Made by a program: the position numbers and the translations under genes
Part shown: positions 1 through 64,000 of the stretch, one piece after another
How positions within the stretch are numbered: the first letter of the stretch is position 1
Layout of the letters: the number at the start of each line of letters is the position of its first letter
Notes under the pieces: model-generated
What the model saw: only the letters and a program-made list of their open reading frames with translations
Database searches by the model: none
Told to the model about the DNA's origin: nothing
Source: Hericium rajendrae
Lineage: Eukaryota > Basidiomycota > Agaricomycetes > Russulales > Hericiaceae
Length of the DNA stretch: 64,000 nucleotides
Reading direction: 5' to 3'
Assembly: GCA_033439255.1 (NCBI GenBank)
Contig: CM065880.1
Coordinates: 3,596,001 to 3,660,000 of the forward strand

Positions 1-2
1 CA

Positions 3-2517
3 CTGAGTCTGCTCAGTGATATTGGAGCTGGAATTGAAGGACTAGCTATTGCTCGGAAAGCGTTACAGGTATGCATACTTCTTGACAGATATCACGAATA
101 CTGATTTTATTGCTGCATCAGCGTCTTCCTCTTCCCGCGTCTGACGTTCCCGATCTGCTATACGACTGCGAGCGAATCGCGAGGCAATTCTACCTTTGTC
201 TGAGTGTGTCATGCTTGCAGGTGTACGTCGGCGTCATTCCTTTCTGCCCCATCGACATCAAATTCCGCAGGCAATACGAACTTAAGGTAGGCTCACAATT
301 CATGCATGATGGTGAGCTGACAGAGGCTGCACGAGCAGGGACCAAATGTCGCCACACTGCTCAGTGGTTCTCAACGCGTATGGAGCCCCTGCGTTAGGAT
401 TATGGAAGGCCATTCCGACTGCGTACAGGCTGTCGGATTTTCGCCAAGTGGGGAGCATATAGTCTCCTGTGGGCACGATCGCACCATTCGCTTGTGGGAC
501 GTGAAGACAGGTTCGCATCTGCACACCCTTAGTGGCCATTCTAACGAGGTCAACGCTGTGGCATTTTCTCCAAGCGGGTGCGAGATTGTATCGGGCTCTT
601 CTGACAGGACTCTTATCGCATGGGATCCCGTAACCGGGGGCCAGTTGGACAAGTGGAGCATGCATACTGGTCCACTGCGTGCTATAGCATGGTCTCCTGG
701 AGGGAGGTATGTCGGCTCTGGGTCTGACGACTGCACCGTGATAGTTTGGGATGTGACGACTGAAGAGCCGGTCTCCGTTTTCCGAGGCCATACTGCTGAC
801 ATAGTCTCCCTCGTCTTTTCTCGCCACGGTTCGCTCGTCGTATCATGCTCTGAAGACGGCACGTGTGCAGTATGGAACCTCCAGGACGCGTCTCTCGTTT
901 TGAGGTTCTTGTACAAGGTTTTGGCACGTTCAGCTGCGCTGTCACATGATGACAAAACCATTGCAGTTGGTTATGCGGATGCGGTCATCGCGCTGTGGGA
1001 CATGGGAGATGGGAGGTGCATTCGCGAGCTGAGAGGTCATAGGTCCAGCGTCTGGTCCGTTGATTTCTCGAGCGATGACCAGATTTTGGTGTCCGGGTCA
1101 CAGGACAATACGATCTGTCTATGGTCTGTCAGTAGCGGCACTCAGCTTGTTGCATTGACAGGACACTCAGATGGGGTTCGTTGTCGTTTCCCGGCTTATT
1201 GATATGTCGGAATGCTGAGTCTATCATCGTCAGGTCCGCTCCGTGCAGTTCTCTCCGGACGGCAGCCTCATATGCTCTGGTAGCTTGGACCGCACTGTTC
1301 GAATCTGGGAGTGCACAGATACAATTACGGCTGCGCGCCAGACTCGTGTGAATTCCTCATTCATTTCTTGGACCAGCTCCAGACGTCGGCAGGATGACTC
1401 TGACGATCTGTCTTCCTGTGTTTGGAACGAAGTAACCGGGACATATTCCAGCTCGACTCGGAGTGATCACCATTCCAGTTCTGTGCTTACAGTAGCATTT
1501 TCAAGCAACGGTACTGTCCTAGCCACTGGCTCTCGGGGTGGGACAGTTCGCCTCTGGGATACATCTACTGGCACTCGAATGCAGACACTTTTTGGTCACA
1601 AGGGTCCCATCAGCTTCGTTGCATTCTCGCCCAGTGGAAAGCAGCTCTCATCGGCGGGACACGGGGACAACACGGCTCGGGTCTGGAACGTCAAGAAGGG
1701 CCAGTGCGATCGCGCGTTTGAGGGCCACACCAAACCGCTTTGGATGGTCGTCTACGCTCACGACGAGCATACGCTTCTGTCGTGCTCCGACGATGGGAGC
1801 CTTCGGCTTTGGGATACCATGGCAAAAGCAAAGGCAGCGCGTTCTTCGGGCGAGATTCTGTATCACAATCTCGAGCCCATCCGTACAATGTCTGTCTCAC
1901 CAGACAAGCGGTTCGTCCTCTTTGGGAGCATACACCTGTCGGATGGGAAGGAGATGAGGCTGAGGCTCCTTGACATGACAACGCGAACCGTATTGTGGAT
2001 GCACGAGGGCTCCACCAAAATGATACTGTCGCTCTCGTTCTCGAGGGATGGAAGCCGCTTTCTATCGGGAGAAGCAGACGGTCGAATTTGTCTGTGGGAC
2101 ACGGCCGTGGCACTGTCGTCTGGAGGCAAGAATGCCTTGTTGGAGGAATTCCACGCACGCAGCGCGTTGGAGCACGTGTCGTTCTCCGCAGACCAGAAAA
2201 GTGTTGTCTCCGATGCGAGCATTCATCCCATCCGTGGTAGCGAGCACTGGCCGCACTGTGCCGCCCTCAACAACGAGGGATCGTCGGCATCCCCACCAGT
2301 CTATTTTCTTTTCAATGACTGGATTTGGCGTGCAGGCCCTGGAGGCAAGAAGCGGATATGCTGGGTTCCGGCGGAGTATCGGCACACGCGCTCGATGGAT
2401 ATACATGATCGAGGAAATATGGCTGTCTTCCGGAGTAAGATTGCATTTGGGACGGAGAGAGGACGGGTGGTCTTGATTGATCTCTCGAGCTGTACCGATG
2501 CTGCTGAATTGCCATGA
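3..2517 (+). CDS. NACHT-WD40 (NLR-like) protein, C-terminal part; 5' end outside window
   Basis: Partial STAND/NLR-like receptor. Exons read by eye: 3-68, 122-286, 324-1175 and 1234-2517, all in frame, stop TGA at 2515-2517. The first two exons encode the helical linker that follows the NACHT module. The rest encodes about 700 residues of WD40 repeats, with recurring blades such as GHSNEVNAVAFSPSG and SGSSDRTLIAWD, which fold as beta-propellers and normally serve as ligand sensors. Exon boundaries and the 165-nt linker exon match the complete paralogue at 51863-56905, which supports the model. Introns are short (53, 37 and 58 nt); the 37-nt one is unusually small and its donor (GTAGGC) weak, so that junction is less certain. 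The 3' flank is still alignable with the paralogue for about 80 bp beyond the stop. In fungi this family is linked to non-self recognition and cell death; a specific role cannot be read here. Confidence 0.88.
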
Positions 2518-4831
2518 TCGCACTGGTTCCAGTAGAGATGGTCCTCCTTACTTTACGCTCGCGTTCTGCGTTTCGCGTCATGCCTTCATAGAATCCCGGA
2601 TGTTTAGTCAGACGGAGGGGTATGCGGCTAGCATGACCATCATGAACGTTGCAATACAGCGCCAAGTTATTCAAAGCTGGCCACCGGCAGGGCGGGAGGA
2701 AGTCGGTACGCGAACGAGGAAACAAGTCTCCTCGGCGCGACGGCCCCACAGGCAGGAGGCAGGTGTTAGCGCGGTCAGATTCAGCGTTGAGTCCCGTCTA
2801 CTCTGCCCTTGGCTGCTCTGCCTTTGGGAGACTAGGTGACCTTTGCAGGCTTGGCACTCGGGCGTTCAACATATCCTGTCAGTCGTCGACTTCTTCCGCA
2901 TGCTTCGCAAGCTCATCGATCGGTCAAGCTTGCATTACAGTATGAGACGCAAGTAGAAACAAAAAATGTGGGCCGTGTCAGGCGCAATCGGCGCGGAGGC
3001 GATCGATGAGGACGAGAAGATTCAGACAGTGCACGAGAAGAGCGGCCTCGGCTAGTCTACATCTGTGCGACCTTTTCGAGATATTTGTCTACGCGGCTGA
3101 ATGCGTCCCGACAGCTCTACGGCCGCAGTTGAAGCAGAAATGTGGGATGCGTGCCCACAGTGGACGTGCGATGCGCGAGGCAAACGTCCTCGTCGCATCA
3201 AATAGAGCCGAGAGCAACGTTCGGCATGCAGCAGTGTCCCAACGCAGCAACCGCCCGGCTCTCAACGCTCGCTTCTGCCTGCGCATATGGATTGTATGCG
3301 GCCAGCATAGCCAGCGCCGGTGGGAACTCGGGGCGAAATTCGCGACGGATGTCGTCCGAGGACTAGAGAATCCCATGAATACGGATTCTCCATTCACCCA
3401 AGAGAAAACATACCAAGTGTGAACCTCAACCATCCTATTTACTAGCAATCCTATGGGAGCTTCGGGCGCTCTGACTCAGTATACAGACGCCCCCTCGGAC
3501 TGCCTTTTCACGGCCGCGACGGGCTTTCTGCCCCACCTGGAACGCTTGTACAGTGGTGCGGTCGGTAACCCTGTGCCCGAGGCGGTCGACGGGGAGAGGC
3601 AGCCTGAGGTAAGAGGGCTCTCAAATGGGGCGGTATAACGGGCATGCGCTGCCTGCAATGCGAAGACGGCCCTTCGGAATGGAAAGACAGTTGATGCAAG
3701 GTAGTGTGAGAAGGAATGCCCATGGACAGCGTGCCGTACGTTTCCTGTTGCTGCTCACTGACGCTGCGAGGCCTTCCTCTGCTGGACTGGGCCCGCAGGG
3801 TCGAATTGGAAAAGCACGAGTGCGTGACAGCATGTGGGATGGGACGGCGCCGTTCTCGATGAGAATCGCACTTTTTATATTCGGTCTGCCGACATCTCAG
3901 TCCCATACCGCGACGGCGGGCAGTGAGATGGCATGAGGCCATGGGCAAGAGAAACCAGGGTGACGCGCAACGACGCGCAGGCTGTAGAGAGGACGCCCGG
4001 ACGCGCAGATTTGAGGATCGGGGCGGGCATGGCTTCGCCGGACACCGATCCATTTACCAGGAAACGAAAAACGACGTCTTCGATCTGAAGTAGCGGACTG
4101 TCGGTCGTACATAGGACACAGAGATGCCAAGACGTACCTGTTTAACACCGTCTTTGAGCCCACACTGTATTGATAAGGTCTGGGAGGGTCTCGTTGCGTA
4201 TGGCCAGCTCCGCGTCTGTTGGTCGCGCCTTGCTCGTAGGAAGAGTTTTTCATGGTCCAGATTGGCAAGACGCGTCTCGAGCCTCATTTGACGGGCGTTA
4301 TGCTCGCGCTCGTTCTTCGTCATCGTTTCCGAACCATGAAGTCCACTCAGATTCCGCGCAAAGGAGTGTTGCTGGGAATGCCCAATCTATTGCATGAACA
4401 TACCTGCTGCAAAGGCACGGTGCGGCGTTGCGGCCTTATGCCAGTCGACTGGATCCATTGTGCGTTCTTCTGTAGTGGTGCGCGTTCTGATGAGAGGACT
4501 CGTCGTGCGGTACGGCTGGCGATGGTCGGAAGAATGCGTAGGAAACAGATCATGCTGTCCCGTCCGGCGCTATGTATAAGTCTTTGCATGTGGTTAATGA
4601 AGACGTCAAAATTCACATACGGTGCTCATCTAGCTGAGAAAGTGTAACCCCAGCTAGCCAGGACCTCTCAACGTTGCCTTTGCCATAAGTAAAAGTGTCC
4701 GCGTGCTCTCGTGCGACAGCGATCTTATAGTAGTCAGAGCGAAAGATGGATGAAGATGGATGACGGAGCGATTGGCAAACCGGGGCGCCAGACTCTGGGC
4801 GCTTGTTCTTTTGGAAGGAGGGTTTTTTTTT
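2518..4831. other. Intergenic, no gene supported
   Basis: About 2.3 kb between the WD40 gene and the next mobile unit. Several open frames of 60-180 codons occur on both strands but overlap one another, lack consistent splice structure and resemble no family I know. The first roughly 80 bp are homologous to the 3' flank of the paralogous NLR gene at 56.9 kb. A short string, CTGTCAGTCGTCGAC near 2876-2891, recurs beside two hairpin repeats at about 50.1 and 62.0 kb, so this interval probably contains decayed repeat DNA. Confidence 0.5.
4784..4810. repeat. Dispersed GGCGCC...GGGCGC hairpin motif, copy 1
   Basis: The motif GGCGCCAGACTCTGGGCGC followed by TTGTTCTTTT can fold into a short hairpin. 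Close relatives occur at 50052-50080 and 61977-62004. It lies just outside the putative left terminus of the integrase-type mobile unit and may be the end of an older repeat. Confidence 0.55.
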
Positions 4832-4856
4832 GACGCACCTTACCGGACAAAAATGG
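4832..4856 (+). repeat. Putative left terminus of integrase-type mobile unit
   Basis: The 25-bp string containing CTTACCGGACAAAAATG matches in inverted orientation a string at 47879-47902 (about 19 of 24 positions identical by eye). Both sit a few hundred bases upstream of the first gene of a putative mobile unit, with the gene pointing inward. Subterminal TGATCATG-type palindromes follow both (4.88-5.18 kb and 47.6-47.84 kb). No convincing right-hand partner was found near 9.5-10 kb, so this unit may be truncated. Confidence 0.45.
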
Positions 4857-5252
4857 CAATTTAGCCTTCGGACGTGGCTGATCCGGTGTGATCCTACGTG
4901 ATCATGCGTTATCTATAGCACTCATTCCTGATCATGCATGAACGGACGTGAACAGACGTGAATAAAGCTATTTCTCTATTTCAAAGCCTGAATGCGATAT
5001 GCATGGGTCCGCTTATCAAAACACAAAGACACTCTTGATCATCGCTCGTGAATGTAGATGATCATACTCATACACTGTGAGTCTTCGCTGGTACTAACAT
5101 TGGTCTTTGTCTCCACCTGTCAGTCTTTGTGTTTCACATGTTCCCCCAAGCTTTGGCTTAATGTCATTCATGCATGATCATGTATGGCTCTCATGCACGC
5201 CGCCTCTCACTCGGTGATTCTATCCAGGTGCGTCATCTCCTCTTCCTAGCCT

Positions 5253-7055
5253 ATGGCAGATCCGGGTCCTCTGGGTAACCTCCGCATTGCCTATCGCGTC
5301 CTGGAAGGACGCGTTCAGACTGCCCTTCGCACACAGGTTGGAGATGCAGGCCAACTGGATGGGGCTCGTGCTGAGGTTTTGTCATTTGCTGCGAGTGCAG
5401 AGCAGGTGAGTGGCATCTTACTGGATCTTAAACCCTGGTATCTAATCCTGCTGTAGCATGCTGCGCTATTTCCTCCAGACGAGTACGCCCTTTTACAGTC
5501 CAACTTGACAGAGATGGTCCGTCTCTTAGACAATGCCTACCATCAATCTTCGGATCCTCCGGAGGCCCCACCCCCGGTTGTTGCTCAACTTGTTCATTCT
5601 GGTCGTCGAGGTTGCCCGCGGCTCCACATAGACCCTCACTTTCTCCAGTACAGTTTGGAGATTCAGGGCCCTTCTGCACTATCTGACATCCTCCACTGCT
5701 CCTCCCGCACTGTCCGCCGCCGTGCCCTTGAGGCAGACATTGTTCATCCCTCAGCGGCTGTTCGTCAGCACATCTTGCATCCCGATGGCACTCACACAAC
5801 AAAATTCACATCAACATCACGCCCTGTCTCTGTGCTGTCTGACAATGAGCTTGATGTGCTCATGGCTTCGATCTTGCAAACCTTTCCGAAGTTTGGGCAG
5901 AGCATGATCAGCGGAGCTTTGAGATCCATGGGCCACCGTGTACCCCGAGAGCGTATTGCTGCCTCCTACCTTCGCGTCCATGGTGCACCTGGACTTTTTT
6001 CTGGCCGCCGAATCTCCCGCCGAACTTATCGTGTCCCTGGCCCCAATTCTTTAGCTCATCATGACGGACAGCATGGTAAGTGCTGCCTCTCTGATCTGAT
6101 AGTCTAGTCATAAAACATCTTCCATTCCAGGCCTTATTCGCTACAAGATTGTCATCCATTGTTTTATTGATGGGTACTCTCGTTTTGTGACGGGAATCCA
6201 GGCTGTCAACAACAATCATGCTACGACCGTTCTGGACCTCTTTTTGCATGTGGTCAATACCCATGGCCTTCCCAGTCGTGTCCGTGGTGACCACGGGACG
6301 GAGAACTTGGAGGTTGCCCATTGGATGGAAGAGCACAAGGGCCTGAATCGCGGCTCATACATTTGGGGAAGGTAATAGTCGTTTGGCTTGCTCTTATGTC
6401 ATCTGCAATCTGATCGGGCTTCAGGAGCGTCCACAACACACGCATCGAACGGCTATGGTACGACGTCACAAATGGTTTCGGACAGAAGTGGAAAAATTTC
6501 TTCCTGGACCTTGAAGTCAATCACGGCCTTAATCCAACCAACGCAGCACATATCTGGCTCCTGCATTTCTTGTTCTTGCAGGCCATAAACCATGACGCCC
6601 AGTCATGGGCAGAGGCCTGGAATGCTCATCCTCTTCAGGTCAAAGGCGAGCGACGATCAAGTCCCCGCGCCTGCTTCATGTTTGGTATGCTACGCGAGGG
6701 TGCCCGTGGTATCCAGCATCTTGTTTCTGTTGAGGATGACAATTTCATTCCTGAGATTATTGACGATTATGGTATTGACTGGGAGGTACTAGAGGATCCA
6801 CGTCTGATGGGGCACCTTCTCGAACACAACCCGCACGAGCACCTGTCTGATAATTTATTTACATCCTCCACTACTCCTCAGCAGCTCTCTCACGTTCCTT
6901 GTGATGAACCTGACTGTCCTTTGTCACCCGATCAGCTTGACGCTTTGCTTGCCCAACTGGAAATTACTGTAGATACCTCCTCCAGTAGCATGCTTGTGCG
7001 TCGCATTATGTGGACCGAAGCACTTCGTTTTTGTTTCCAGGCCATGATAGAATAG
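5253..7055 (+). CDS. Integrase-core (DDE, rve-like) transposase
   Basis: Four exons: 5253-5405, 5457-6075, 6131-6371 and 6425-7055, giving 547 aa. All introns are 51-55 nt GT-AG and frames join cleanly. The catalytic core is visible: first Asp in FIDGYSR (about residue 271), second Asp in RGDHGTEN (about 311), and the Glu in NTRIERLWYD (about 346), a D-D34-E spacing typical of retroviral-like integrase folds. The N-terminal part looks like a helix-turn-helix-rich DNA-binding region (residues about 100-230). The RGSYIWGRSVHNTRIERLW block is characteristic of a eukaryotic integrase-core family common in mushroom genomes, as I recall it. The family catalyses DNA strand transfer in the nucleus. 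No stop or frameshift is seen, so it may be active. It lies 168 bp upstream of a second co-oriented gene, suggesting one two-gene element. Confidence 0.85.
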
Positions 7056-7222
7056 AATCATTTCTCTCATGTATGTCTATTACAAGCGGCCTAGGATCAA
7101 TAGAATATTGGGGCAGGGATGCAGGGCACTTTAATTTGCTTCCGTCTGGCCTAGATTTTTGGATCTTTTTGAATCTCTAGCTCTCTCTGACGTCTCTTCC
7201 CTTCGTCTCTGTCCTCCTACCT

Positions 7223-9531
7223 ATGCAGACACGTCAAACTGCAAACCGGAGTGCTGGGACCCTTGATTCTCTTTCCACAAGCTCTCCTGCTACAGGACTG
7301 CCTCCCAGTCATGGACACGCTTCAAGGCCAGGTGACACTCTGGCTAGCGGAGCCATCCATGACTCGAACAGTGATAATGCACCTGTCCCGCCATCCGAAC
7401 GAGAATTACGGGCTCTCCGAAGGTCTGAATTAGCAGAAAATGGCGTCCAAGGCAGGAGAGGGTGTACTGTGCGGCGAGGACGTACAAGAGCAAACCATAC
7501 TTCAGGAGGTTCTGGTTTGCATGCTCCAGGGCACACTGTGATCAATCCTTCTTCTGGTCACAGCTCACCTTTGACACCTGGTACATCCTTCTAGCAGTCT
7601 TCCCCATGCTGGCCTGCAGCCTAAGTATCATCATCCCAAATAGCTCCATCAAGATCAAGATCACGTTCACCTTCGATTAACAGGTCCGGCCCTGTTTCGG
7701 AACCTAGAGATGGATTGCTTGGAGGAGAAGATAACCAGACGGACAGTATACCTACCTCAGTCTTGGATGGCGCACCATCCGATGATGTGGCCATCTCAGA
7801 AACTCATGTTGCCGTCTCTGATGCAGGTCAGGATACCTCACCATTTTTAAGGCATCTGCTAAAATCAATATATTGTTGCAGATACCGCTCATGCCAGCAC
7901 AGATCGGTCTTCCCTCGCTGAACAAGATCCGGCTCATCGGAACATCAATGCCATTGATGGACCCACAGATCGTCATTCACCCGGCATAGACCACATTTGT
8001 CAGTCCGCTTCTATCTTTCCAGTAAATTCTCCAACTCTGGAACAGATAGGTGCGTTTGCATATAATATTCTCAATATCCTAACAACTGCTTATCATCTTG
8101 GTATAATACAGCTATTACAACAAACCAACAAAACAGCGACGATGTACCAGCAAGATCTGTTCCTTTGGATGGCAGAATGGCTCTATCATCTCGGAGTTCC
8201 TATGTGGTGCCTACCGGATGGCGACGACGCTGCCCATCTACTGGTCCTCAGTCTCTAGGCCCAGATCTGCAGGCCCAGTTAATCGTAATCCCTACCATGC
8301 ACTCCTCGCCCACAAACACCCCTGTATTTATTTCTGAACAACCCATTCCTCTGTCTTCCGAACAGAATGCTCCATCTGTAGCCAGTCAGGATGACTCCAG
8401 CCTTCCAGGTCCTTCCGACGACGCTACAGAATTTCCTGCTGCTGTGTTCATTGGCATGGTTGGTGAAGAGGTGGTTATTCATGATCTTCGACTGCGTTCT
8501 GTCAGCCCAACTCTTGGGGCCATCACCTCTGCTATTCTATCGATCCTCAATCCATCTCCACAAATGGAGACGATCCGACAACTCCTTATTCAATGCGCTC
8601 CTCACTTTGTTATTGCTTCTGCAGCAGCACCTGTTCCCTTCCTCCTGATAGAGGACTGCAACGATCCGAGTCTCAAATTTCAGGAGATCTCCATGCTAGC
8701 AAACCACGCAGCTTGCCAGAAAATATTGCAGGTTGTCGATGAAACCCTCTTATTTTCTAGCGTCTTAAAATGGAATCTGCATTGCCGTGATCCGGACTTG
8801 TCAATGTCTCTCTTTGCCCTCTATATTCTTCCTCAGGTGAGTACCACGTTGACGTACAATCTGCTTTGATTTACTGACTGGATAATCATCCATTATCTGA
8901 AATCAGCCTCCCCTGCAACCCCCTTTGCTCCCAGAGACGCCAGCGCAATATCTGGACTTACATTTTTCTGCTAGGAAATATCAACTCAGATCGCTGGATG
9001 ATCAGCAGTACCGTGGAGGTGCATACCCAGCTATCTTCAGAGTACGATTAGTCCGTCGCATCCTGGATACTCTGAACATCCATACCAAGAATCGAAGAGA
9101 AAATCCGTTCATTGTTCATCTCTCTTCTGGTGGGCAGATCAAGATCAACGCCGGTGATGTTCGTGACTGGCTGGGGCTGACAAAGTCCTTCTCTAATGTT
9201 CGTACCAAGGCAAGTTCATTGTATTCAAATCCTCTTCTCCAAAGGAAACTAACCATTGTTTCAGGTAAAACCTATCTTCCAACTAGCATGGTACTTCAAC
9301 GACCTGTCAAACCTGCAGCGTCTACATGAGCTCAACCAGAAGCAACAGCGCACTGTTATGCATGCACAGGTGCTGACCGAGGAGCGTGAGGCCCCTCTGT
9401 CCTGCAATCAACCTCCAGGAAGCCTCCTGTCAGATGCCATTCAGCAGAGCCTCAATTCTTTGTCCCAAAGTTGCTGCAAAATCATACAGGATTGTGGCCT
9501 GGTGGTGGCTGCAGCTGATCAAGTTGTCTAG
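7223..9531 (+). CDS. Unrecognised 673-aa protein, partner of the integrase-core gene
   Basis: Six exons fit without a frame break: 7223-7580, 7626-7826, 7882-8049, 8112-8836, 8907-9209 and 9265-9531 (673 aa). The first about 280 residues are Ser/Pro/Asp-rich and probably disordered. The C-terminal half is compact and mixed alpha/beta, with blocks such as FRVRLVRRILDTLNI, FIVHLSSGGQIKINAG and KPIFQLAWYFNDLSNL. I do not recognise a family. The first intron (45 nt) uses a GTACAT donor and a CCTAAG acceptor; the last uses a non-canonical GC-AG pair (gcaagt...ttcag). The gene follows the transposase in the same orientation and is intact, so it may be an accessory protein of the same element, such as a target-site or assembly factor. 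That role is inference from position only. Confidence 0.6.
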
Positions 9532-10100
9532 CGCACTTTTGTACCAGGTAACAAACATGAATTAATTACCAGACTTCTGGTATCAAGCACTTTTCAAGAG
9601 CTTTCATGACATGTCAAGACGCTGTTCCAAAGACGGTCTACAAGGCCTCATGCGGAAAATATGGGTGGTGGGAAATTTTTGAGAGCTCTTAAATCTTTAC
9701 TTCCCTTGTCTACACTATCCTACAGTAGTACATGGTAGGATACGTGTGCTACAAGCCTTGAAGCCAAGCCGTTTCTGTGTGCATGCTTGCGTTGAGCCGG
9801 TGTGCTGTGGGTCGTGGGCGGACTTGGGTGCCACAAGTGGGCGGACGGGCATGCTGCATGCGTGTGCACATGCCCGGGAGTACATGCAGGGGAGCTGGTG
9901 GGTGTCCATGTGTGGGGGCAATGCGGAGTGCAGACGCGCGAGCAGCAGACGTGCTGTGAACGGGCTCGCACACGGGCGCGCATGCATACATACTGCGGGA
10001 CGATGCACAGGCACGCGCATACGGCATGCTGACGTCAACGCTGCAGGCCTGATACTGTGCATGTTGTGTTCTGTTTAACAACTAGGTGTTGTCTTCATTG
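9532..10100. other. GC/TG-rich low-complexity stretch
   Basis: From about 9770 to 10060 the DNA is rich in alternating CATG/GTGC/ACGC words and is open in five overlapping frames on both strands, which is expected of such composition. It resembles in style the GC-rich cores of the TIR elements at 34.2-35.3 and 42.8-44.0 kb. No gene is supported. Confidence 0.4.
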
Positions 10101-13100
10101 CGCGGTAGTTCTTATGGCTAGAATTTTGATATCCAGGCTTCCACAGCGATCAACAGCCTATGGATGAGGTTGAAGCTGTCGTGATCAGCGCCAGGGATCG
10201 AGCGTTGACGCTGACGCTTCTTCATTATCCATGCTATTGGGTGCCCATTGCATGTTGACGCCGCGTGCAAGCTGTGTCGTCCTTCTCTGTCTGAAGGTTA
10301 GTGCTCCGTGTTGATTAGTCACGGTAGACTCGGCTCACCGGAACATCCCAAAATGCAGATTCTTCCCCGGCGAGATCTGAATCCGAGGCCAGCTCGGCAA
10401 CCTGCACTGGACGGTAAACACATCGTACTCCAGGTGAATGGGATACTTGCGAGCTCTGGACAAAGCCCAGAGCGAGCTTCAGGCCACTGGCGACGCAGGG
10501 TTAGTCTCGCTTCTCAGGGGACTTGTTCATTGGAAACTCACCTGAATGTCCCAGCAGCAGAATCTTCGCATCAATATTCGGCATCGATATTCGACACGTC
10601 AAAGGAGCCCCGCGAGTCCTATTGACTGTTTTGGAGCCTCCAGGGGCATTCTGGGACCTGCACGATGTGCTCTGTGAGTCTTACACCATGGAATTAGCCG
10701 ACTCGAAGTCAAACTCACCAGACTTTCGAACACTCATTTTTAGATGCGGGTTTTTCGAGATCGAGCAGCGTGCGCCAAGTGGCCTTCGTGCCCCTAGCCT
10801 AAGTGTTCAAAGCCAGAAGCATGTCGATGCTCGATATCGCAGGCACAGCTGGGCTGCGCCCAGCACTCGCTTTTCGTTCACGGTGACTGTTCCCACGCTT
10901 TGTGGGGATATTCCGAGGCCTGTGGGATGCGTTCCGGTGAGTATTTCGCAATGAAAATAGCCGAGTCAAAGTACAACTCACCAGAGCCTCCAGATGCCGC
11001 TTTTTGGCACCTTTTTTCTGAGATTCAGAGGCCCGCGCTGAGCGGCCTGCACGTCCATAGGGCAATGTCTCAGAGCCGGTATCGACGGCATGTCGATACT
11101 GACATCGCGGGCGCTGGAGGCGGGCGCAGCCCGCCGGCCTCTTCGCCTTGAGGAGTCGCCTGGCATCACCGAGAGCTGTTCTGAGATGTGTATGGTGAGT
11201 ATTTAGCACTCAAATTAGCCAGGTCAACATAGAACTCACCAGGCCCTCAGAAAGTCATCTTCGGGTGCTTTTTTTCTCAGGTCCAAAGGCCGGCGCCGAG
11301 CGGCCTACACGTCGGTACGATAAATTTTTGGAGTCAGCATGGACTTTGTTGATGCCGACATTCAAACGCCACCAACCGTGCCCTCCCCATCTTCAACGGA
11401 TACTGTTCGCCATGCCGGCGCCGGCGCTGTCGTCAGGACCATCTGAACGCGATGAGATCTCTTGCTCACCTGACGCAGACGTAACATCCACGCGGACGCA
11501 GAACATGCAAGGGGAGCGCCAGGCTGCACCGAGTCACCGCCAAGCCCTCGACCATGGAGATCTCGCCGTGGCGATGTGCGCGCCGCTCGCCGCCAGGCAT
11601 CTCGACCTCGAAAACATAAAGCGACGCTTCTGAGTCTCCGGTGAGTCTCGTCTCGCGTGGCCAATTCCACTGCAAACGACTCACCCTGCACATCCCGGAC
11701 CACCGGAATCCGGCACGAAAAGGTGAATCCCGAAGGCGAAGGGCTTCTGTAGTGAATGAACACGACATGACAGGGATTACACTCACTTGTCTGATACGGA
11801 ATCCAGGGGAAGAATTTTACTTGAGCCGAGCTTCGGTGATGATAAGAGTGGTCCCAGATCAATCTGAAGGCCATACAGAACATATTGTCAGTGAAGCAGA
11901 CCGCATGTAATGATCAAATGGATTCAAGGGTTTCATTCGCGAGAGAAAGGGAGTCGGTGCTTGCGCCGCTACGATGATTAAGTTAGATGTGCGGGCGCGC
12001 TTGTCATGTGTCATCACGTGAAATGTAAACAGACGGCACTGCCACCTGCCAGATTGAAAGGCAGGCCGTCCTCTCCTTTTTCTCCCCCACCGGCTTGCCA
12101 ATTGAGTGAGATGCTGAGCGTAGCCGGTGCTTCCCCATCCTCCCCAATCCACCTCCCCAATCCATTTTTTCATTTGCATTCTGTTATCGCGTGCTGAACA
12201 GTTCTTACCACACCACACTAACTTCACACAGATATTCAGGTTCAGCGCAACGCAGCGGAAAGGCGCGAGCAGCGCCGAGGGTGCATGAACATCTGAATCG
12301 CACAGGCCAGGCCATGTCCGGTGCACGAGAGGGACGGGAGGTAGTTATCTAAGTGTAAGGAGCTGCAGCACAAAGTGAGTGTTCACCGACGTCGTAGAAC
12401 GCGCAACACTTACCTTGTGATGCCTCCCGTCGACATGATAGCCTCTCGAGGGTCTCCATTGACACCGGGCCTAGCCCGCCAAAGGCTTCTGCATGGCGTA
12501 CAGTGTGCGATCTTGAGTTGTATGACACGTTGCTATGCCCTAGTAAGTTGGTTTCAGTTGCAATAACACAAAGTATATCCGTACTGACCTCAAGTCGCAG
12601 AAAGCCGACTTTTCATCGCTTTCCCGGGTCACGAGGCTGGCGACTTTAGGTTAAATGCTTGATGGTTGACAACGGGGTACACTTTCTGGTCATGAGCATT
12701 GCATTGCAGTCCTCGGCGCTCGGAATGCGGATCCTGCATATCGAGGTGAGTTTTTTGGGGGGCCATCGAAAGGGAATCTAATGCTTACCTGCCGTCTCCA
12801 GACCTCTTGTTTTCGCTGATCGTCGTTTGCGAAGCTCGTCCGCGGGTGCGACAAGCCGGGCGATGCCCCGACTTTGTGCGGCGCGCGGGTCCGATCGATG
12901 GCCGCCGTCTCGTGCGGGGACTGTAATGCACCCTCGTGCTGTCCTCCGCTTTCCATCGCCGCCGCGGCCCAGCACCGTCCGTTGTTCGCATTCGCTCAAA
13001 CTGGGCTGGATGAGTGAGTTTCGCTGTTGCTGATCTCACAGTAATGTTGCTTACCTTTCGTCTCCACAGATCTCTGCCTTTGTTCACATCACGGTGGTCA

Positions 13101-13540
13101 TGTCCACGTCTGCGATCGCCCGATCAAGCGCCATCTCTGTCCTCCGCGAACTTGTCGTCCTCGCAGGATTCACAGTTCGTTCGAGCTGATCTGGACGGTA
13201 CGCTGCTGGTGAGTTGTGCTTCTCGAGGACCGTGAAGACATTACTCACCTCCGTGCGATCCAGGCGTTCTGCCCGCGCTTGCGTTCCCATTCGCCGATGC
13301 ACTACCGCTTCCCCATCAGCACCACCTTCCTCACGCATCCCGGTTTCAGTTTTCGGTACCTCCCGCCCTCCCGCAGCCCACCTTCCAAGTCTCGCCGGAC
13401 GTGCGCCAAGGGCGTCATCATCAACCCGAGGCGTCGCGGGCGATCGTCCTCCGCGTATGCATCGCTCCGGCCCACTTCCGTCCTGCACACATCTACGCCC
13501 CCACCAGAGTCCCCGCCGTTCAGCCGATCGCCGCCGCCTT
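10101..13540. repeat. Degenerate repeat field with intron-like segments
   Basis: A 3.4-kb stretch without a supportable gene. It holds many short segments that begin with GTGAGT or GTAAGT and 30-55 nt later carry ACTCACC or CTTACC, often followed by a CAG (for example at about 11641, 12373, 12746, 13012 and 13211). Each can be read as an intron on the plus strand and as a donor on the minus strand. Frames between them do not join into one protein. It looks like decayed, duplicated exon-intron DNA. Confidence 0.45.
10674..11460. repeat. Imperfect tandem repeat, period about 260 bp, three units
   Basis: Unit starts at GTGAGT are 10674, 10937 and 11195 (spacings 263 and 258). Each unit opens with an intron-like GTGAGT...TTAGCC/ATAGCC...AACTCACCAG block of about 48 nt. 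It continues with a region containing GAGATCGAG/GAGATTCAGAGG/CAGGTCCAAAGG and GAGCGGCC-type words. Identity is highest in the first 50 bases and decays after. Confidence 0.6.
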
Positions 13541-13549
13541 GACTTGCAC

Positions 13550-13733
13550 ATGCGCGGTCTTCCTTGCGTCCATGCCTTTTGGAGCACCATGGTCCCAGCT
13601 GGCCTCGTCTTCATCCTCTGTATCTTCTCACTTCCCGTCCCCGCGCGCCTCACCAAACTGCTAAGCCATCTCTGGAAGCCGCTACGTACCTTCTTAACTG
13701 TCGAGGAGGCAGAGGCACTCAAAACCCATGCGG
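13550..13733 (+). pseudogene. ABCC-type ABC transporter, N-terminal TMD0 fragment (left of insertion)
   Basis: Reads in one frame up to the gypsy element: hydrophobic segment STMVPAGLVFILCIFSLPVP followed by LRTFLTVEEAEALKTH, typical of the TMD0 region of fungal ABCC (multidrug-resistance-associated) transporters. The reading frame resumes exactly after the 3' LTR at 25889, where the 4-bp target duplication GCGG is repeated. The upstream exons are not clear in the degenerate DNA to the left. The fragment alone could not form a transporter. Confidence 0.7.
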
Positions 13734-14753
13734 TGATGCGCCCTTTAGCACGCCTTGCAACGGCATTGCCCACTCCCCGCCTCCTCGCCCGTCCCGCTTC
13801 ACTTCACCTCAGCTGCACCAAGTCCGCCCACCGCGACGTCGCTCCCCGCACAGGACAAGCGCCCCCACGGGTTCGGGACCAACTGGGTCGGACTAAAGCT
13901 GGTGTCCCGTGGTCCGATGCACCGAACGGGCCGGAGATCAACCGGCCGGACGAGTCAGCGGCACAGGAACAGAAGCGCGCCCAGCGAACCAGCCGGCTCA
14001 ATCAACGCGCCCTCGAACGCCCACACGCCCCCGGATCACGAGCGGTGCCCGCGACAGTGCGCTACTGATGTCATCCCAGCCATTCCAGCTCGACGCGCCC
14101 GCCGTTCCCGACGCACGCCCCGGGCGACGTTGTAAGGCGGCACCTTTGATTCGTCCGTACCACGCGCACGCCCTCTGCCCTGCACGGGCCGAGCCGCAAT
14201 GACTCCACTCGCCAAGGGACCCGGAGCAGGCAGGATCAGGAAGGAATTGGAGATTGGGTCGGTCAGCGGGAGGTTGTCGTAGGAAGTAGCGCCGGGCCGC
14301 CTGAGGCGGCCTTGCCCATTTGTACCGTAGCTATTGACTTAGAGAATGAGAATGGAATCTGCCTTTTTCCCCTCAGAGCTCAGATCTCACAAAGCCCGCC
14401 ATTTGACGTTCTCACCCCAGCCTCTAAGCCCGTCTCAGACGTAGCTCTTCTCACTTTCTCGTGTCGCTCATCGTATTCGTCGTATTCGTCGCCGCGCCGT
14501 TATCTACAAGCCATATCACCTAAGACCCGTGAGTCTTGTCGTATCGTCATCGTCCCTAGCAGAGCCACGTCGGAAGTCGCCCGCGCGCAGCAAGCTCGCC
14601 TCCCGCGGCCTTGCTCCCCTACCCGTAGTACGATCACCCGTCAGCTACATGTCTCGGCGCTCCCCTCTTGAGATACTTGGTCCCCTCGCACCCCCCGGTA
14701 CTCTGTTGGTTTTGGTTTTGGCTGCCGCCTCCATTCCCAGGGTCCACACATCA
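13734..14753 (+). repeat. 5' LTR of gypsy element
   Basis: Starts TGATGCGCCC and ends CCACACATCA. Same length (1020 bp) as the 3' LTR with a few percent divergence. It contains a long GC-rich front half and a T/C-rich second half with repeated TCGTATTCG. Confidence 0.95.
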
Positions 14754-14756
14754 TTT

Positions 14757-14774
14757 TGGAGCCCACCACGAGGG
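14757..14774 (+). other. Primer-binding site of gypsy element
   Basis: TGGAGCCCACCACGAGGG begins three bases after the 5' LTR. It starts with TGG, the complement of a tRNA CCA end, as expected for a minus-strand primer site. The primer tRNA was not identified. Confidence 0.7.
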
Positions 14775-15183
14775 TTCCATACTCAAAATAGAGCCGCGTC
14801 GTACTAGGAGTAGCGCACGGTCGAATCCAGATCGTACCCTCGAACAAGAAGTCCGTGTTGCGACTCAGGACCCTCAGCAAGTTTCCCCCGACCTACCGTC
14901 ACCTTTCCCACCAGTTCCAACTCCCACTAGTCCCCTTACTCCCATCGACGAAGAGTTCGAAATTCCCGAGCTCGAGCGTTCCTTCATCGTTCCTACTCCA
15001 CCCGTATCGCCGACCCCGGCGCCGCGACCCCTTGCCGGTCCCTCTGCTACCGCGGGTCCTAGGACAACGCCGCACCAGGCGACTTTGCCTGCTACCCCCC
15101 GTCCCCCTTCTGCTACTCAACAACACAGCCCGCTAGCCCCTGCACGTTTCCCCTTCCCCAGGCCACAAAGTATCCAACCAGTC

Positions 15184-17691
15184 ATGCCGCCCCCCTCCAT
15201 GCCTATGCGCGGCGAGAGCGGTGCTCCCAAGTTCGACACCAACTCCCCCCGCGAGCTGGGCCGTTACTTCCTCGATCTCGAATTTTGCTTTCAGCGTTCC
15301 TCTGTGGTAGATGACGTGGAGAAAAAGAGTCATGCGGTCCGTCTCCTCTCAGACGTTGATGCACAAGAGCTATGGCGGTCCGAGGCCAAGTACGCCACCG
15401 GCACTTGGGACGAATTCAAGAAAGCTATCCACGAACTCTACCCGGGCTCGGCTAAGGAGAATACCTTTTCGCGTCAAGATTTGGAGTCACTCGTGCACCG
15501 AACTGCCGAGTCCACCCTCAGTTCCGTCGGCGAACTTGGTGCGTTCTCGCGCGAGTTCACGGTCATCACGCGTTACCTGAAAGGCAAGAACCGCATCTCC
15601 GATATCGAGGAACAACGCTGGTTTTTGGCGGCGCTCCCCGAACGTCTTCGCCTGCGGGTAGAGGACCGCCTTGCTCTTACCAAGCCTGATCACCATCCCG
15701 ACGATCCGCACCCGATCAATGACGTCTATAGGGCCGCAGAGTGGTGCATGTATGGCACTGCCATCACCCCCGACCCGTACCTGCGTGGACCGTCGTCAAC
15801 TCAAGCCACCGTGTCATCATCAACCGCCGATGCAGGCTCGGGAACGACTATCCAGATTAAGAGTGAGCAGTTAGCGTCACTAGCCGATATCCTCTTGAGG
15901 AGCGCGCAGCAGCCGTCGCGTCAACCGATGGTCTCCGGAGGTAATCAAGGCGCACCAATGCGCAGGCGAATGGGGTCGGATCAGTGCAACTTCTGTGGGA
16001 ACGTGGGGCATTTCGTGCACGAATGCATGACAGCCCGGGAATACATGGCCGCTGGCAAGTGCAAGAAGGACGTCCAAGGCAAGATGGTCTTACCCTCTGG
16101 GGCTTGGCTCCCGCAAGGACCCCCAGGCGCGACTATGGCCGAACGGATCGACGAATACCACCGTATGAACCCCAATCAGCGAGCCACGGGTCAGCTTATG
16201 ATGGGTGTAGCCGGTACCCACCAGGCAAGTTCGCCGCGGGCGGGGCTCCCTCCCTACGGCTATCGCGTCGCGCCGGCATACGCTCAGACCACCGCGTCCC
16301 CCTATACCCAGGTCCAGGCAGGGTTGTACCAGCTCACCACAGACGCGCAGATCGAGAGCCTGGAGGGCGAGCTACGGCGGTTATACCAGTTGAAGGACGC
16401 CTCGGTCGTGCCCCCACCCAATGCCGCAGCCAGCCGTGATAGAGCTAACCGGGCATTGGAACGAGCTCGCAGGATGGAAGAGCCTGCCCGCCAACCAGCC
16501 CCTCCACGATTGCCCCGTGCGCCGCCGCGCCCGACCATCGAGGACGAACCAGAGCCGCCGCGGGCATCCCTGCCCCCTCCGCAAGCTTCACCGGCCCCAG
16601 GCCCGGAACGAGACGTCCCCCCCCACCTTCTATCTCAACCTGCGGTACGCGACGACCTCCGCGACCCCGATGGTCCCGTCCACCCCTTTGCCAGAGCCCG
16701 CAACAGTGCAAGGCCCGCGCAAGTCCCAGTGATCGAAGTAGTCGAAGAGACGGGCCCAACCCGCCGTGCGCAAGACTCAGTTGGGCAAGACGTGCTGGAC
16801 CGCGTGTTCGCGCGCGCCATGTCCCTCCCTATCGAGGTCACCCAGGGCGAGCTTTGGTCCCTGGCGCCTGCACTACGTGCAAAATACAAGGAGGCAGTCT
16901 CACGGCGTCACACGCGTCCGATGGCAGGACAGAACCTGTTGGAAGTCCTTAACGAGACTGACCTGCTCTCCGAGCTGCCGGGCGAAGATGCAGTCGAGGA
17001 GCTGGCCTCGCCAGCGCGTCAAGTAGAGCTCGCTGCAGGTATCCAGTTCGCGAGCGAGCCCGCCGAAGACGACCGTGTGCAGCACCCGGCCTCGCCCCCT
17101 CATCCACGGGTATCTATCCTTTCGCACCAGTGCGCCGAGCCGCCGGACGGTGCTGTCGTCCTCCCGGATCCCTACGAGCAGTACCTCAAGCAACTCCGCC
17201 CGGACGAAAAGCCTAAGCCCCTGATCGTCTCGCGCGAGTCTGCGGCGCTGCGCTCTATTGCAGCACTCATAGATCATCAAGAACCGGTCGAGTGCATCTT
17301 GGACCCAGGTTCTCAGGTCATCTCCATGTCAGAGAGCGTTTGCTACACCTTAGGCCTGTCGTATGACCCCACGATTATCCTCACTATGCAATCCGCCAAC
17401 AGCGAACTTGATGACTCGCTGGGCCTGTGCCGAAACGTGCCTGCAGTCTTCGGCAACATTGTTCTCTACCTCCAAATACACGTCCTCCGGTCGCCCGCCT
17501 ACGATATCCTACTCGGACGCCCCTTCGATGTGCTTACCGAGTCTGTCGTGCGCAGCTACCGCAATGAAACACAGACCATCACCATCTTCGACCCAAACAC
17601 CGGCGAAGTAGCCACGATCCCCACCCACCCGCGCACTGACATTCAGTATACGCTCGCAGCAAAGGAGGATTTTCGCGCTTCGATGATTTGA
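15184..17691 (+). CDS. gag: Gag-protease polyprotein of gypsy element
   Basis: The first in-frame ATG after the primer site is 15184, giving 835 aa; the frame is open upstream to 14668 within the LTR without an ATG, so the true start could be non-AUG. Order: Pro-rich N terminus, retrotransposon Gag capsid-like domain (residues about 20-200), a CCHC zinc knuckle CNFCGNVGHFVHEC, a long Pro/Arg-rich disordered stretch, and an aspartic protease-like domain near the C terminus with LDPGSQ in place of the usual DSGAS loop and the flap-distal ILLGRPF. Gag forms the particle; the protease processes it. The stop TGA at 17689-17691 overlaps the next frame by four bases (TTGA), so the downstream pol frame would need a -1 shift or reinitiation. 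Confidence 0.88.
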   Translation: MPPPSMPMRGESGAPKFDTNSPRELGRYFLDLEFCFQRSSVVDDVEKKSHAVRLLSDVDAQELWRSEAKYATGTWDEFKKAIHELYPGSAKENTFSRQDLESLVHRTAESTLSSVGELGAFSREFTVITRYLKGKNRISDIEEQRWFLAALPERLRLRVEDRLALTKPDHHPDDPHPINDVYRAAEWCMYGTAITPDPYLRGPSSTQATVSSSTADAGSGTTIQIKSEQLASLADILLRSAQQPSRQPMVSGGNQGAPMRRRMGSDQCNFCGNVGHFVHECMTAREYMAAGKCKKDVQGKMVLPSGAWLPQGPPGATMAERIDEYHRMNPNQRATGQLMMGVAGTHQASSPRAGLPPYGYRVAPAYAQTTASPYTQVQAGLYQLTTDAQIESLEGELRRLYQLKDASVVPPPNAAASRDRANRALERARRMEEPARQPAPPRLPRAPPRPTIEDEPEPPRASLPPPQASPAPGPERDVPPHLLSQPAVRDDLRDPDGPVHPFARARNSARPAQVPVIEVVEETGPTRRAQDSVGQDVLDRVFARAMSLPIEVTQGELWSLAPALRAKYKEAVSRRHTRPMAGQNLLEVLNETDLLSELPGEDAVEELASPARQVELAAGIQFASEPAEDDRVQHPASPPHPRVSILSHQCAEPPDGAVVLPDPYEQYLKQLRPDEKPKPLIVSRESAALRSIAALIDHQEPVECILDPGSQVISMSESVCYTLGLSYDPTIILTMQSANSELDDSLGLCRNVPAVFGNIVLYLQIHVLRSPAYDILLGRPFDVLTESVVRSYRNETQTITIFDPNTGEVATIPTHPRTDIQYTLAAKEDFRASMI

Positions 17692-20132
17692 TCGAAGATC
17701 AAGGAGAGGTCACCTTCATCGTTGATTTCGACTCGGAGACGCCGCAAATCATGGCTTATGCCGCTATACCCCCAGACTGTTCCGAAAACCTAGACAAATG
17801 CCAAGATCATCTTCAATCTCTTTATCTCTATGCCTGTGATGCCTCGCTTCTCGACTCTAGTCCGGGGGGTCCTTCGCTTTCGGACGCCCCCGATAAATCT
17901 AATTTGTTGTCTGCCTTTCTCTCCGCTACAGCCTGCAAGTCCGCTTCCGCTTCCAAGCAAGGTCGCCCAAGTCCGCCGCCTCCTGGCGCGACGGATACCG
18001 GTCCTCCTGTCGCCTCTTACACTGCAAAGAAATACAAGCCAGTTGCCCAAAAAGTCTGCCCAGTATTTACGGACCTCCCCGAGCGTTTTCGGGTTCTCCG
18101 TAACATCAAAGGCGACCCTCTCCAAGACCTGCCGGAGTTATCTCCCAATCCGCCCCCGTTCGCTCCCACCGCCCGCTATACCGAAGAAAGAAAAGCGGTT
18201 ATCGATCGCGCCCATCCTGAAGGTTTCCTCTGGCCCTCCGAGCGCGACCTACTCCACCATTTCATGTGTCTCCATGATACCGCCTTCGCCTGGGACGATT
18301 CAGAGCGGGGACATTTCCGCGAAGACTTCTTCCCCTCAGTGGTTATGCCGGTGATACTGCACACCCCCTGGGTCTTGAAGAACCGTCCAATCCTGCCAGG
18401 CATCCATGACAAGGTCTGCGAGATTATCCGTACCAAAATCGCCGCCGGCGTATATGAGCCTTCGTCGTCGTCATATCGCTCACGCTGGTTCTGCGTCACC
18501 AAAAAGGATGGTACAAGCCTGCGCATTGTGCACAGTCTCGAACCACTCAACAAGGTCACCATCGCTCACTCGGGCGTCCTGCCTTTTACCGACCAGCTCG
18601 CCGAGCAGTTCGCCGGGCATGCTTGTGGCAGCATCCTCGATCTCTATGTTGGTTACGACGAGCGACTCTTGGCGGAGGAGTCCCGCGACATGACCACGTT
18701 CCAAACCCCGTTCGGGCCCAAACGACTCGTTACGCTGCCCATGGGGTGGACGAACTCCGTGCCTATCTTCCACGACGACGTTACTAAAATCCTCCAGCCA
18801 GAAATCCCAGCTGTCACCATGCCCTATATCGATGATGTCCCCATTAAAGGCCCAGCTACCCGTTACGAGCTGCCCGGCGGAAATTTTGAAACTATACCCT
18901 GGAACCCAGGTATTCATCGCTTTGTCTGGGAACACTTCCAGGGCGCGAACCGTGTCGTCCAACGCATGAAATATTGCAGTGGTACCTTCTCAGGGAAAAA
19001 GACTGTCCTTTGCGTGCCGGAAATCATCGTCGTCGGCCATAGATGCACACCGGCGGGCCGTTTGCCAGAACTCAGCAACCTCGCCAAGGTCAGCAACTGG
19101 CAACCTTGTACCGACCTCTCGGACGTTCGCGCTTTCCTCGGGACCATTGGCGTGGCCCGCATCTTCATCAAGAACTTTGCAAAACATGCTCACCATCTGG
19201 TTCAGCTTACGCGCAAGGACACCCCATTCGAGTTCGGCCCAGACCAGTTGGCTGCGCAGGAAGACCTTAAGCAAGCGCTACTCGCATCACCCGCCCTGCG
19301 CGCGATAGATTACGAGTCTCCCGCCTCAGTGATCCTGGGCATCGACACCTCCTATATTGCCATCGGTTACCTACTCTGTCAACAGGATGTGGACGACCCC
19401 AAAGTTTGCCGGTATGCCCGCTTCGGCTCTATCGCCCTGAACGACCGTGAGGCGCGCTTCTCTCAACCGAAGCTGGAATTATATGGCCTATACCGGAGCC
19501 TTCGCGCACTCAAACTCTGGCTCATTGGCGTTCGCAACCTGATTATCGAAGTCGACGCCTGTTATATATCCGGCATGCTGAATAATCCCGATCTCGCCCC
19601 TAGTGCGTCCATGAACCGGTGGATCGTCGGCATCCTCATGTTTCAATTTACCCTGGTCCACGTCCCTGGCGAGAAGCATGGGCCGGATGGCCTCTCCCGG
19701 CACTGCCCCCAGGACGATGATGCGCCCGAACCCGACGACGACTTCGACGACTGGGTCGACCGTGCTTATGGCTTTGTACACATAATAAATGTACCCCGGA
19801 TCGGCCACGACCGCCCTCAGCTGGCCCAACAGCTCATCTCGACCAATGTCGCTGCCGGCGATTTTGTCGCGCCTCCTCTGCAAGACCACTTGGCGTCCTA
19901 CGCAGACATTCCAAGGTCCGAAAAATCCCTCCTCACGGATGCCCGACTGCACGCCATCACCGACTTCCTGCTCCATCCGATCCGCCCTGACAGATTGACG
20001 GACCGGGAGTACGCTCGCTTCCTGCGTTATTGCCGCGACTTCTTCATGAAAGGTGGCTGCCTCTGGAAGCGCGACAAGACAAATGCGCAAACTAGTGCTC
20101 CCGCCGACCGGCCGCTGGGCTGCTCTCGTTGA
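17688..20132 (+). CDS. pol: Reverse transcriptase-RNase H (pol, first part)
   Basis: 814 codons beginning at the overlap with gag. The reverse transcriptase fingers and palm are visible: RSRWFCVTKKDG, LRIVHSLEPLN, FGPKRLVTLPMGWTN and the catalytic MPYIDD box at about residue 380. The usual first palm Asp is in SILDLYVGYD. It is followed by the connection and a Ty3-type RNase H starting VILGIDTSYIAIGYLL. It synthesises cDNA from element RNA in the cytoplasmic particle. The frame ends at 20132 just after FFMKGGCLWKRDK, where gypsy pol normally continues into integrase. The integrase resumes in another frame, so about 15 C-terminal residues here are out-of-frame sequence. Confidence 0.88.
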   Translation: MIEDQGEVTFIVDFDSETPQIMAYAAIPPDCSENLDKCQDHLQSLYLYACDASLLDSSPGGPSLSDAPDKSNLLSAFLSATACKSASASKQGRPSPPPPGATDTGPPVASYTAKKYKPVAQKVCPVFTDLPERFRVLRNIKGDPLQDLPELSPNPPPFAPTARYTEERKAVIDRAHPEGFLWPSERDLLHHFMCLHDTAFAWDDSERGHFREDFFPSVVMPVILHTPWVLKNRPILPGIHDKVCEIIRTKIAAGVYEPSSSSYRSRWFCVTKKDGTSLRIVHSLEPLNKVTIAHSGVLPFTDQLAEQFAGHACGSILDLYVGYDERLLAEESRDMTTFQTPFGPKRLVTLPMGWTNSVPIFHDDVTKILQPEIPAVTMPYIDDVPIKGPATRYELPGGNFETIPWNPGIHRFVWEHFQGANRVVQRMKYCSGTFSGKKTVLCVPEIIVVGHRCTPAGRLPELSNLAKVSNWQPCTDLSDVRAFLGTIGVARIFIKNFAKHAHHLVQLTRKDTPFEFGPDQLAAQEDLKQALLASPALRAIDYESPASVILGIDTSYIAIGYLLCQQDVDDPKVCRYARFGSIALNDREARFSQPKLELYGLYRSLRALKLWLIGVRNLIIEVDACYISGMLNNPDLAPSASMNRWIVGILMFQFTLVHVPGEKHGPDGLSRHCPQDDDAPEPDDDFDDWVDRAYGFVHIINVPRIGHDRPQLAQQLISTNVAAGDFVAPPLQDHLASYADIPRSEKSLLTDARLHAITDFLLHPIRPDRLTDREYARFLRYCRDFFMKGGCLWKRDKTNAQTSAPADRPLGCSR

Positions 20133-21369
20133 GACTCACGAGTCCACGGGACACCGTGGCGTCACCGCAACCGCCCTCCTGCTCGCGGTCCGTTTCTGGT
20201 GGCCTTTTATGGGCTCGGATGTCGCTTGGTTCGCCCGTTCGTGCCATATTTGCCAAGCGTTCCAGATCCGCAAAGTTCTTATCCCGCCAACGGTTGCGGT
20301 GCCCGCGCCTTTATTTGCGAAAATGTACATGGATACCATGCACCTGCCGAAATCCAACAATATGCAATACCTGGTCCAAGGGCACTGCTCTGTGTCCCAC
20401 TTTCCCGAATGGCGCATGCTGCGCAAAGAACGCAGCGAGCACATTGCTGATTGGATTTACCAAGACATCTTGTGCCGCTGGGGTATGCTCACCGAAATCG
20501 TGTCCGACAACGGCGGCCCGTTCGTTAAAGCCTTGACGCAGCTGGAAAAGAAGTACCACGTCCGGCATATCCGCATCTCGGGCTATAACTCGAGAGCCAA
20601 CGGCATCGCTGAGCGTGCACACTTTGACGTACGCCAAGCCCTGATCAAGGCCGCCGACGGCGTGGAGAAGAATTGGAGCTACTCAGCCCACTCCGTGTTC
20701 TGGTCGGAACGTATCACCATCCACCGGCGCATGGGCTGTTCCCCATACTTCGCGGTAACTGGTACGCACCCCCTGATGCCGCTCGATATCGCTGAAGCCA
20801 CCTACCTGCTACCGCCGCCCGAGGCGATCTTGTCCTCTACCGACCTGATCGCCTCCCACGCTCTTGCCCTGCAGAAGCGTCAAAAGGACCTTCAGCGACT
20901 TCACAGCCGCGTCTACGAGGCCCGCCTCCAGGCAGCACGAAAATTCGAACTGGAACATGCACGCACAATCCGCGACTTTGACTTTCGCCGCGGCAAACTG
21001 GTACTTGTCCGCAATTCCGCGTACAGCACCAGCCATTCCCGGAAGACCAAACTGCGCTACCTAGGCCCGTACCTCGTCCTCGGCCGCAACAAGGGGCATG
21101 CTTACCTCTTGTGTGAGCTCGACGGTACGTTATTCGACCGGCCCACTGCAGCCTACCGCGTTGTCCCGTATTTTGCCCGTACCATCCTCGATCACCCGCC
21201 ATTGGAGGATTTCCTCGATGTCGGCATCGAGCAGTTTGAACGTTTACTCGCCTCCACCGTCACAGACCCAGATGACGAAACCGCCGGCAGCGACCTCGGC
21301 GAATTCGACAGGTCCCGACCAAGTTCGCCCGCGGCGTCCTCTGACCACTCGACTAGCGAGGAGGACTGA
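20053..21369 (+). CDS. pol: Integrase (pol, second part, frame-shifted)
   Basis: The integrase reading frame overlaps the RT-RH frame by 80 nt; genuine homology begins about 20095 with KLVLPP. A zinc-binding HHCC module is present (HESTGHRG...CHICQ), then the core with D in YMDTMHLP, D in VSDNGGPF and E in NGIAERAH. A C-terminal GPY/F-like segment RYLGPYLVLGRNKGH follows. No chromodomain is present. It inserts element cDNA into chromosomes. Relative to the preceding frame there is a one-base shift near 20085-20100; either an inactivating indel or a programmed shift would explain it, and I favour an indel. Confidence 0.85.
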   Translation: MAASGSATRQMRKLVLPPTGRWAALVETHESTGHRGVTATALLLAVRFWWPFMGSDVAWFARSCHICQAFQIRKVLIPPTVAVPAPLFAKMYMDTMHLPKSNNMQYLVQGHCSVSHFPEWRMLRKERSEHIADWIYQDILCRWGMLTEIVSDNGGPFVKALTQLEKKYHVRHIRISGYNSRANGIAERAHFDVRQALIKAADGVEKNWSYSAHSVFWSERITIHRRMGCSPYFAVTGTHPLMPLDIAEATYLLPPPEAILSSTDLIASHALALQKRQKDLQRLHSRVYEARLQAARKFELEHARTIRDFDFRRGKLVLVRNSAYSTSHSRKTKLRYLGPYLVLGRNKGHAYLLCELDGTLFDRPTAAYRVVPYFARTILDHPPLEDFLDVGIEQFERLLASTVTDPDDETAGSDLGEFDRSRPSSPAASSDHSTSEED

Positions 21370-21385
21370 GGGCAGTCCATTTTTC

Positions 21386-21400
21386 AGTTAGGGGGAGTAG
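21386..21400 (+). other. Polypurine tract, copy 1 (internal)
   Basis: AGTTAGGGGGAGTAG lies 17 nt after the integrase stop. The same TTTTCAGTTAGGGGGAG string recurs directly before the 3' LTR. A tract immediately after pol is where the 3' LTR would start in an ordinary gypsy element. Confidence 0.65.
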
Positions 21401-21825
21401 AGGCCGTCAGTCAAGCGTGTCGACGACCTTGGACGCCCCACCAATACCCACACGCACGAAATAAATCTATTGTTACTTGCATTTCGACAAACTCACCTTG
21501 GGCGATCTTCATACCATCCACCACTCAGATTTTACCTTCACCAATCGTATAGGCCCTGACAAGATCGCCTGGGGCGACTTTGTTTCTTTCTGGTTTTCCC
21601 CTTTAGATTCACACAGGTTCAGACTTCAAGATGGGCTCCCATTCAGCAGGAGCAACGATACAGTAGGACTCGGCGTCCCGATTACGAGCGACCTATAGTA
21701 AAAAGCCGGGCCTAAGGCCCGGGCAACACAAAACGTATGCGACAACTTCCACGACGACAAAACAAGATAGCAAATTTAAAAGGGGAGGGTCTTTCCCTCC
21801 CCGCGCAAAGCGACAGCCCCGCTCG

Positions 21826-23565
21826 TCAGGAGTCAGCCGGCACGACTTCCTCTGACGCGGCCACCTCAGCGACAGGAGCCGCCGTCGGCTCCAACGGCTC
21901 ACCGGGACCCTCGACCGAAGGAACGGGGGACTCCCTCACAAGCGGGCGCGAAGACGGACCCACGGTGGGACTCGCCGCGGCCTCCTCCTCTGCGTCGCTA
22001 GCGGCGTCCGCAGGCTCGTCCTTGGCGACCTTGCCCTTTTTATCTGCCTCCGCCGTGATATACTCGTCGCGCGTGCCCGTATAGAGGGCCGTGATGAGCC
22101 TCTTGACGGCGAGGATCTGGCCGTGGTTCGACATGCGTTGGAGGTACAAACCGACGAGCTGCCGCTCAGTCTCCGCGAGCAGGGTGCGGCGGAGCGACGA
22201 ATCACGCGGAATGCACGCGTAGGGGTCGACGTAGTCCCAGGCCCCTGGATGGAAGCCGTCGGAGACCGGGAACGGAAGGCGAGATGCGAGCGCCTCGAAC
22301 GGGGCTGTAGGACAGTCACCCAGTCAGCAAACACGTAGCAACAGCGGGGTAGCGACTTACGGAGCGCGCCCGCGGAGTCTGGTATCCCCGGCAAGACCAC
22401 GGGGGAGTCGACCACCTGGTCGCGACCAGAAGAAGCCGCGGCGGCACGCGCAGCAACGGGATCCACGACGGGTGCACCCATCCGCGTCAGATGCGCGTTG
22501 AGGTCGACACAGGCGAGGCAGGAAGCGCGCTTCTCGCTGCACTCGCAGCATCGCTCGTGCTTCGCGCGCCCAACGTTCTTCGCAGGGAGGACCCGGCGGA
22601 GGCACTCCTTGCCCTCGTTGATGCACGCGGTGCACCACTGCTCGGGCAGGCACTACGCAAACAGAAAATTAGCGTCGAGCACGGGTGGAGGAGATGGGTA
22701 CTTACCGGACCCCACTTCTCATCGGGCTCCTTGGCCTTGGCCTTCCCTTTCCCCTCGTTTGCAGCGACGGCGCCAGCCGGTCCCGTACGCGCCCTCTTCG
22801 CCGGCGGGGGCACTTCGACAATCTCGTCCCCCGCCTCCTCCTCCTCGACAGGTGCTACGGCCTTGCGCTTGGCCGCGCGAGTCGCGGCGGACACTGGAGC
22901 GTCCAGAGCTGGGTCTACGTCCCGCTCGGCAGACGCGTCTACGACACCGGTGGCGGTTAACAGGGCGGCGACTTCGAGGCGGTCTTGCTCACCGGTCTGC
23001 GAGTGGGGCGGGGACGGAACCCTGGGGCGCGTGGAAGATGAGGCCTGCGGGGTCTCGTTGGTTGGCGCGGCCGCCCTTTTGCCCTTAGGGGGCCCTGTCT
23101 TGCACGTTGAAACGGGCGCGACCTGCACGGGCCCCTTGCCCTTGGGTGTCACGGCCGCGAGCGGGGTGTCATCGTCGCTCTCCTCGAGCTTGTCGGTCTC
23201 CCGGTCCTCTGTCTCGGTCGGGTCTTCGGGGGGCTCGAAGACGTCGAGCACCTTGGCACCCCACTTGTGGTCGGACTTCAGCTCGAGGCGGCTGAAGACT
23301 ACACGGGCGTCGGCGATCCCGCGACGGAAGAAATCGTTGTCGAGGTGGGTCGAATTCGACCTCAAGAGAGGGCCCTGTCAGGAGTGGTGGTCAGCGGGGA
23401 CGGAAGCAAAACGTGTGCCGGCGGACTCACCAAGCAACTGGCAACCTGGGTGATCCACTCTGCCCAGACATTGCCGGGGTCGCCTTCGCACGGGTGGCCT
23501 GACCCGAAGAGGCGTTCGAGAGCCTGAATACCCTTGGGGCGGTTGTCGACGTACGCGCGAGCCAT
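21826..23565 (-). CDS. Antisense gene 1 in gypsy element: Zn2Cys6-like cysteine-cluster protein
   Basis: Four exons on the minus strand, 23565-23431, 23374-22706, 22652-22361 and 22304-21826, separated by 53-56-nt GT-AG introns with clean frame continuity (524 aa). Residues 1-110 are ordered. Residues 110-265 are acidic/Lys-rich and low complexity with a basic KRAR/KGKAKAK tract that could be a nuclear signal. Residues 269-316 hold C-x2-C-x6-C, a 17-residue loop, then C-x2-C-x6-C plus extra cysteines, the spacing of a fungal Zn2Cys6 cluster but internal rather than N-terminal. The C-terminal part is helical, then Glu/Ala-rich. It lies opposite in sense to gag-pol, between pol and the 3' LTR. 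A DNA-binding or element-regulating role is plausible but unproven. Confidence 0.75.
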
Positions 23566-23969
23566 GGGAGACGAGGTGCTGAGGAGCGAGTCGCCTCACA
23601 ACTCAGCGTTCATAAGGACTCCACGACAAGACGAAAGCGCCTGGCGAATTGCCTCCGGAGAAGCCCCCGCGTACAGGTAGCTTTGCAGCTTCGCGCAGAA
23701 GCCCGCGATGTGGGCACCCAGCCAAAACAGTTGTCGCTTCGGACTCAATCAGGATCTCAGGCCCCGATTGGCACCCATTTGTCATTTCAGCCGCGTCTCG
23801 CGAACAGGAAGCCTATTCGGCGACGGGCAAGTCCCACCGACAGCATAGTGCGCCTTGGCACCAGAATAGTTCAATTGAGCGGCGAGGCATGCTCGCCACC
23901 AGCGTACATCGTACTATACTAATCCGCGGCCCCTCCCGCGACCCTGTCGCGGGCGCCCTCCTCGTCTGC

Positions 23970-24671
23970 TCAGTAGGGCGGAAGCCGCAGCAGCTCGGCC
24001 AAGTCGAGTGCCTCCGCCACTAGGCGGTGCATCGTCTCTAGCTCATGCGGATCCTCGCTCACCTCTCCCCCGGCGTCTTCCCATGGCAACTCCGGCGCGG
24101 AGACCGCTTGATGCAGCCTGGCGAACAACGGCTCCAGAGCCCGCTTGCAGGCCTCCGCATCTATGACGTCATACTGGTACTTGCGGCAGGTGATATCGAT
24201 TTCCTCCAGGGCCACCGCGCGGTGCGTCTCCCACAGCTCGGACTCGGCCACGGACAGGCGGTCCACGGCATCTACCTGATGGTGCTCCAGGGAATCGAGC
24301 CACTCGCGCTTCAGCGACGGCATGAGGTACCAACCCCAGTCGAGCCAACGGCGGACTTTCCCGGACGCGCGGGCGGCCTCGGACAGGAAGTGGTCCGACA
24401 TCTGCGTGATGTCATCCTGCAGACCCACGTCGATGGCGCCAGCGTAGCGCTGGTAGTCCTTCTGGAGTCCCGAGAATTAGCAGGTACGCAACAACGCCGC
24501 AAGCGAGCTTGGACGTACTACAGCGACCATGAGGTCTCGACCCCAGATCTCGCGTTCCCGGATGACCGCGTCGCGCTTGGACAGCGTGGACGCATCGAGC
24601 GGGGTCCACGAGCGCTCCGCAAGGAGCCAGGTCACTTTCTGGCGGAAGACTTGATCAAGGAAGGTGTTCAT
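23970..24671 (-). CDS. Antisense gene 2 in gypsy element: unrecognised 213-aa protein
   Basis: Two exons, 24671-24522 and 24461-23970, joined across a 60-nt intron (GTAGTA donor, CTAAT branch-like site, CTCCAG acceptor). The protein is acidic, helical and Trp-containing, with LDWGWYLMPSLKREWLDSLEHHQVDAV-type amphipathic stretches (shown here in outline); no known domain is recognised. It begins 198 bp inside the 3' LTR boundary and lies 404 bp upstream of antisense gene 1 on the same strand, so both could share transcription initiated near the 3' LTR. Confidence 0.65.
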
Positions 24672-24855
24672 CGGGACAAGACTGCCGGGCGCGAAGATGG
24701 CTCGGAGTTGAGTGCCCTCCCGGGGCGTAGATGCCTTTTATAGGCTCGCTGCAGCACACCCGCCCAGGGCGCTGTCGCACAATCGGCTTCACGCATGCCC
24801 GCGCCCGAATCCCTCGTGGGGCTCCAGATTAGACTACGGAGAGTCTAAATTTTCA

Positions 24856-24868
24856 GTTAGGGGGAGAA
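24856..24868 (+). other. Polypurine tract, copy 2, at 3' LTR
   Basis: GTTAGGGGGAGAA immediately precedes the 3' LTR and is the expected plus-strand primer. It duplicates the tract at 21386, so the 3.4-kb antisense-gene segment is bracketed by two copies. Confidence 0.75.
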
Positions 24869-25888
24869 TGATGCGCCCTTTAGCGCGCCTTGCAACGGCA
24901 TTGCCCACTCCCCGCCTCCTCACCCATCCCGCTTCACTTCACCTCAGCTGCACCAAGTCCGCCCACCGCGACGTCGCTCCCCGCACAGGACAAGTGCCCC
25001 CACGGGTTCGGGACCGACCGGGTCGGACTAAAGCCGGTGTCCCGTGGTCCGATGCACCGAACGGGCCGGAGATCAACCGGCCGGACGAGTCAGCGGCACA
25101 GGAACAGAAGCGCGCCCAGCGAACCAGCCGGCTCAATCAACACGCCCTCGAACGCCCACACGCCCCCGGATCACGAGCGGCGCCCGCGACAGTGCGCTAC
25201 TGATGTCATCCCAGCCATTCCAGCTCGACGCGCCCGCCATTCCCGACGCACGCCCTGGGTGACGTTGTAAGGCGGCACCTTTGATTCGTCCGTACCACGC
25301 ACACGCCCTCTGCCCTGCACGGGCCGAGCCGCAACGACTCCACTTGCCAAGGGACCCGGAGCAGGCAGGATCAGGAAGGAATTGGAGATTGGGTCGGTCA
25401 GCGGGAGGTTGTCGTAGGAAGTAGTGCCGGGCCGCCTGAGGCGGCCTTGCCCATTTGTACCGTAGCTATTGACTTAGAGAATGAGAACGGAATCTGCCTT
25501 TTTCCCCTCAGAGCTCAGATCTCACAAAGCCCGCCGTTTGACGTTCTCACCCCAGCCTCTAAGCCCGTCTCAGACGTAGCTCTTCTCACTTTCTCGTGTC
25601 GCTCATTGTATTCGTCGTATTTGTCGCCGCGCCATTATCTACAAGCCGTATCACCTAAGACCCGTGAGTCTTGTCGTATCGTCATTGTCCCTAGCAGAGC
25701 CGCGTCAGAAGTCGCCCGCACGCAGCAAGCTCGCCTCCCGCGGCCTTGCTCCCCTACCCGTAGTACGATCACCTGTCAGCTACATGTCTCGGCACTCCCC
25801 TCTTGAGATACTTGGTCCCCTCGCACCTCCCGGTACTCTGTTGGTTTTGGTTTTGGCTGCCGCCTCCATTCCCAGGGTCCACACATCA
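24869..25888 (+). repeat. 3' LTR of gypsy element
   Basis: TG...CA ends, 1020 bp, co-linear with the 5' LTR at 13734-14753 with no length difference. The differences noticed by eye are nearly all C/T or G/A, often at CpG. Confidence 0.95.
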
Positions 25889-26238
25889 GCGGCAGCTGGA
25901 GAAGCTGCTCCAGACGAAGATGGTGCAACCCCGCCGCCGGAGAGGAAAGCCCACCTCTGGCGCCCTCTCGCGCTTGCGTGGATAGCGCTTCTGGAGACGC
26001 TTGTCTGGGTCGCCATTGGTTCCTTTAACCTCATTCAGGCTCGTTCCCCCATCAACGTGATTCAGCCATTCGTGAACGCGGCTACCTGGCTCTATGCTAC
26101 CATACGTCCAGTCGTGCGACCCAAGCCCACGCCGCCCTATGATCTCTTCATACTGTACAGCATGCATCTCGTCGTCTCGCTGCTCGGCTTCCTAGGAATC
26201 TTCTACAACTTGCCCGTCGATGGTGTCCCACTGCCGTC
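25889..26238 (+). pseudogene. ABCC-type ABC transporter, TMD0 fragment (right of insertion)
   Basis: Resumes the frame interrupted at 13733: two to three hydrophobic helices (ALAWIALLETLVWVAIGSF, MHLVVSLLGFLGIFYNL) ending at LPVDGVPLPS, typical of the third and fourth TMD0 helices of fungal ABCC proteins. Homology stops abruptly at about 26238, where unrelated repeat DNA begins, so the gene was already truncated before or besides the retroelement insertion. No nucleotide-binding domain is present. Confidence 0.75.
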
Positions 26239-26488
26239 AGAGCTTGTACTTGTTCCGCGTTCGGTCTCGCCGACACTTGCATCACTGAGGGCGTCATCGT
26301 CAAGTTTGACGTGGCGCTCCTTCGGTGCGACCACCTGACTGCATGTCATCGGGACGCGGCCATCCATGCGGCGGCGGCGTCGTCGATGTTGGGGTTGCGG
26401 GATGTGTGCGGGAGGGCGGGATGGTGTCGCGCACACGATATGTGAGTGGAAGACGGGGATGTCGCGTTGAAGGAGATTTCCGCGCCGC
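26239..26488. repeat. GGCGTCATCGTCAAG repeat unit, left block
   Basis: Begins at the ABC breakpoint and is related to the units at 29.4-31.3 kb: shared words CACTGAGGGCGTCATCGTCAAG, GACGCGGCCATC and TGTCGCGTTGAAGG. The mini LTR element at 26489 interrupts the field; the target duplication CCGC marks the break. Confidence 0.6.
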
Positions 26489-26639
26489 TGGAGTGGCCTA
26501 AGGGCGAGAGCTATGCCCAAGGTGATGATAGCGCAGACGAGGCTACTCTACATGAGGTGAGACTAGCTATGGACATGCTGACTAAGCCTCGGCATCCTCC
26601 GAACCTCTGCATGCAGGGAGCCTCCGGCTCCCTAGTCCA
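26489..26639 (-). repeat. 3' LTR of mini element (151 bp)
   Basis: Identical to 29274-29424 at every base by eye. On the minus strand it starts TGGACTAGGG and ends GGCCACTCCA; the outer TGGA/TCCA are inverted. Confidence 0.92.
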
Positions 26640-26640
26640 G

Positions 26641-26653
26641 GTGCCCCCCTCGA
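26641..26653 (-). other. Polypurine tract of mini element
   Basis: On the minus strand CGAGGGGGGCAC lies directly upstream of the 3' LTR, in the correct position to prime plus-strand synthesis. Confidence 0.6.
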
Positions 26654-26685
26654 AAAAAGCGACGTCCGCGTCGCTGGTGGACAAC

Positions 26686-28986
26686 CTAAGAACCTGAAAC
26701 ATGAACCCAGCCTAGACCTCGAAGAACCCGACCCAACTCCTGAAGACGAGGGTCGCCCTGCCAGTCCAAAGGCGGGGCCTCGAGCTTGACCGAATTCGGA
26801 ACCAATGGTGACGATGAGATGACAACTGAGGGACGATCTGCGCGGAGACCAGCGGGATGTCGCCGTGTGACGATGGGCTCGGAAATCAGAATGAATTGTC
26901 GAGATGGCCGTGAAGGATGAGCGGGTCGTGCTTGAGATCGTCGTGCTCGCCGCTTCAGGGAGTCGAACGGCCGCGCGGAGCTGGATCGAAGAACAGAAAA
27001 ATCACGGGGCGGAGGAGAGATCAACGGAGCTGTACATGAAATTGGTAATAAAGAAGGCTCATCGGCCCAGGAAAATGAAGTGGAAGGAGTATGTGCTGTA
27101 AGCAAAGAGGCGTGGGTGTCATTATGGGACAGTGAAAGGACATTATTGGACATGACAGTATTAGTAGATGGCATCAGAAGCGCATTAAAAGAAACAGTCG
27201 GGGCATGGGAATTCGTATGCACAAGATGATTGGTATCAGGAGTGGAGGGTGTAGAAGTGAAAGACGGACTGTCGGTCTGAACGGCGGCGACCGCGCACGA
27301 CGTACGGCTCACCTCGAGTCGATACTGCTCGCGGCCTTCCTCAATGCCGGCCGTCTTCCCCTCGCAATACCCTTCCTTATGTCCTTCTCTCGTGCCCGAC
27401 TTCCATCCGGCCTCCATGCCGTCTTGGAAGCCCGTGTACTTGCCCTTCTTCAAACCCTCAGCCTCGCCCTTGGCCTTCGCGGTCGCGATGATCTCGCGCA
27501 AGAGATCGGGTTCGATCTCATGCGGAGTTCGCGCGCGAGCGGACGCAGAGGCAGTTGAGTCGCGGGCATGTGTCGATGCGGTGTCGGTCTGGGTGCTGGC
27601 GTGGACACGTGGATGCGGGGAGTGCGTGTTGGCGGGCGGAGACAATGGGACAGCAGGTGGGGCTAGGTCTTCGGCTTGAATGCCGGTGTCGACGTGCGAG
27701 GTCGCGTCGATGGGAATGGAACGTGGAGGCGTGGAGGCGTCGGCTTGCACACCAACGTGTATGCGCAGGGTGGGAGCAAGTGCGCGGGCTTGGGTGTCGG
27801 ACTGAACGCCGGTGTCGGTGTGCTTGATCGCACGCGTGGGGGTGAGGTCGTCGGTCTGGGCGGCGGCGTTGATGCGCGGGGCTGTGGTAGAAGCGTCGAT
27901 GGAAGTTGGTGGTCGCGAATCGGCACGCGAAGGGAATGGGAGTGGCGGGGCGTCGAACTGCACGCTAGCGTCGACACGCGAAGTCGTGGTGGATGGGTCG
28001 GTGGTCGGAAAGGGCGTACGCGGGGTGTCGTCCGTCTGGACACTCGAATCGGCGCGCGAGGACGTACTCACCTCGGTACGTGCGACCTCGAGCCCCTCGC
28101 GATATCCGTCCCATCTCCCCAGCTCGTACGCGTCCTTCCGTACCTGCTCCTGCTGGTGCATCTCGGCCATCGCGTCTCTCCTCGCGTCTCTCCTCGCTTC
28201 TCTCCTCACAATCTCCTTTCCTTCCTCTAATCCCTCTTTCCAGCCGCGATCTCGGCCCTCCTGGAGAGCCTTTAGTCTAACCTCGCGCCGCGCCTCGATG
28301 CGCGTTAGGCTTTGCGCATCCTCGATAAGGTTCGCGAGGAATTCCTCGTCGATTTCCTCGATCGAGATGGCGGGGCAGGTGCGTGGTACGAGGGCGTCGA
28401 GTTCGCGGCGGAGATCCTCGGCGCGACTGAATGGGTCCGTGGGGCAGACGAGGAAAACGGTCGGCGGGCCCGCAGTGTCGATAGCAGTCGCGAGATCCGC
28501 GGCTGCAGTTGCTGCTGATGTTGATAGGGCGAGGGAAGGCGCGTGAAGCGCGGCGGGCATGCTCGCGACGTTGCTGGTGCGAGGTTGCTGCGCAAAGGCG
28601 CCAGGGTCGCGGTGGAAGGTGGTGTCGGGCGTGGTCAACGCGGGTGGTGTGTCGCGGGACTCGGGGCACGCGTTGGCTGTGCGTGTTTGCGCCGTTGCTA
28701 TGGCAACATGCGTGTCTTCGCGTTTGTCGGGGGCGGCTGGCTCGTGAACGAGCTTGATGTCGACGTGAAGGTGCGCGGGGGACAATGCACGAGGCGCGCG
28801 AGTCGCGTCTGCCTCGTGGCTAACGCGCGGGTGCTGCGTGTTCGTGGGGGAATCCCTCACGGCTGGTGCTGGTGGCGTGTCGACGAGGGCGGCGCGCGTG
28901 TCGGATGGGACTGCGGGGCTCGGGGTAGCAGCTGAGGCTGCTGTTGCTGCTGTTGCTCGGCGCGCGGCTGAGCGCTTCTTGCCCAT
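26686..28986 (-). CDS. 766-aa protein of mini LTR element: Yae1-like Gly-spaced helices and QxD motif array
   Basis: Uninterrupted frame; the first in-frame ATG is at 28986 (MGKKRSAARR), and the open frame extends 47 codons further without ATG. Residues 1-220 are Ala/Thr/Pro-rich. Residues about 238-303 and 501-553 carry glycine every fourth residue in charged helices (GRDRGWKEGLEEGKE, GRWDGYREGLEVAR, KGEAEGLKKGKYTGF), like the Yae1 N-terminal or FliH-type GxxxG helix. Between and after them are eight short motifs of the form [VTIA]Q[TSAF][DE] at about 316, 341, 374, 393, 412, 435, 464 and 569 (VQTDD, STQTD and similar). These resemble dynein light chain LC8 ligands. The C terminus is basic then ends RLQELGRVLRGLGWVHV. 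There is no zinc knuckle, protease or polymerase. It is probably the element's structural (Gag-like) product, by inference. Confidence 0.82.
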   Translation of the reverse strand: MGKKRSAARRATAATAASAATPSPAVPSDTRAALVDTPPAPAVRDSPTNTQHPRVSHEADATRAPRALSPAHLHVDIKLVHEPAAPDKREDTHVAIATAQTRTANACPESRDTPPALTTPDTTFHRDPGAFAQQPRTSNVASMPAALHAPSLALSTSAATAAADLATAIDTAGPPTVFLVCPTDPFSRAEDLRRELDALVPRTCPAISIEEIDEEFLANLIEDAQSLTRIEARREVRLKALQEGRDRGWKEGLEEGKEIVRREARRDARRDAMAEMHQQEQVRKDAYELGRWDGYREGLEVARTEVSTSSRADSSVQTDDTPRTPFPTTDPSTTTSRVDASVQFDAPPLPFPSRADSRPPTSIDASTTAPRINAAAQTDDLTPTRAIKHTDTGVQSDTQARALAPTLRIHVGVQADASTPPRSIPIDATSHVDTGIQAEDLAPPAVPLSPPANTHSPHPRVHASTQTDTASTHARDSTASASARARTPHEIEPDLLREIIATAKAKGEAEGLKKGKYTGFQDGMEAGWKSGTREGHKEGYCEGKTAGIEEGREQYRLEVSRTSCAVAAVQTDSPSFTSTPSTPDTNHLVHTNSHAPTVSFNALLMPSTNTVMSNNVLSLSHNDTHASLLTAHTPSTSFSWADEPSLLPISCTAPLISPPPRDFSVLRSSSARPFDSLKRRARRSQARPAHPSRPSRQFILISEPIVTRRHPAGLRADRPSVVISSSPLVPNSVKLEAPPLDWQGDPRLQELGRVLRGLGWVHVSGS

Positions 28987-29250
28987 ATCGGGTAGTTGCG
29001 CGGGTGGTGTTGAACGCGGGTGCGAGTATTGAACTGCGAGCACGGGGGATCCTTGATGAGGACACGGGGACACGAGAAACACGGGAGACACAGGAGCACG
29101 GGAGCACGGGCGAAACGAGCGCGACACGGGGCGCGAGGATGGAACACGAGGCGCGTGAAAACAAGACGAAAAATCCGCGAAAAAGCAGAAAAAGGCCAGA
29201 AAAAAAGCCAGAAAAGACAGAGATGACTCAACCCAAAGCTGAAGTGGGTC

Positions 29251-29270
29251 GAATCACACTCTCATCACCA
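29251..29270 (-). other. Primer-binding site of mini element
   Basis: On the minus strand TGGTGATGAGAGTGTGATTC begins three bases after the 5' LTR. Its complement ends in CACCA-like ...TCATCACCA and, further in, contains a TCGAATC T-loop string, so it mirrors a tRNA 3' end over 20 bases or more. The amino acid identity is not determined. Confidence 0.8.
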
Positions 29271-29273
29271 AGA

Positions 29274-29424
29274 TGGAGTGGCCTAAGGGCGAGAGCTATG
29301 CCCAAGGTGATGATAGCGCAGACGAGGCTACTCTACATGAGGTGAGACTAGCTATGGACATGCTGACTAAGCCTCGGCATCCTCCGAACCTCTGCATGCA
29401 GGGAGCCTCCGGCTCCCTAGTCCA
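29274..29424 (-). repeat. 5' LTR of mini element (151 bp)
   Basis: Identical to 26489-26639. It lies at the outer end upstream of the 766-codon gene and must carry its promoter if the element is transcribed like other LTR elements. Confidence 0.92.
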
Positions 29425-31260
29425 CCGCACGACCCAGCTCCCTCGCGATTGCCTTCCTGCTGACTGTGCTTCGGGACACGCCTCGCTGTCTTTTCCCCGA
29501 ACTGTGCCCGCTGCCTTGCGTTGTCGGGCGCATTCCACCGGTCTCGTTGATGCCTACATTGCACCCCGACGGCGTCATCGTGAAGTTCAATGCAACGCGG
29601 CGCTCGTCGCTGTGAGCATCCGGCCGCGCGCCATAGGGACATGCAGCGTTGTCGTCGTCGGGCGTTGCTGGGGTGCGGGGAGGGCCGGATGCATGGTGTG
29701 ATGGAGACTGGTGTGTCGCGTTGAAGGCGTCTTCTGCCGAGCGGACAACGTCCATCGCGCTCGACTTCCTGCCGATTTGCCTCGTCACATCCTTTCCTGT
29801 CTTCCCCGAACTCTGTCCATGGCCTTGTCTCGTCGGGCACATTCTGCCGGTGTCGCCGGCGCCTCAATTGCACACTGAGGGTGTCATTGTCAAGTACCGG
29901 TGCCGCTGCCACAGCTGCATGTCCTCACCGGCACTCCAGGCATGTCGCGCGGCGCGGGCTAACTCGACGATGATGCCTCTGGTCGCCGTCTTGCCCTGTG
30001 CACCACCCAATCGCTCATTTCGCGAGAAGGCGAAGCACATTCGGAAGCTGAGTTGGAGGCTGCCTGTGGCACGCAACGGAGATTTGAGGCACAGGAAAAG
30101 AGTTCTGCGGGATCTGGGGTAAGTGATCATGGAACCTTCGAGAACGCACCAACTCACCTTGATTTATAGCCTCACCTCACGTGCGGTGGGATATCCCGTC
30201 CACGCCTCAACGACATGACGAGTCACAACCCTTCTTCTGGCCCCCGCTAACTCCACGCTAGGGCCGCATTCTGCCCAAGATCCCTCCGCCTCCGCGCCGG
30301 ACCGCCTTGTCACGCCAAGGGCGTCATCGTCAAGTAGTCGATTGCACGCACCCTCCATGCCGACATTGGGTGCCGCGAAGGGATGACTCCATCGCTGTGA
30401 CAAGGGGCCTGCACCCGGCGCGCGTCCAACTTGACGATGACGCCAGCATCGAGCGGGGTTTTCTTCTGGCATCGGTCTCGCAGTGCGAGGGCCGTCTAGC
30501 GCATTCGGGCGCTGATGTCGTCGCGGTTTGAGGCGCGAGATGAGGATGAAAGGCACGGAGAACACGTTCTGAGGATCAACGGTAAGTGCTACTGCCATCT
30601 CCGAAGATACAGTCACTCACGTAGATTTTCAGCCGCATCTTGGGCAGAGGAGGTCCGTCACGGACCACGCGCAGCCGATCTTCCAGTCGACTCTGCCCCG
30701 GCGTCGTTTTCCGGCTATCGCTTCTCCGCCCCCGTGCCCTTACGTGCCTTCCCTGCCGACGTTTCCCACTTCTCCCGGCGACTCGACGGGGAAAGCAAAA
30801 CCGCCGGCGCTGGTGCAAGATGTCTGCGTCCGGCGCGTGTAACTCGACGATGACGCCGGCATCGAGAGGTTTGCTCGCAGCCGTCGTTCTCGTGCCCACG
30901 CCACCGTTGTCGCTGTCCGTTCGTTCGTCGCGGTCTTCAGGGAGAGCATCTGTCGTAAGTTTTACGGCGATCTTCACGCATGCAGCAACTCACCGTCATT
31001 TTCACGCGGCCTCGTGGACGTCCGCGCTGAACGCGACGATGCGCGCCAGGCGTCGCAGTCCGTCGACGTCATGCTCGCAGCCCATGTTCCCGTGGCTCGC
31101 GCCGTCTTGGCGAGGGCGTCATCGTCAAGTGTCGCTGGGGAATCTCGGAGCGCGTTACTCGTCTCGCGGGTCCGTACAGGGCATTGTCGGGCTCTGCGCT
31201 ATCCACGATAAGTGTAAATGCGGACTGTGAGATTGGGCTCACTCACTGTGACTGCACTTT
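29425..31260. repeat. Degenerate repeat array with inverted GGCGTCATCGTCAAG motifs
   Basis: Several 300-450-bp units share TTCCCCGAACT, GGGC(G/A)CATTC and the motif GGCGTCATCGTCAAG. Direct copies lie near 29571, 29879, 30319 and 31113; reverse-complement copies near 29961, 30428, 30839 and 31026. Intron-like segments starting GTAAGT with ACTCAC 35-40 nt later occur at 30120, 30581, 30955 and 31209. No continuous coding frame is supported. It continues the block at 26239-26488 on the other side of the mini LTR element. Confidence 0.55.
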
Positions 31261-31512
31261 CCAGCCCTTGCTCATGGTCGGCAATCGCGTCGATACAGCG
31301 CGGTTTCCTGCCAAGTCAACCGACGTGACAACATCCCGCAATGGTATTTCGAGAAGTATAACAAGACATGCAGCAAGTCGATTGCGGATCTGCGAAGTGC
31401 GATTCGCGATGTGACTACCGCGTTGGATCGTTCGTCACCAGCGCCTAATCCTGAATATGGTGGGATGCTGCTAATGTCTCCTTTGACCTAACACTGCTAA
31501 TCTCTGCTTCAG

Positions 31513-31845
31513 ACGTGAAACCGACGAACGTGCTGTTCAACCGGCGTGAGGCGATCAAGCTATGCAACTTTGGCGTCTCGGGGCACCTCGTGAAGTCGCT
31601 CGCAAAGACGAACATCGGGTACCAGTCGTACATGGCGCCGGAGCGCATCAAGGGCAAGAGCCAGAACGCACTCACGACGTACACCGTCTCAAGCGACGTG
31701 TGGAGTCTCGGGCTGGCGATGCTCGAGATCGCTCTCAGCCGGTACCCCTACCCGCCCGAGACGTTCTCCAACGTGTTTGCGCAGCTGACTGTGATCGTGC
31801 ACGGCGAGCCGCCGGGACTGCCCATGCACGGTGAGGAGGCAGACG
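31513..31845 (+). pseudogene. MAP kinase kinase (PBS2/HOG-type) fragment with altered DFG motif
   Basis: An exon-bounded fragment starting right after a CAG acceptor (31512): DVKPTNVLFN (catalytic loop region), LCNFGVSG where LCDFGVSG is expected, SLAKTNIGYQSYMAPERI (activation segment with a Tyr where the family usually has Cys), SSDVWSLGLAMLEIALSRYPYPPE (subdomain IX). It ends near VIVHGEPPGLP and then loses homology. The N-lobe and the HR of the HRD are not found upstream. The family phosphorylates the stress MAP kinase; with the magnesium-binding Asp changed to Asn and half of the domain missing, this copy cannot be an active kinase. Confidence 0.8.
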
Positions 31846-33190
31846 GTGTGGAGGGCGTTCTGGGCCGGAGGAGCCGGACGACGTGCTCGATGTGGATTTT
31901 GATGTTGAGTTCGTGGATGAGGGCGGCCCAGCGGCGGGCGCGGATGCAGCTAAGGCGGTTGTGCAGGGGTGGTGGGCAAAGTGGCCCGTGGCAGGCCCAT
32001 CGCGTGTAAGCTCAGTGTCTTACTCCTTACACCTGCGCAGCTGCTCACGCTTTCTGCAGACAGCCACGCCGGACACACGCAAGGTCAAAACCTGCCCGCA
32101 GTCCATGTCGGGCAGTAAGAAAACTGTCTCGTCGGCATCGACATCGGTGAAGAAGCCGGCGGGCAAGCGCAAGAGCCTCATGTTCGCGGAGACGGTGCGG
32201 ACGACGGCGCCTGTGTCTGCCTCCGCATCCACCTTGCACCAGCCATGGCTCGAGCAGATTGCTGAGGGCGCGGCGGCGTGGATGGAGCGGTTGAGGTGAG
32301 TGCCCGTGCACCTTGGCTACAAGGCAGAAGCTAATTGGTGTGCAGATGCACTGCACCGTGATTGCTCGCCTTGGCGTCTCGCTCTCTATGGGGGACAGGG
32401 CGAAGGATGTCAGCATGATTCAGGTGCATCGCTACTGACCTCTTCCTTTCCTTCGCAGGCATGTTCGTCAAACTCAGCTGCATCACGCATGACTTCATCT
32501 TCTTGGGCGGCACTATCCCGCGCGAGATGTGGCAGGCAAGCTGGCACTGGAATCACACAAGGCTTGACTGGTCGAACTGGGACGTGTCGGCCCTCATCGC
32601 ATTCATCCAGGTGAAGACCCTGTGGGTAACGAATACAGGGACATGCTCGCTGTCCTGCCTTGGAATGGTGGAGGTGGTCGCCACAAAACATAACGTGTTC
32701 GACTGGAGGAGATCAGGCACATATGTGCAGCTGAGAGCTGGATGTCACCGAACGGGCTTGTCAACCACCAGATAGATGTGTTGTGCTCGTCCGGGTGCTC
32801 CGATCTGCTGCTCGTCATGAACGCACGGCCGGACGTGTACCAGTGTCAGTGTCTGAGCTCGACGAGTTTCTCCTGGTGGAGAACACTGCAGCTACGAACA
32901 GATGTGTGATTGGCTCGATACAGTATCTAGCAGTCATGTATGCATACTGTCCTAATAGAAGTCCTTGAGTATTCTCGAATGCGGAGGGTGTTGATATAAT
33001 GATATAGTGTGTGCGAGAAACACTAATTGGGCAGAACATATGGCATGTGTTGCTGCTTCCGGCCAAAGCCTTGTGTTTCAATCGTGCTTGCATCTTGATA
33101 TCTCTCCACTGCGACGTGTACTGACCTCCTACTATCGAGCGATGTAAGTGTTCTCTAGACGTCTGTGCTTGTGTTGACCTCGTTATCTAG
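31846..33190. other. No gene supported; decayed coding-like pieces
   Basis: Short frames such as SGSKKTVSSASTSVKKPAGKR (about 32110-32175) and one at 32461-32770 look coding-like but have no joined structure or recognisable family. An intron-like CTTTCTGCAG/GTGAGT pattern occurs at about 32058 and 32296. Confidence 0.35.
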
Positions 33191-33194
33191 GTCA

Positions 33195-36100
33195 ATGCAA
33201 CATAACACCGAGGTAACTTGAAGTGGATTCTGGATATCGATCAAGTCTTATTTCCCTGCAGGACATCGATGTCATGGTTACAACCAACTGTAGGCTTACA
33301 GGCCTTGTTGAACTATACAAGAATGAATGCCGAGGACTGGAATTGACAGAGTATATTCTAGATGAGACTGGCATTGCTGAAGATCTTGCTGCCTTCGAGG
33401 TCTTGTCGGCTGACCTGATACCTCAATCACTTCAGAGTGAGTCGTGTTATTTAAGGCATTACACCCGAGTGACCATAGCACTAATCTCATAATAACAGTC
33501 GATAAAACTGGTAGCTCACTAGATGCAACGCAATGTCGTCACTCCACACGAACTGTTCGAGCACCAGTGCGAGATGACGACCCACGATATGAATTAACGT
33601 CATACCGCAAATCCAGCATGCCGACTGTCACCAATGCAGAGTGGGGCCGTTCCATCCTTCCACGTCCTGCGCCCGCCGGCGGTCCTATCGCTCAATACAA
33701 GCCCGTCGCATGTGAACCACTAATAGCACCCACACGTTCAAATCCACTATCAATTGGTGGTCAGAGCAGTGCTTCTCAGGACGACATGAACCAGCATCAG
33801 CGTTCAGCACCCAGGATCTGCACGCCCAATCATGGCTCACCCACACTCCAGGCTAACAACAAGTCGAGTCTCTCACATCTGAGAAAACAGAAATTTATAT
33901 AGCAGCAAGTCCTGTTATGGACCCTATCAGTGTGCTATAGAGGCTATGAGGCTGAACTATCCAGCTATGGAGAGCTATGAGAGCTATGATAGGCCATATA
34001 GCATGAAGTGTCAAGTACATAGTGTGTCATAGCCTCCATAATCAGCAGTGTCACATATATAGAGCTATGATATTTACTAAGGGATGCTATGATTACTATG
34101 GCTACTACAGTCCTTATGCTAGGTAGTTGAGATATTTCAATCAGAAATTTCTTATATTAAGGTGTAGAGTACTACAGGCTACGAGGCTACGAAATCTAGC
34201 CCTAACTAGTAAATAAAAGCCCCTGTGACAGCACTGTGACATACAGGCTGTCGACGAACGTGAGATGGCGGGCAAGGGTGGCCCCGCACCGTCTGAGGCG
34301 TGCGAGGGCAGGTGCGCGCTGCATGCCCGTGCGCATGTCGTCCGAGACATGCGCGCTGCCTACCTATGCACGCTGTCGGGCGTGCGAGGGATGCGCGCGC
34401 TGATGTGGTCTTGCGCACGCCGCGCACCACCATGTGGGCCGTGCAGCACCGTGCGCGCGCTCGCAGGCCGTGCATCGTTGCGCGCTGCGCGTACGCGCTG
34501 GCATGGCCGTATCTTCGCCGTCCGGGACGTGCGCGCGCAGTCGGGGCCTTTACACGGGCTTGCGTCCCATGTGTCGCCGTGCACGCACTCACCGGACATG
34601 TTCAATCCCACGCGCTCGCGTGAGGGAGTGCGCGTACGCGTTGGGACGCAGTCCGCGTGTGTGGCCGCGAGCATGTTGTCGACGTCGCGGGTGTACTGGT
34701 GTGTAGGGTTGATAATCCGGGGCCATATCCGAACTTGTTGAGGGCGCGTGGGGTTGCTTTGAGCACGTGGAGTTGCTATGGGCGAGTGAGGGACGCCGAC
34801 GGGCGGGCAAACGGCGTATAGTCGCGCCTCGTTGCCACGGCAACGAGGTGTGACAGCGACGGCGGCGTTGACGATATCGGGGAAATGGCCATGGCGGACT
34901 CGTGAGTGGAGCGTACGTGCGCAGTCGGGGCCACCATGGCCACGTCACGGGCGTGCATGGCCATGCCCTTGCACGCGGGAGCTGAGTGCATGGCTGTGCA
35001 CGCGCAGCTACGTGTCGTGGCCGCGAGCGCGTCGCTGACGATGCGGAGGTGTTGGTGCACGGCGGTGGTGAGTCCGCTTGGACCTGTTTGAGGGTGCGCA
35101 GGGAGTCGTTGAAGGGATGCGGAGGTCGCGGGAGGCCGGACGAAAGACGTGTCGCGCCCCGTTGCCACGGCAACGAGGCACGACAACGCGGGCGCGGACA
35201 ACGTTGTCGGAAGGGCGGGGCCGCAGCGGGCTAGTGGACGTGGACGCGGGGTGTCGAAGGGGATGGGGGCGTGGTACGCGCGGTTGCAAGAACGAGAGCA
35301 CGAGTATCGCTCGGTGAACGAGCGATACTCGCTGTGTTAGTATGAGAAACGAATGATAGAGTGCTTTTTACTTACCCGTTAGCCTCAACCCATCAAATAA
35401 TCCCCTCCCGAGTGTTGAGGATGCCGCGTGTATGGAGAGAGCAGCGAAGAAGGGGAAGATGGAGGGGGAGATAGAGGGAGTATTGCAAGCACAAGTCGCG
35501 CGACGACTTTCAGCCACAACAGCCAGTACTGTCGCGTCTGGCGGTTTCGACTCTAACAAATCAAATAAAATCGATATAATTCACAAAAAAGACAAGAAGA
35601 TACAGCACATCAATTGAGATACAATGAATGAGCTATCTGTGTAGCTACTGTACAACACACTCGGAGGTATCGAAATCCACTTAGTGGAATCTAACGGCCA
35701 GCCTCTGGCACGATGCCCGGCAATGCCCGGCCCGGCCTCGCCAAGGTACATTTGACGCTCCGATCGCCACGTCTATATAAGACATGCACGACGCGCTTCC
35801 TCTCTCTCTTCCCTACCACTACCATCTCCTGTATTTCGTCGCTCTCTCTTCTCCTGCTTCGACTTTCTGATGTTCGGTAAGTTGTTATGCTGTTGCTATA
35901 TTGTTTCAATGTTTACTAACCTTACTGTTCTTTGTAGACTCTTACATTTTCGCTTTTATTATCTTAAGTAAGTCTTATGTTTTTTTCTATATCTGTATCT
36001 TCTATACTAATTTGTTGACTTTGTCTTTAGATTATTTTCGCTTTTTCTTATCTATGAAGTAAGTCTTATCTTATCTTTTATCTATCTTTCACTTTTAAGT

Positions 36101-39100
36101 TTTATCTTATCTTATCTTTGAATTTTGTCTTATCTTATCATTGTATATTTTATTATCTTATTCTGGAGTGTTAGTCTTAATAGTGTATCATAGATGTGTA
36201 GTGATACTTGTAGCTTTGTATTAAATGTATTGTAATTTAATATTGTTTATAATATAATGCTTTCAAATTTTCGAGGTTTTGAATGTTTTAGATGCAACAA
36301 GTCTGAAATTTATAATATATTTTTATATTTGAATAAATTTTTAGCACTGTGAAGTAGCATACAGAACAGAGGTGATATAGAGTAGATAGCAGCCTTACTA
36401 GCTAGATATGATATGATAACAGAGATATATCACATAGCTGACATAGCTGACATAGCTATGATAGCCATTATATGTAATAGCAGCTATGATAGCTATGATA
36501 GCTTGTACTCTATGCTATGGTAGCTATGATAGATATGATAGCTCTATATAGATTACCTCACTACTATGGAGTAGCTATGTAGAAAAGAGGACTCCTATGG
36601 CCCTATCAGAGCTATGTAGACTATATAGTGCCATATATCACTGGTCCTTTTCTCAGATGCAGTCCTGGGCAATGCACCCACATTGTACGGTGCCGGGTCT
36701 AGAGTGCATTCTGGACGTGCTATCATCCCACTCCCTGAACGATCTAGCCATCAGGCTAAAGATCGTCTGCATGTCCCCAACAACCTATTCAGGGCCCTCA
36801 TTCTTCCCAATGCATCATTCCTTGGAGGGTCTCGGGCTAGTTCTGATGGCTCGAACAGTCCAGCGCAGCGTCCTGCACGTACCGTCCGAGCACCGGTGCA
36901 AGACGATGATCCACGATATGAATTAACGTCGTATCGCAAGTCCACCTTGCCGACCGTCAGCAATGAGGAGTGGGGCCATTCCATCCTTCCTCTTACTGCA
37001 GCTACTGCAGGTCCTGTTGCTTCAAGCACCCCATTGACAGCATCCACCCTTTCCACATTGTCCATTCAGGAACATGGTGCTGATCGTAAGGATCTGAGAC
37101 ACTCATCCATCAAGGATCACATCCGAAGAACCTATCAGAATATGACTTCCAGTCAGTCTGGCAGCAAGGGAGTCTATGATAATGACCAAGACATTGAGTC
37201 AGAGGATGAGGATGATCAAGGCATTCAGATAAATCATATACAGGAACTAGAAGTGCAAAGTGCTGCCAGTGAAATGGAGCTAAAGGAGAGTCAATCTGGT
37301 CCTGGGAGAAATGAGATAGGTGCAATCTGATGCATTCATCTCTGTTTTATCTTCAATTCTGACCTTATTCTTATATTCAGTAGAGGATGGAGAGATTGTG
37401 GAGGACACAGATGCAGATGATGCCAATGATGAATATGAAGAGGGTCAGGTCTCTGAATCTGATTTTGCCTTAGAGGATGGTGCAGGCTGTGCTTCTGAGT
37501 TGGATGATGTGCCATTGCCTCCTCAAAGTGAAGCAGCTAGTGAGAGTGGCTTTAGTGAAGTAAGAGAGGATGACTTACAAGTAAGTCTTTATGCTACTTA
37601 AAATGTATTTTATTAAATGGACATCCTTGTAGAATCCAGTAACATCTGAGGTATTGTGCTCTAACCATTTTATCACTTGATATCATGATTCTGAATACTA
37701 TTACAGATTTTGTCAAGCCACTCTGATGCAAACATGGTATGTAACAATAAATTTTGAGTGAATGGATTATCATATTAAAAGAATTTCTAGTATACAGGTA
37801 TCTCATCAAATCATGTTCTCTATATATAAAGCATCAATTTGACTTTGTATTTTAGGATTCAAATGGGGTCAAGAAGATGATGGATCATGGTACCCCACTA
37901 AAATATTTGCTGACTTTTCTGATTGGTAAGTCATAGATGTTATATATTTGTACTTCATCTTATATAAAAACAATAATAACATAGGGAGGTTGCTTCAGAG
38001 CCAGCTGATGAGACCCAGCCATTAACTAACAAGAGAAAGAGAAGAGGTCAACAATCATCTGCTAGATTTAAGGCCAAGCGTAATGCTCGTGCTGCCAATC
38101 GGCCTGGAGATGATAGGCATAATATTCACTATGACAAGAGGCTATTCTCAAGAAGCATGAAGTATAGTCAGATAGTGAAGCTGACTAATTATGATATTAT
38201 CCAAGATGGTATGGTCAGCAACACAGGATGGATGGGCAAGCCACCTCCTGATTGGGCTAGGATCAAGATTAGAGAACTGTACTCCACCTCTGATCCAGAA
38301 AAGGCATCCTTCTTTATGAAGATCCTAGGAACATTTCTTCCTCTTCCTTATATTCAGAGATCAAAGTAAGTATATAAAAATGCTCATTCATCATTTATCT
38401 CACTTTGCAATGTAGAGAAAGAACAGCTCTATGGTTGTTAGATCAAGATAATCGGCTCTTTGCTTATAGGGGATTTTCTGCTCCCTGGCTGCAAGAATCT
38501 GCAGCTGAATTATGGGACTTGGTGAACAAGCTGCTTGAAAAAGACTTGAATGATCCTATTCTCAGAAAGAAATGTGAAGTTGGATCTCGAGGAGCTCATT
38601 TTCCCTGTATAATTGGTCACTACAGGCAGAGTAGTCCAGTCAGATTTTACTGTTTGACTATATTTCTCATAGCTAATTAAATTTTTTTAAGGTGCCTCGC
38701 ATGACAGCCTGGCATACCAAGCATCTTGACCAGGTCACTGATTTCTTAAGTCACCCATTGATCAAAAAACTCAAGTGAGCTTTTATATTGTATATTTTAT
38801 TACTTGAATATGTAACAGCTTCTATAGTGAATGGATATCAAGAGTAGTAGCCATTATCTTTCCAGGCATAGCCAAGAGGTTCCAAAGATCAGCAAAATGG
38901 CACAAGGAGCAGTACAATATTGACCCCTTTTTTGGTCTATTTTGGAACTGGTGCATCAACGGTATCTTTCCTGGTCAAGGGAGAATCCATGCCATTCCAC
39001 ATGCAGATGCAGTGAATCCTATTGCAGTTTGTGTTCTTATGGCTTATGTTTGTCCTAATTGTGAGTAATATTGTGATATCAAAAGATTGATCTCATTTTA

Positions 39101-39567
39101 TTTTTAAAGCTAAATTTGATCATACTAAAAGGACCTGGTTGGTTTTGTGGGAGGCAGGAGTTATAATTGAGGTTCCTCCTTGGGTCCCCATTGCATATCC
39201 TTCCTCAATGTTTTTTCATTTTAATATCGATATTCATGGTAAGCATATATATATATATATATATATATTCTTGCTTATATTATATTATTGACTTTTCACA
39301 TTAGAGATAGAATGGATCACAACAGATCAAAATGTGGATCACCCTACTCCACAGAACTCTCATTCATTTACACATGGTGATGATGAGGGAAGAGGTTCAA
39401 TGGTCTGGTTCAATGAGGCCACCATGTACCAGGCCTCTGAGACTGGTTATGGAACACTGAATGCTGCTGAAGCTGCAGGAAAATCACATGTGTCAGATGC
39501 TAAAATGACAGCTAAAGAAGCTTTTGCTCAGTATAGAAACTTTGTTTACAAGCCCAAAGATATCTGA
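33195..39567 (+). CDS. 2OG-Fe(II) dioxygenase-like (TET/JBP-like) protein, interrupted by a TIR element
   Basis: Exons by eye: 33195-33212, 33262-33436, 33499-33875, [element 33876-36659 plus duplicated CA], 36662-37319, 37381-37580, 37633-37650, 37707-37736, 37791-37797, 37856-37925, 37985-38365, 38416-38638, 38692-38774, 38828-39060, 39110-39238 and 39305-39567. Without the insertion the frame joins to 954 aa. The N-terminal half is Ser/Asp-rich with a duplicated RTVRAPV-DDDPRYELTSYRKS segment. A basic KRKRRGQQ tract follows. The C-terminal domain has GRIHAIPHADAVN (H-x-D at about 805-807), TWLVLWEAGVIIEVPP and a second His in MFFHFNID (about 861), compatible with a double-stranded beta-helix iron dioxygenase. 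Mushroom genomes carry large transposon-linked families of such proteins. Catalysis on 5-methylcytosine is possible but unproven, and the 2-oxoglutarate-binding Arg is not obvious. Confidence 0.6.
33934..34115. repeat. Left subterminal AGCTATGA array, TIR copy 1
   Basis: Irregular tandem words GAGCTATGA, GGCTATGAGG, AGCTATGATAGG close to the left end. The words are partly palindromic (AGCT, TAGCTA). A similar array is found at each end of both copies. Confidence 0.7.
34831..34844. promoter_or_regulatory. X-box-like palindrome GTTGCCACGGCAAC
   Basis: A 14-bp inverted repeat within CCTCGTTGCCACGGCAACGAGG; it matches the RFX-family X-box consensus GTTGCC-AT-GGCAAC. Further sites are at 35161-35174 and, in the other copy, 43670-43683. 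Confidence 0.5.
35161..35174. promoter_or_regulatory. X-box-like palindrome GTTGCCACGGCAAC, second site
   Basis: Identical 14-mer to 34831-34844, 330 bp downstream in the GC-rich core of TIR copy 1, again flanked by CG...CGAGG. Confidence 0.5.
35301..35331. other. Perfect 13-bp hairpin next to conserved intron, TIR copy 1
   Basis: CGAGTATCGCTCG, 5-nt loop, CGAGCGATACTCG. On the minus strand the stem starts immediately after the acceptor of a 44-nt intron (35375-35332). The matching hairpin in copy 2 differs by a compensatory pair. Confidence 0.75.
35332..35375 (-). other. 44-nt intron-like segment, TIR copy 1
   Basis: On the minus strand GTAAGT...ATACTAACACAG, with canonical donor, branch site and acceptor. 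Copy 2 has a 44-nt counterpart at 44069-44026 with TACTAAT and CAAG. Confidence 0.65.
35774..35781 (+). promoter_or_regulatory. TATATAAG core promoter, TIR copy 1
   Basis: TATATAAG followed by a CT-rich initiator region (CTTCCTCTCTCTCTTCCC). The same arrangement, with CGGCAA(T/C)GCCCGGC upstream, exists in copy 2 at 44461. Confidence 0.6.
35870..36075 (+). other. T-rich segment with serial short exon-like islands, TIR copy 1
   Basis: Islands of about 30 and 28 nt containing TTTTCGCTTTT are each bounded by a TAG acceptor and a GTAAGT donor; spacers of about 55-65 nt contain CTAAT/CTAAC branch-like sites. The pattern is shared with copy 2 (44650-44830). No coding frame runs through the joined islands. 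Confidence 0.5.
36370..36620. repeat. Right subterminal AGCTATGATAGC array, TIR copy 1
   Basis: Repeated AGCTATGATAGC, CATAGCTGA and GATAGCTATGATA words, AT-rich, adjacent to the right end. Many words are self-complementary. Confidence 0.7.
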
Positions 39568-40260
39568 GTAACTAATAATAGTAAGTAATATCATTCTTCT
39601 TAGAAGCTACATTTTAGACTGATACAATATACAAAAGATAGTATCTGACATTCTGTATGATTTATTCTCTAGCACTTTAGTGATATTGTCTTAGACTGAT
39701 AAATTGAGATATGAGATATGTTATCCAACAAAAAAACTCCTCGCTTTTTTAATTTTATTGATTTGAGTTTGAGGGCTCTGTTTATAGGCTGTTTTCAGAT
39801 ACAGATTTATTTTATAGATAACACATGTAAAATCAGTGTACACTTCAAAAGTTAGATACAAATTAGATATAAGTCAGATTAGATATCTCAGATTAGACAC
39901 AAGTCAGGTCAGATAAATCTCAGAATAGAGACACATCAGATCACACATTGCTTGTTGCTTCATGGTAAAATAGCAGACTGAAGGACTCCTATCAATTATC
40001 TTGTCTAATTATGTTAAGGTTTCATAGGCTTGATAGGAGGGCTACGCTGTTATTTTCTGAAACATTACTATGTAAGATAAAGTCACCACACATGAAAATT
40101 GGCATAAGTCATATAATATAAGTCATATAAGATATAGCAAGCATAGAGAGCATAAAAGGTATAGAGAGCATACAGGGCATAGAGAGCATAAAGGGCATAA
40201 AAGGCATAAAAACATATAATAGAGAGTAAAAAGCATATAACAATTATAGGAGTGATATCA
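39568..40260. other. AT-rich convergent intergenic region with minisatellite
   Basis: Separates the 3' ends of the two convergent genes. It contains an AT-rich 3' flank, TTAGACTGATA-type repeats, and from about 40139 to 40215 a short tandem array of GCATAGAGAGCATAAAGG-like units. No gene is supported. An AT dinucleotide run is also present in the last-but-one intron of the left gene (39247-39268). Confidence 0.6.
40139..40215. repeat. Minisatellite of GCATAGAGAGCATAAAGG-type units
   Basis: Four to five imperfect units built from AGAGAGCATA and GGCATAAA blocks, downstream of the minus-strand gene. Confidence 0.7.
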
Positions 40261-40363
40261 AAAGATTTCAAAGATCTTCATAGGAATCAGTTCCTGTAAC
40301 AAGAGGTTCAATGAGAACTCCATGAAACCAAATGTCAAATGTAGTTGCCAGTGCATCAGTATC

Positions 40364-43300
40364 CTAGTTTAGAATATTGCGAAGGGCATCATCAACAGTC
40401 ACAGTAGCCTCTCGTGTGCATCCTGCAATATGAATAGCACTAGGCTATCATAAAATGTGAGAAAGAGACTTGAGATAAAACATTGACAGAAAATCATACC
40501 TCTAAAGGGCTGTTTTCAGCATCATAATTCGGTTGAGCAGGCAGATGCTTGAAAATAAACTGAAGACAAAATGTTACAGAAGTAAAGTCAGATTTAACTG
40601 AGACCTACCTTCAGATGCCATTCACCTAAGGGTAAGAGATCACTACCAGTCATCATGCGCAGTAGTAGCTGAGATCGAAGAACAGAAGCATTAGTTTCTC
40701 CTGGTCTGCCTGGGAGATTCCTAATAAGAAAGTCTGGGCTGGGAAGCAAGCCCTCATATGCATTATTTCCTGTAGGATCTGGTGGATGACCTGATCCCTT
40801 GAGATAGCGAATCAGGTGGCTCTGAAAGAAGCCCTCATACAAGTCACACCATGGAGCATCCCCCAGATCTACTTGATCATTGTTGTGCAGATCCTCTGCG
40901 CTGTTGTCCATCTGCAAAGGTTGAAGAAGAAGGAGTGGAAACACGAGTCGATCGATAACTTGCTTAGGATCCTCCACCTCACGACGATACATTGCTCCCA
41001 ACATCAAAGACGAGGAAGGAATTACAGAGGCCAGTGCCTATTCAGAGCAAAGATCGTCAAACAAAAGCAAGGGATAGATGAGCGAAATACAAACACCAAG
41101 GACCGTCAATCCAGGACGAAGCTCGATATCAAAACCGGCCTTGAAGGCCAGCAAGTCTGGATGCTGATATCCATACGGATGGCCAAGCAGAACTTGACTC
41201 AACAGCATGTGCTCCACACCAGAAAGCTCTGATGCATCTGGTGCATTGTTGGACCAACGATCAATCTGGATGGGCTGTTATATTATACATGAGTTGGACA
41301 CGTCACAAAGAGTGAACGAGCACTCACTTTAAGTCCGACTTCTCCAAGTAATGCGATGACAGACTGACGGTGAGATTCCTGCAGACTGTTGAGCGATGAG
41401 GTCTTTGGCCAGTCCACCCAGGCGTTGAGAATATCAGCTTGGCCTTGGTCAAGATAATGAATGAAAGCATGATCATCAGATGTCAGAGGCCCAGGCGATC
41501 CATCAATGCATGCCTGGATAAGAAATGGTGACCAGACATTTGGGGCCGCTTCCAGCCACGACATATGGATCAGCGCAAAATAGCCACAGATGCGCATTTG
41601 TTGAAGATGGTCGGGGGCTGGTGGCTGCATGCCCGGAGAGAATAGCAGAACACGATATCCTCCGACGTCGTTCCAATAGACGTCGGAGCTGCTCAACATT
41701 ATAATAGCCTGTCGGATGACAGATATCTCTGGGCTGATGCCCACACCTTCTCCACTGGCAAATTGGATGGGTTGTTAATTCTAAATGAAAGCCAGAGAAG
41801 TGAACAACTTACACGTAAATGGAACGGGTTCCTCGCGGACCCAGCAAAGCCTGCAAAGGGACAAGATTACATCTTGTAGCTTGGATGGCATCCAATGAGA
41901 AGTCAACCAGGCACTTGTCTTGGAGATGCGTCAGAAGAGCCGATGCAAATTCAGACTCCTCAGGTTGCTCTGTAAGGAAGTGCCAGCCAACAAGGAAGAT
42001 AAGGGCTTGGGCAGCGATCTTTGCATCTTTGGCCTGTAGTTCGAGGACTGGGTGATTTCGATCACGATAGCCATGTGTAATGGTAGAAAGCCACCTTCGG
42101 AGATCTCGTGCTGGAGGAGGCACAAAAGTAGGACGTTTAGGAGGAGGAGGAGGAGGAGGTGGTAACGACTTGACTATGACCAGTGCAGTTGGAGCGTTCT
42201 AGCCAAAGTGTGTTAGAACGTAGACCAATGACGCGATTTGCATGATGTGGAAAGCTGACCTGAATGGATGATGGAGTACCAAGTCGTCGTCGAGTATTTC
42301 TAGTTGAGGGACCATCGAAGTCTGAAGAATGACTATCCTCCATGCTTGTGGTCTGAAATTGAATGGCGAACGAGTAAGGTATGATTCTGCCTAGATATGA
42401 ACGAACTACATACCTGAAGAGATGCATCTGAAAAATCCCAAATTTATATAGCCATCAGCCACAATTATCTAAGCTATGAGAAGCTATATATCTAACTTAT
42501 ATAGATATATAGGTCTATAGTAGCTATATAGACTATATAGCCATCTATGCCATCTATGTAGGTCTATATAGCTAGTTAGTGCAGCTATGGAAGCTATAGA
42601 CATGTCTCTACTTGCTATAAAGCCTATGTAGCCTACATCCACTATATCCACTATATCACCTTGTAAGTGTAAGCTATATGCTATGACATTTATGAGATAC
42701 ACAGCAACTATACACACTATTCAGAGTACACACATAATATAAGTCACACTCAATGTAGTCAAATTCACTTATATTTTTTGTCATAACTAGGTACAGAAGT
42801 TAAAGAAAATATTATAACTATGTCGAGCGCCGGCGCACGCGCTGGTGCCGTTAAGCGCCAGCGCCCGTCGAGTACGCCAGCGCCTGTTGAGCGCGCAGGC
42901 GCAGAAGGCGCGCGAATGGCCGTACATGGGCGCGAAGGCACATGGCACGCGTGGACGGGGCGCGGTGTGCAAGCACGGGGATAGGACGCGTGGGCGGGCG
43001 TGGCACGCGAGCACGGGGATAGACACGTGGGCGCATATGGCGCGCACGAGTGCGGGATGTTGGGCACGCGTGCAGGGCATTGAGCTTGGTGTGGGGAGGC
43101 ATTAAGCACACATCCATGCGCGTGGGTCGTGGCGCGCACGGGCAAGACGTTGGGCGCGCGGGCGGGGCTTGGAGCGTGCGGGCGGAGTCGTGGGGCGCGG
43201 ATGCGCGGCCGCGGGGCACGCGTGCTGGGAGACGCGCGTGTGCGCGGCGGATGCAGAAGACGCGGGGCATTGGGCGCGGATTCCGGACATCGCGCGCACG

Positions 43301-46300
43301 TTGCGTGAGACGGGGTCGTGCGGGAGCATACGCGTCGGCGGACGGGCATCCGTGCGGATGCGAGGTCATGCGCTGGCGTCCGTGCACGCGCATGGACGTT
43401 GAGCTGACGTGCGGGGCCTTGCACACGCGCACGGGACGTTATGCGCGTGGGCGGGGCGTTGCGCAGGCGGCGTGGGTGCGGAGCGCGAGCGCGAGGCGTT
43501 GCGCGCACATACGAGACGTGCGGCACGCGAACGTGGGGCCTTGGGGGCGCAGGGTTTGCGTGCGCCCGCAGGGTCTTGCATGTTGCGGGCGTGGTATGGG
43601 GCATCAGGCGGAGCATGGGGGGAATGCGCAGGGCCGTGGGCCGTGCGCACAAACGACGTCCCGAGTCCCGTTGCCGTGGCAACGGGACTTTACGGCGCGC
43701 GGACGTCGGCAGCACGGGCGGTGACGAGGCCCATGCGCGCGTCGCTGACAGCACGCGTAGGACGTGGCATGCGCGCGAAAGCCGGCACCGGGTGCGGGTG
43801 ACGGGGTGGTTTGGGCGCGGGGCATTCGGGTTGTGCGTGCGGGCATTCGGGTTGTGCGCGCGGGCAGCAGGGGGCGTAGGCGGCGTCGTTGGGAGCGCGG
43901 AGGGAGCGCGGAGGGAGTGCCTGACGGCGAAGATGGCGATGGGGACGTGGAACGGACGATGAGGGGCGATGCGAGGCGTGGAAAGTCGAAAAATGAGAGT
44001 GTCGCTCGAGAACGAGCGACACTCTCTTGATTAGTACGAAAAAGTAATGAGAGGGCTTTTTCTACTTACCTGAAGCCCTCTTCATCCATCGCAATCCACC
44101 CTAGCCGAGTCGATAATCGAGAAGTGCGAAAGAAAAGGGGAGAGGGAGAGGAAACACGGAGGAGTAGGAGAGAGTAAGGGAGAGTGGGTGAGAAAGACGA
44201 AGTCTCGACGCGTCAACTCGGTGCTTCGGCCACCGAATGCGCGAAGAGACACAACAAATCAAATTAAATAGCTAGAAATACGAGAAAAAAAAGCAAACTA
44301 TGTATCATGTATCTCAGTACAATAAATGAGCTACATTGTTGACAAGCATACGGTATACTACTGGACAGCAGGGTCAAGATATCGAAATCTAGTACTTAGT
44401 CTCTGACGCGGCGCTCGGCAACGCCCGGCACTGACGATTCTCGGCTTCGCCCGAGATTCGTATATAAGGCTCGCGCGACGCGCCTTGCCTCTTGCTCTTT
44501 ATCCCCACCATGTCCTGCCACGTCGACGCTTCGTCGTCGTCGCTTGCTTGCTCGTCGTCATTACTTGCTTGCTCGTCATCATCACTTGCTCACTTGTCAT
44601 CATTGCTCCTTCTATTGTCGTCGTTTGTTGCTCGTTGCCTTTGATATCTATCAAGGTAAGCCTTATTCTCTGTCTTTCTTATGTCTTATGCTAATGTCTT
44701 CAGATTGTCTTGTAGGTTTTCGCTTTTTTGTTAGTCTGGTAAGCTTTTATATATTATCTTGTTATCTTCTAATACTAATATCTTCTTTTTTCTCTAGTAA
44801 ATTTCGCTTTTTTGTGATAATAGTAAGTCTTGTAGTGTTTCATTTTAATCTTGACTAATGTTTATGTTGTCTTAGAATTTTTAAATATTTAGTATGTTGT
44901 AGTATATAATGTTGTAGTATATTATCATGTTGTAATTAGTCAATAAAATATTTTGCTATTCTTTATCTTTTGTGTGATCTTTGTGAATGATTTACTTTAT
45001 CAATATGTAGATATTTGTAGAATTATACTAAGTCTAGTATAACTATAAATTTCAATTAAAACATTGTAGTCTATTAAAAATATGTAGAGTACTCAGCTAA
45101 TTGTAATCACCAGAGCATCCATGACATCTGTAGCAAATATATTCTGTATAATGTATATAGTGAATATATTCTACATAGCTACTCTCATAGCTTCATAGCT
45201 ATGTCTTGTAGCTCTATAGCTATCATAGCACTCTATAGCTATCCTAAGTAGCTCTATAGCACTCTATAGATGACCCCCTTCTATGGCCATCTATAGAATA
45301 GGTGGCATAGCTATGGCCCTATGACATTTATATAATCTATATAGAGCTCTATAGCCATGTGGATTTTCTCAGATGTGCTGAACGGGGGCGGGTGGCTGGT
45401 GTAACTGAACCACTGGCCTGAGGCTCAGTAGTGCGTAGAGGCATCTAATATATTAGCGATGCATCATGAGTTAGAAATTAGAAATGCAAAAAGCAAGCCT
45501 CGAACAAAAGACGCACCAGGTTAGCACATTGCGGAGTGGAAGATGAGCTCGAAAGGTGTGTTGACAATGAAACAGGCAGATTGTACTGCTGGAGAAGAGC
45601 AGCAGGTTCGATCAACTGTGAGAGAAAATGAGAACATGACGATCACAAAAAAGAAATCCAAGGTTAGCTGACCTCTGGATCGGAGCGAGCAGGACTGGGC
45701 ATATCATTATCGGACCATGAATAATGAGCCTGCTGCACTGGACTGCGAGGCATGGTATTTTCAGGCAAACTGTCCTGGTCGGAGACACCAGTGCAATTAG
45801 CTCGACAGTCGATGTCCACCTCAAGGGTAGACCTAAGAACATGATAGAGTCGAGCTGGAAAACAAAGATGACATAGAAGCTCATCTGCATAATCCATCCA
45901 CCCAAGCGCAGGACGGTACAGCGCGCCTGCCAAATTTTTCCATCTGGGAGCTGTTCATCCTGTAGAGTCAGAACAAGATAAATATATAATCAAGGTAGAT
46001 CGCACCGATGTAAATAGCATGCCGAAGAGGTTTAATCAAGTCGATATGATTGACGTTGAACTTTTTACCAGCCACAATTTTGATGAGATCATGCACAGTT
46101 ATGGCTGGAGAGAGAACCTCCGTGCAAGGCTGGATAGCACGGTGTGTGGTGTTGGACGCTTTGCGACCAAGGGTCAAAATCATCCAAGGTAGGGAGGAAG
46201 GTGTGACTGCTCCTGCGGAGAAAGAAGGAGTTGACTCCAAAGGACCAGAGTCCAATGTGAAAAAATGACTCTGCAAATGCGAGAGAATTTGCTGATGCAG

Positions 46301-47476
46301 GGGATCCCAGATGGGTGAGTCATCTTTGGGGAGAGAGACTTCGATGGCAAGATCAGCCTTTTGAAGGGTATACTGAAGGTGAGCAAGCTGCTCTGATGTC
46401 CAAGAGGTTTCCGGGCAGCGCTCCTCTGGATTGGCATGTTCAGTTTTCGGATCCTACCAGAACCATGGTAAGAAAAGCGTAAAACACAACTGAAAGAAAT
46501 GATTACGCACAACGTAAGGCAGGAAAAATACGAGAAACTTCTCGTTCATAGCTGGAGTCATGGCGACAGCCATGCGAGAAGACCTTGAGCCAGTAGCTGA
46601 ACGAGAAGTAGACACGTCTGTGGGTCGCACTGACAAGGCAGACCTGCCAGAGCCACCAGACATGCCTCGGACAGTAGGCAGATTCCCTGCATTGAACGGG
46701 TTGGACAAGGAAGAGCCAGAAGTGAACTGGTGGTTATTGTTGGGGGCAGCAAGGGCACGAGAACGCTCCACCGAGAGTGTCTGAGCAGGCGTCCTATGGC
46801 GTTCCATGTTATTCACCCGTCGCTGAGCGGTAGTAGTACTAGAACTAGTAGGGTCAGGCCGAACTTGAAGCTGGAAAGCAGTGACCAGAGAGGATGCTGC
46901 AATCCTGGCCGACTCCACCAGGGTAGGCAAGAAACTAGATGGGTAGAGACGTAAGATGTGAGTGAAAAAGATATACATTGTATAATCTGGAATACTTACC
47001 TCTGAGGACCGCCGCTGCTAGCTTGACCGCGAACAATTTGAATGGGGTGATGGGTCCAGGCTGCACCACATACACATGTTGAATCTTTCGTCCACTGGGT
47101 ATCAAGCTGAAAGAGGTTGAGACGACAAATAAGGAGGCTAAAGACTGAAAGCATACGGAGAAATAGCCTCCACAATTCATGGGAGGATACCGTCCTCGAG
47201 TCCACTCCCGGTTGGCAGGAGAGATATCTGTCTCGTCGACAGCATGAGAGAACCACAGATGCTGACAATGATCACAAAGATCGCCTGGATTATCCGGATG
47301 CTAGGCCAGATTAGCTTCAGAAAATAAGACCAGGTAAATAGTGCCAGACTCACGTAACGCGGTGGAGCAGAAGATGCCATGAATGCCCCACATTGCTTGG
47401 AGCAATCAGGGAAAAGACAGTCATTCCTGGTAGAGAGGGACTGCATGGAGGCGGGGGCCATGGGGACAGAGGACAT
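40364..47476 (-). CDS. Large Cys-rich mushroom-type protein of unknown function, interrupted by a TIR element
   Basis: Exons on the minus strand: 47476-47354, 47300-47157, 47106-47000, 46934-46511, 46453-46006, 45950-45673, 45615-45517, 45444-45376, [element 45375-42425 plus duplicated CA], 42422-42414, 42352-42260, 42198-41813, 41754-41328, 41274-41095, 41037-40609, 40559-40500 and 40444-40364. All frames join, giving 1118 aa. The first three exons hold a zinc-binding-like Cys/His region (C-x4-C-x3-C, C-x2-C, C-x-C). A Ser/Pro-rich linker is followed by a long globular C-terminal part with RSQLLLRMMTGSDLLP and EATVTVDDALRNIL near the end. I remember this as an expanded Agaricomycete family, with a faint similarity to HECT-type ligase C termini, but cannot confirm. 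An in-frame TAG (40366-40364) precedes a still-open tail to 40268 (FDIWFHG...), suggesting a late nonsense mutation. Confidence 0.65.
42448..42680. repeat. Left subterminal array, TIR copy 2
   Basis: AGCTATATAG, TCTATATAGC, AGCTATGGAAGC words, AT-rich, corresponding to the left array of copy 1. Confidence 0.65.
43670..43683. promoter_or_regulatory. X-box-like palindrome GTTGCCGTGGCAAC, TIR copy 2
   Basis: Same inverted repeat as in copy 1 with the central two bases changed (AC to GT), flanked by CCC...GGG. The conserved half-sites in an otherwise diverged core suggest a protein-binding site. Confidence 0.5.
43995..44026. other. Perfect 14-bp hairpin next to conserved intron, TIR copy 2
   Basis: GAGAGTGTCGCTCG, AGAA loop, CGAGCGACACTCTC. 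Against copy 1 the internal A:T pair is replaced by G:C on both arms. On the minus strand it directly abuts the acceptor of a 44-nt intron (44069-44026). Confidence 0.75.
44461..44468 (+). promoter_or_regulatory. TATATAAG core promoter, TIR copy 2
   Basis: Followed by GCTCGCGCGACGCGCC, paralleling GACATGCACGACGCGC in copy 1, then T-rich island DNA from 44640. Confidence 0.6.
44640..44830 (+). other. T-rich segment with serial short exon-like islands, TIR copy 2
   Basis: Two islands carrying TTTTCGCTTTTTT and AATTTCGCTTTTTT, bounded by CTTCAG/CTCTAG acceptors and GTAAGC/GTAAGT donors, as in copy 1. Confidence 0.5.
45170..45345. repeat. Right subterminal array, TIR copy 2
   Basis: TAGCTCTATAGCTATCATAGC and CATAGCTATG words adjacent to the right end. 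Confidence 0.65.
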
Positions 47477-47878
47477 AATGCGTAGTGCACAATAAGAAGG
47501 AAAGACAGTGGTGCTTGCCTTCGCTGCTGGTGCCAAAGGAAGCGGGGCCACTCATGAGGAGAAGCTCACCTTTACAAGTTTGCCTTCACGAAGGATCATA
47601 CATGATTGTACGGGTGTATTTCAAATGATGCAGGCAAGGGGACAGGGATCTGCGTACCGAATACAAAGGCCCAGGTAATTGTACCGTGATCACACAAGAT
47701 CACGTTTAATCCTGTACAAATTGATGAGATGTTTATGACCTTCGTAATGAAAAGCTTTGGTCCATGCCACAACGGATCACAGATGAGCATGCATGGTCTT
47801 GTACGATCGGACTCAATCATGTATGATATCATATGATCACAAAGCCAAACACATATATAGACGTGACGAAAACAACAG

Positions 47879-47902
47879 CATTTTTGTCCGATAAAGCGCT
47901 TC
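47879..47902 (-). repeat. Putative terminus of mobile unit upstream of Cys-rich gene
   Basis: On the minus strand GAAGCGCTTTATCGGACA followed by AAAATGC; inverted partner of 4832-4856. It lies 400 bp upstream of the start of the large minus-strand gene, with GATCA/TGATCAT palindromes between. Confidence 0.45.
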
Positions 47903-48249
47903 ATAGGGTTTCCTTTCTGGGAACTCATGAGCGTCGTCTAACTTTCGCATCCGTCGGTCACGACTACACAAGCCCACCGTAACCGCGCAGCCAATACGAC
48001 AACAGCTACTTAGCTGCTGCGAGGAGGCGGTCAAGTAGGCATCATGTTTAGCACAAGTGCAAATACGGTGGACAATCTGTAGAACAAGAGCCGGGAAGAC
48101 ACCGAGGAAATGACCGGGGCCATGGTCGGGGCAGAGGACAAGGACGAGGGCAGATAAACCAGCGGGATCCGGATCCTCGACCGACTCACTGTGCTTTTGT
48201 TTTTTCTCCGCACGCCGGCTCTTCCGCCTATCCATTTCATCATCCCAGC

Positions 48250-49960
48250 GCAACCGCGATCCAGCATGAATCTACCTAATCGGTACTCATACCGACGACC
48301 GATAGTTACGAGATGGACTGTACGCGAGCGACACGGACGCATGTTCGCAGATGGTCCGCGCGCGGAAGGTGCGTGTAGATGGCCTAAGCTCTGCAGCTGC
48401 ACTTCATGCTCGTATATGCTGCAGATCGACATCGCGGACTTTACACTCGCGATAGCTCCCCGCGCCGTCTCCTGTATCACTCCCAACGATCTGTCCAAAT
48501 GCCGATGTAATCCAGAATTGTGGAGGAGAGGTGCGCTGGGGCTTGCTGGGGCTGAGGCTCGTCTGCACGGTCGTCTTGGCTCGCCGTGCGCATATCCTCC
48601 ATCAATCCCATGCGCAGGCGCTGTCACATCGACGAAAGCCGAATTTCAACGCACGTTTCCAGTCCCGGCGCATGCATGCCATCGCAGCACCCTGCGAATA
48701 TCCTCCCCAGCTCCAGGTGCAGATGTGAGCAGGCCACACCCTAGCGTATTGTGCTGGGATCGCACGCGTCTCTCCTGGACATGCACGTCTTCGCCCGGCT
48801 CATGCATTGCCTGCCGTCAGCCTCCCGTCCAGTGTCAGTGGCAGAATTAGGATTGCCGGTCTCGTGCGCTTTTGGATCGCTCGCTGTCGGGACCTTGGGC
48901 TCGTACCAGATCTGGATCAAGTCGGCATCCGATACATCGTGGCGCGTATGGAATGCGGCCCTTGTTCTGGCGCGATACGGCGGGTGGTGTAATGAGGGCC
49001 CGCATTTTCCATCCTGCTCACGGTGGTCGCCGTTTCTCGTCCTTCTTGCACCCGCAAATGCGCATATCGAAGCCATGATATCTCGGGACAGTCGCAGTCA
49101 ATCTAGCACCATCGAGCACGTAGGTCATCACCCGCGCATCGTGATTCCGTGCTGTGCTTATGCAGGTGCGCAGTTGAACAACCCAATAGGCCAACACACC
49201 ATCGTCTGAATACATCCCTCTATTCAGATTCCTAGATGCTAGTCCCGCGCGCCATATCGGACAGACAGACGAGATCAAGTGCAGCCCAGATGGGCCTGCG
49301 ATCACTTGTCGATCTCAGTCTGCGCATATACGTTGCGTTGAGCACGTGAATAAGCAAGCATGTCGAAGCTGTTCTCTGCCCCGCGATCCTGCGATCCAGT
49401 ACCTGCGTCCTGTGCCAATTGTCCTTCATTTCTCCTAGACCCCGTCGACCTCCATTGCGACGCGTTCTGCGCTCACCGTCCGTTGTGATAGCGTGCGCGT
49501 ATATCTCCGATGTGCATATTTGGGAGCACAGATTTTATCCTCATACTCATGTACTGGAATCTGCCCACAGCCAGGCGTCTCTGGTCCTCCATTAGCCCAG
49601 GATGCACTTCTCCTTCTCCTCGGACGGGTTGCCTACGCCTTCTCTGTGATCTTCACTGTCGTCGATACTGGCAAAATCACCCGGAGGCAGACACAGATGT
49701 TACCTGCATTGACGTCAATTCTGGCTCCGGCCGTGACGTTAAGTCGTGGGTCCTTTTCCGCCTCTACCGCGACCTCGTCCCGCACCTGCGTGCGGGCGCA
49801 CGCTCCTGTTCTTCGAGACGCTGCCGGCACCGTCAACGAGCGTGCGCACGCCCAACCTGCTCTTCGGCGCGAGCGTCCTCGTGATCGTTCTCCAGCTCGG
49901 CGTCGCATACAGAGGCGTGCGCACCTTCTCGGTTCGCCTTGTTCTGGATAGCGTGCTTGT
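48250..49960. repeat. Diverged repeat unit, copy at 48-50 kb
   Basis: Co-linear with 62440-64000 at roughly 75-80 percent by eye; long shared runs around CACATCGACGAAAGCCGAA, CATCCGCGCATCGTG-type words and CCTCGGACGGGTTGCCTACG. Frames do not join into a protein I recognise. A short frame at 49746-49970 (LLFFETLPAPSTSVRTPN) has a weak relative at about 50370-50530 (FFETLRARDGVRTPD), suggesting decayed coding exons. Confidence 0.6.
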
Positions 49961-50051
49961 GGGCCATTAGCTATGTAAAACATTCACGAGGCGCTTTCGG
50001 TTTCGAGTGTGTTGGATGAGTGGTGGAGGAAGGGCGACAGGAACATTGGAA

Positions 50052-50080
50052 GGCGCCAAATTCCGGGCGCCTGTAGCTTT
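50052..50080. repeat. Dispersed GGCGCC...GGGCGC hairpin motif, copy 2
   Basis: GGCGCCAAATTCCGGGCGC then CTGTAGCTTTGGGAAGG; followed about 50 bp later by CTGTCAGTCGTCGACGG, as at copy 3. Confidence 0.55.
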
Positions 50081-51862
50081 GGGAAGGAGGGCTTCCTTTC
50101 TGGGCATTGCTGAAGGTTCCTGTCAGTCGTCGACGGTCTACGATCGACTCTGTTCACGTCAGACATCCGTCTGCCAAGACGCATTCGCAGACGAGTTGGA
50201 GGTCGTCGAAATGGCGATGTGGAGCATGTACGTCCTGCGTTCTCTTCCCAATATCACATAAACTCACTGTCCGAACGAACCAGTCGTCTTTCTCCACACA
50301 GTGCGTCCTCCCTCTTTGTCTTAGCCATATCCCTCCTTAATCGCGGCAACGTCGACCACGGCCGTGTTCTTCGAGACACTACGCGCCCGCGACGGCGTGC
50401 GCACGCCCGACTGTGTCTATGGCCTCAACGCATGCATGGCGGCCCTCCAACTCGGGATCGCGTGTATCTCCGGCGGGTGGCCGGGCAACTGCATGGCCCT
50501 CGTCGTGGCCGGCGGCGCGCTGCCGCAGTAGACGGCGGAACTCTAGCACGCGTGAGCTGAAGCGCGATCCCAAAGTCGGAGGAGGTCCGTGCGAGGTCGT
50601 GTGCCTTAGGGCGGGGAACGGCAGCTCGCACGTCGCCATCATGCGGAGCGACGGGTAGCGCAAGCTCAAGGACCTCGCGGACAGGGCGCGTCGTGCTGGA
50701 GCACGCGACGTTCGGGCTCAGGAAGATTCACCTTTTTTTTTTTTTTTGGTTGGCTTGGCTTGGCGCTCTCGCGCGTTTCCATTTGTTGTCGGCAGCCCAT
50801 GACCCTCCTCCACATGTTAAGCTCGTCAAACGATGAAGGTGGGCACGGTTATGGGCGCGGTTGACGCAAAGGATGATCGATGAGTAAGAGACAGAGGAGA
50901 CGGAGATCAGCACGCCGGTACGCTGTCCTGGCGCTTCTTGTCATTGTGTCCGCTCCCTGATTTTCGTAAATGGCTGTCCGCAGGAGATGGCGATACGCAA
51001 TGCTTGGGGCACGGTTGCGTGACTACCTGACCGATGCAAGGGCTGTACGTTCTTCTATCTCTTTCTGATATCACATTCTGACATCAAATAGGCCCTCAAG
51101 CTGGCCCAATCCCTCCGTCTACATGCTCGTGCACGCATTCACTGAATGCATGCTGCCAGGATTTGCCTGCATGCACAGAGCTCTCGTGCCGCAGCTTTAG
51201 CAGAATTACGGGCTTTGCGCGTCGACGCCCAAAATGGAGGGGGCTATACCACGCATCAGGCTGTCCTTATCATTTCGCACAGGAGCTGATGGAAAATGCT
51301 CGCCGGTAAGCCGAATTCCCCAGAGGCTGTCTTCTTTTCTAAATCAAACGAGCGCTCAGGTCTGCGGGCAGAGGAAGAGGACAAGGAGCAAGAAGTCAGT
51401 GCAAACTCGGGCTGACCGCCCGATCAATGCATTGTACGTCCTTTGTCCTCTTCCGATTGGAGCTAAATAAAAATCCTGTTCGTGAAGAAAGTAGCACGAA
51501 CCAGCTTCAATTGTTTCGTTCTCCCGGGAATCCCATAGAGATTCGAGACTCCTAGTTTCTTATGCAAATTGTGTATGCTCCAACTGGCCCTTTCGTGTGA
51601 CCATCTCGAGCGCTTCCATCTACAAGAGTCCGCGGAGATTCAGCGGGCTCTGTCAAACCTGACAGCCCATCTATCACCGCATGCGCGTGGATGTCACAAA
51701 TGCTGGGAAGTCCGGGCGGAGCGGTAGTGGAATGTATTCCGACGCCGGCTACGAAGCGCCCTCAACTTCACTTCTAAATTTGTATGGAGTGCAAATTTGT
51801 TTTACCCTTCCACCACGATTGTCGACCTATTGTCTTTCACATCTGGACCACGACACGCTCTG
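50081..51862. other. No gene supported; decayed DNA with T-tract
   Basis: Contains short coding-like frames at 50370-50530, a run of about 15 T at 50734, and upstream DNA of the NLR gene. Nothing forms a complete gene. Confidence 0.4.
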
Positions 51863-54800
51863 ATGCCGCTGACCGATCTCAAGCTCCACGGCTCTTCTGA
51901 ATCAGCCTCAAGCAGGGTACGACAGGGAAGAGAGAGTCATACAGAGAATGCAAAGCATGTCGCGATCGGCGTACTTACAACGGTTCTCAAGGCGACGAAG
52001 GAAGCGTCGCCTGCATTTCCACCACTACAGGGAGTTGCGGGAGGTATACTAGCGATAAAGGACGTGCTAGAGGTGCGTAGCGTCCATCTGGGTCAGCTCT
52101 CGCATACGTCTTGACCGTCACTCTCAGAAAGTATCCGCGAATGCGGACGACATCAATGCCCTCACCGACTACATTAAGAAGCTAAACTCGATGGTTATGA
52201 AGTCGATACCTGATGATTACAAGTCCTGTCCTCAAGCCTTACAAACGAGGATTGAGGATCTGTGCAGGTCCGTATTTCAATATTGCGCGACTTGGAGTGG
52301 GCACGGATCTCACCGATCCCCAAAGAGATGTTGATGCCATATCGAAGGACGTCGTAAATCTGAGGTCTCAAAATAGAATCACCCGCGTATTTACCACCAA
52401 AGCCACCTCCGAGAAAATCCAAGAGCATTTACGTGCGCTGATGTGGGCCATTCAGAAATTCATCGTGAGTCGAGACAGAGTTTGTGCTATTCTGTATCCC
52501 TGACACGCTGTGTCCAGGTCGGAGGAACCATCGAAATCGAGATGGCTGTCGATGTCAGTATCTCTGCATTTGACCGCTTTCCGCCTTTGAACTCTCTTTA
52601 GGAACTACATGCCACTGTACAAGACGGGTTTGGACACATGGACACGCGGTTTGACGGTCTCGGTCAGCAAGTCCAAAATCTGGAGAGGAGGGCTGAGGTA
52701 TGCATTTGCGCACATCCAACCATGCCATCTCACTTAAATATTCTTTGGACTCAATTAGTCAGGAGGTAGCTGCACTTATCGCCTTCTCCGCATTTTTGCT
52801 GACTCACTTTATAAATGAAGCAGATGTCCCCGTCTATCGATATGCGGCGTCAGCGCGTTTTGATTCTGTTAGTAATCGTGTCATCTGCGAGGAGAAGACG
52901 AGGCAGGAGGTTTTGGCCACGGTCTACCACTGGATCAAGCCCGGAGATTCCCGTCTCACAGACTTTCCCCCCGATCTCATCCAGCAGCCCACCGAGAGCC
53001 GGGTGCTTTGGTTAGAGGGCCAAGCTGGCATGGGAAAGTCGACGATTGCTCAGACCACCGCGGAATGGTGCGATTCTGTTGACTATCTAGGCGCGAGTTT
53101 CTTCTGCGCCAGGGACTCAGATCAGTGCAGCAATGTTGAACTCGTATTTCCCACCATCGCATATCAGCTTTGCCGTCACTTCGACAGCTTCAAAGAACGG
53201 GTCGCTGAGGTTCTGCGCGCAGACCCGGATGTCCAGTGGTCGTCTGTTTCGCGCCAGCTCCAGAAACTGATCGCCGACCCGCTGCTAGCCGTCAAATCCA
53301 GCGGTGCCTTCCCTACTTGTGCGGTGATCATTGACGCACTCGACGAATGCAAGGATGATCAGGCTACATCTGTGATTCTCAAAGCGCTTGCACATCACAT
53401 TCGTGACCTCGATCCGCTCAAATTCTTCATAACCAGCCGTCCGGTTCATCACATTACTGGCGGTTTTCGCATCACTGGGCTCAAAGACAATAAACAGCAC
53501 CTCGCCATGAACACCATACCTCCAGAGATCACGAGCAGGGACATCAGGCTGTACCTGGAGAAACAAATAGAAAATGTGGCCCGCTGCTACGATATTCATG
53601 GCCCGTGGCCCACGGACGGTGAAATGGCGGCGCTCGTTTGTCAGGCGAACGGGCTCTTTATTTTCGCGGCGACAGCTGTCAGATTCATCCAGGACCCTCG
53701 CCATCTTAGCAGTCCCAAGGCCCAATTGAGGAAGCTTTTGAGCTCTCAGTCTCCGACATCTCCGACATCGCCATACCATTCTCTCGATGCTTTATACACT
53801 CAGGTTCTGCGTAGTGCATTCCCCGAAATAGACAAGGCATTAAAGCCTACGCTGAAGATGGTCCTAGGATCCATTGTGCTTGTTCGCGATCCGCTCCCGT
53901 CGACCACGCTCGATGCTTTGCTGGGCCTGGAGCATGATACTGTTCGGAGCATCTTACTTCAAATACAATCTCTGGTCATTGTCCCTGAACACGACAACGA
54001 TACTATCCGCCTCATCCACCCGTCCTTTCATGACTTTTTGACAGATGGATCACGATGTAAGGATCCGAATTTTGTCGTCAATCCCGGGATACAGAGCAGT
54101 GTTCTGGCGCAGCATTGTCTTCGTATTCTACAGCATCTTCGGAGAGACATCTGCAAGATCGGAGACCCGTCAAAACTAAACAGCGAGGTGACCAACTTGG
54201 ATGGCCGAGTGGCCAAGCACATCCCGCTTCATCTCCAGTACGCATGCAAGCATTGGATGTTTCACATTGCCAATGCAGAAATTAGTGAGGCCATCTACGA
54301 GCTCCTCAAAGTCTTTGTTGCCGAGCATCTGTTACACTGGTTGGAGGCCCTCAGTCTGCTCGGTGATATTAAGGTCGCAATCGAAGGGCTACCCATTGTT
54401 CGAAAAACGTTACAAGTATGTATAAAGCTTTTTGACAGGTGTTATGAGAATGCTGATGTTATCATGGCATCAGGGCCTTCCTCTTCCTGCATCTAACATC
54501 CTTAGTCTACTATACGACTGCGAGCGGATCGCGAGGCAATTCTACCCTTGCCTCAGTGTGTCATGCTTGCAGGTCTACTTTGGCATCATTCCCTTCTGCC
54601 CCACCAACATTGGCCTCCGCAAGCAGTACGAGCATGAGGTAGTCTCAATGCACAGTTTATGCATGAGGGTGAACTGACAGAGGCTGCATGCACAGATATC
54701 AAATGTAGCTACACTGCTCATTGGTTCTCAGCACACATGGAGCCCTTGCATTAGGATTATGGAAGGCCACTCTGATAAAGTACGGGCTGTTGCATTTTCA

Positions 54801-56905
54801 CCCAATGGGGAGCAGATAGTCTCCTGCTCAGATGATCATACCATCCGTCTGTGGGATGTGAAGACAGGTTCACACCTGCAAACTCTCAGTGGCCATTCCA
54901 GCCGGGTCTATGGTGTGGCATTCTGTCCAAGTGGGTGCAAAATTGTATCACGCTCTGCATCAGAAATCATCATATGGGATTCTGTGACTGGAGGCCTTTT
55001 GGACCTGTGCAGTACAGAGAACCAAGTAAATTCTGGATGGATAGTGCCTGCTATAGCATGGTCTCCTAAAGGACAATTTGTTGGCTCTGGCTTTGGCTTT
55101 GGCAATGGCATCATAATCTGGGATGTGACAAGAGAAATGCGTCAATTTATGCAGCCACTGTTCTTGTTTGAAGATCATTCTCAGGTATCATCCATCATCT
55201 TCTCTCATGATGATTCACTTGTTATATCATGCTATATAAATGGCAAGTGTATAGTGTGGCACCTCCAGAATGTGTCCCTCACTTGGAGCTTCTCATATAA
55301 GGATCCAGCATATTCAGTTGCTCTGTCACATGATGACAAAACTGTTGCAGTTGGCTATAGGAATGGAGTTATTGCACTGTGGGACATGGAACATCAGAGG
55401 TGCATTCACAAGTTGCAAGGTCATAAGGGCATAATCTGGTCCATGGATTTCTTGAAAGATGATCAGATTTTGGTATCTGGGTCAATGGACAATATGATCT
55501 GTCTATGGTCTGTCAAGAATGGTGCTCAGCTTGTTGTATTAAAAGGACACTCAGATCAGGTTTGTTATCATTTTCTGACTTACTTGTTGACACATTTTTT
55601 CAATGCTAAGTCTATCATTGTCAGGTCTGCTCTATACAATTCTCTTCAGATGGCAACCTCATATGCTCTGGTGGCTCAGACCAAACTGTTCGCATTTGGG
55701 AGTGGAAAGATATGATTTCAGCCACATGCCAGAGTCATTTGAATGCCTCATTGATCCCTTGGACCAGCTTTAGACATCCACATGATCACTTCAATATTGG
55801 TAAAATAAAAAATTACCCACCTTTCTCAGTTCAGATTGAACTATATTGGACATATTTCAGCTCAAGTGATCATGATTCTAGTGATCTGTTTATGGTGGCA
55901 TTGTCAGGTGACGGTACTATCCTAGCCACTAGCTCTATGAATGGGACAATCTGTCTATGGGATACATCTACTGGCACTCAAATTCAGACACTGTCTGGCC
56001 ACAGGAGCCTTGTCAGCTTTATTGCATTCTCACCTAGCAGAAAGCAGCTCTCATCAGCAGGGTATGGAGACCACACAGTTCGGGTCTGGAATGTGAAGAC
56101 AGGCCAATGTGATCAAGTGTTTGAGGGCCACACCAAATCAGTCCAGATGGTTACCTATGCTTATGATGAACATAGGCTTGTGTCATGTTCCAGAGATGGA
56201 AGCATTCATCTTTGGGATACTTTGGCAAAAGAAAAAGTGGTGCATTCTTCAGGCAAGATCCTGTATCACAATGTTGCAGAGGAAATCTCCACTATATCTG
56301 TCTCACCAAACAAACAACATGTCCTCTTTGGAACTTGGACATATATCAGGCTTCTTGACATGACAATGGGAGCTGTGTTGTGGAAGTGCCAGTCAGCAGT
56401 GGACAGGATCATAGCATTGTCATTCTCAAGTGATGGAAGCCGTATTTTATCTGGAGATGAGGAGGGCTGCATTTGTCTGTGGGACACAGCCCTGGCATTG
56501 TCACATAGAGACAAGGATGCTTTGCTGGAAGAATTCCATGCACCCCACACATTTGATCACATATCATTCTCTGCAGACCAGAAAAGTGTTGTCTCTGATA
56601 CGAGCTTTCATCTCATCAATGCTAGAGAGCACTGGCCACACTGTGTCTCTGTCAAGGACCATCAAGGATCATTGACACCTCTGCCAGTCTATCTTCTTTT
56701 TGCTGACTGGATTTGGTGTGCAGGCCCTGAAGGTGAGAAGCGGATATGTTGGATTCCAGCAGAATATCGAACCAGGCATTTGCGAACATTTCCCCTACAG
56801 ACTCAAATGGCTGTCTTCCAGAGTAAGATTGCATTTAAGACAGATAGCGGATGCACAGTCTTGGTTGATCTCTCGAATTGCACCAATGTTACTGAGCTAC
56901 TATAG
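51863..56905 (+). CDS. NACHT-WD40 (NLR-like) receptor, complete
   Basis: Nine exons: 51863-52072, 52128-52267, 52326-52464, 52518-52553, 52602-52697, 52763-54415, 54474-54638, 54681-55559 and 55625-56905; total 1532 aa, frames continuous. The N-terminal about 220 residues form the helical fungal NLR N-terminal region (VLKATKEASPAFPPLQGVAGGILAIKDVLE-like helices). NACHT follows: P-loop LEGQAGMGKST (about 53010-53045), Walker B CAVIIDALDECKDD (about 53320-53360), sensor-type FFITSRP. A winged-helix/linker region precedes 13 or so WD40 blades. Such STAND proteins oligomerise on ligand binding and act in fungal allorecognition and immunity in the cytosol. The third exon join (52268-52325) uses a weak donor, so an indel there is the alternative. 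The WD40 half is strikingly poor in CpG compared with its NACHT half and with the paralogue at 1-2517. Confidence 0.88.
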
Positions 56906-57600
56906 TTGCACTAGTTCAGGCACAGACTGCCTTCCTCACCTTACATTCACATGCTGTGTTTTATGTTGTGCCTCCACAGAATCCCAGATGTAATTGCACG
57001 AGTCCTGCACAATCAAGATTGACCAGAAACAATCTAATTAAGAAGCGACAAGCCAATACTTAGTGTCACTACGCAATCACAGAAATAAAGGACAAGGATG
57101 TGTGTGTACTCATAAACCTGTGCCACGGGAAGCAGACAATGGGCGTATCAAGTGCTGGATGAAGCATGGATGACTCACACCAGGGCTGCAGCATCTGGAT
57201 AGAGTCTGTGAGCGATGACATACTGATAGTCAAGCAGACAGGCGTACGTACCATATCTACCTAGCATGCATGTTCACCAGGAACTGCATGAACTCTCTAC
57301 ATGCACTTATGTTCACATCGATTAGCCATAAGTAAGAACCTAAATATGCATCATGGTAGTGGCTGCCGGCAGAGAATGAGTGAAAGGGCAAGGGCGATGT
57401 GCAGCGCGCTGTCAGAGGCTGCGAGAAAAATGAGTACTTACCAGAAAAATGAGAAGTCTGTCTCTAGAATCAATTGGCAAAGCTTGCGAGTGTTTCATGG
57501 ATCCTGATGTTTTTTTCAGTGACCTGGCCTTTGCCATTGCAGGGCAAGAACATGATGGTTGGTGACAGAGAAACTGCATAAGTCAAGCACACGACCACGA
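56906..57600. other. 3' flank of NLR gene, no gene supported
   Basis: The first about 90 bp align to the 3' flank of the left NLR paralogue. The rest, up to the ABC pseudogene, shows no supportable frame. Confidence 0.5.
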
Positions 57601-57729
57601 GGTCCGCATCCACGTTTCCTAGGTGCAACGGTCACAGAGGCAGAATGCAGCTGCGGGCGTGGTCTCAAGTCCTGTAGAGGGCGAGCGCGCGGGCGTCGGA
57701 GGGCCTCTCAGAGCGTGAGATCAGCGCGC

Positions 57730-60700
57730 ACGGCACGGCGAAATGGAACGAGGAAGCTGACGTCGAGAAGATCTTCAACTACAATCAGTTTATCGCTATA
57801 GCTCGAAGGCCAGTAGGCAGGTGGGCGATTCGATTCAATAATTTCCGGCGGCGCCTGCGGAAGATCAAGGTACTCGACAACACGTTCGACAGAACTGCGA
57901 CGAGATGGCCTCTGATTAGAAGCATTAGGGACCAGGCAGAAGGGATAACATACTTCAGATCGAGCTCAAGCTCAGTCCAGAATCGACATGTCCAGTAGAT
58001 GTTGGAGGTGAAAGCCATAGCAGATGTGATACACAACCCGACTGTTCCTGAGCTGATGGACTCCACCAATGCGAGAAAAGTCGTCAAGAGTACGGCAAGA
58101 GCACCAAGCACGTCGAAGTTGAGCATCAACCAGCGGCTCGTCATCCAGAAATTATACCACATCTGTGGAAGGAACCGCCTTCAGCCTGTAGCACGCGTAC
58201 ATAGGGCACTACATACTTTGATAGCCAGGTCGATCCTGCCATGAAGGCCGTCGAGAAAACGCTGCTCCGCAGAGAAGGCGCGCACGGTCATCGATACCTT
58301 CGACCAATTCACTAAATTCGGAGAATATCAGCGAGCGTGCGTTGGACTCCATGCGTCGCAAGTCACGACCCGTGTTGACATATCCGGTGCCGAGCTTGTG
58401 ATACGCCAGACTGATGATAAATGCGGGGATCAAGAACACTGGAAAGACGATGCTATACAAAGGATGAGAATGACTCTGAAATCAGAACGAAACAACGAAC
58501 GTGACAGTAAAGACAGAAGCCGCAAAGGTAGCAAGAGAGCTGTTGACTTTGTGCAAGGACGAGGCGAGCGACGAATCGATGGTCTCGACGTCCTGGGACT
58601 GCTGATTAGCACAAATGCAAGAGTTCAAGCCTACAGTTTCCGACTAACTTTACTAAACCGATTGAGCATTTGGCCTATACAGTTCAAAAATTAGAATATC
58701 TCAGACTAGAATGAAATGAGATTCTGCCGAGTACCTTGTGGAGTTGTGTCATGCCATCTCATTGCGGCGTGAACTACTGTTTCTGATAGTCTTCGGAATA
58801 ACATCTTTGACGCGTGAAGTGCGCCTGTGTATTGTACCAGTAGAAAGCATGTCCATCATCGCGATAGAGAGACCAATGGCAGCATAAACGCCGATGTAAA
58901 ACAGAAGAAGATCTTGGGCGCGGGGCAATTTCAAGAGGGTATGCAGGGAGCTGGTCGTACGAATTTCATGTACGGCTTGGGAGGTAAAGAGGCTGTCCAC
59001 TTGTTCGATAACAGAGAAACTTTCGAAGCTGCGGCCAGCGTTTGAATTATCGGCAGGATGGTACGCGTCACGCCATATCTGCAGACCGGTCAAGGCAGAG
59101 TCAGCATACCACAACCAGAGCCTAGGAACAGTTGATGTCACCTTAATCCAGACTTTCTCAGTCACGACGAGAACCTGCGATCAACGAAGTTCAGTTCAAA
59201 GTTAAATCTACAAATACAAAGGGATAGGTTACCTGAACCGTAACAATGATCAGGGCAAGGATAGCTCAAGTCAATAAGATCTTGTAACTGACATCAGAAT
59301 ACCGAAGGCCCGAAAGTTCCACCACTCACGAAGGTGTTCGTCCTTGAAGAGCTTCCTCGTAGCTTTCGTCTCGGTGGCTGGCTTGTCAACCTTTGGCTCC
59401 GAAATCAATTGCTTGGCATCGAGTTCCTTCGCTGCGACAGTCCGTTCTTTTTTCAAAGTTATAATTTCGGAGTCGTGGGCAATGTTGTCAAGAATTCCGC
59501 ATTTGCGAAGTTCGCTGACCTCGCCTTGAATATCAATGCGGCCATCTGGCATACGCACGAGGTAGGACGTTCCGGGAGGGACGAGCTCAACGTGATGAGT
59601 GACGAGAACCTGCACAGTGTAATGCTATGGAAAACTTGGACGTATAAATAAAAGACGACATACAACAGTACGATGAGCGAGCAGTGGACCGAGCAGTAAT
59701 TTCTCGAACAGAAATCGAGCCTTGCGGGTGTCCTGTTATCGCAAAAGAGTTCATGGTGTCGGCCATTCCAAAAGATTGACAACTTACCATGGCACTCAGC
59801 GGATCGCAGAACAAACTTGGCCGGAGCATAAACTGCTCGGGCAAGGGCGACTCTGAAGAGAAGATTAAGTACTGCCAATTTATAAGGTGCTCACTCGGCC
59901 GTACCTAGCTTTCTGTCCTCCGGAAAGGCCCACACCTCTATAGTGAAGTTAATGTCAGTACCATATCACCCGTCAAATGAGAGCTGGACGACCTAGCACC
60001 AATCTCAGTCTCATCTCCGTCCTCTAGCGTAGCCAAGTCGGGCTTCAACGCGCAGCACTCGACAACTTGATTGTACCTCTTCTCGTCATACGGATATCCG
60101 AACAGGATACTGTCCTTGATGGTTGGTGCCTCAACCATGGCGACTGCGCAGCGTAGGATATCGAGTGCCTCAAGCCATATTCATCCACGTTCAACGGATT
60201 CTTCGACATGATGATACGACCACTGAGAGTTGTAAGCTCCCCAAGAAGGGCCATCTCGACAGAAATAAGGGTTAGTCCACCATCCAGTCAGATTACAGGG
60301 TAATCAATACTCACTAACAGAGCTGTCTTCCCACTAGCAGTCGGACCAGTGACGACGGAGAGTTTTCCATCAGGAAACATCACAGAGATGTCGCGAAGTT
60401 CAAAGTGATGGTCATCCGCCTCGCTCGCGCTGACATTGACGGTCGTCGAGCACGTCTCCGCTTCCTCGTCCGCGCCGCTGCCATTATTCTTCGGTTGCGG
60501 CGCTTTGTCGTCCTGCTGATCGTCGGACTCTTTCTCCTCGACCTCATTCCAATTAAATGTGCCATTCTCAATACCGAAGCCCTTTGGCGTGTTACTGTCT
60601 GTTTCTGGCCCAGAGCGTGTTTTCTTGAGTGTGGAGACTTCCTCGTCGACTTCATCCTCATCTAGGAAGGTTGCGATACGGTCGAGGGCGACGCCAGCCT

Positions 60701-61760
60701 GAGAGATTCATTCACCAGTTGGGAATAGAGACTGAATGATGAGAAGACCACTTGCCTGCAGGACTTGGACGATCCATGATGGGACCGCGCTGAGCGGCCT
60801 CCGAATCATGTTGAACACGGCGATCGACTATTTCACGAGTCAAGCTCACGAACGCTCACGTCGAGGTATCGCAATACATACCGTGAATGCGATGGGAAGT
60901 GTGAGTGTATTGCCTTCCATCACGAATGCGAAGAACGAGATAACGGAGACGAGAGTTGGTGTTAACGACCATAGGACCGAGAACATCACGGAGTTCGTGC
61001 GAGGTGGTGGATTGAAAGTCGAATTATGCGGCTCGACAAGCATCTTTTTTCGTACCTTTGACCAACCACTTCAGCTCGAGCTCACGAACATCAAGTACGC
61101 GCTGGATGCAAAGAACTTGATGAATTTGACCTGCACATATATTGGCATCTCTGCGATGCCTGGGTGGAAGACTAGATAGAACTCACTGCTCTGATGAGCT
61201 CGTTGACAACGCCCATACGCTTGTCACGAACTGCCCTCACACCTTTCTGGATGCGCATACTACGGCGCGCAATGATGCTGTTCAAAGGCCAGCAGACGAT
61301 AAAGACTGCAAGCCCTGCGAAAGCGGACCATCTCAAGAGCCTGCGTCGTTTCGATCAGCAATGCTCGGACAGACCCGACCGACTACATACTCATAGAGGA
61401 ATACAGAAGCGATCACAAGTTCGAATGGCACTAGACAGACACAACGTCAGTATAAGGTGAATGCCCGTACCAGGAAAGACAAACTGACTGCCATAGACGA
61501 AATACAAAGAGGACACGGCTTGCGCGACCTACCCACAGAAAATTGCCACATCAACAATTTCGCGTCTGCGCAAGCATGGCGACGGCACGCACCGAGTTTG
61601 CATCGCCCGCCATCAGGTTCACGATTTTCCTGACATCCGCGCCCGCCTTAGATCCGTCCGAGCGAGGACTCGTCTCCAAGCCCATCTTTCTAGTTTGCGG
61701 CTGCGCTTCACCCCTGTCCCTGTGGGTGACGCCGGAGCACATATTGAAGTAGAGGGACAA
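57730..61760 (-). pseudogene. ABCC-type multidrug-resistance-associated ABC transporter pseudogene
   Basis: Minus-strand homology in correct order. TMD1 pieces include GADVRKIVNLMAGDA (about 61650) and WPLNSIIARRSMRIQKGVRA (about 61270). The NSVMFSVLWSLTPTLVSVI piece lies at about 60960. The NBD1 Walker A GPTASGKTAL is at about 60350-60321 and LSGGQ at about 59928-59913. THHVELVPPGTSYLVRMPDG (about 59600), the TMD2 VWIKV...GVYAAIGL (about 59160-58870) and MTSRWLMLNFDVLGALAVLL (about 58150) follow. Lesions: a one-base loss in the loop after AAQSPW (about 60130), a deletion removing the two Asp of Walker B (about 59800), and truncation just inside NBD2 near 57750. The family exports conjugates and drugs across membranes with ATP. 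The missing TMD0 is the part found, as a separate fragment, at 13.55-26.24 kb. Confidence 0.85.
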
Positions 61761-61976
61761 ACATCTTTCAGCTCCTCATATTGGCGGGAAGTCAGGCGAA
61801 AGATGGTCTCCGGGTCCGGAACGCGACTACCGTCAGCGTCAAGTTCCATTTCTACCCAATCTGTATGGTCGGTTCGTGAGCCCCATTCTGATTTTGGCAT
61901 GATGTGAGAATTGAAGCTGGCAGGTTCACGGAGTTGTCGACGAAGATGAGAGTGGGATAGGGGGAGGCGAGTCCAA

Positions 61977-62004
61977 GGCGCCAAACTCCGGGCGCTTGTT
62001 ACTT
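61977..62004. repeat. Dispersed GGCGCC...GGGCGC hairpin motif, copy 3
   Basis: GGCGCCAAACTCCGGGCGC then TTGTTACTTTG; it lies at the 5' break of the ABC pseudogene and is followed by CTGTCAGTCG...GTCGACGGTCTACG as at copy 2. Confidence 0.55.
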
Positions 62005-62439
62005 TGCTTCCTGTTTGGGCGCTTCTGAGCGCGCATTTCTGTCAGTCGACTCGTCGACGGTCTACGGCTCTCTTCATGTCAAATAGCTCGCTTCTTCACG
62101 CACGTCGAATAGCTTTACAAGCGGGAGATTGCGGATGCAAGTGCACATCCACCGGCCGCATATTCAAAAGGTGCAGCAGATCCAGGAAGGGCCGACCGAC
62201 CGACTTACTGTATAACATCTTTTTCTTCCCAGTACCATGCAAACGCTAATCCGATCCAACCAGTCATTGCATTTGTAGGTATGTCCTATCTATTCCTCCC
62301 ATACTCTCATCCACAAGGCAAGGCCGCGCCCTCAGCACATATCACCCCAGCCCATATCACCCCAGCCATCGCGACCATGCGCGAGTCTTTCTGATCGGTG
62401 CTCACGCCCTCCAAGCGGGAAAACAACGACAAGGGGGGT

Positions 62440-64000
62440 GTACAAGTTTCGCTCATCTCCGTAGTTGGCAGCTGCGGAGTGGACTGTACGTGAGTACGGA
62501 CGCGGGCCTGCAGGTCGCCCGCGCGTGGCAGGTACGTAGATACGAATCAAGCACTGCATCTGCACCTGATGCTCGTATGCACCGCAGATCTACGTCCCGG
62601 ACCTCACACTCGTGACGGCTCCCCGCGCCATCGCGTGCATCCCTCCAAGCCATCTTTCCAAATGCCGACGGGCTCACGACAGGGCGGAATCGCAGAGGCT
62701 AGGCGCGCTGGGACTGAGGTTCGTCCGCACTGTCATATCAGCATGCCGCGTACATATCCTAAATCCTAGACGCGGGCGCTATCACATCGACGAAAGCCGA
62801 ACATCAATGCACCTTTGCGAGTCCCGGCGCATCGACGCCATCGCAGCGAAGAGCCGAGCAGCGCGCGTAATGCTATAACGAAGGCAGATTAAGGTGCGTC
62901 TGTACAATGCCCCCACTCATCAGCCTCAGCAACCTTCGCATATCCTCCCCAACTCCAGATGCAGACGTGGCAGCAGCCAGCAGGCCACATGCCGGCGTAT
63001 TGTGCGGGGATCGCCCCGCCAGATATGAATGTCCCTGCCCGGCGCGTGCATCGCCCGCCGTCGACTTCCCGCGCCGTGTCGACGCCATAACTGTCGCGAG
63101 AAGGACCTGTCAGTACCGCACGCCTTATTCATGGCTCGCCGTCCAGACCCCCATGACTATGGGCCCGCACCAGATCTTGATCAAGCCGGGATCGATGCGT
63201 GTGGCATGCGGCCCTTATTCCGTCGCGACATGGCAGAGTGGTATCTCCTTGGTCATGGTGGTCGCCATTTCTCGTCCTTCTTGCCCCCGGAAATGCGCAT
63301 ATCGAAGCTATGATATTTCGAGATCGCAGTCAATCCAGCACCATCGCGTGCGTAGGTCACCATCCGCGCATCGTGATTCCGTGCTGTGCTTATGCAGGTG
63401 CGCAGTTGTACAATCCAATAGGCCAATACACCATCGTCTGGATACATCCCTCTATTCAGATTCCTAGATGCTAATCCCGCGCGCCATATCGGACAGACAG
63501 ACGAAATCAAGTGCAGCCCAGACGCGCCTGCGTATACTTGTCGATCTCGGTCTGCGCATATGCGCTGCATTGAGCGCGTAAATAAGCAAGCGTGCCGAAG
63601 CTGTTCCCTGCCGCGCGATCATGCGTTCCAACACCCCGCGTCTTGTGCCGATCACCCTTCACTTCTCCTGCCCGGACGCCGTCGATCTTCATCTCGACAT
63701 GTTCACACGCATCGTCCGTTGTGATATACTCTATGCATGCATGCCAACGGTATGTATCTCCCGCGCATGTGTTCCAAGGAAGAACAGCTCCTGACTCCTA
63801 GAATCTGCCCATAGCCAGGCGTCTCTGGTCCTCCATTAGCTCAGGACGCACTTCTCCTTCTCCTCGGACGGGTTGCCTACGCCTTCTCTGTAATCTTCAC
63901 CGTCGTCGATACTGGCAAAATCACCCGGAGGCAAACACAGATGTTACCTGCATTGGGGTCAATTCTGGCTACGTTCGCAACGTCAAGTCATGGGTCCTTC
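62440..64000. repeat. Diverged repeat unit, copy at 62-64 kb
   Basis: Direct-orientation relative of 48250-49960, running to the right edge of the window. The best-conserved part is the last 200 bp (CCAGGCGTCTCTGGTCCTCC and following). No coding function recognised. Confidence 0.6.

Follow-up and report, generated by a model that had tools for sequence, protein, structure and literature searches.

Probable non-autonomous Plavaka-type DNA transposons with a conserved gene-like interior and CpG-poor ends in Hericium rajendrae

DNA transposons that are non-autonomous tend to be regarded as passive, no more than two ends with filler between them. Those of the CACTA type usually arise as deletion derivatives, and MITEs combine TIRs and high copy number with a length of a few hundred bases and no transposase. 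The closest described systems are the fungal Plavaka DNA transposons (PlavakaA and PlavakaB, CMCT clade), for which the accessible passages of Kojima 2025 give 2-bp duplications and CA..TG termini (PMC12730594). According to these passages, PlavakaB has 5'-CATCA..TGATG-3' termini with a 2-3-bp duplication and PlavakaA has 5'-TGT..ACA-3' termini; Plavaka members bearing TET/JBP exist, and fungal transposons with TET/JBP oxidases are thought to use these for escaping methylation (PMC12730594). For soybean TgmR* (CACTA/EnSpm), the accessible part of the report proposes that methylation of the element affects transposase binding to subterminal repeats (PMC4219821).

The window analysed here is a 64,000-nucleotide stretch of H. 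rajendrae contig CM065880.1 (positions 3,596,001 to 3,660,000). An initial annotation had described in it two copies of a mobile TIR element without visible transposase, and the ends, the coordinates, AATTTATATAGC and the AGCTAT arrays were all recovered in both copies (Table 1); the four exact CATCTGARAA ends within the window all belong to them. The empty sites proposed there as a check were found for both copies on a paralogous, duplicated segment of contig C6 in the same genome, which lacks both elements, confirming insertion at both sites. Each empty site is resolved to the base: the joined 700-bp flanks align full length to C6:2293059-2293758 for copy 1 (647/700 identical) and to C6:2298768-2299464 for copy 2 (653/700 identical), with the dinucleotide present once in each junction, CTCTCA/GTCC and GAGATG/CTGA, respectively. 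The flanks of copy 2 read TG/TG, corresponding to CA/CA on the opposite strand. The flanking CA described earlier is a real 2-bp duplication, but CA is neither a target motif nor a terminal one, as the sequence varies among copies, others having AA, TT, TA, GA, TG, TC, CT, AT or GT.

Table 1. Features of the two elements and of the interrupted host frame, in window positions
Feature	Positions	Strand	Basis
Copy 1, 2784 bp, non-autonomous, probably Plavaka-type	33876..36659	+	ends CATCTGAGAAAA/TTTTCTCAGATG; C6 empty site
Copy 2, 2951 bp, subfamily different from copy 1	42425..45375	+	ends; C6 empty site
Copy 1 left TSD, 2 bp (CA)	33874..33875	.	single CA in C6 empty site
Copy 1 right TSD, 2 bp (CA)	36660..36661	.	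single CA in C6 empty site
Copy 2 left TSD, 2 bp (TG)	42423..42424	.	flank comparison; C6 empty site
Copy 2 right TSD, 2 bp (TG)	45376..45377	.	flank comparison; C6 empty site
Copy 1 left terminal region, TIR + AGCTAT/ATAGC array	33876..34195	.	22-element alignment; CpG O/E 0.17
Copy 1 right terminal region, AGCTAT/ATAGC array + TIR	36230..36659	.	22-element alignment; CpG O/E 0.09
Copy 2 left terminal region, no CpG	42425..42744	.	CpG O/E 0.00
Copy 2 right terminal region, no CpG	44946..45375	.	CpG O/E 0.00
Copy 1 GC-rich CpG-dense core	34206..35300	-	GC 0.67, CpG O/E 1.29
Copy 2 GC-rich CpG-dense core	42755..43994	-	GC 0.69, CpG O/E 1.43
Copy 1 palindrome enclosing GTTGCCACGGCAAC, resembling an RFX X-box	34825..34850	.	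sequence read
Copy 1 second GTTGCCACGGCAAC palindrome	35161..35174	.	sequence read
Copy 2 palindrome enclosing GTTGCCGTGGCAAC	43664..43689	.	sequence read
Copy 1 hairpin, CGAGTATCGCTCG-loop-CGAGCGATACTCG	35301..35331	-	family conservation; compensatory changes
Copy 2 hairpin, GAGAGTGTCGCTCG-loop-CGAGCGACACTCTC, A-T to G-C compensatory variant	43995..44026	-	hairpin scoring
Copy 1 predicted 44-nt intron (GTAAGT ... CTAACACAG), abuts hairpin	35332..35375	-	5' splice signal + branch-point match
Copy 2 predicted intron, abuts hairpin	44027..44069	-	splice signals
Copy 1 TATA-like box	35774..35780	+	motif match at set distance from hairpin
Copy 2 TATA-like box	44461..44467	+	motif match at set distance from hairpin
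Predicted micro-exon with TTTTCGCTTTT	35938..35967	+	alignment; loose motif + GTRAG
Predicted micro-exon with TTTTCGCTTTTT	36031..36058	+	alignment; motif counts
Host open frame left of copy 1	33441..33875	+	367-aa frame after removal of element + one CA
Host open frame right of copy 1	36662..37330	+	367-aa joined frame; C6 piece

Both copies had been placed inside coding exons whose frames were perfectly restored by excision. For copy 1 this is solid: the frame joined after removal of the element and one CA is also open across the 700-bp C6 piece. Around the copy 2 junction 120 aa are open, but in a test piece of 650 bases the correct phase yields 108 aa compared to 99-109 in the other phases; the frame test does not discriminate there, and the boundary of copy 2 therefore rests on the empty site. 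A search for homologues of the host gene, with a query containing one extra residue, found none at E 0.001.

Genome-wide, CATCTGARAA occurs 1408 times, compared to 133 occurrences of the reversed control. Among 31 paired elements sampled, 29 have identical 2-bp flanks (the exceptions being L038 and L044), and 3-bp flank identity was flagged in none of the 31. Element length is 2.66-3.3 kb in 29/31, L023 (4.4 kb) and L025 being longer; the subfamilies are ~65-75% alike where alignable, and the interior spacing stays fixed. The surplus of ends corresponds to ~640 elements, which at 2.9 kb each make up roughly 4% of the genome. Copy 1 has three relatives that are 98-99% identical (C6:68708, C6:111378 and C2:3912010), indicating that the family moved recently, whereas the closest relatives of copy 2 among the 31 are L013 (76.8%) and L016 (77.8%), over ~2.1-2.2 kb aligned. 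Judged from these comparisons, the family is very large, with some hundreds of copies.

The initial annotation took the element to be apparently undescribed, a placement corrected by its ends and duplication length, which group it with Plavaka. Elements of 12.4 kb and 9 kb that carry Plavaka transposase in the same genome end in near-identical CATCTG(G/A)AAAAA. Three 12.4-kb elements are bounded by CATCTGGAAAAA, with 2-bp duplications CA/CA, TG/TG and TC/TC, and all three match PF18759 (Plavaka transposase). The one copy profiled matches Plavaka transposase (E 7.5e-86), Ulp1 peptidase (E 6.1e-6) and, in one open frame, Tet_JBP at E 1.3e-7, with 31.5 bits, below the curated cut-off of 34.9. The transposase match of the 9-kb element has E 3.8e-49; its 2-bp flanks are unmatched (AG vs CT), as are those (AG vs GC) of L061, a 3.55-kb hairpin element with a CATCTGGAAAAA end. 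The window elements themselves carry no transposase and are connected to it through relatives only; the AGCTAT subfamily is paired with this transposase because the end motif and the duplication length match. On this basis, they are very probably non-autonomous Plavaka-type (CACTA/EnSpm-related) elements. The presence of Plavaka and the style of the introns suit a mushroom-forming fungus.

An autonomous relative with the same ends, anticipated earlier, was thus found as far as the near-identical termini go, but an autonomous Plavaka with AGCTAT arrays was not found in the genome, where Plavaka profile scoring covered 123/166 candidates and 132 Plavaka matches are listed. None of the matches listed on C1 falls in the longer stretches between CATCTGARAA ends on that contig (e.g. 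284685-291103). The subterminal arrays are AGCTAT/ATAGC in the window family and GTAG/CTAC in the 9-kb Plavaka and at the 12.4-kb right end. L061 closely resembles this right end, matching at 255/300 aligned positions and, in a separate comparison, at 193 of the last 200; the right 250 bp of copy 1 are only 43% like it beyond the common tip, and direct alignment of window-type with L061-type elements finds the hairpin-intron module alone in common. Candidate partners were rejected: L012 (8 kb) holds an apparent nested TIR element by eye, and five of its ORFs failed to match Pfam at E 0.1 or better; L025 contains by eye a nested LTR-like segment in which one frame resembles gag; and the apparent CATCTGARAA end of L029 near a Plavaka is a chance match inside the transposase frame.

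The annotated promoter, intron and hairpin signals are conserved in the family as a predicted TATA-like box, splice signals and a hairpin. Some form of the hairpin is present in 31/31 elements (best score 19-26 out of a possible 26; shuffles, 15-18), fully paired in 20/31 and with at least one unpaired position in 11/31, and the exact stem occurs at 107 places genome-wide vs 0 for the control. The stem shows compensatory changes, its extra pair types being no more than in shuffles. A 5' splice signal with a branch-point match, marking a predicted intron of 41-49 nt, is found in 25/31 elements vs 3/1550 shuffles, the predicted spacing from branch point to splice site being unusually short at ~5 nt. 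A TATA-like match lies 420-475 bp from the hairpin in 30/31 (L021 being the exception) vs 13/620 shuffles, and the loose micro-exon motif with GTRAG occurs in 28/31 vs 11/620; the stricter pattern has 76 genome-wide matches vs 0 for the control. With peptide conservation in mind, the micro-exon reading frames were seen by eye to differ among subfamilies. Rfam gave no match at gathering score in the window; below threshold, there were only weak miRNA matches in the AGCTAT array, while copy 2 had none as far as E 0.5. The suggested RNA gene gains support from a conserved structure, from which a transcript might be made, and this internal unit bears out the earlier view that the element is not a passive short MITE. 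A protein-coding core was rejected: Pfam holds nothing that matches the minus-strand frame of 421 aa in copy 2, only 3/16 core indels between copy 1 and L035 are multiples of three, and in 13 pairs indels are mostly not multiples of three, these forming the largest class only in L014/L015 and L019/L022.

The interior could be a relic, left by internal deletion of an autonomous Plavaka, in which promoter, introns and hairpin are leftover regulation of the transposase gene with no present role. Non-autonomous elements of the CACTA type usually originate in this way, a TATA-like box and splice signals would suit a 5' leader, and an AGCTAT-type autonomous partner might carry the module; moreover, one palindrome of the 12.4-kb Plavaka recurs at other places, including the CATCTGGAAAAA element L061. 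However, hairpin and TTTTCGCTTTT are missing from those portions of two types of autonomous Plavaka that were examined, where the best hairpin score is 16, at shuffle level. The hairpin also occurs under two end types, CATCTGARAA and CATCTGGAAAAA: 11/50 listed hairpins sit inward of a CATCTGGAAAAA end at a distance of 1.7-2.3 kb, against an expectation of 0.12. Together with the fixed spacing across divergent subfamilies and the compensatory changes, this makes the relic unlikely, and a functional interior is slightly favored.

Alternatively, hairpin and palindromes may work not as RNA structure but as DNA bound by a dimeric protein, either one encoded by the transposon or an RFX-like factor of the host. 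The second palindrome has no loop, and its strict core, GTTGCC-NN-GGCAAC, present in 15/31 elements, is one we take to resemble the RFX X-box; palindromes may covary at the DNA level as well, and the 12.4-kb Plavaka has a different zero-loop palindrome between its genes. By contrast, the hairpin retains a loop of 2-8 bases and lies 41-49 nt from the 5' splice signal in 27/31 elements, and in L009 the X-box core is altered on both sides with the palindrome kept, so that we regard DNA sites as an improbable explanation.

CpG is sharply partitioned within the elements. The ends contain 34 CpG vs 659 expected, with 0-3 per element, whereas core CpG O/E is at least 0.95 in 8/9 elements checked (L009, 0.58). 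Core variation affects 75/1132 CpG sites vs 30/3436 non-CpG sites, and 69/75 CpG changes are transitions; by this signature, the core appears to mutate as methylated DNA would. CpG-free ends might accordingly be read as decay by methylation (CpG to TpG/CpA) beside a younger or protected core, CpG transitions being the main recent change there. Yet the adjoining core retains its CpG despite mutating at these sites, TpG and CpA in the ends are near expectation (0.62-1.26, four elements checked), and the ends of near-identical young copies are also almost CpG-free. Decay is thus a doubtful account of the ends. Methylation-proof ends as an adaptation are proposed tentatively; against the proposed explanation, non-CpG variation in young copies is equally fast in ends (0.0086 and 0.0095) and core (0.0087).

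We propose that these are non-autonomous Plavaka elements with a gene-like interior, mobilized in trans, a reading to which we assign a probability of about 0.8. A Plavaka transposase from another element would recognize the CATCTG(A/G)AAA ends together with the TAGC-type arrays next to them, cut out the unit of 2.7-3.3 kb and reintegrate it, duplicating 2 bp of the target. One arm would contain a predicted ~45-nt intron ending at the conserved hairpin, followed by the CpG-dense GC-rich core, and the opposite arm the TATA-like box and predicted spliced micro-exons; both may make non-coding spliced RNAs. The CpG-free ends would shield transposase binding from cytosine methylation, taken instead by the core, where the TET/JBP-like domain of the 12.4-kb partner-type element could oxidize it. 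A wider and quite speculative reading is a satellite lineage free of any one autonomous partner, in which the module (promoter, mini-intron, hairpin RNA and CpG-dense core) acquired different Plavaka ends on separate occasions and follows the active transposase; its RNA or methylation-drawing core would serve the element, e.g. by attracting the partner TET/JBP oxidase or keeping the locus open, as the ends stay methylation-proof. A reading of both sequences as long introns fixed in the host genes, as their exon-like surroundings and a GTATGT 5' splice-like site 11 nt from copy 2 might suggest, is refuted by the C6 empty sites with exact single-dinucleotide junctions and opposed by the many duplication-flanked copies elsewhere.

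Hundreds of copies thus seem to retain a gene-like interior, with a hairpin recurring under two end kinds and CpG divided between binding sites and core. Such a system would offer a natural test of the interplay between a target that is methylated, binding sites free of methylation and the oxidase of a partner.

No account of such elements was found among the matches listed in a literature with few subscription papers within reach. The family resembles MITEs in its TIRs, high copy number and lack of transposase, but differs in its length and conserved internal gene-like unit, and is not classed with them. The GC-rich core may resemble an untranslated exon of maize Spm that is likewise GC-rich. 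Subterminal repeat arrays are shared with CACTA/EnSpm, whereas CACTA/EnSpm proper has CAC(TA) ends and a 3-bp duplication in place of CATCTG ends and 2 bp; compared to TgmR*, as described in the accessible part of that report, the window arrays are almost without CpG (PMC4219821). At L030, the genome also has a boundary that, judged by eye and at one end, is consistent with PlavakaB (CATCAGC...). The CATCTG of the window is close to the CATCA of PlavakaB, but the termini CATCTG..CAGATG differ, and the elements are therefore not filed as PlavakaB; nor do they have the 5'-TGT..ACA-3' termini of PlavakaA. The 2-bp duplication of Plavaka is found in 29/31 non-autonomous and 3/3 12.4-kb elements, though not in the 9-kb Plavaka or L061. 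Compared to the Plavaka described in the accessible passages, the window elements, without transposase, add a hairpin-intron unit and a CpG-dense core (PMC12730594).

Joining the flanks of each copy after removal of one dinucleotide and searching them against the host genome (46.77 Mb, 19 contigs) revealed a segmental paralog on contig C6, which covers both 700-bp joined flanks end to end with 647/700 and 653/700 identical positions. As this paralog has neither element and a single dinucleotide (one CA or one TG) at each junction, both copies are insertions. The initial annotation, which had delimited two terminal inverted repeat elements with CATCTGARAA ends, is thus confirmed by the empty sites and by the exact ends, only four of which occur in the window, all belonging to the two copies. 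The window region and C6 at about 2293000-2299500 form a segmental duplication, of which the two 700-bp pieces aligned are ~92-93% identical. The simplest order places both insertions after this duplication, which with its preserved empty sites provides a good reference for insertion dating. The proposed location within coding exons holds for copy 1, where element removal leaves a host frame of 367 residues that is open also through the 700-bp C6 piece, but it is less certain for copy 2 because the frame test there is non-discriminating.

Features of the window (C3:3596001-3660000; window coordinates) and related elements on other contigs
Feature	Location	Remarks
Element copy 1	33876-36659	CATCTGARAA end and its reverse complement
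Element copy 2	42425-45375	CATCTGARAA end and its reverse complement
LTR-retrotransposon-like frames	14629-21369	Aspartyl protease, reverse transcriptase/RNase H and integrase zinc-binding matches, some sub-cut-off
NACHT (NLR-like) frame, then WD40-repeat frames	52697-56905	
Further WD40 frame	1219-2517	Near window start
12.4-kb Plavaka elements, CATCTG ends	C2:25000-37414; C2:3857472-3869885; C4:1119862-1132277	Pieces L031, L052, L062

The pattern CATCTGARAA occurs 1408 times (701+707) genome-wide, compared to 133 for the reversed control. The family is clustered at the start of C1, since 70 of the first 100 ends listed (C1 up to 4.2 Mb) fall within C1:1-740000. The window and 39 fetched stretches (20 picked for ends, 3 for Plavaka and 16 for likeness to copy 1) were screened for paired ends, and 31 pairs were used: 15 end-picked, none Plavaka-picked, 14 copy-1-like and two from the window, a biased sample in which related copies are not independent. 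Stretches L012 (right end beyond the stretch), L020, L026-L031, L036 and L039 yielded no pair, and several stretches also keep unpaired ends. Identical 2-bp flanks bound 29 of the 31 elements (exceptions L038 and L044); the predicted duplication thus stands in its length, but its sequence varies and is not constantly CA. Copy 1 has three relatives of 98-99% identity at other sites with other duplications. Element length is 2.66-3.3 kb, except for L023 (4.4 kb) and L025 (5.3 kb). By eye, unrelated mobile elements are nested in the GC-rich core of L025 (~2870-5340) and L012 (~3880-8860), and the core seems to be a tolerated insertion site.

Further search with the pattern CATCTGGAAAAA gave 127 occurrences against 11 in the control, bounding three 12.4-kb elements that all have Plavaka matches, are 100% identical after rounding over the ~7.5 kb compared, and have 2-bp flanks of CA/CA, TG/TG and TC/TC. 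The copy that was read encodes a Plavaka transposase, an Ulp1-type peptidase and, slightly below cut-off, a Tet_JBP-like domain. Two copies of a 9-kb Plavaka, one on C1 and one on C11, with ends CATCTGGAAAAA and CATCTGAAAAA and CTACAGTAG-type arrays, lack matching 2-bp flanks; as their outer flanks are identical, they represent one insertion in a duplicated segment. Because the 12.4-kb and 9-kb elements carry CATCTG ends, we assign these ends to a Plavaka lineage. Judged by its ends and duplication length, the window family very probably (roughly nine in ten) comprises non-autonomous Plavaka members; no Plavaka with AGCTAT arrays was found among the elements examined in the genome. This family identity is solid, and a function of the interior would be testable.

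When 22 elements were aligned, with seven near-duplicates and the two long elements among the 31 set aside, conservation was seen at the ends (~300 bp and ~350 bp) and in the central-right part, and the GC-rich core proved poorly conserved. A form of the minus-strand hairpin is present in all 31, with best scores of 19-26 of 26 versus 15-18 in one shuffle per element, and is fully paired in 20. Among 25 distinct sequences, including two from L061, an element with CATCTGGAAAAA ends, 95.7% of cells pair (shuffles, 90.2%) and 17 double changes occur (shuffles, 4.6); neither value is attained in 2000 shuffles, which take no account of relatedness. Extra pair types show no excess (455/2000 shuffles attain the observed value). 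A minus-strand 5' splice signal lies 41-49 nt ahead of the hairpin in 27/31 elements, together with a branch-point match in 25/31 (3/1550 shuffles), and the minus-strand piece 35250-35480 of copy 1 has a folding z of -3.9. A TATA-like box 420-475 bp from the hairpin is found in 30/31 elements (13/620 shuffles), and a loose plus-strand TTTCGCTTT motif with GTRAG in 28/31 (11/620 shuffles), the strict form of which occurs 76 times versus none in the control. Rfam search gave nothing at gathering score and only weak, chance-level matches below threshold.

A genome-wide search located the exact-stem hairpin at 107 places and its control at none; among 50 listed on C1-C6, 11 sit 1.7-2.3 kb inside a CATCTGGAAAAA end (0.12 expected at random). 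In L061, a central promoter-like region is flanked by two hairpin-intron units in divergent orientation, and a ~1.1-kb GC-rich degenerate repeat follows each unit. Its right end matches the 12.4-kb Plavaka at 255/300 positions (193/200 over the final 200 bases), and its 2-bp flanks do not match each other. As L061 shares the hairpin and its splice signals with window-type elements and is otherwise unalignable to them, this small module is found under two end types; none of the pieces retrieved from the 12.4-kb and 9-kb Plavaka elements contains it. The 12.4-kb Plavaka carries a zero-loop palindrome, GGGAAACGTTTGGCTGCAGCCAAACGTTTCCC, in an intergenic position (L031 6739-6770), and a close form lies mid-L061 (~1651-1690).

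The 31 elements hold 34 CpG in their terminal regions (320 bases at the start and 430 at the finish) versus 659 expected. In nine elements checked, the core has a GC content of 0.57-0.72 and a CpG observed/expected ratio of 0.58-1.43 (at least 0.95 in eight). Among 12 elements in four groups of near-identical copies, 75/1132 core CpG sites vary, 69 of them by transitions, versus 30/3436 non-CpG core sites, and non-CpG sites vary at equal rates in ends and core. This pattern is consistent with the expected trace of cytosine methylation and deamination. In four elements checked, the ends show barely elevated TpG and CpA. The ends of the 12.4-kb Plavaka are less CpG-depleted (11 versus 13.8 and 4 versus 11.2 expected); those of the 9-kb Plavaka hold 5 versus 12.2 and 3 versus 17.9.

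In another Plavaka, L030, the alignment boundary at one end adjoins CATCAGC as judged by eye, in line with the PlavakaB signature of Kojima 2025 (PMC12730594). According to that study, TET-bearing Plavaka are all PlavakaB, and two Agaricales species are named for them within Agaricomycotina. Related literature includes PMC9674265, PMC12810828, PMC8955403 and PMC8290104. We infer that the TET/JBP domain of the partner may have a role in an interplay with methylation. Since methylation was proposed (PMC4219821) to impede transposase at the subterminal repeats of soybean TgmR*, the comparison suggests that the ends of the present elements may be methylation-proof.
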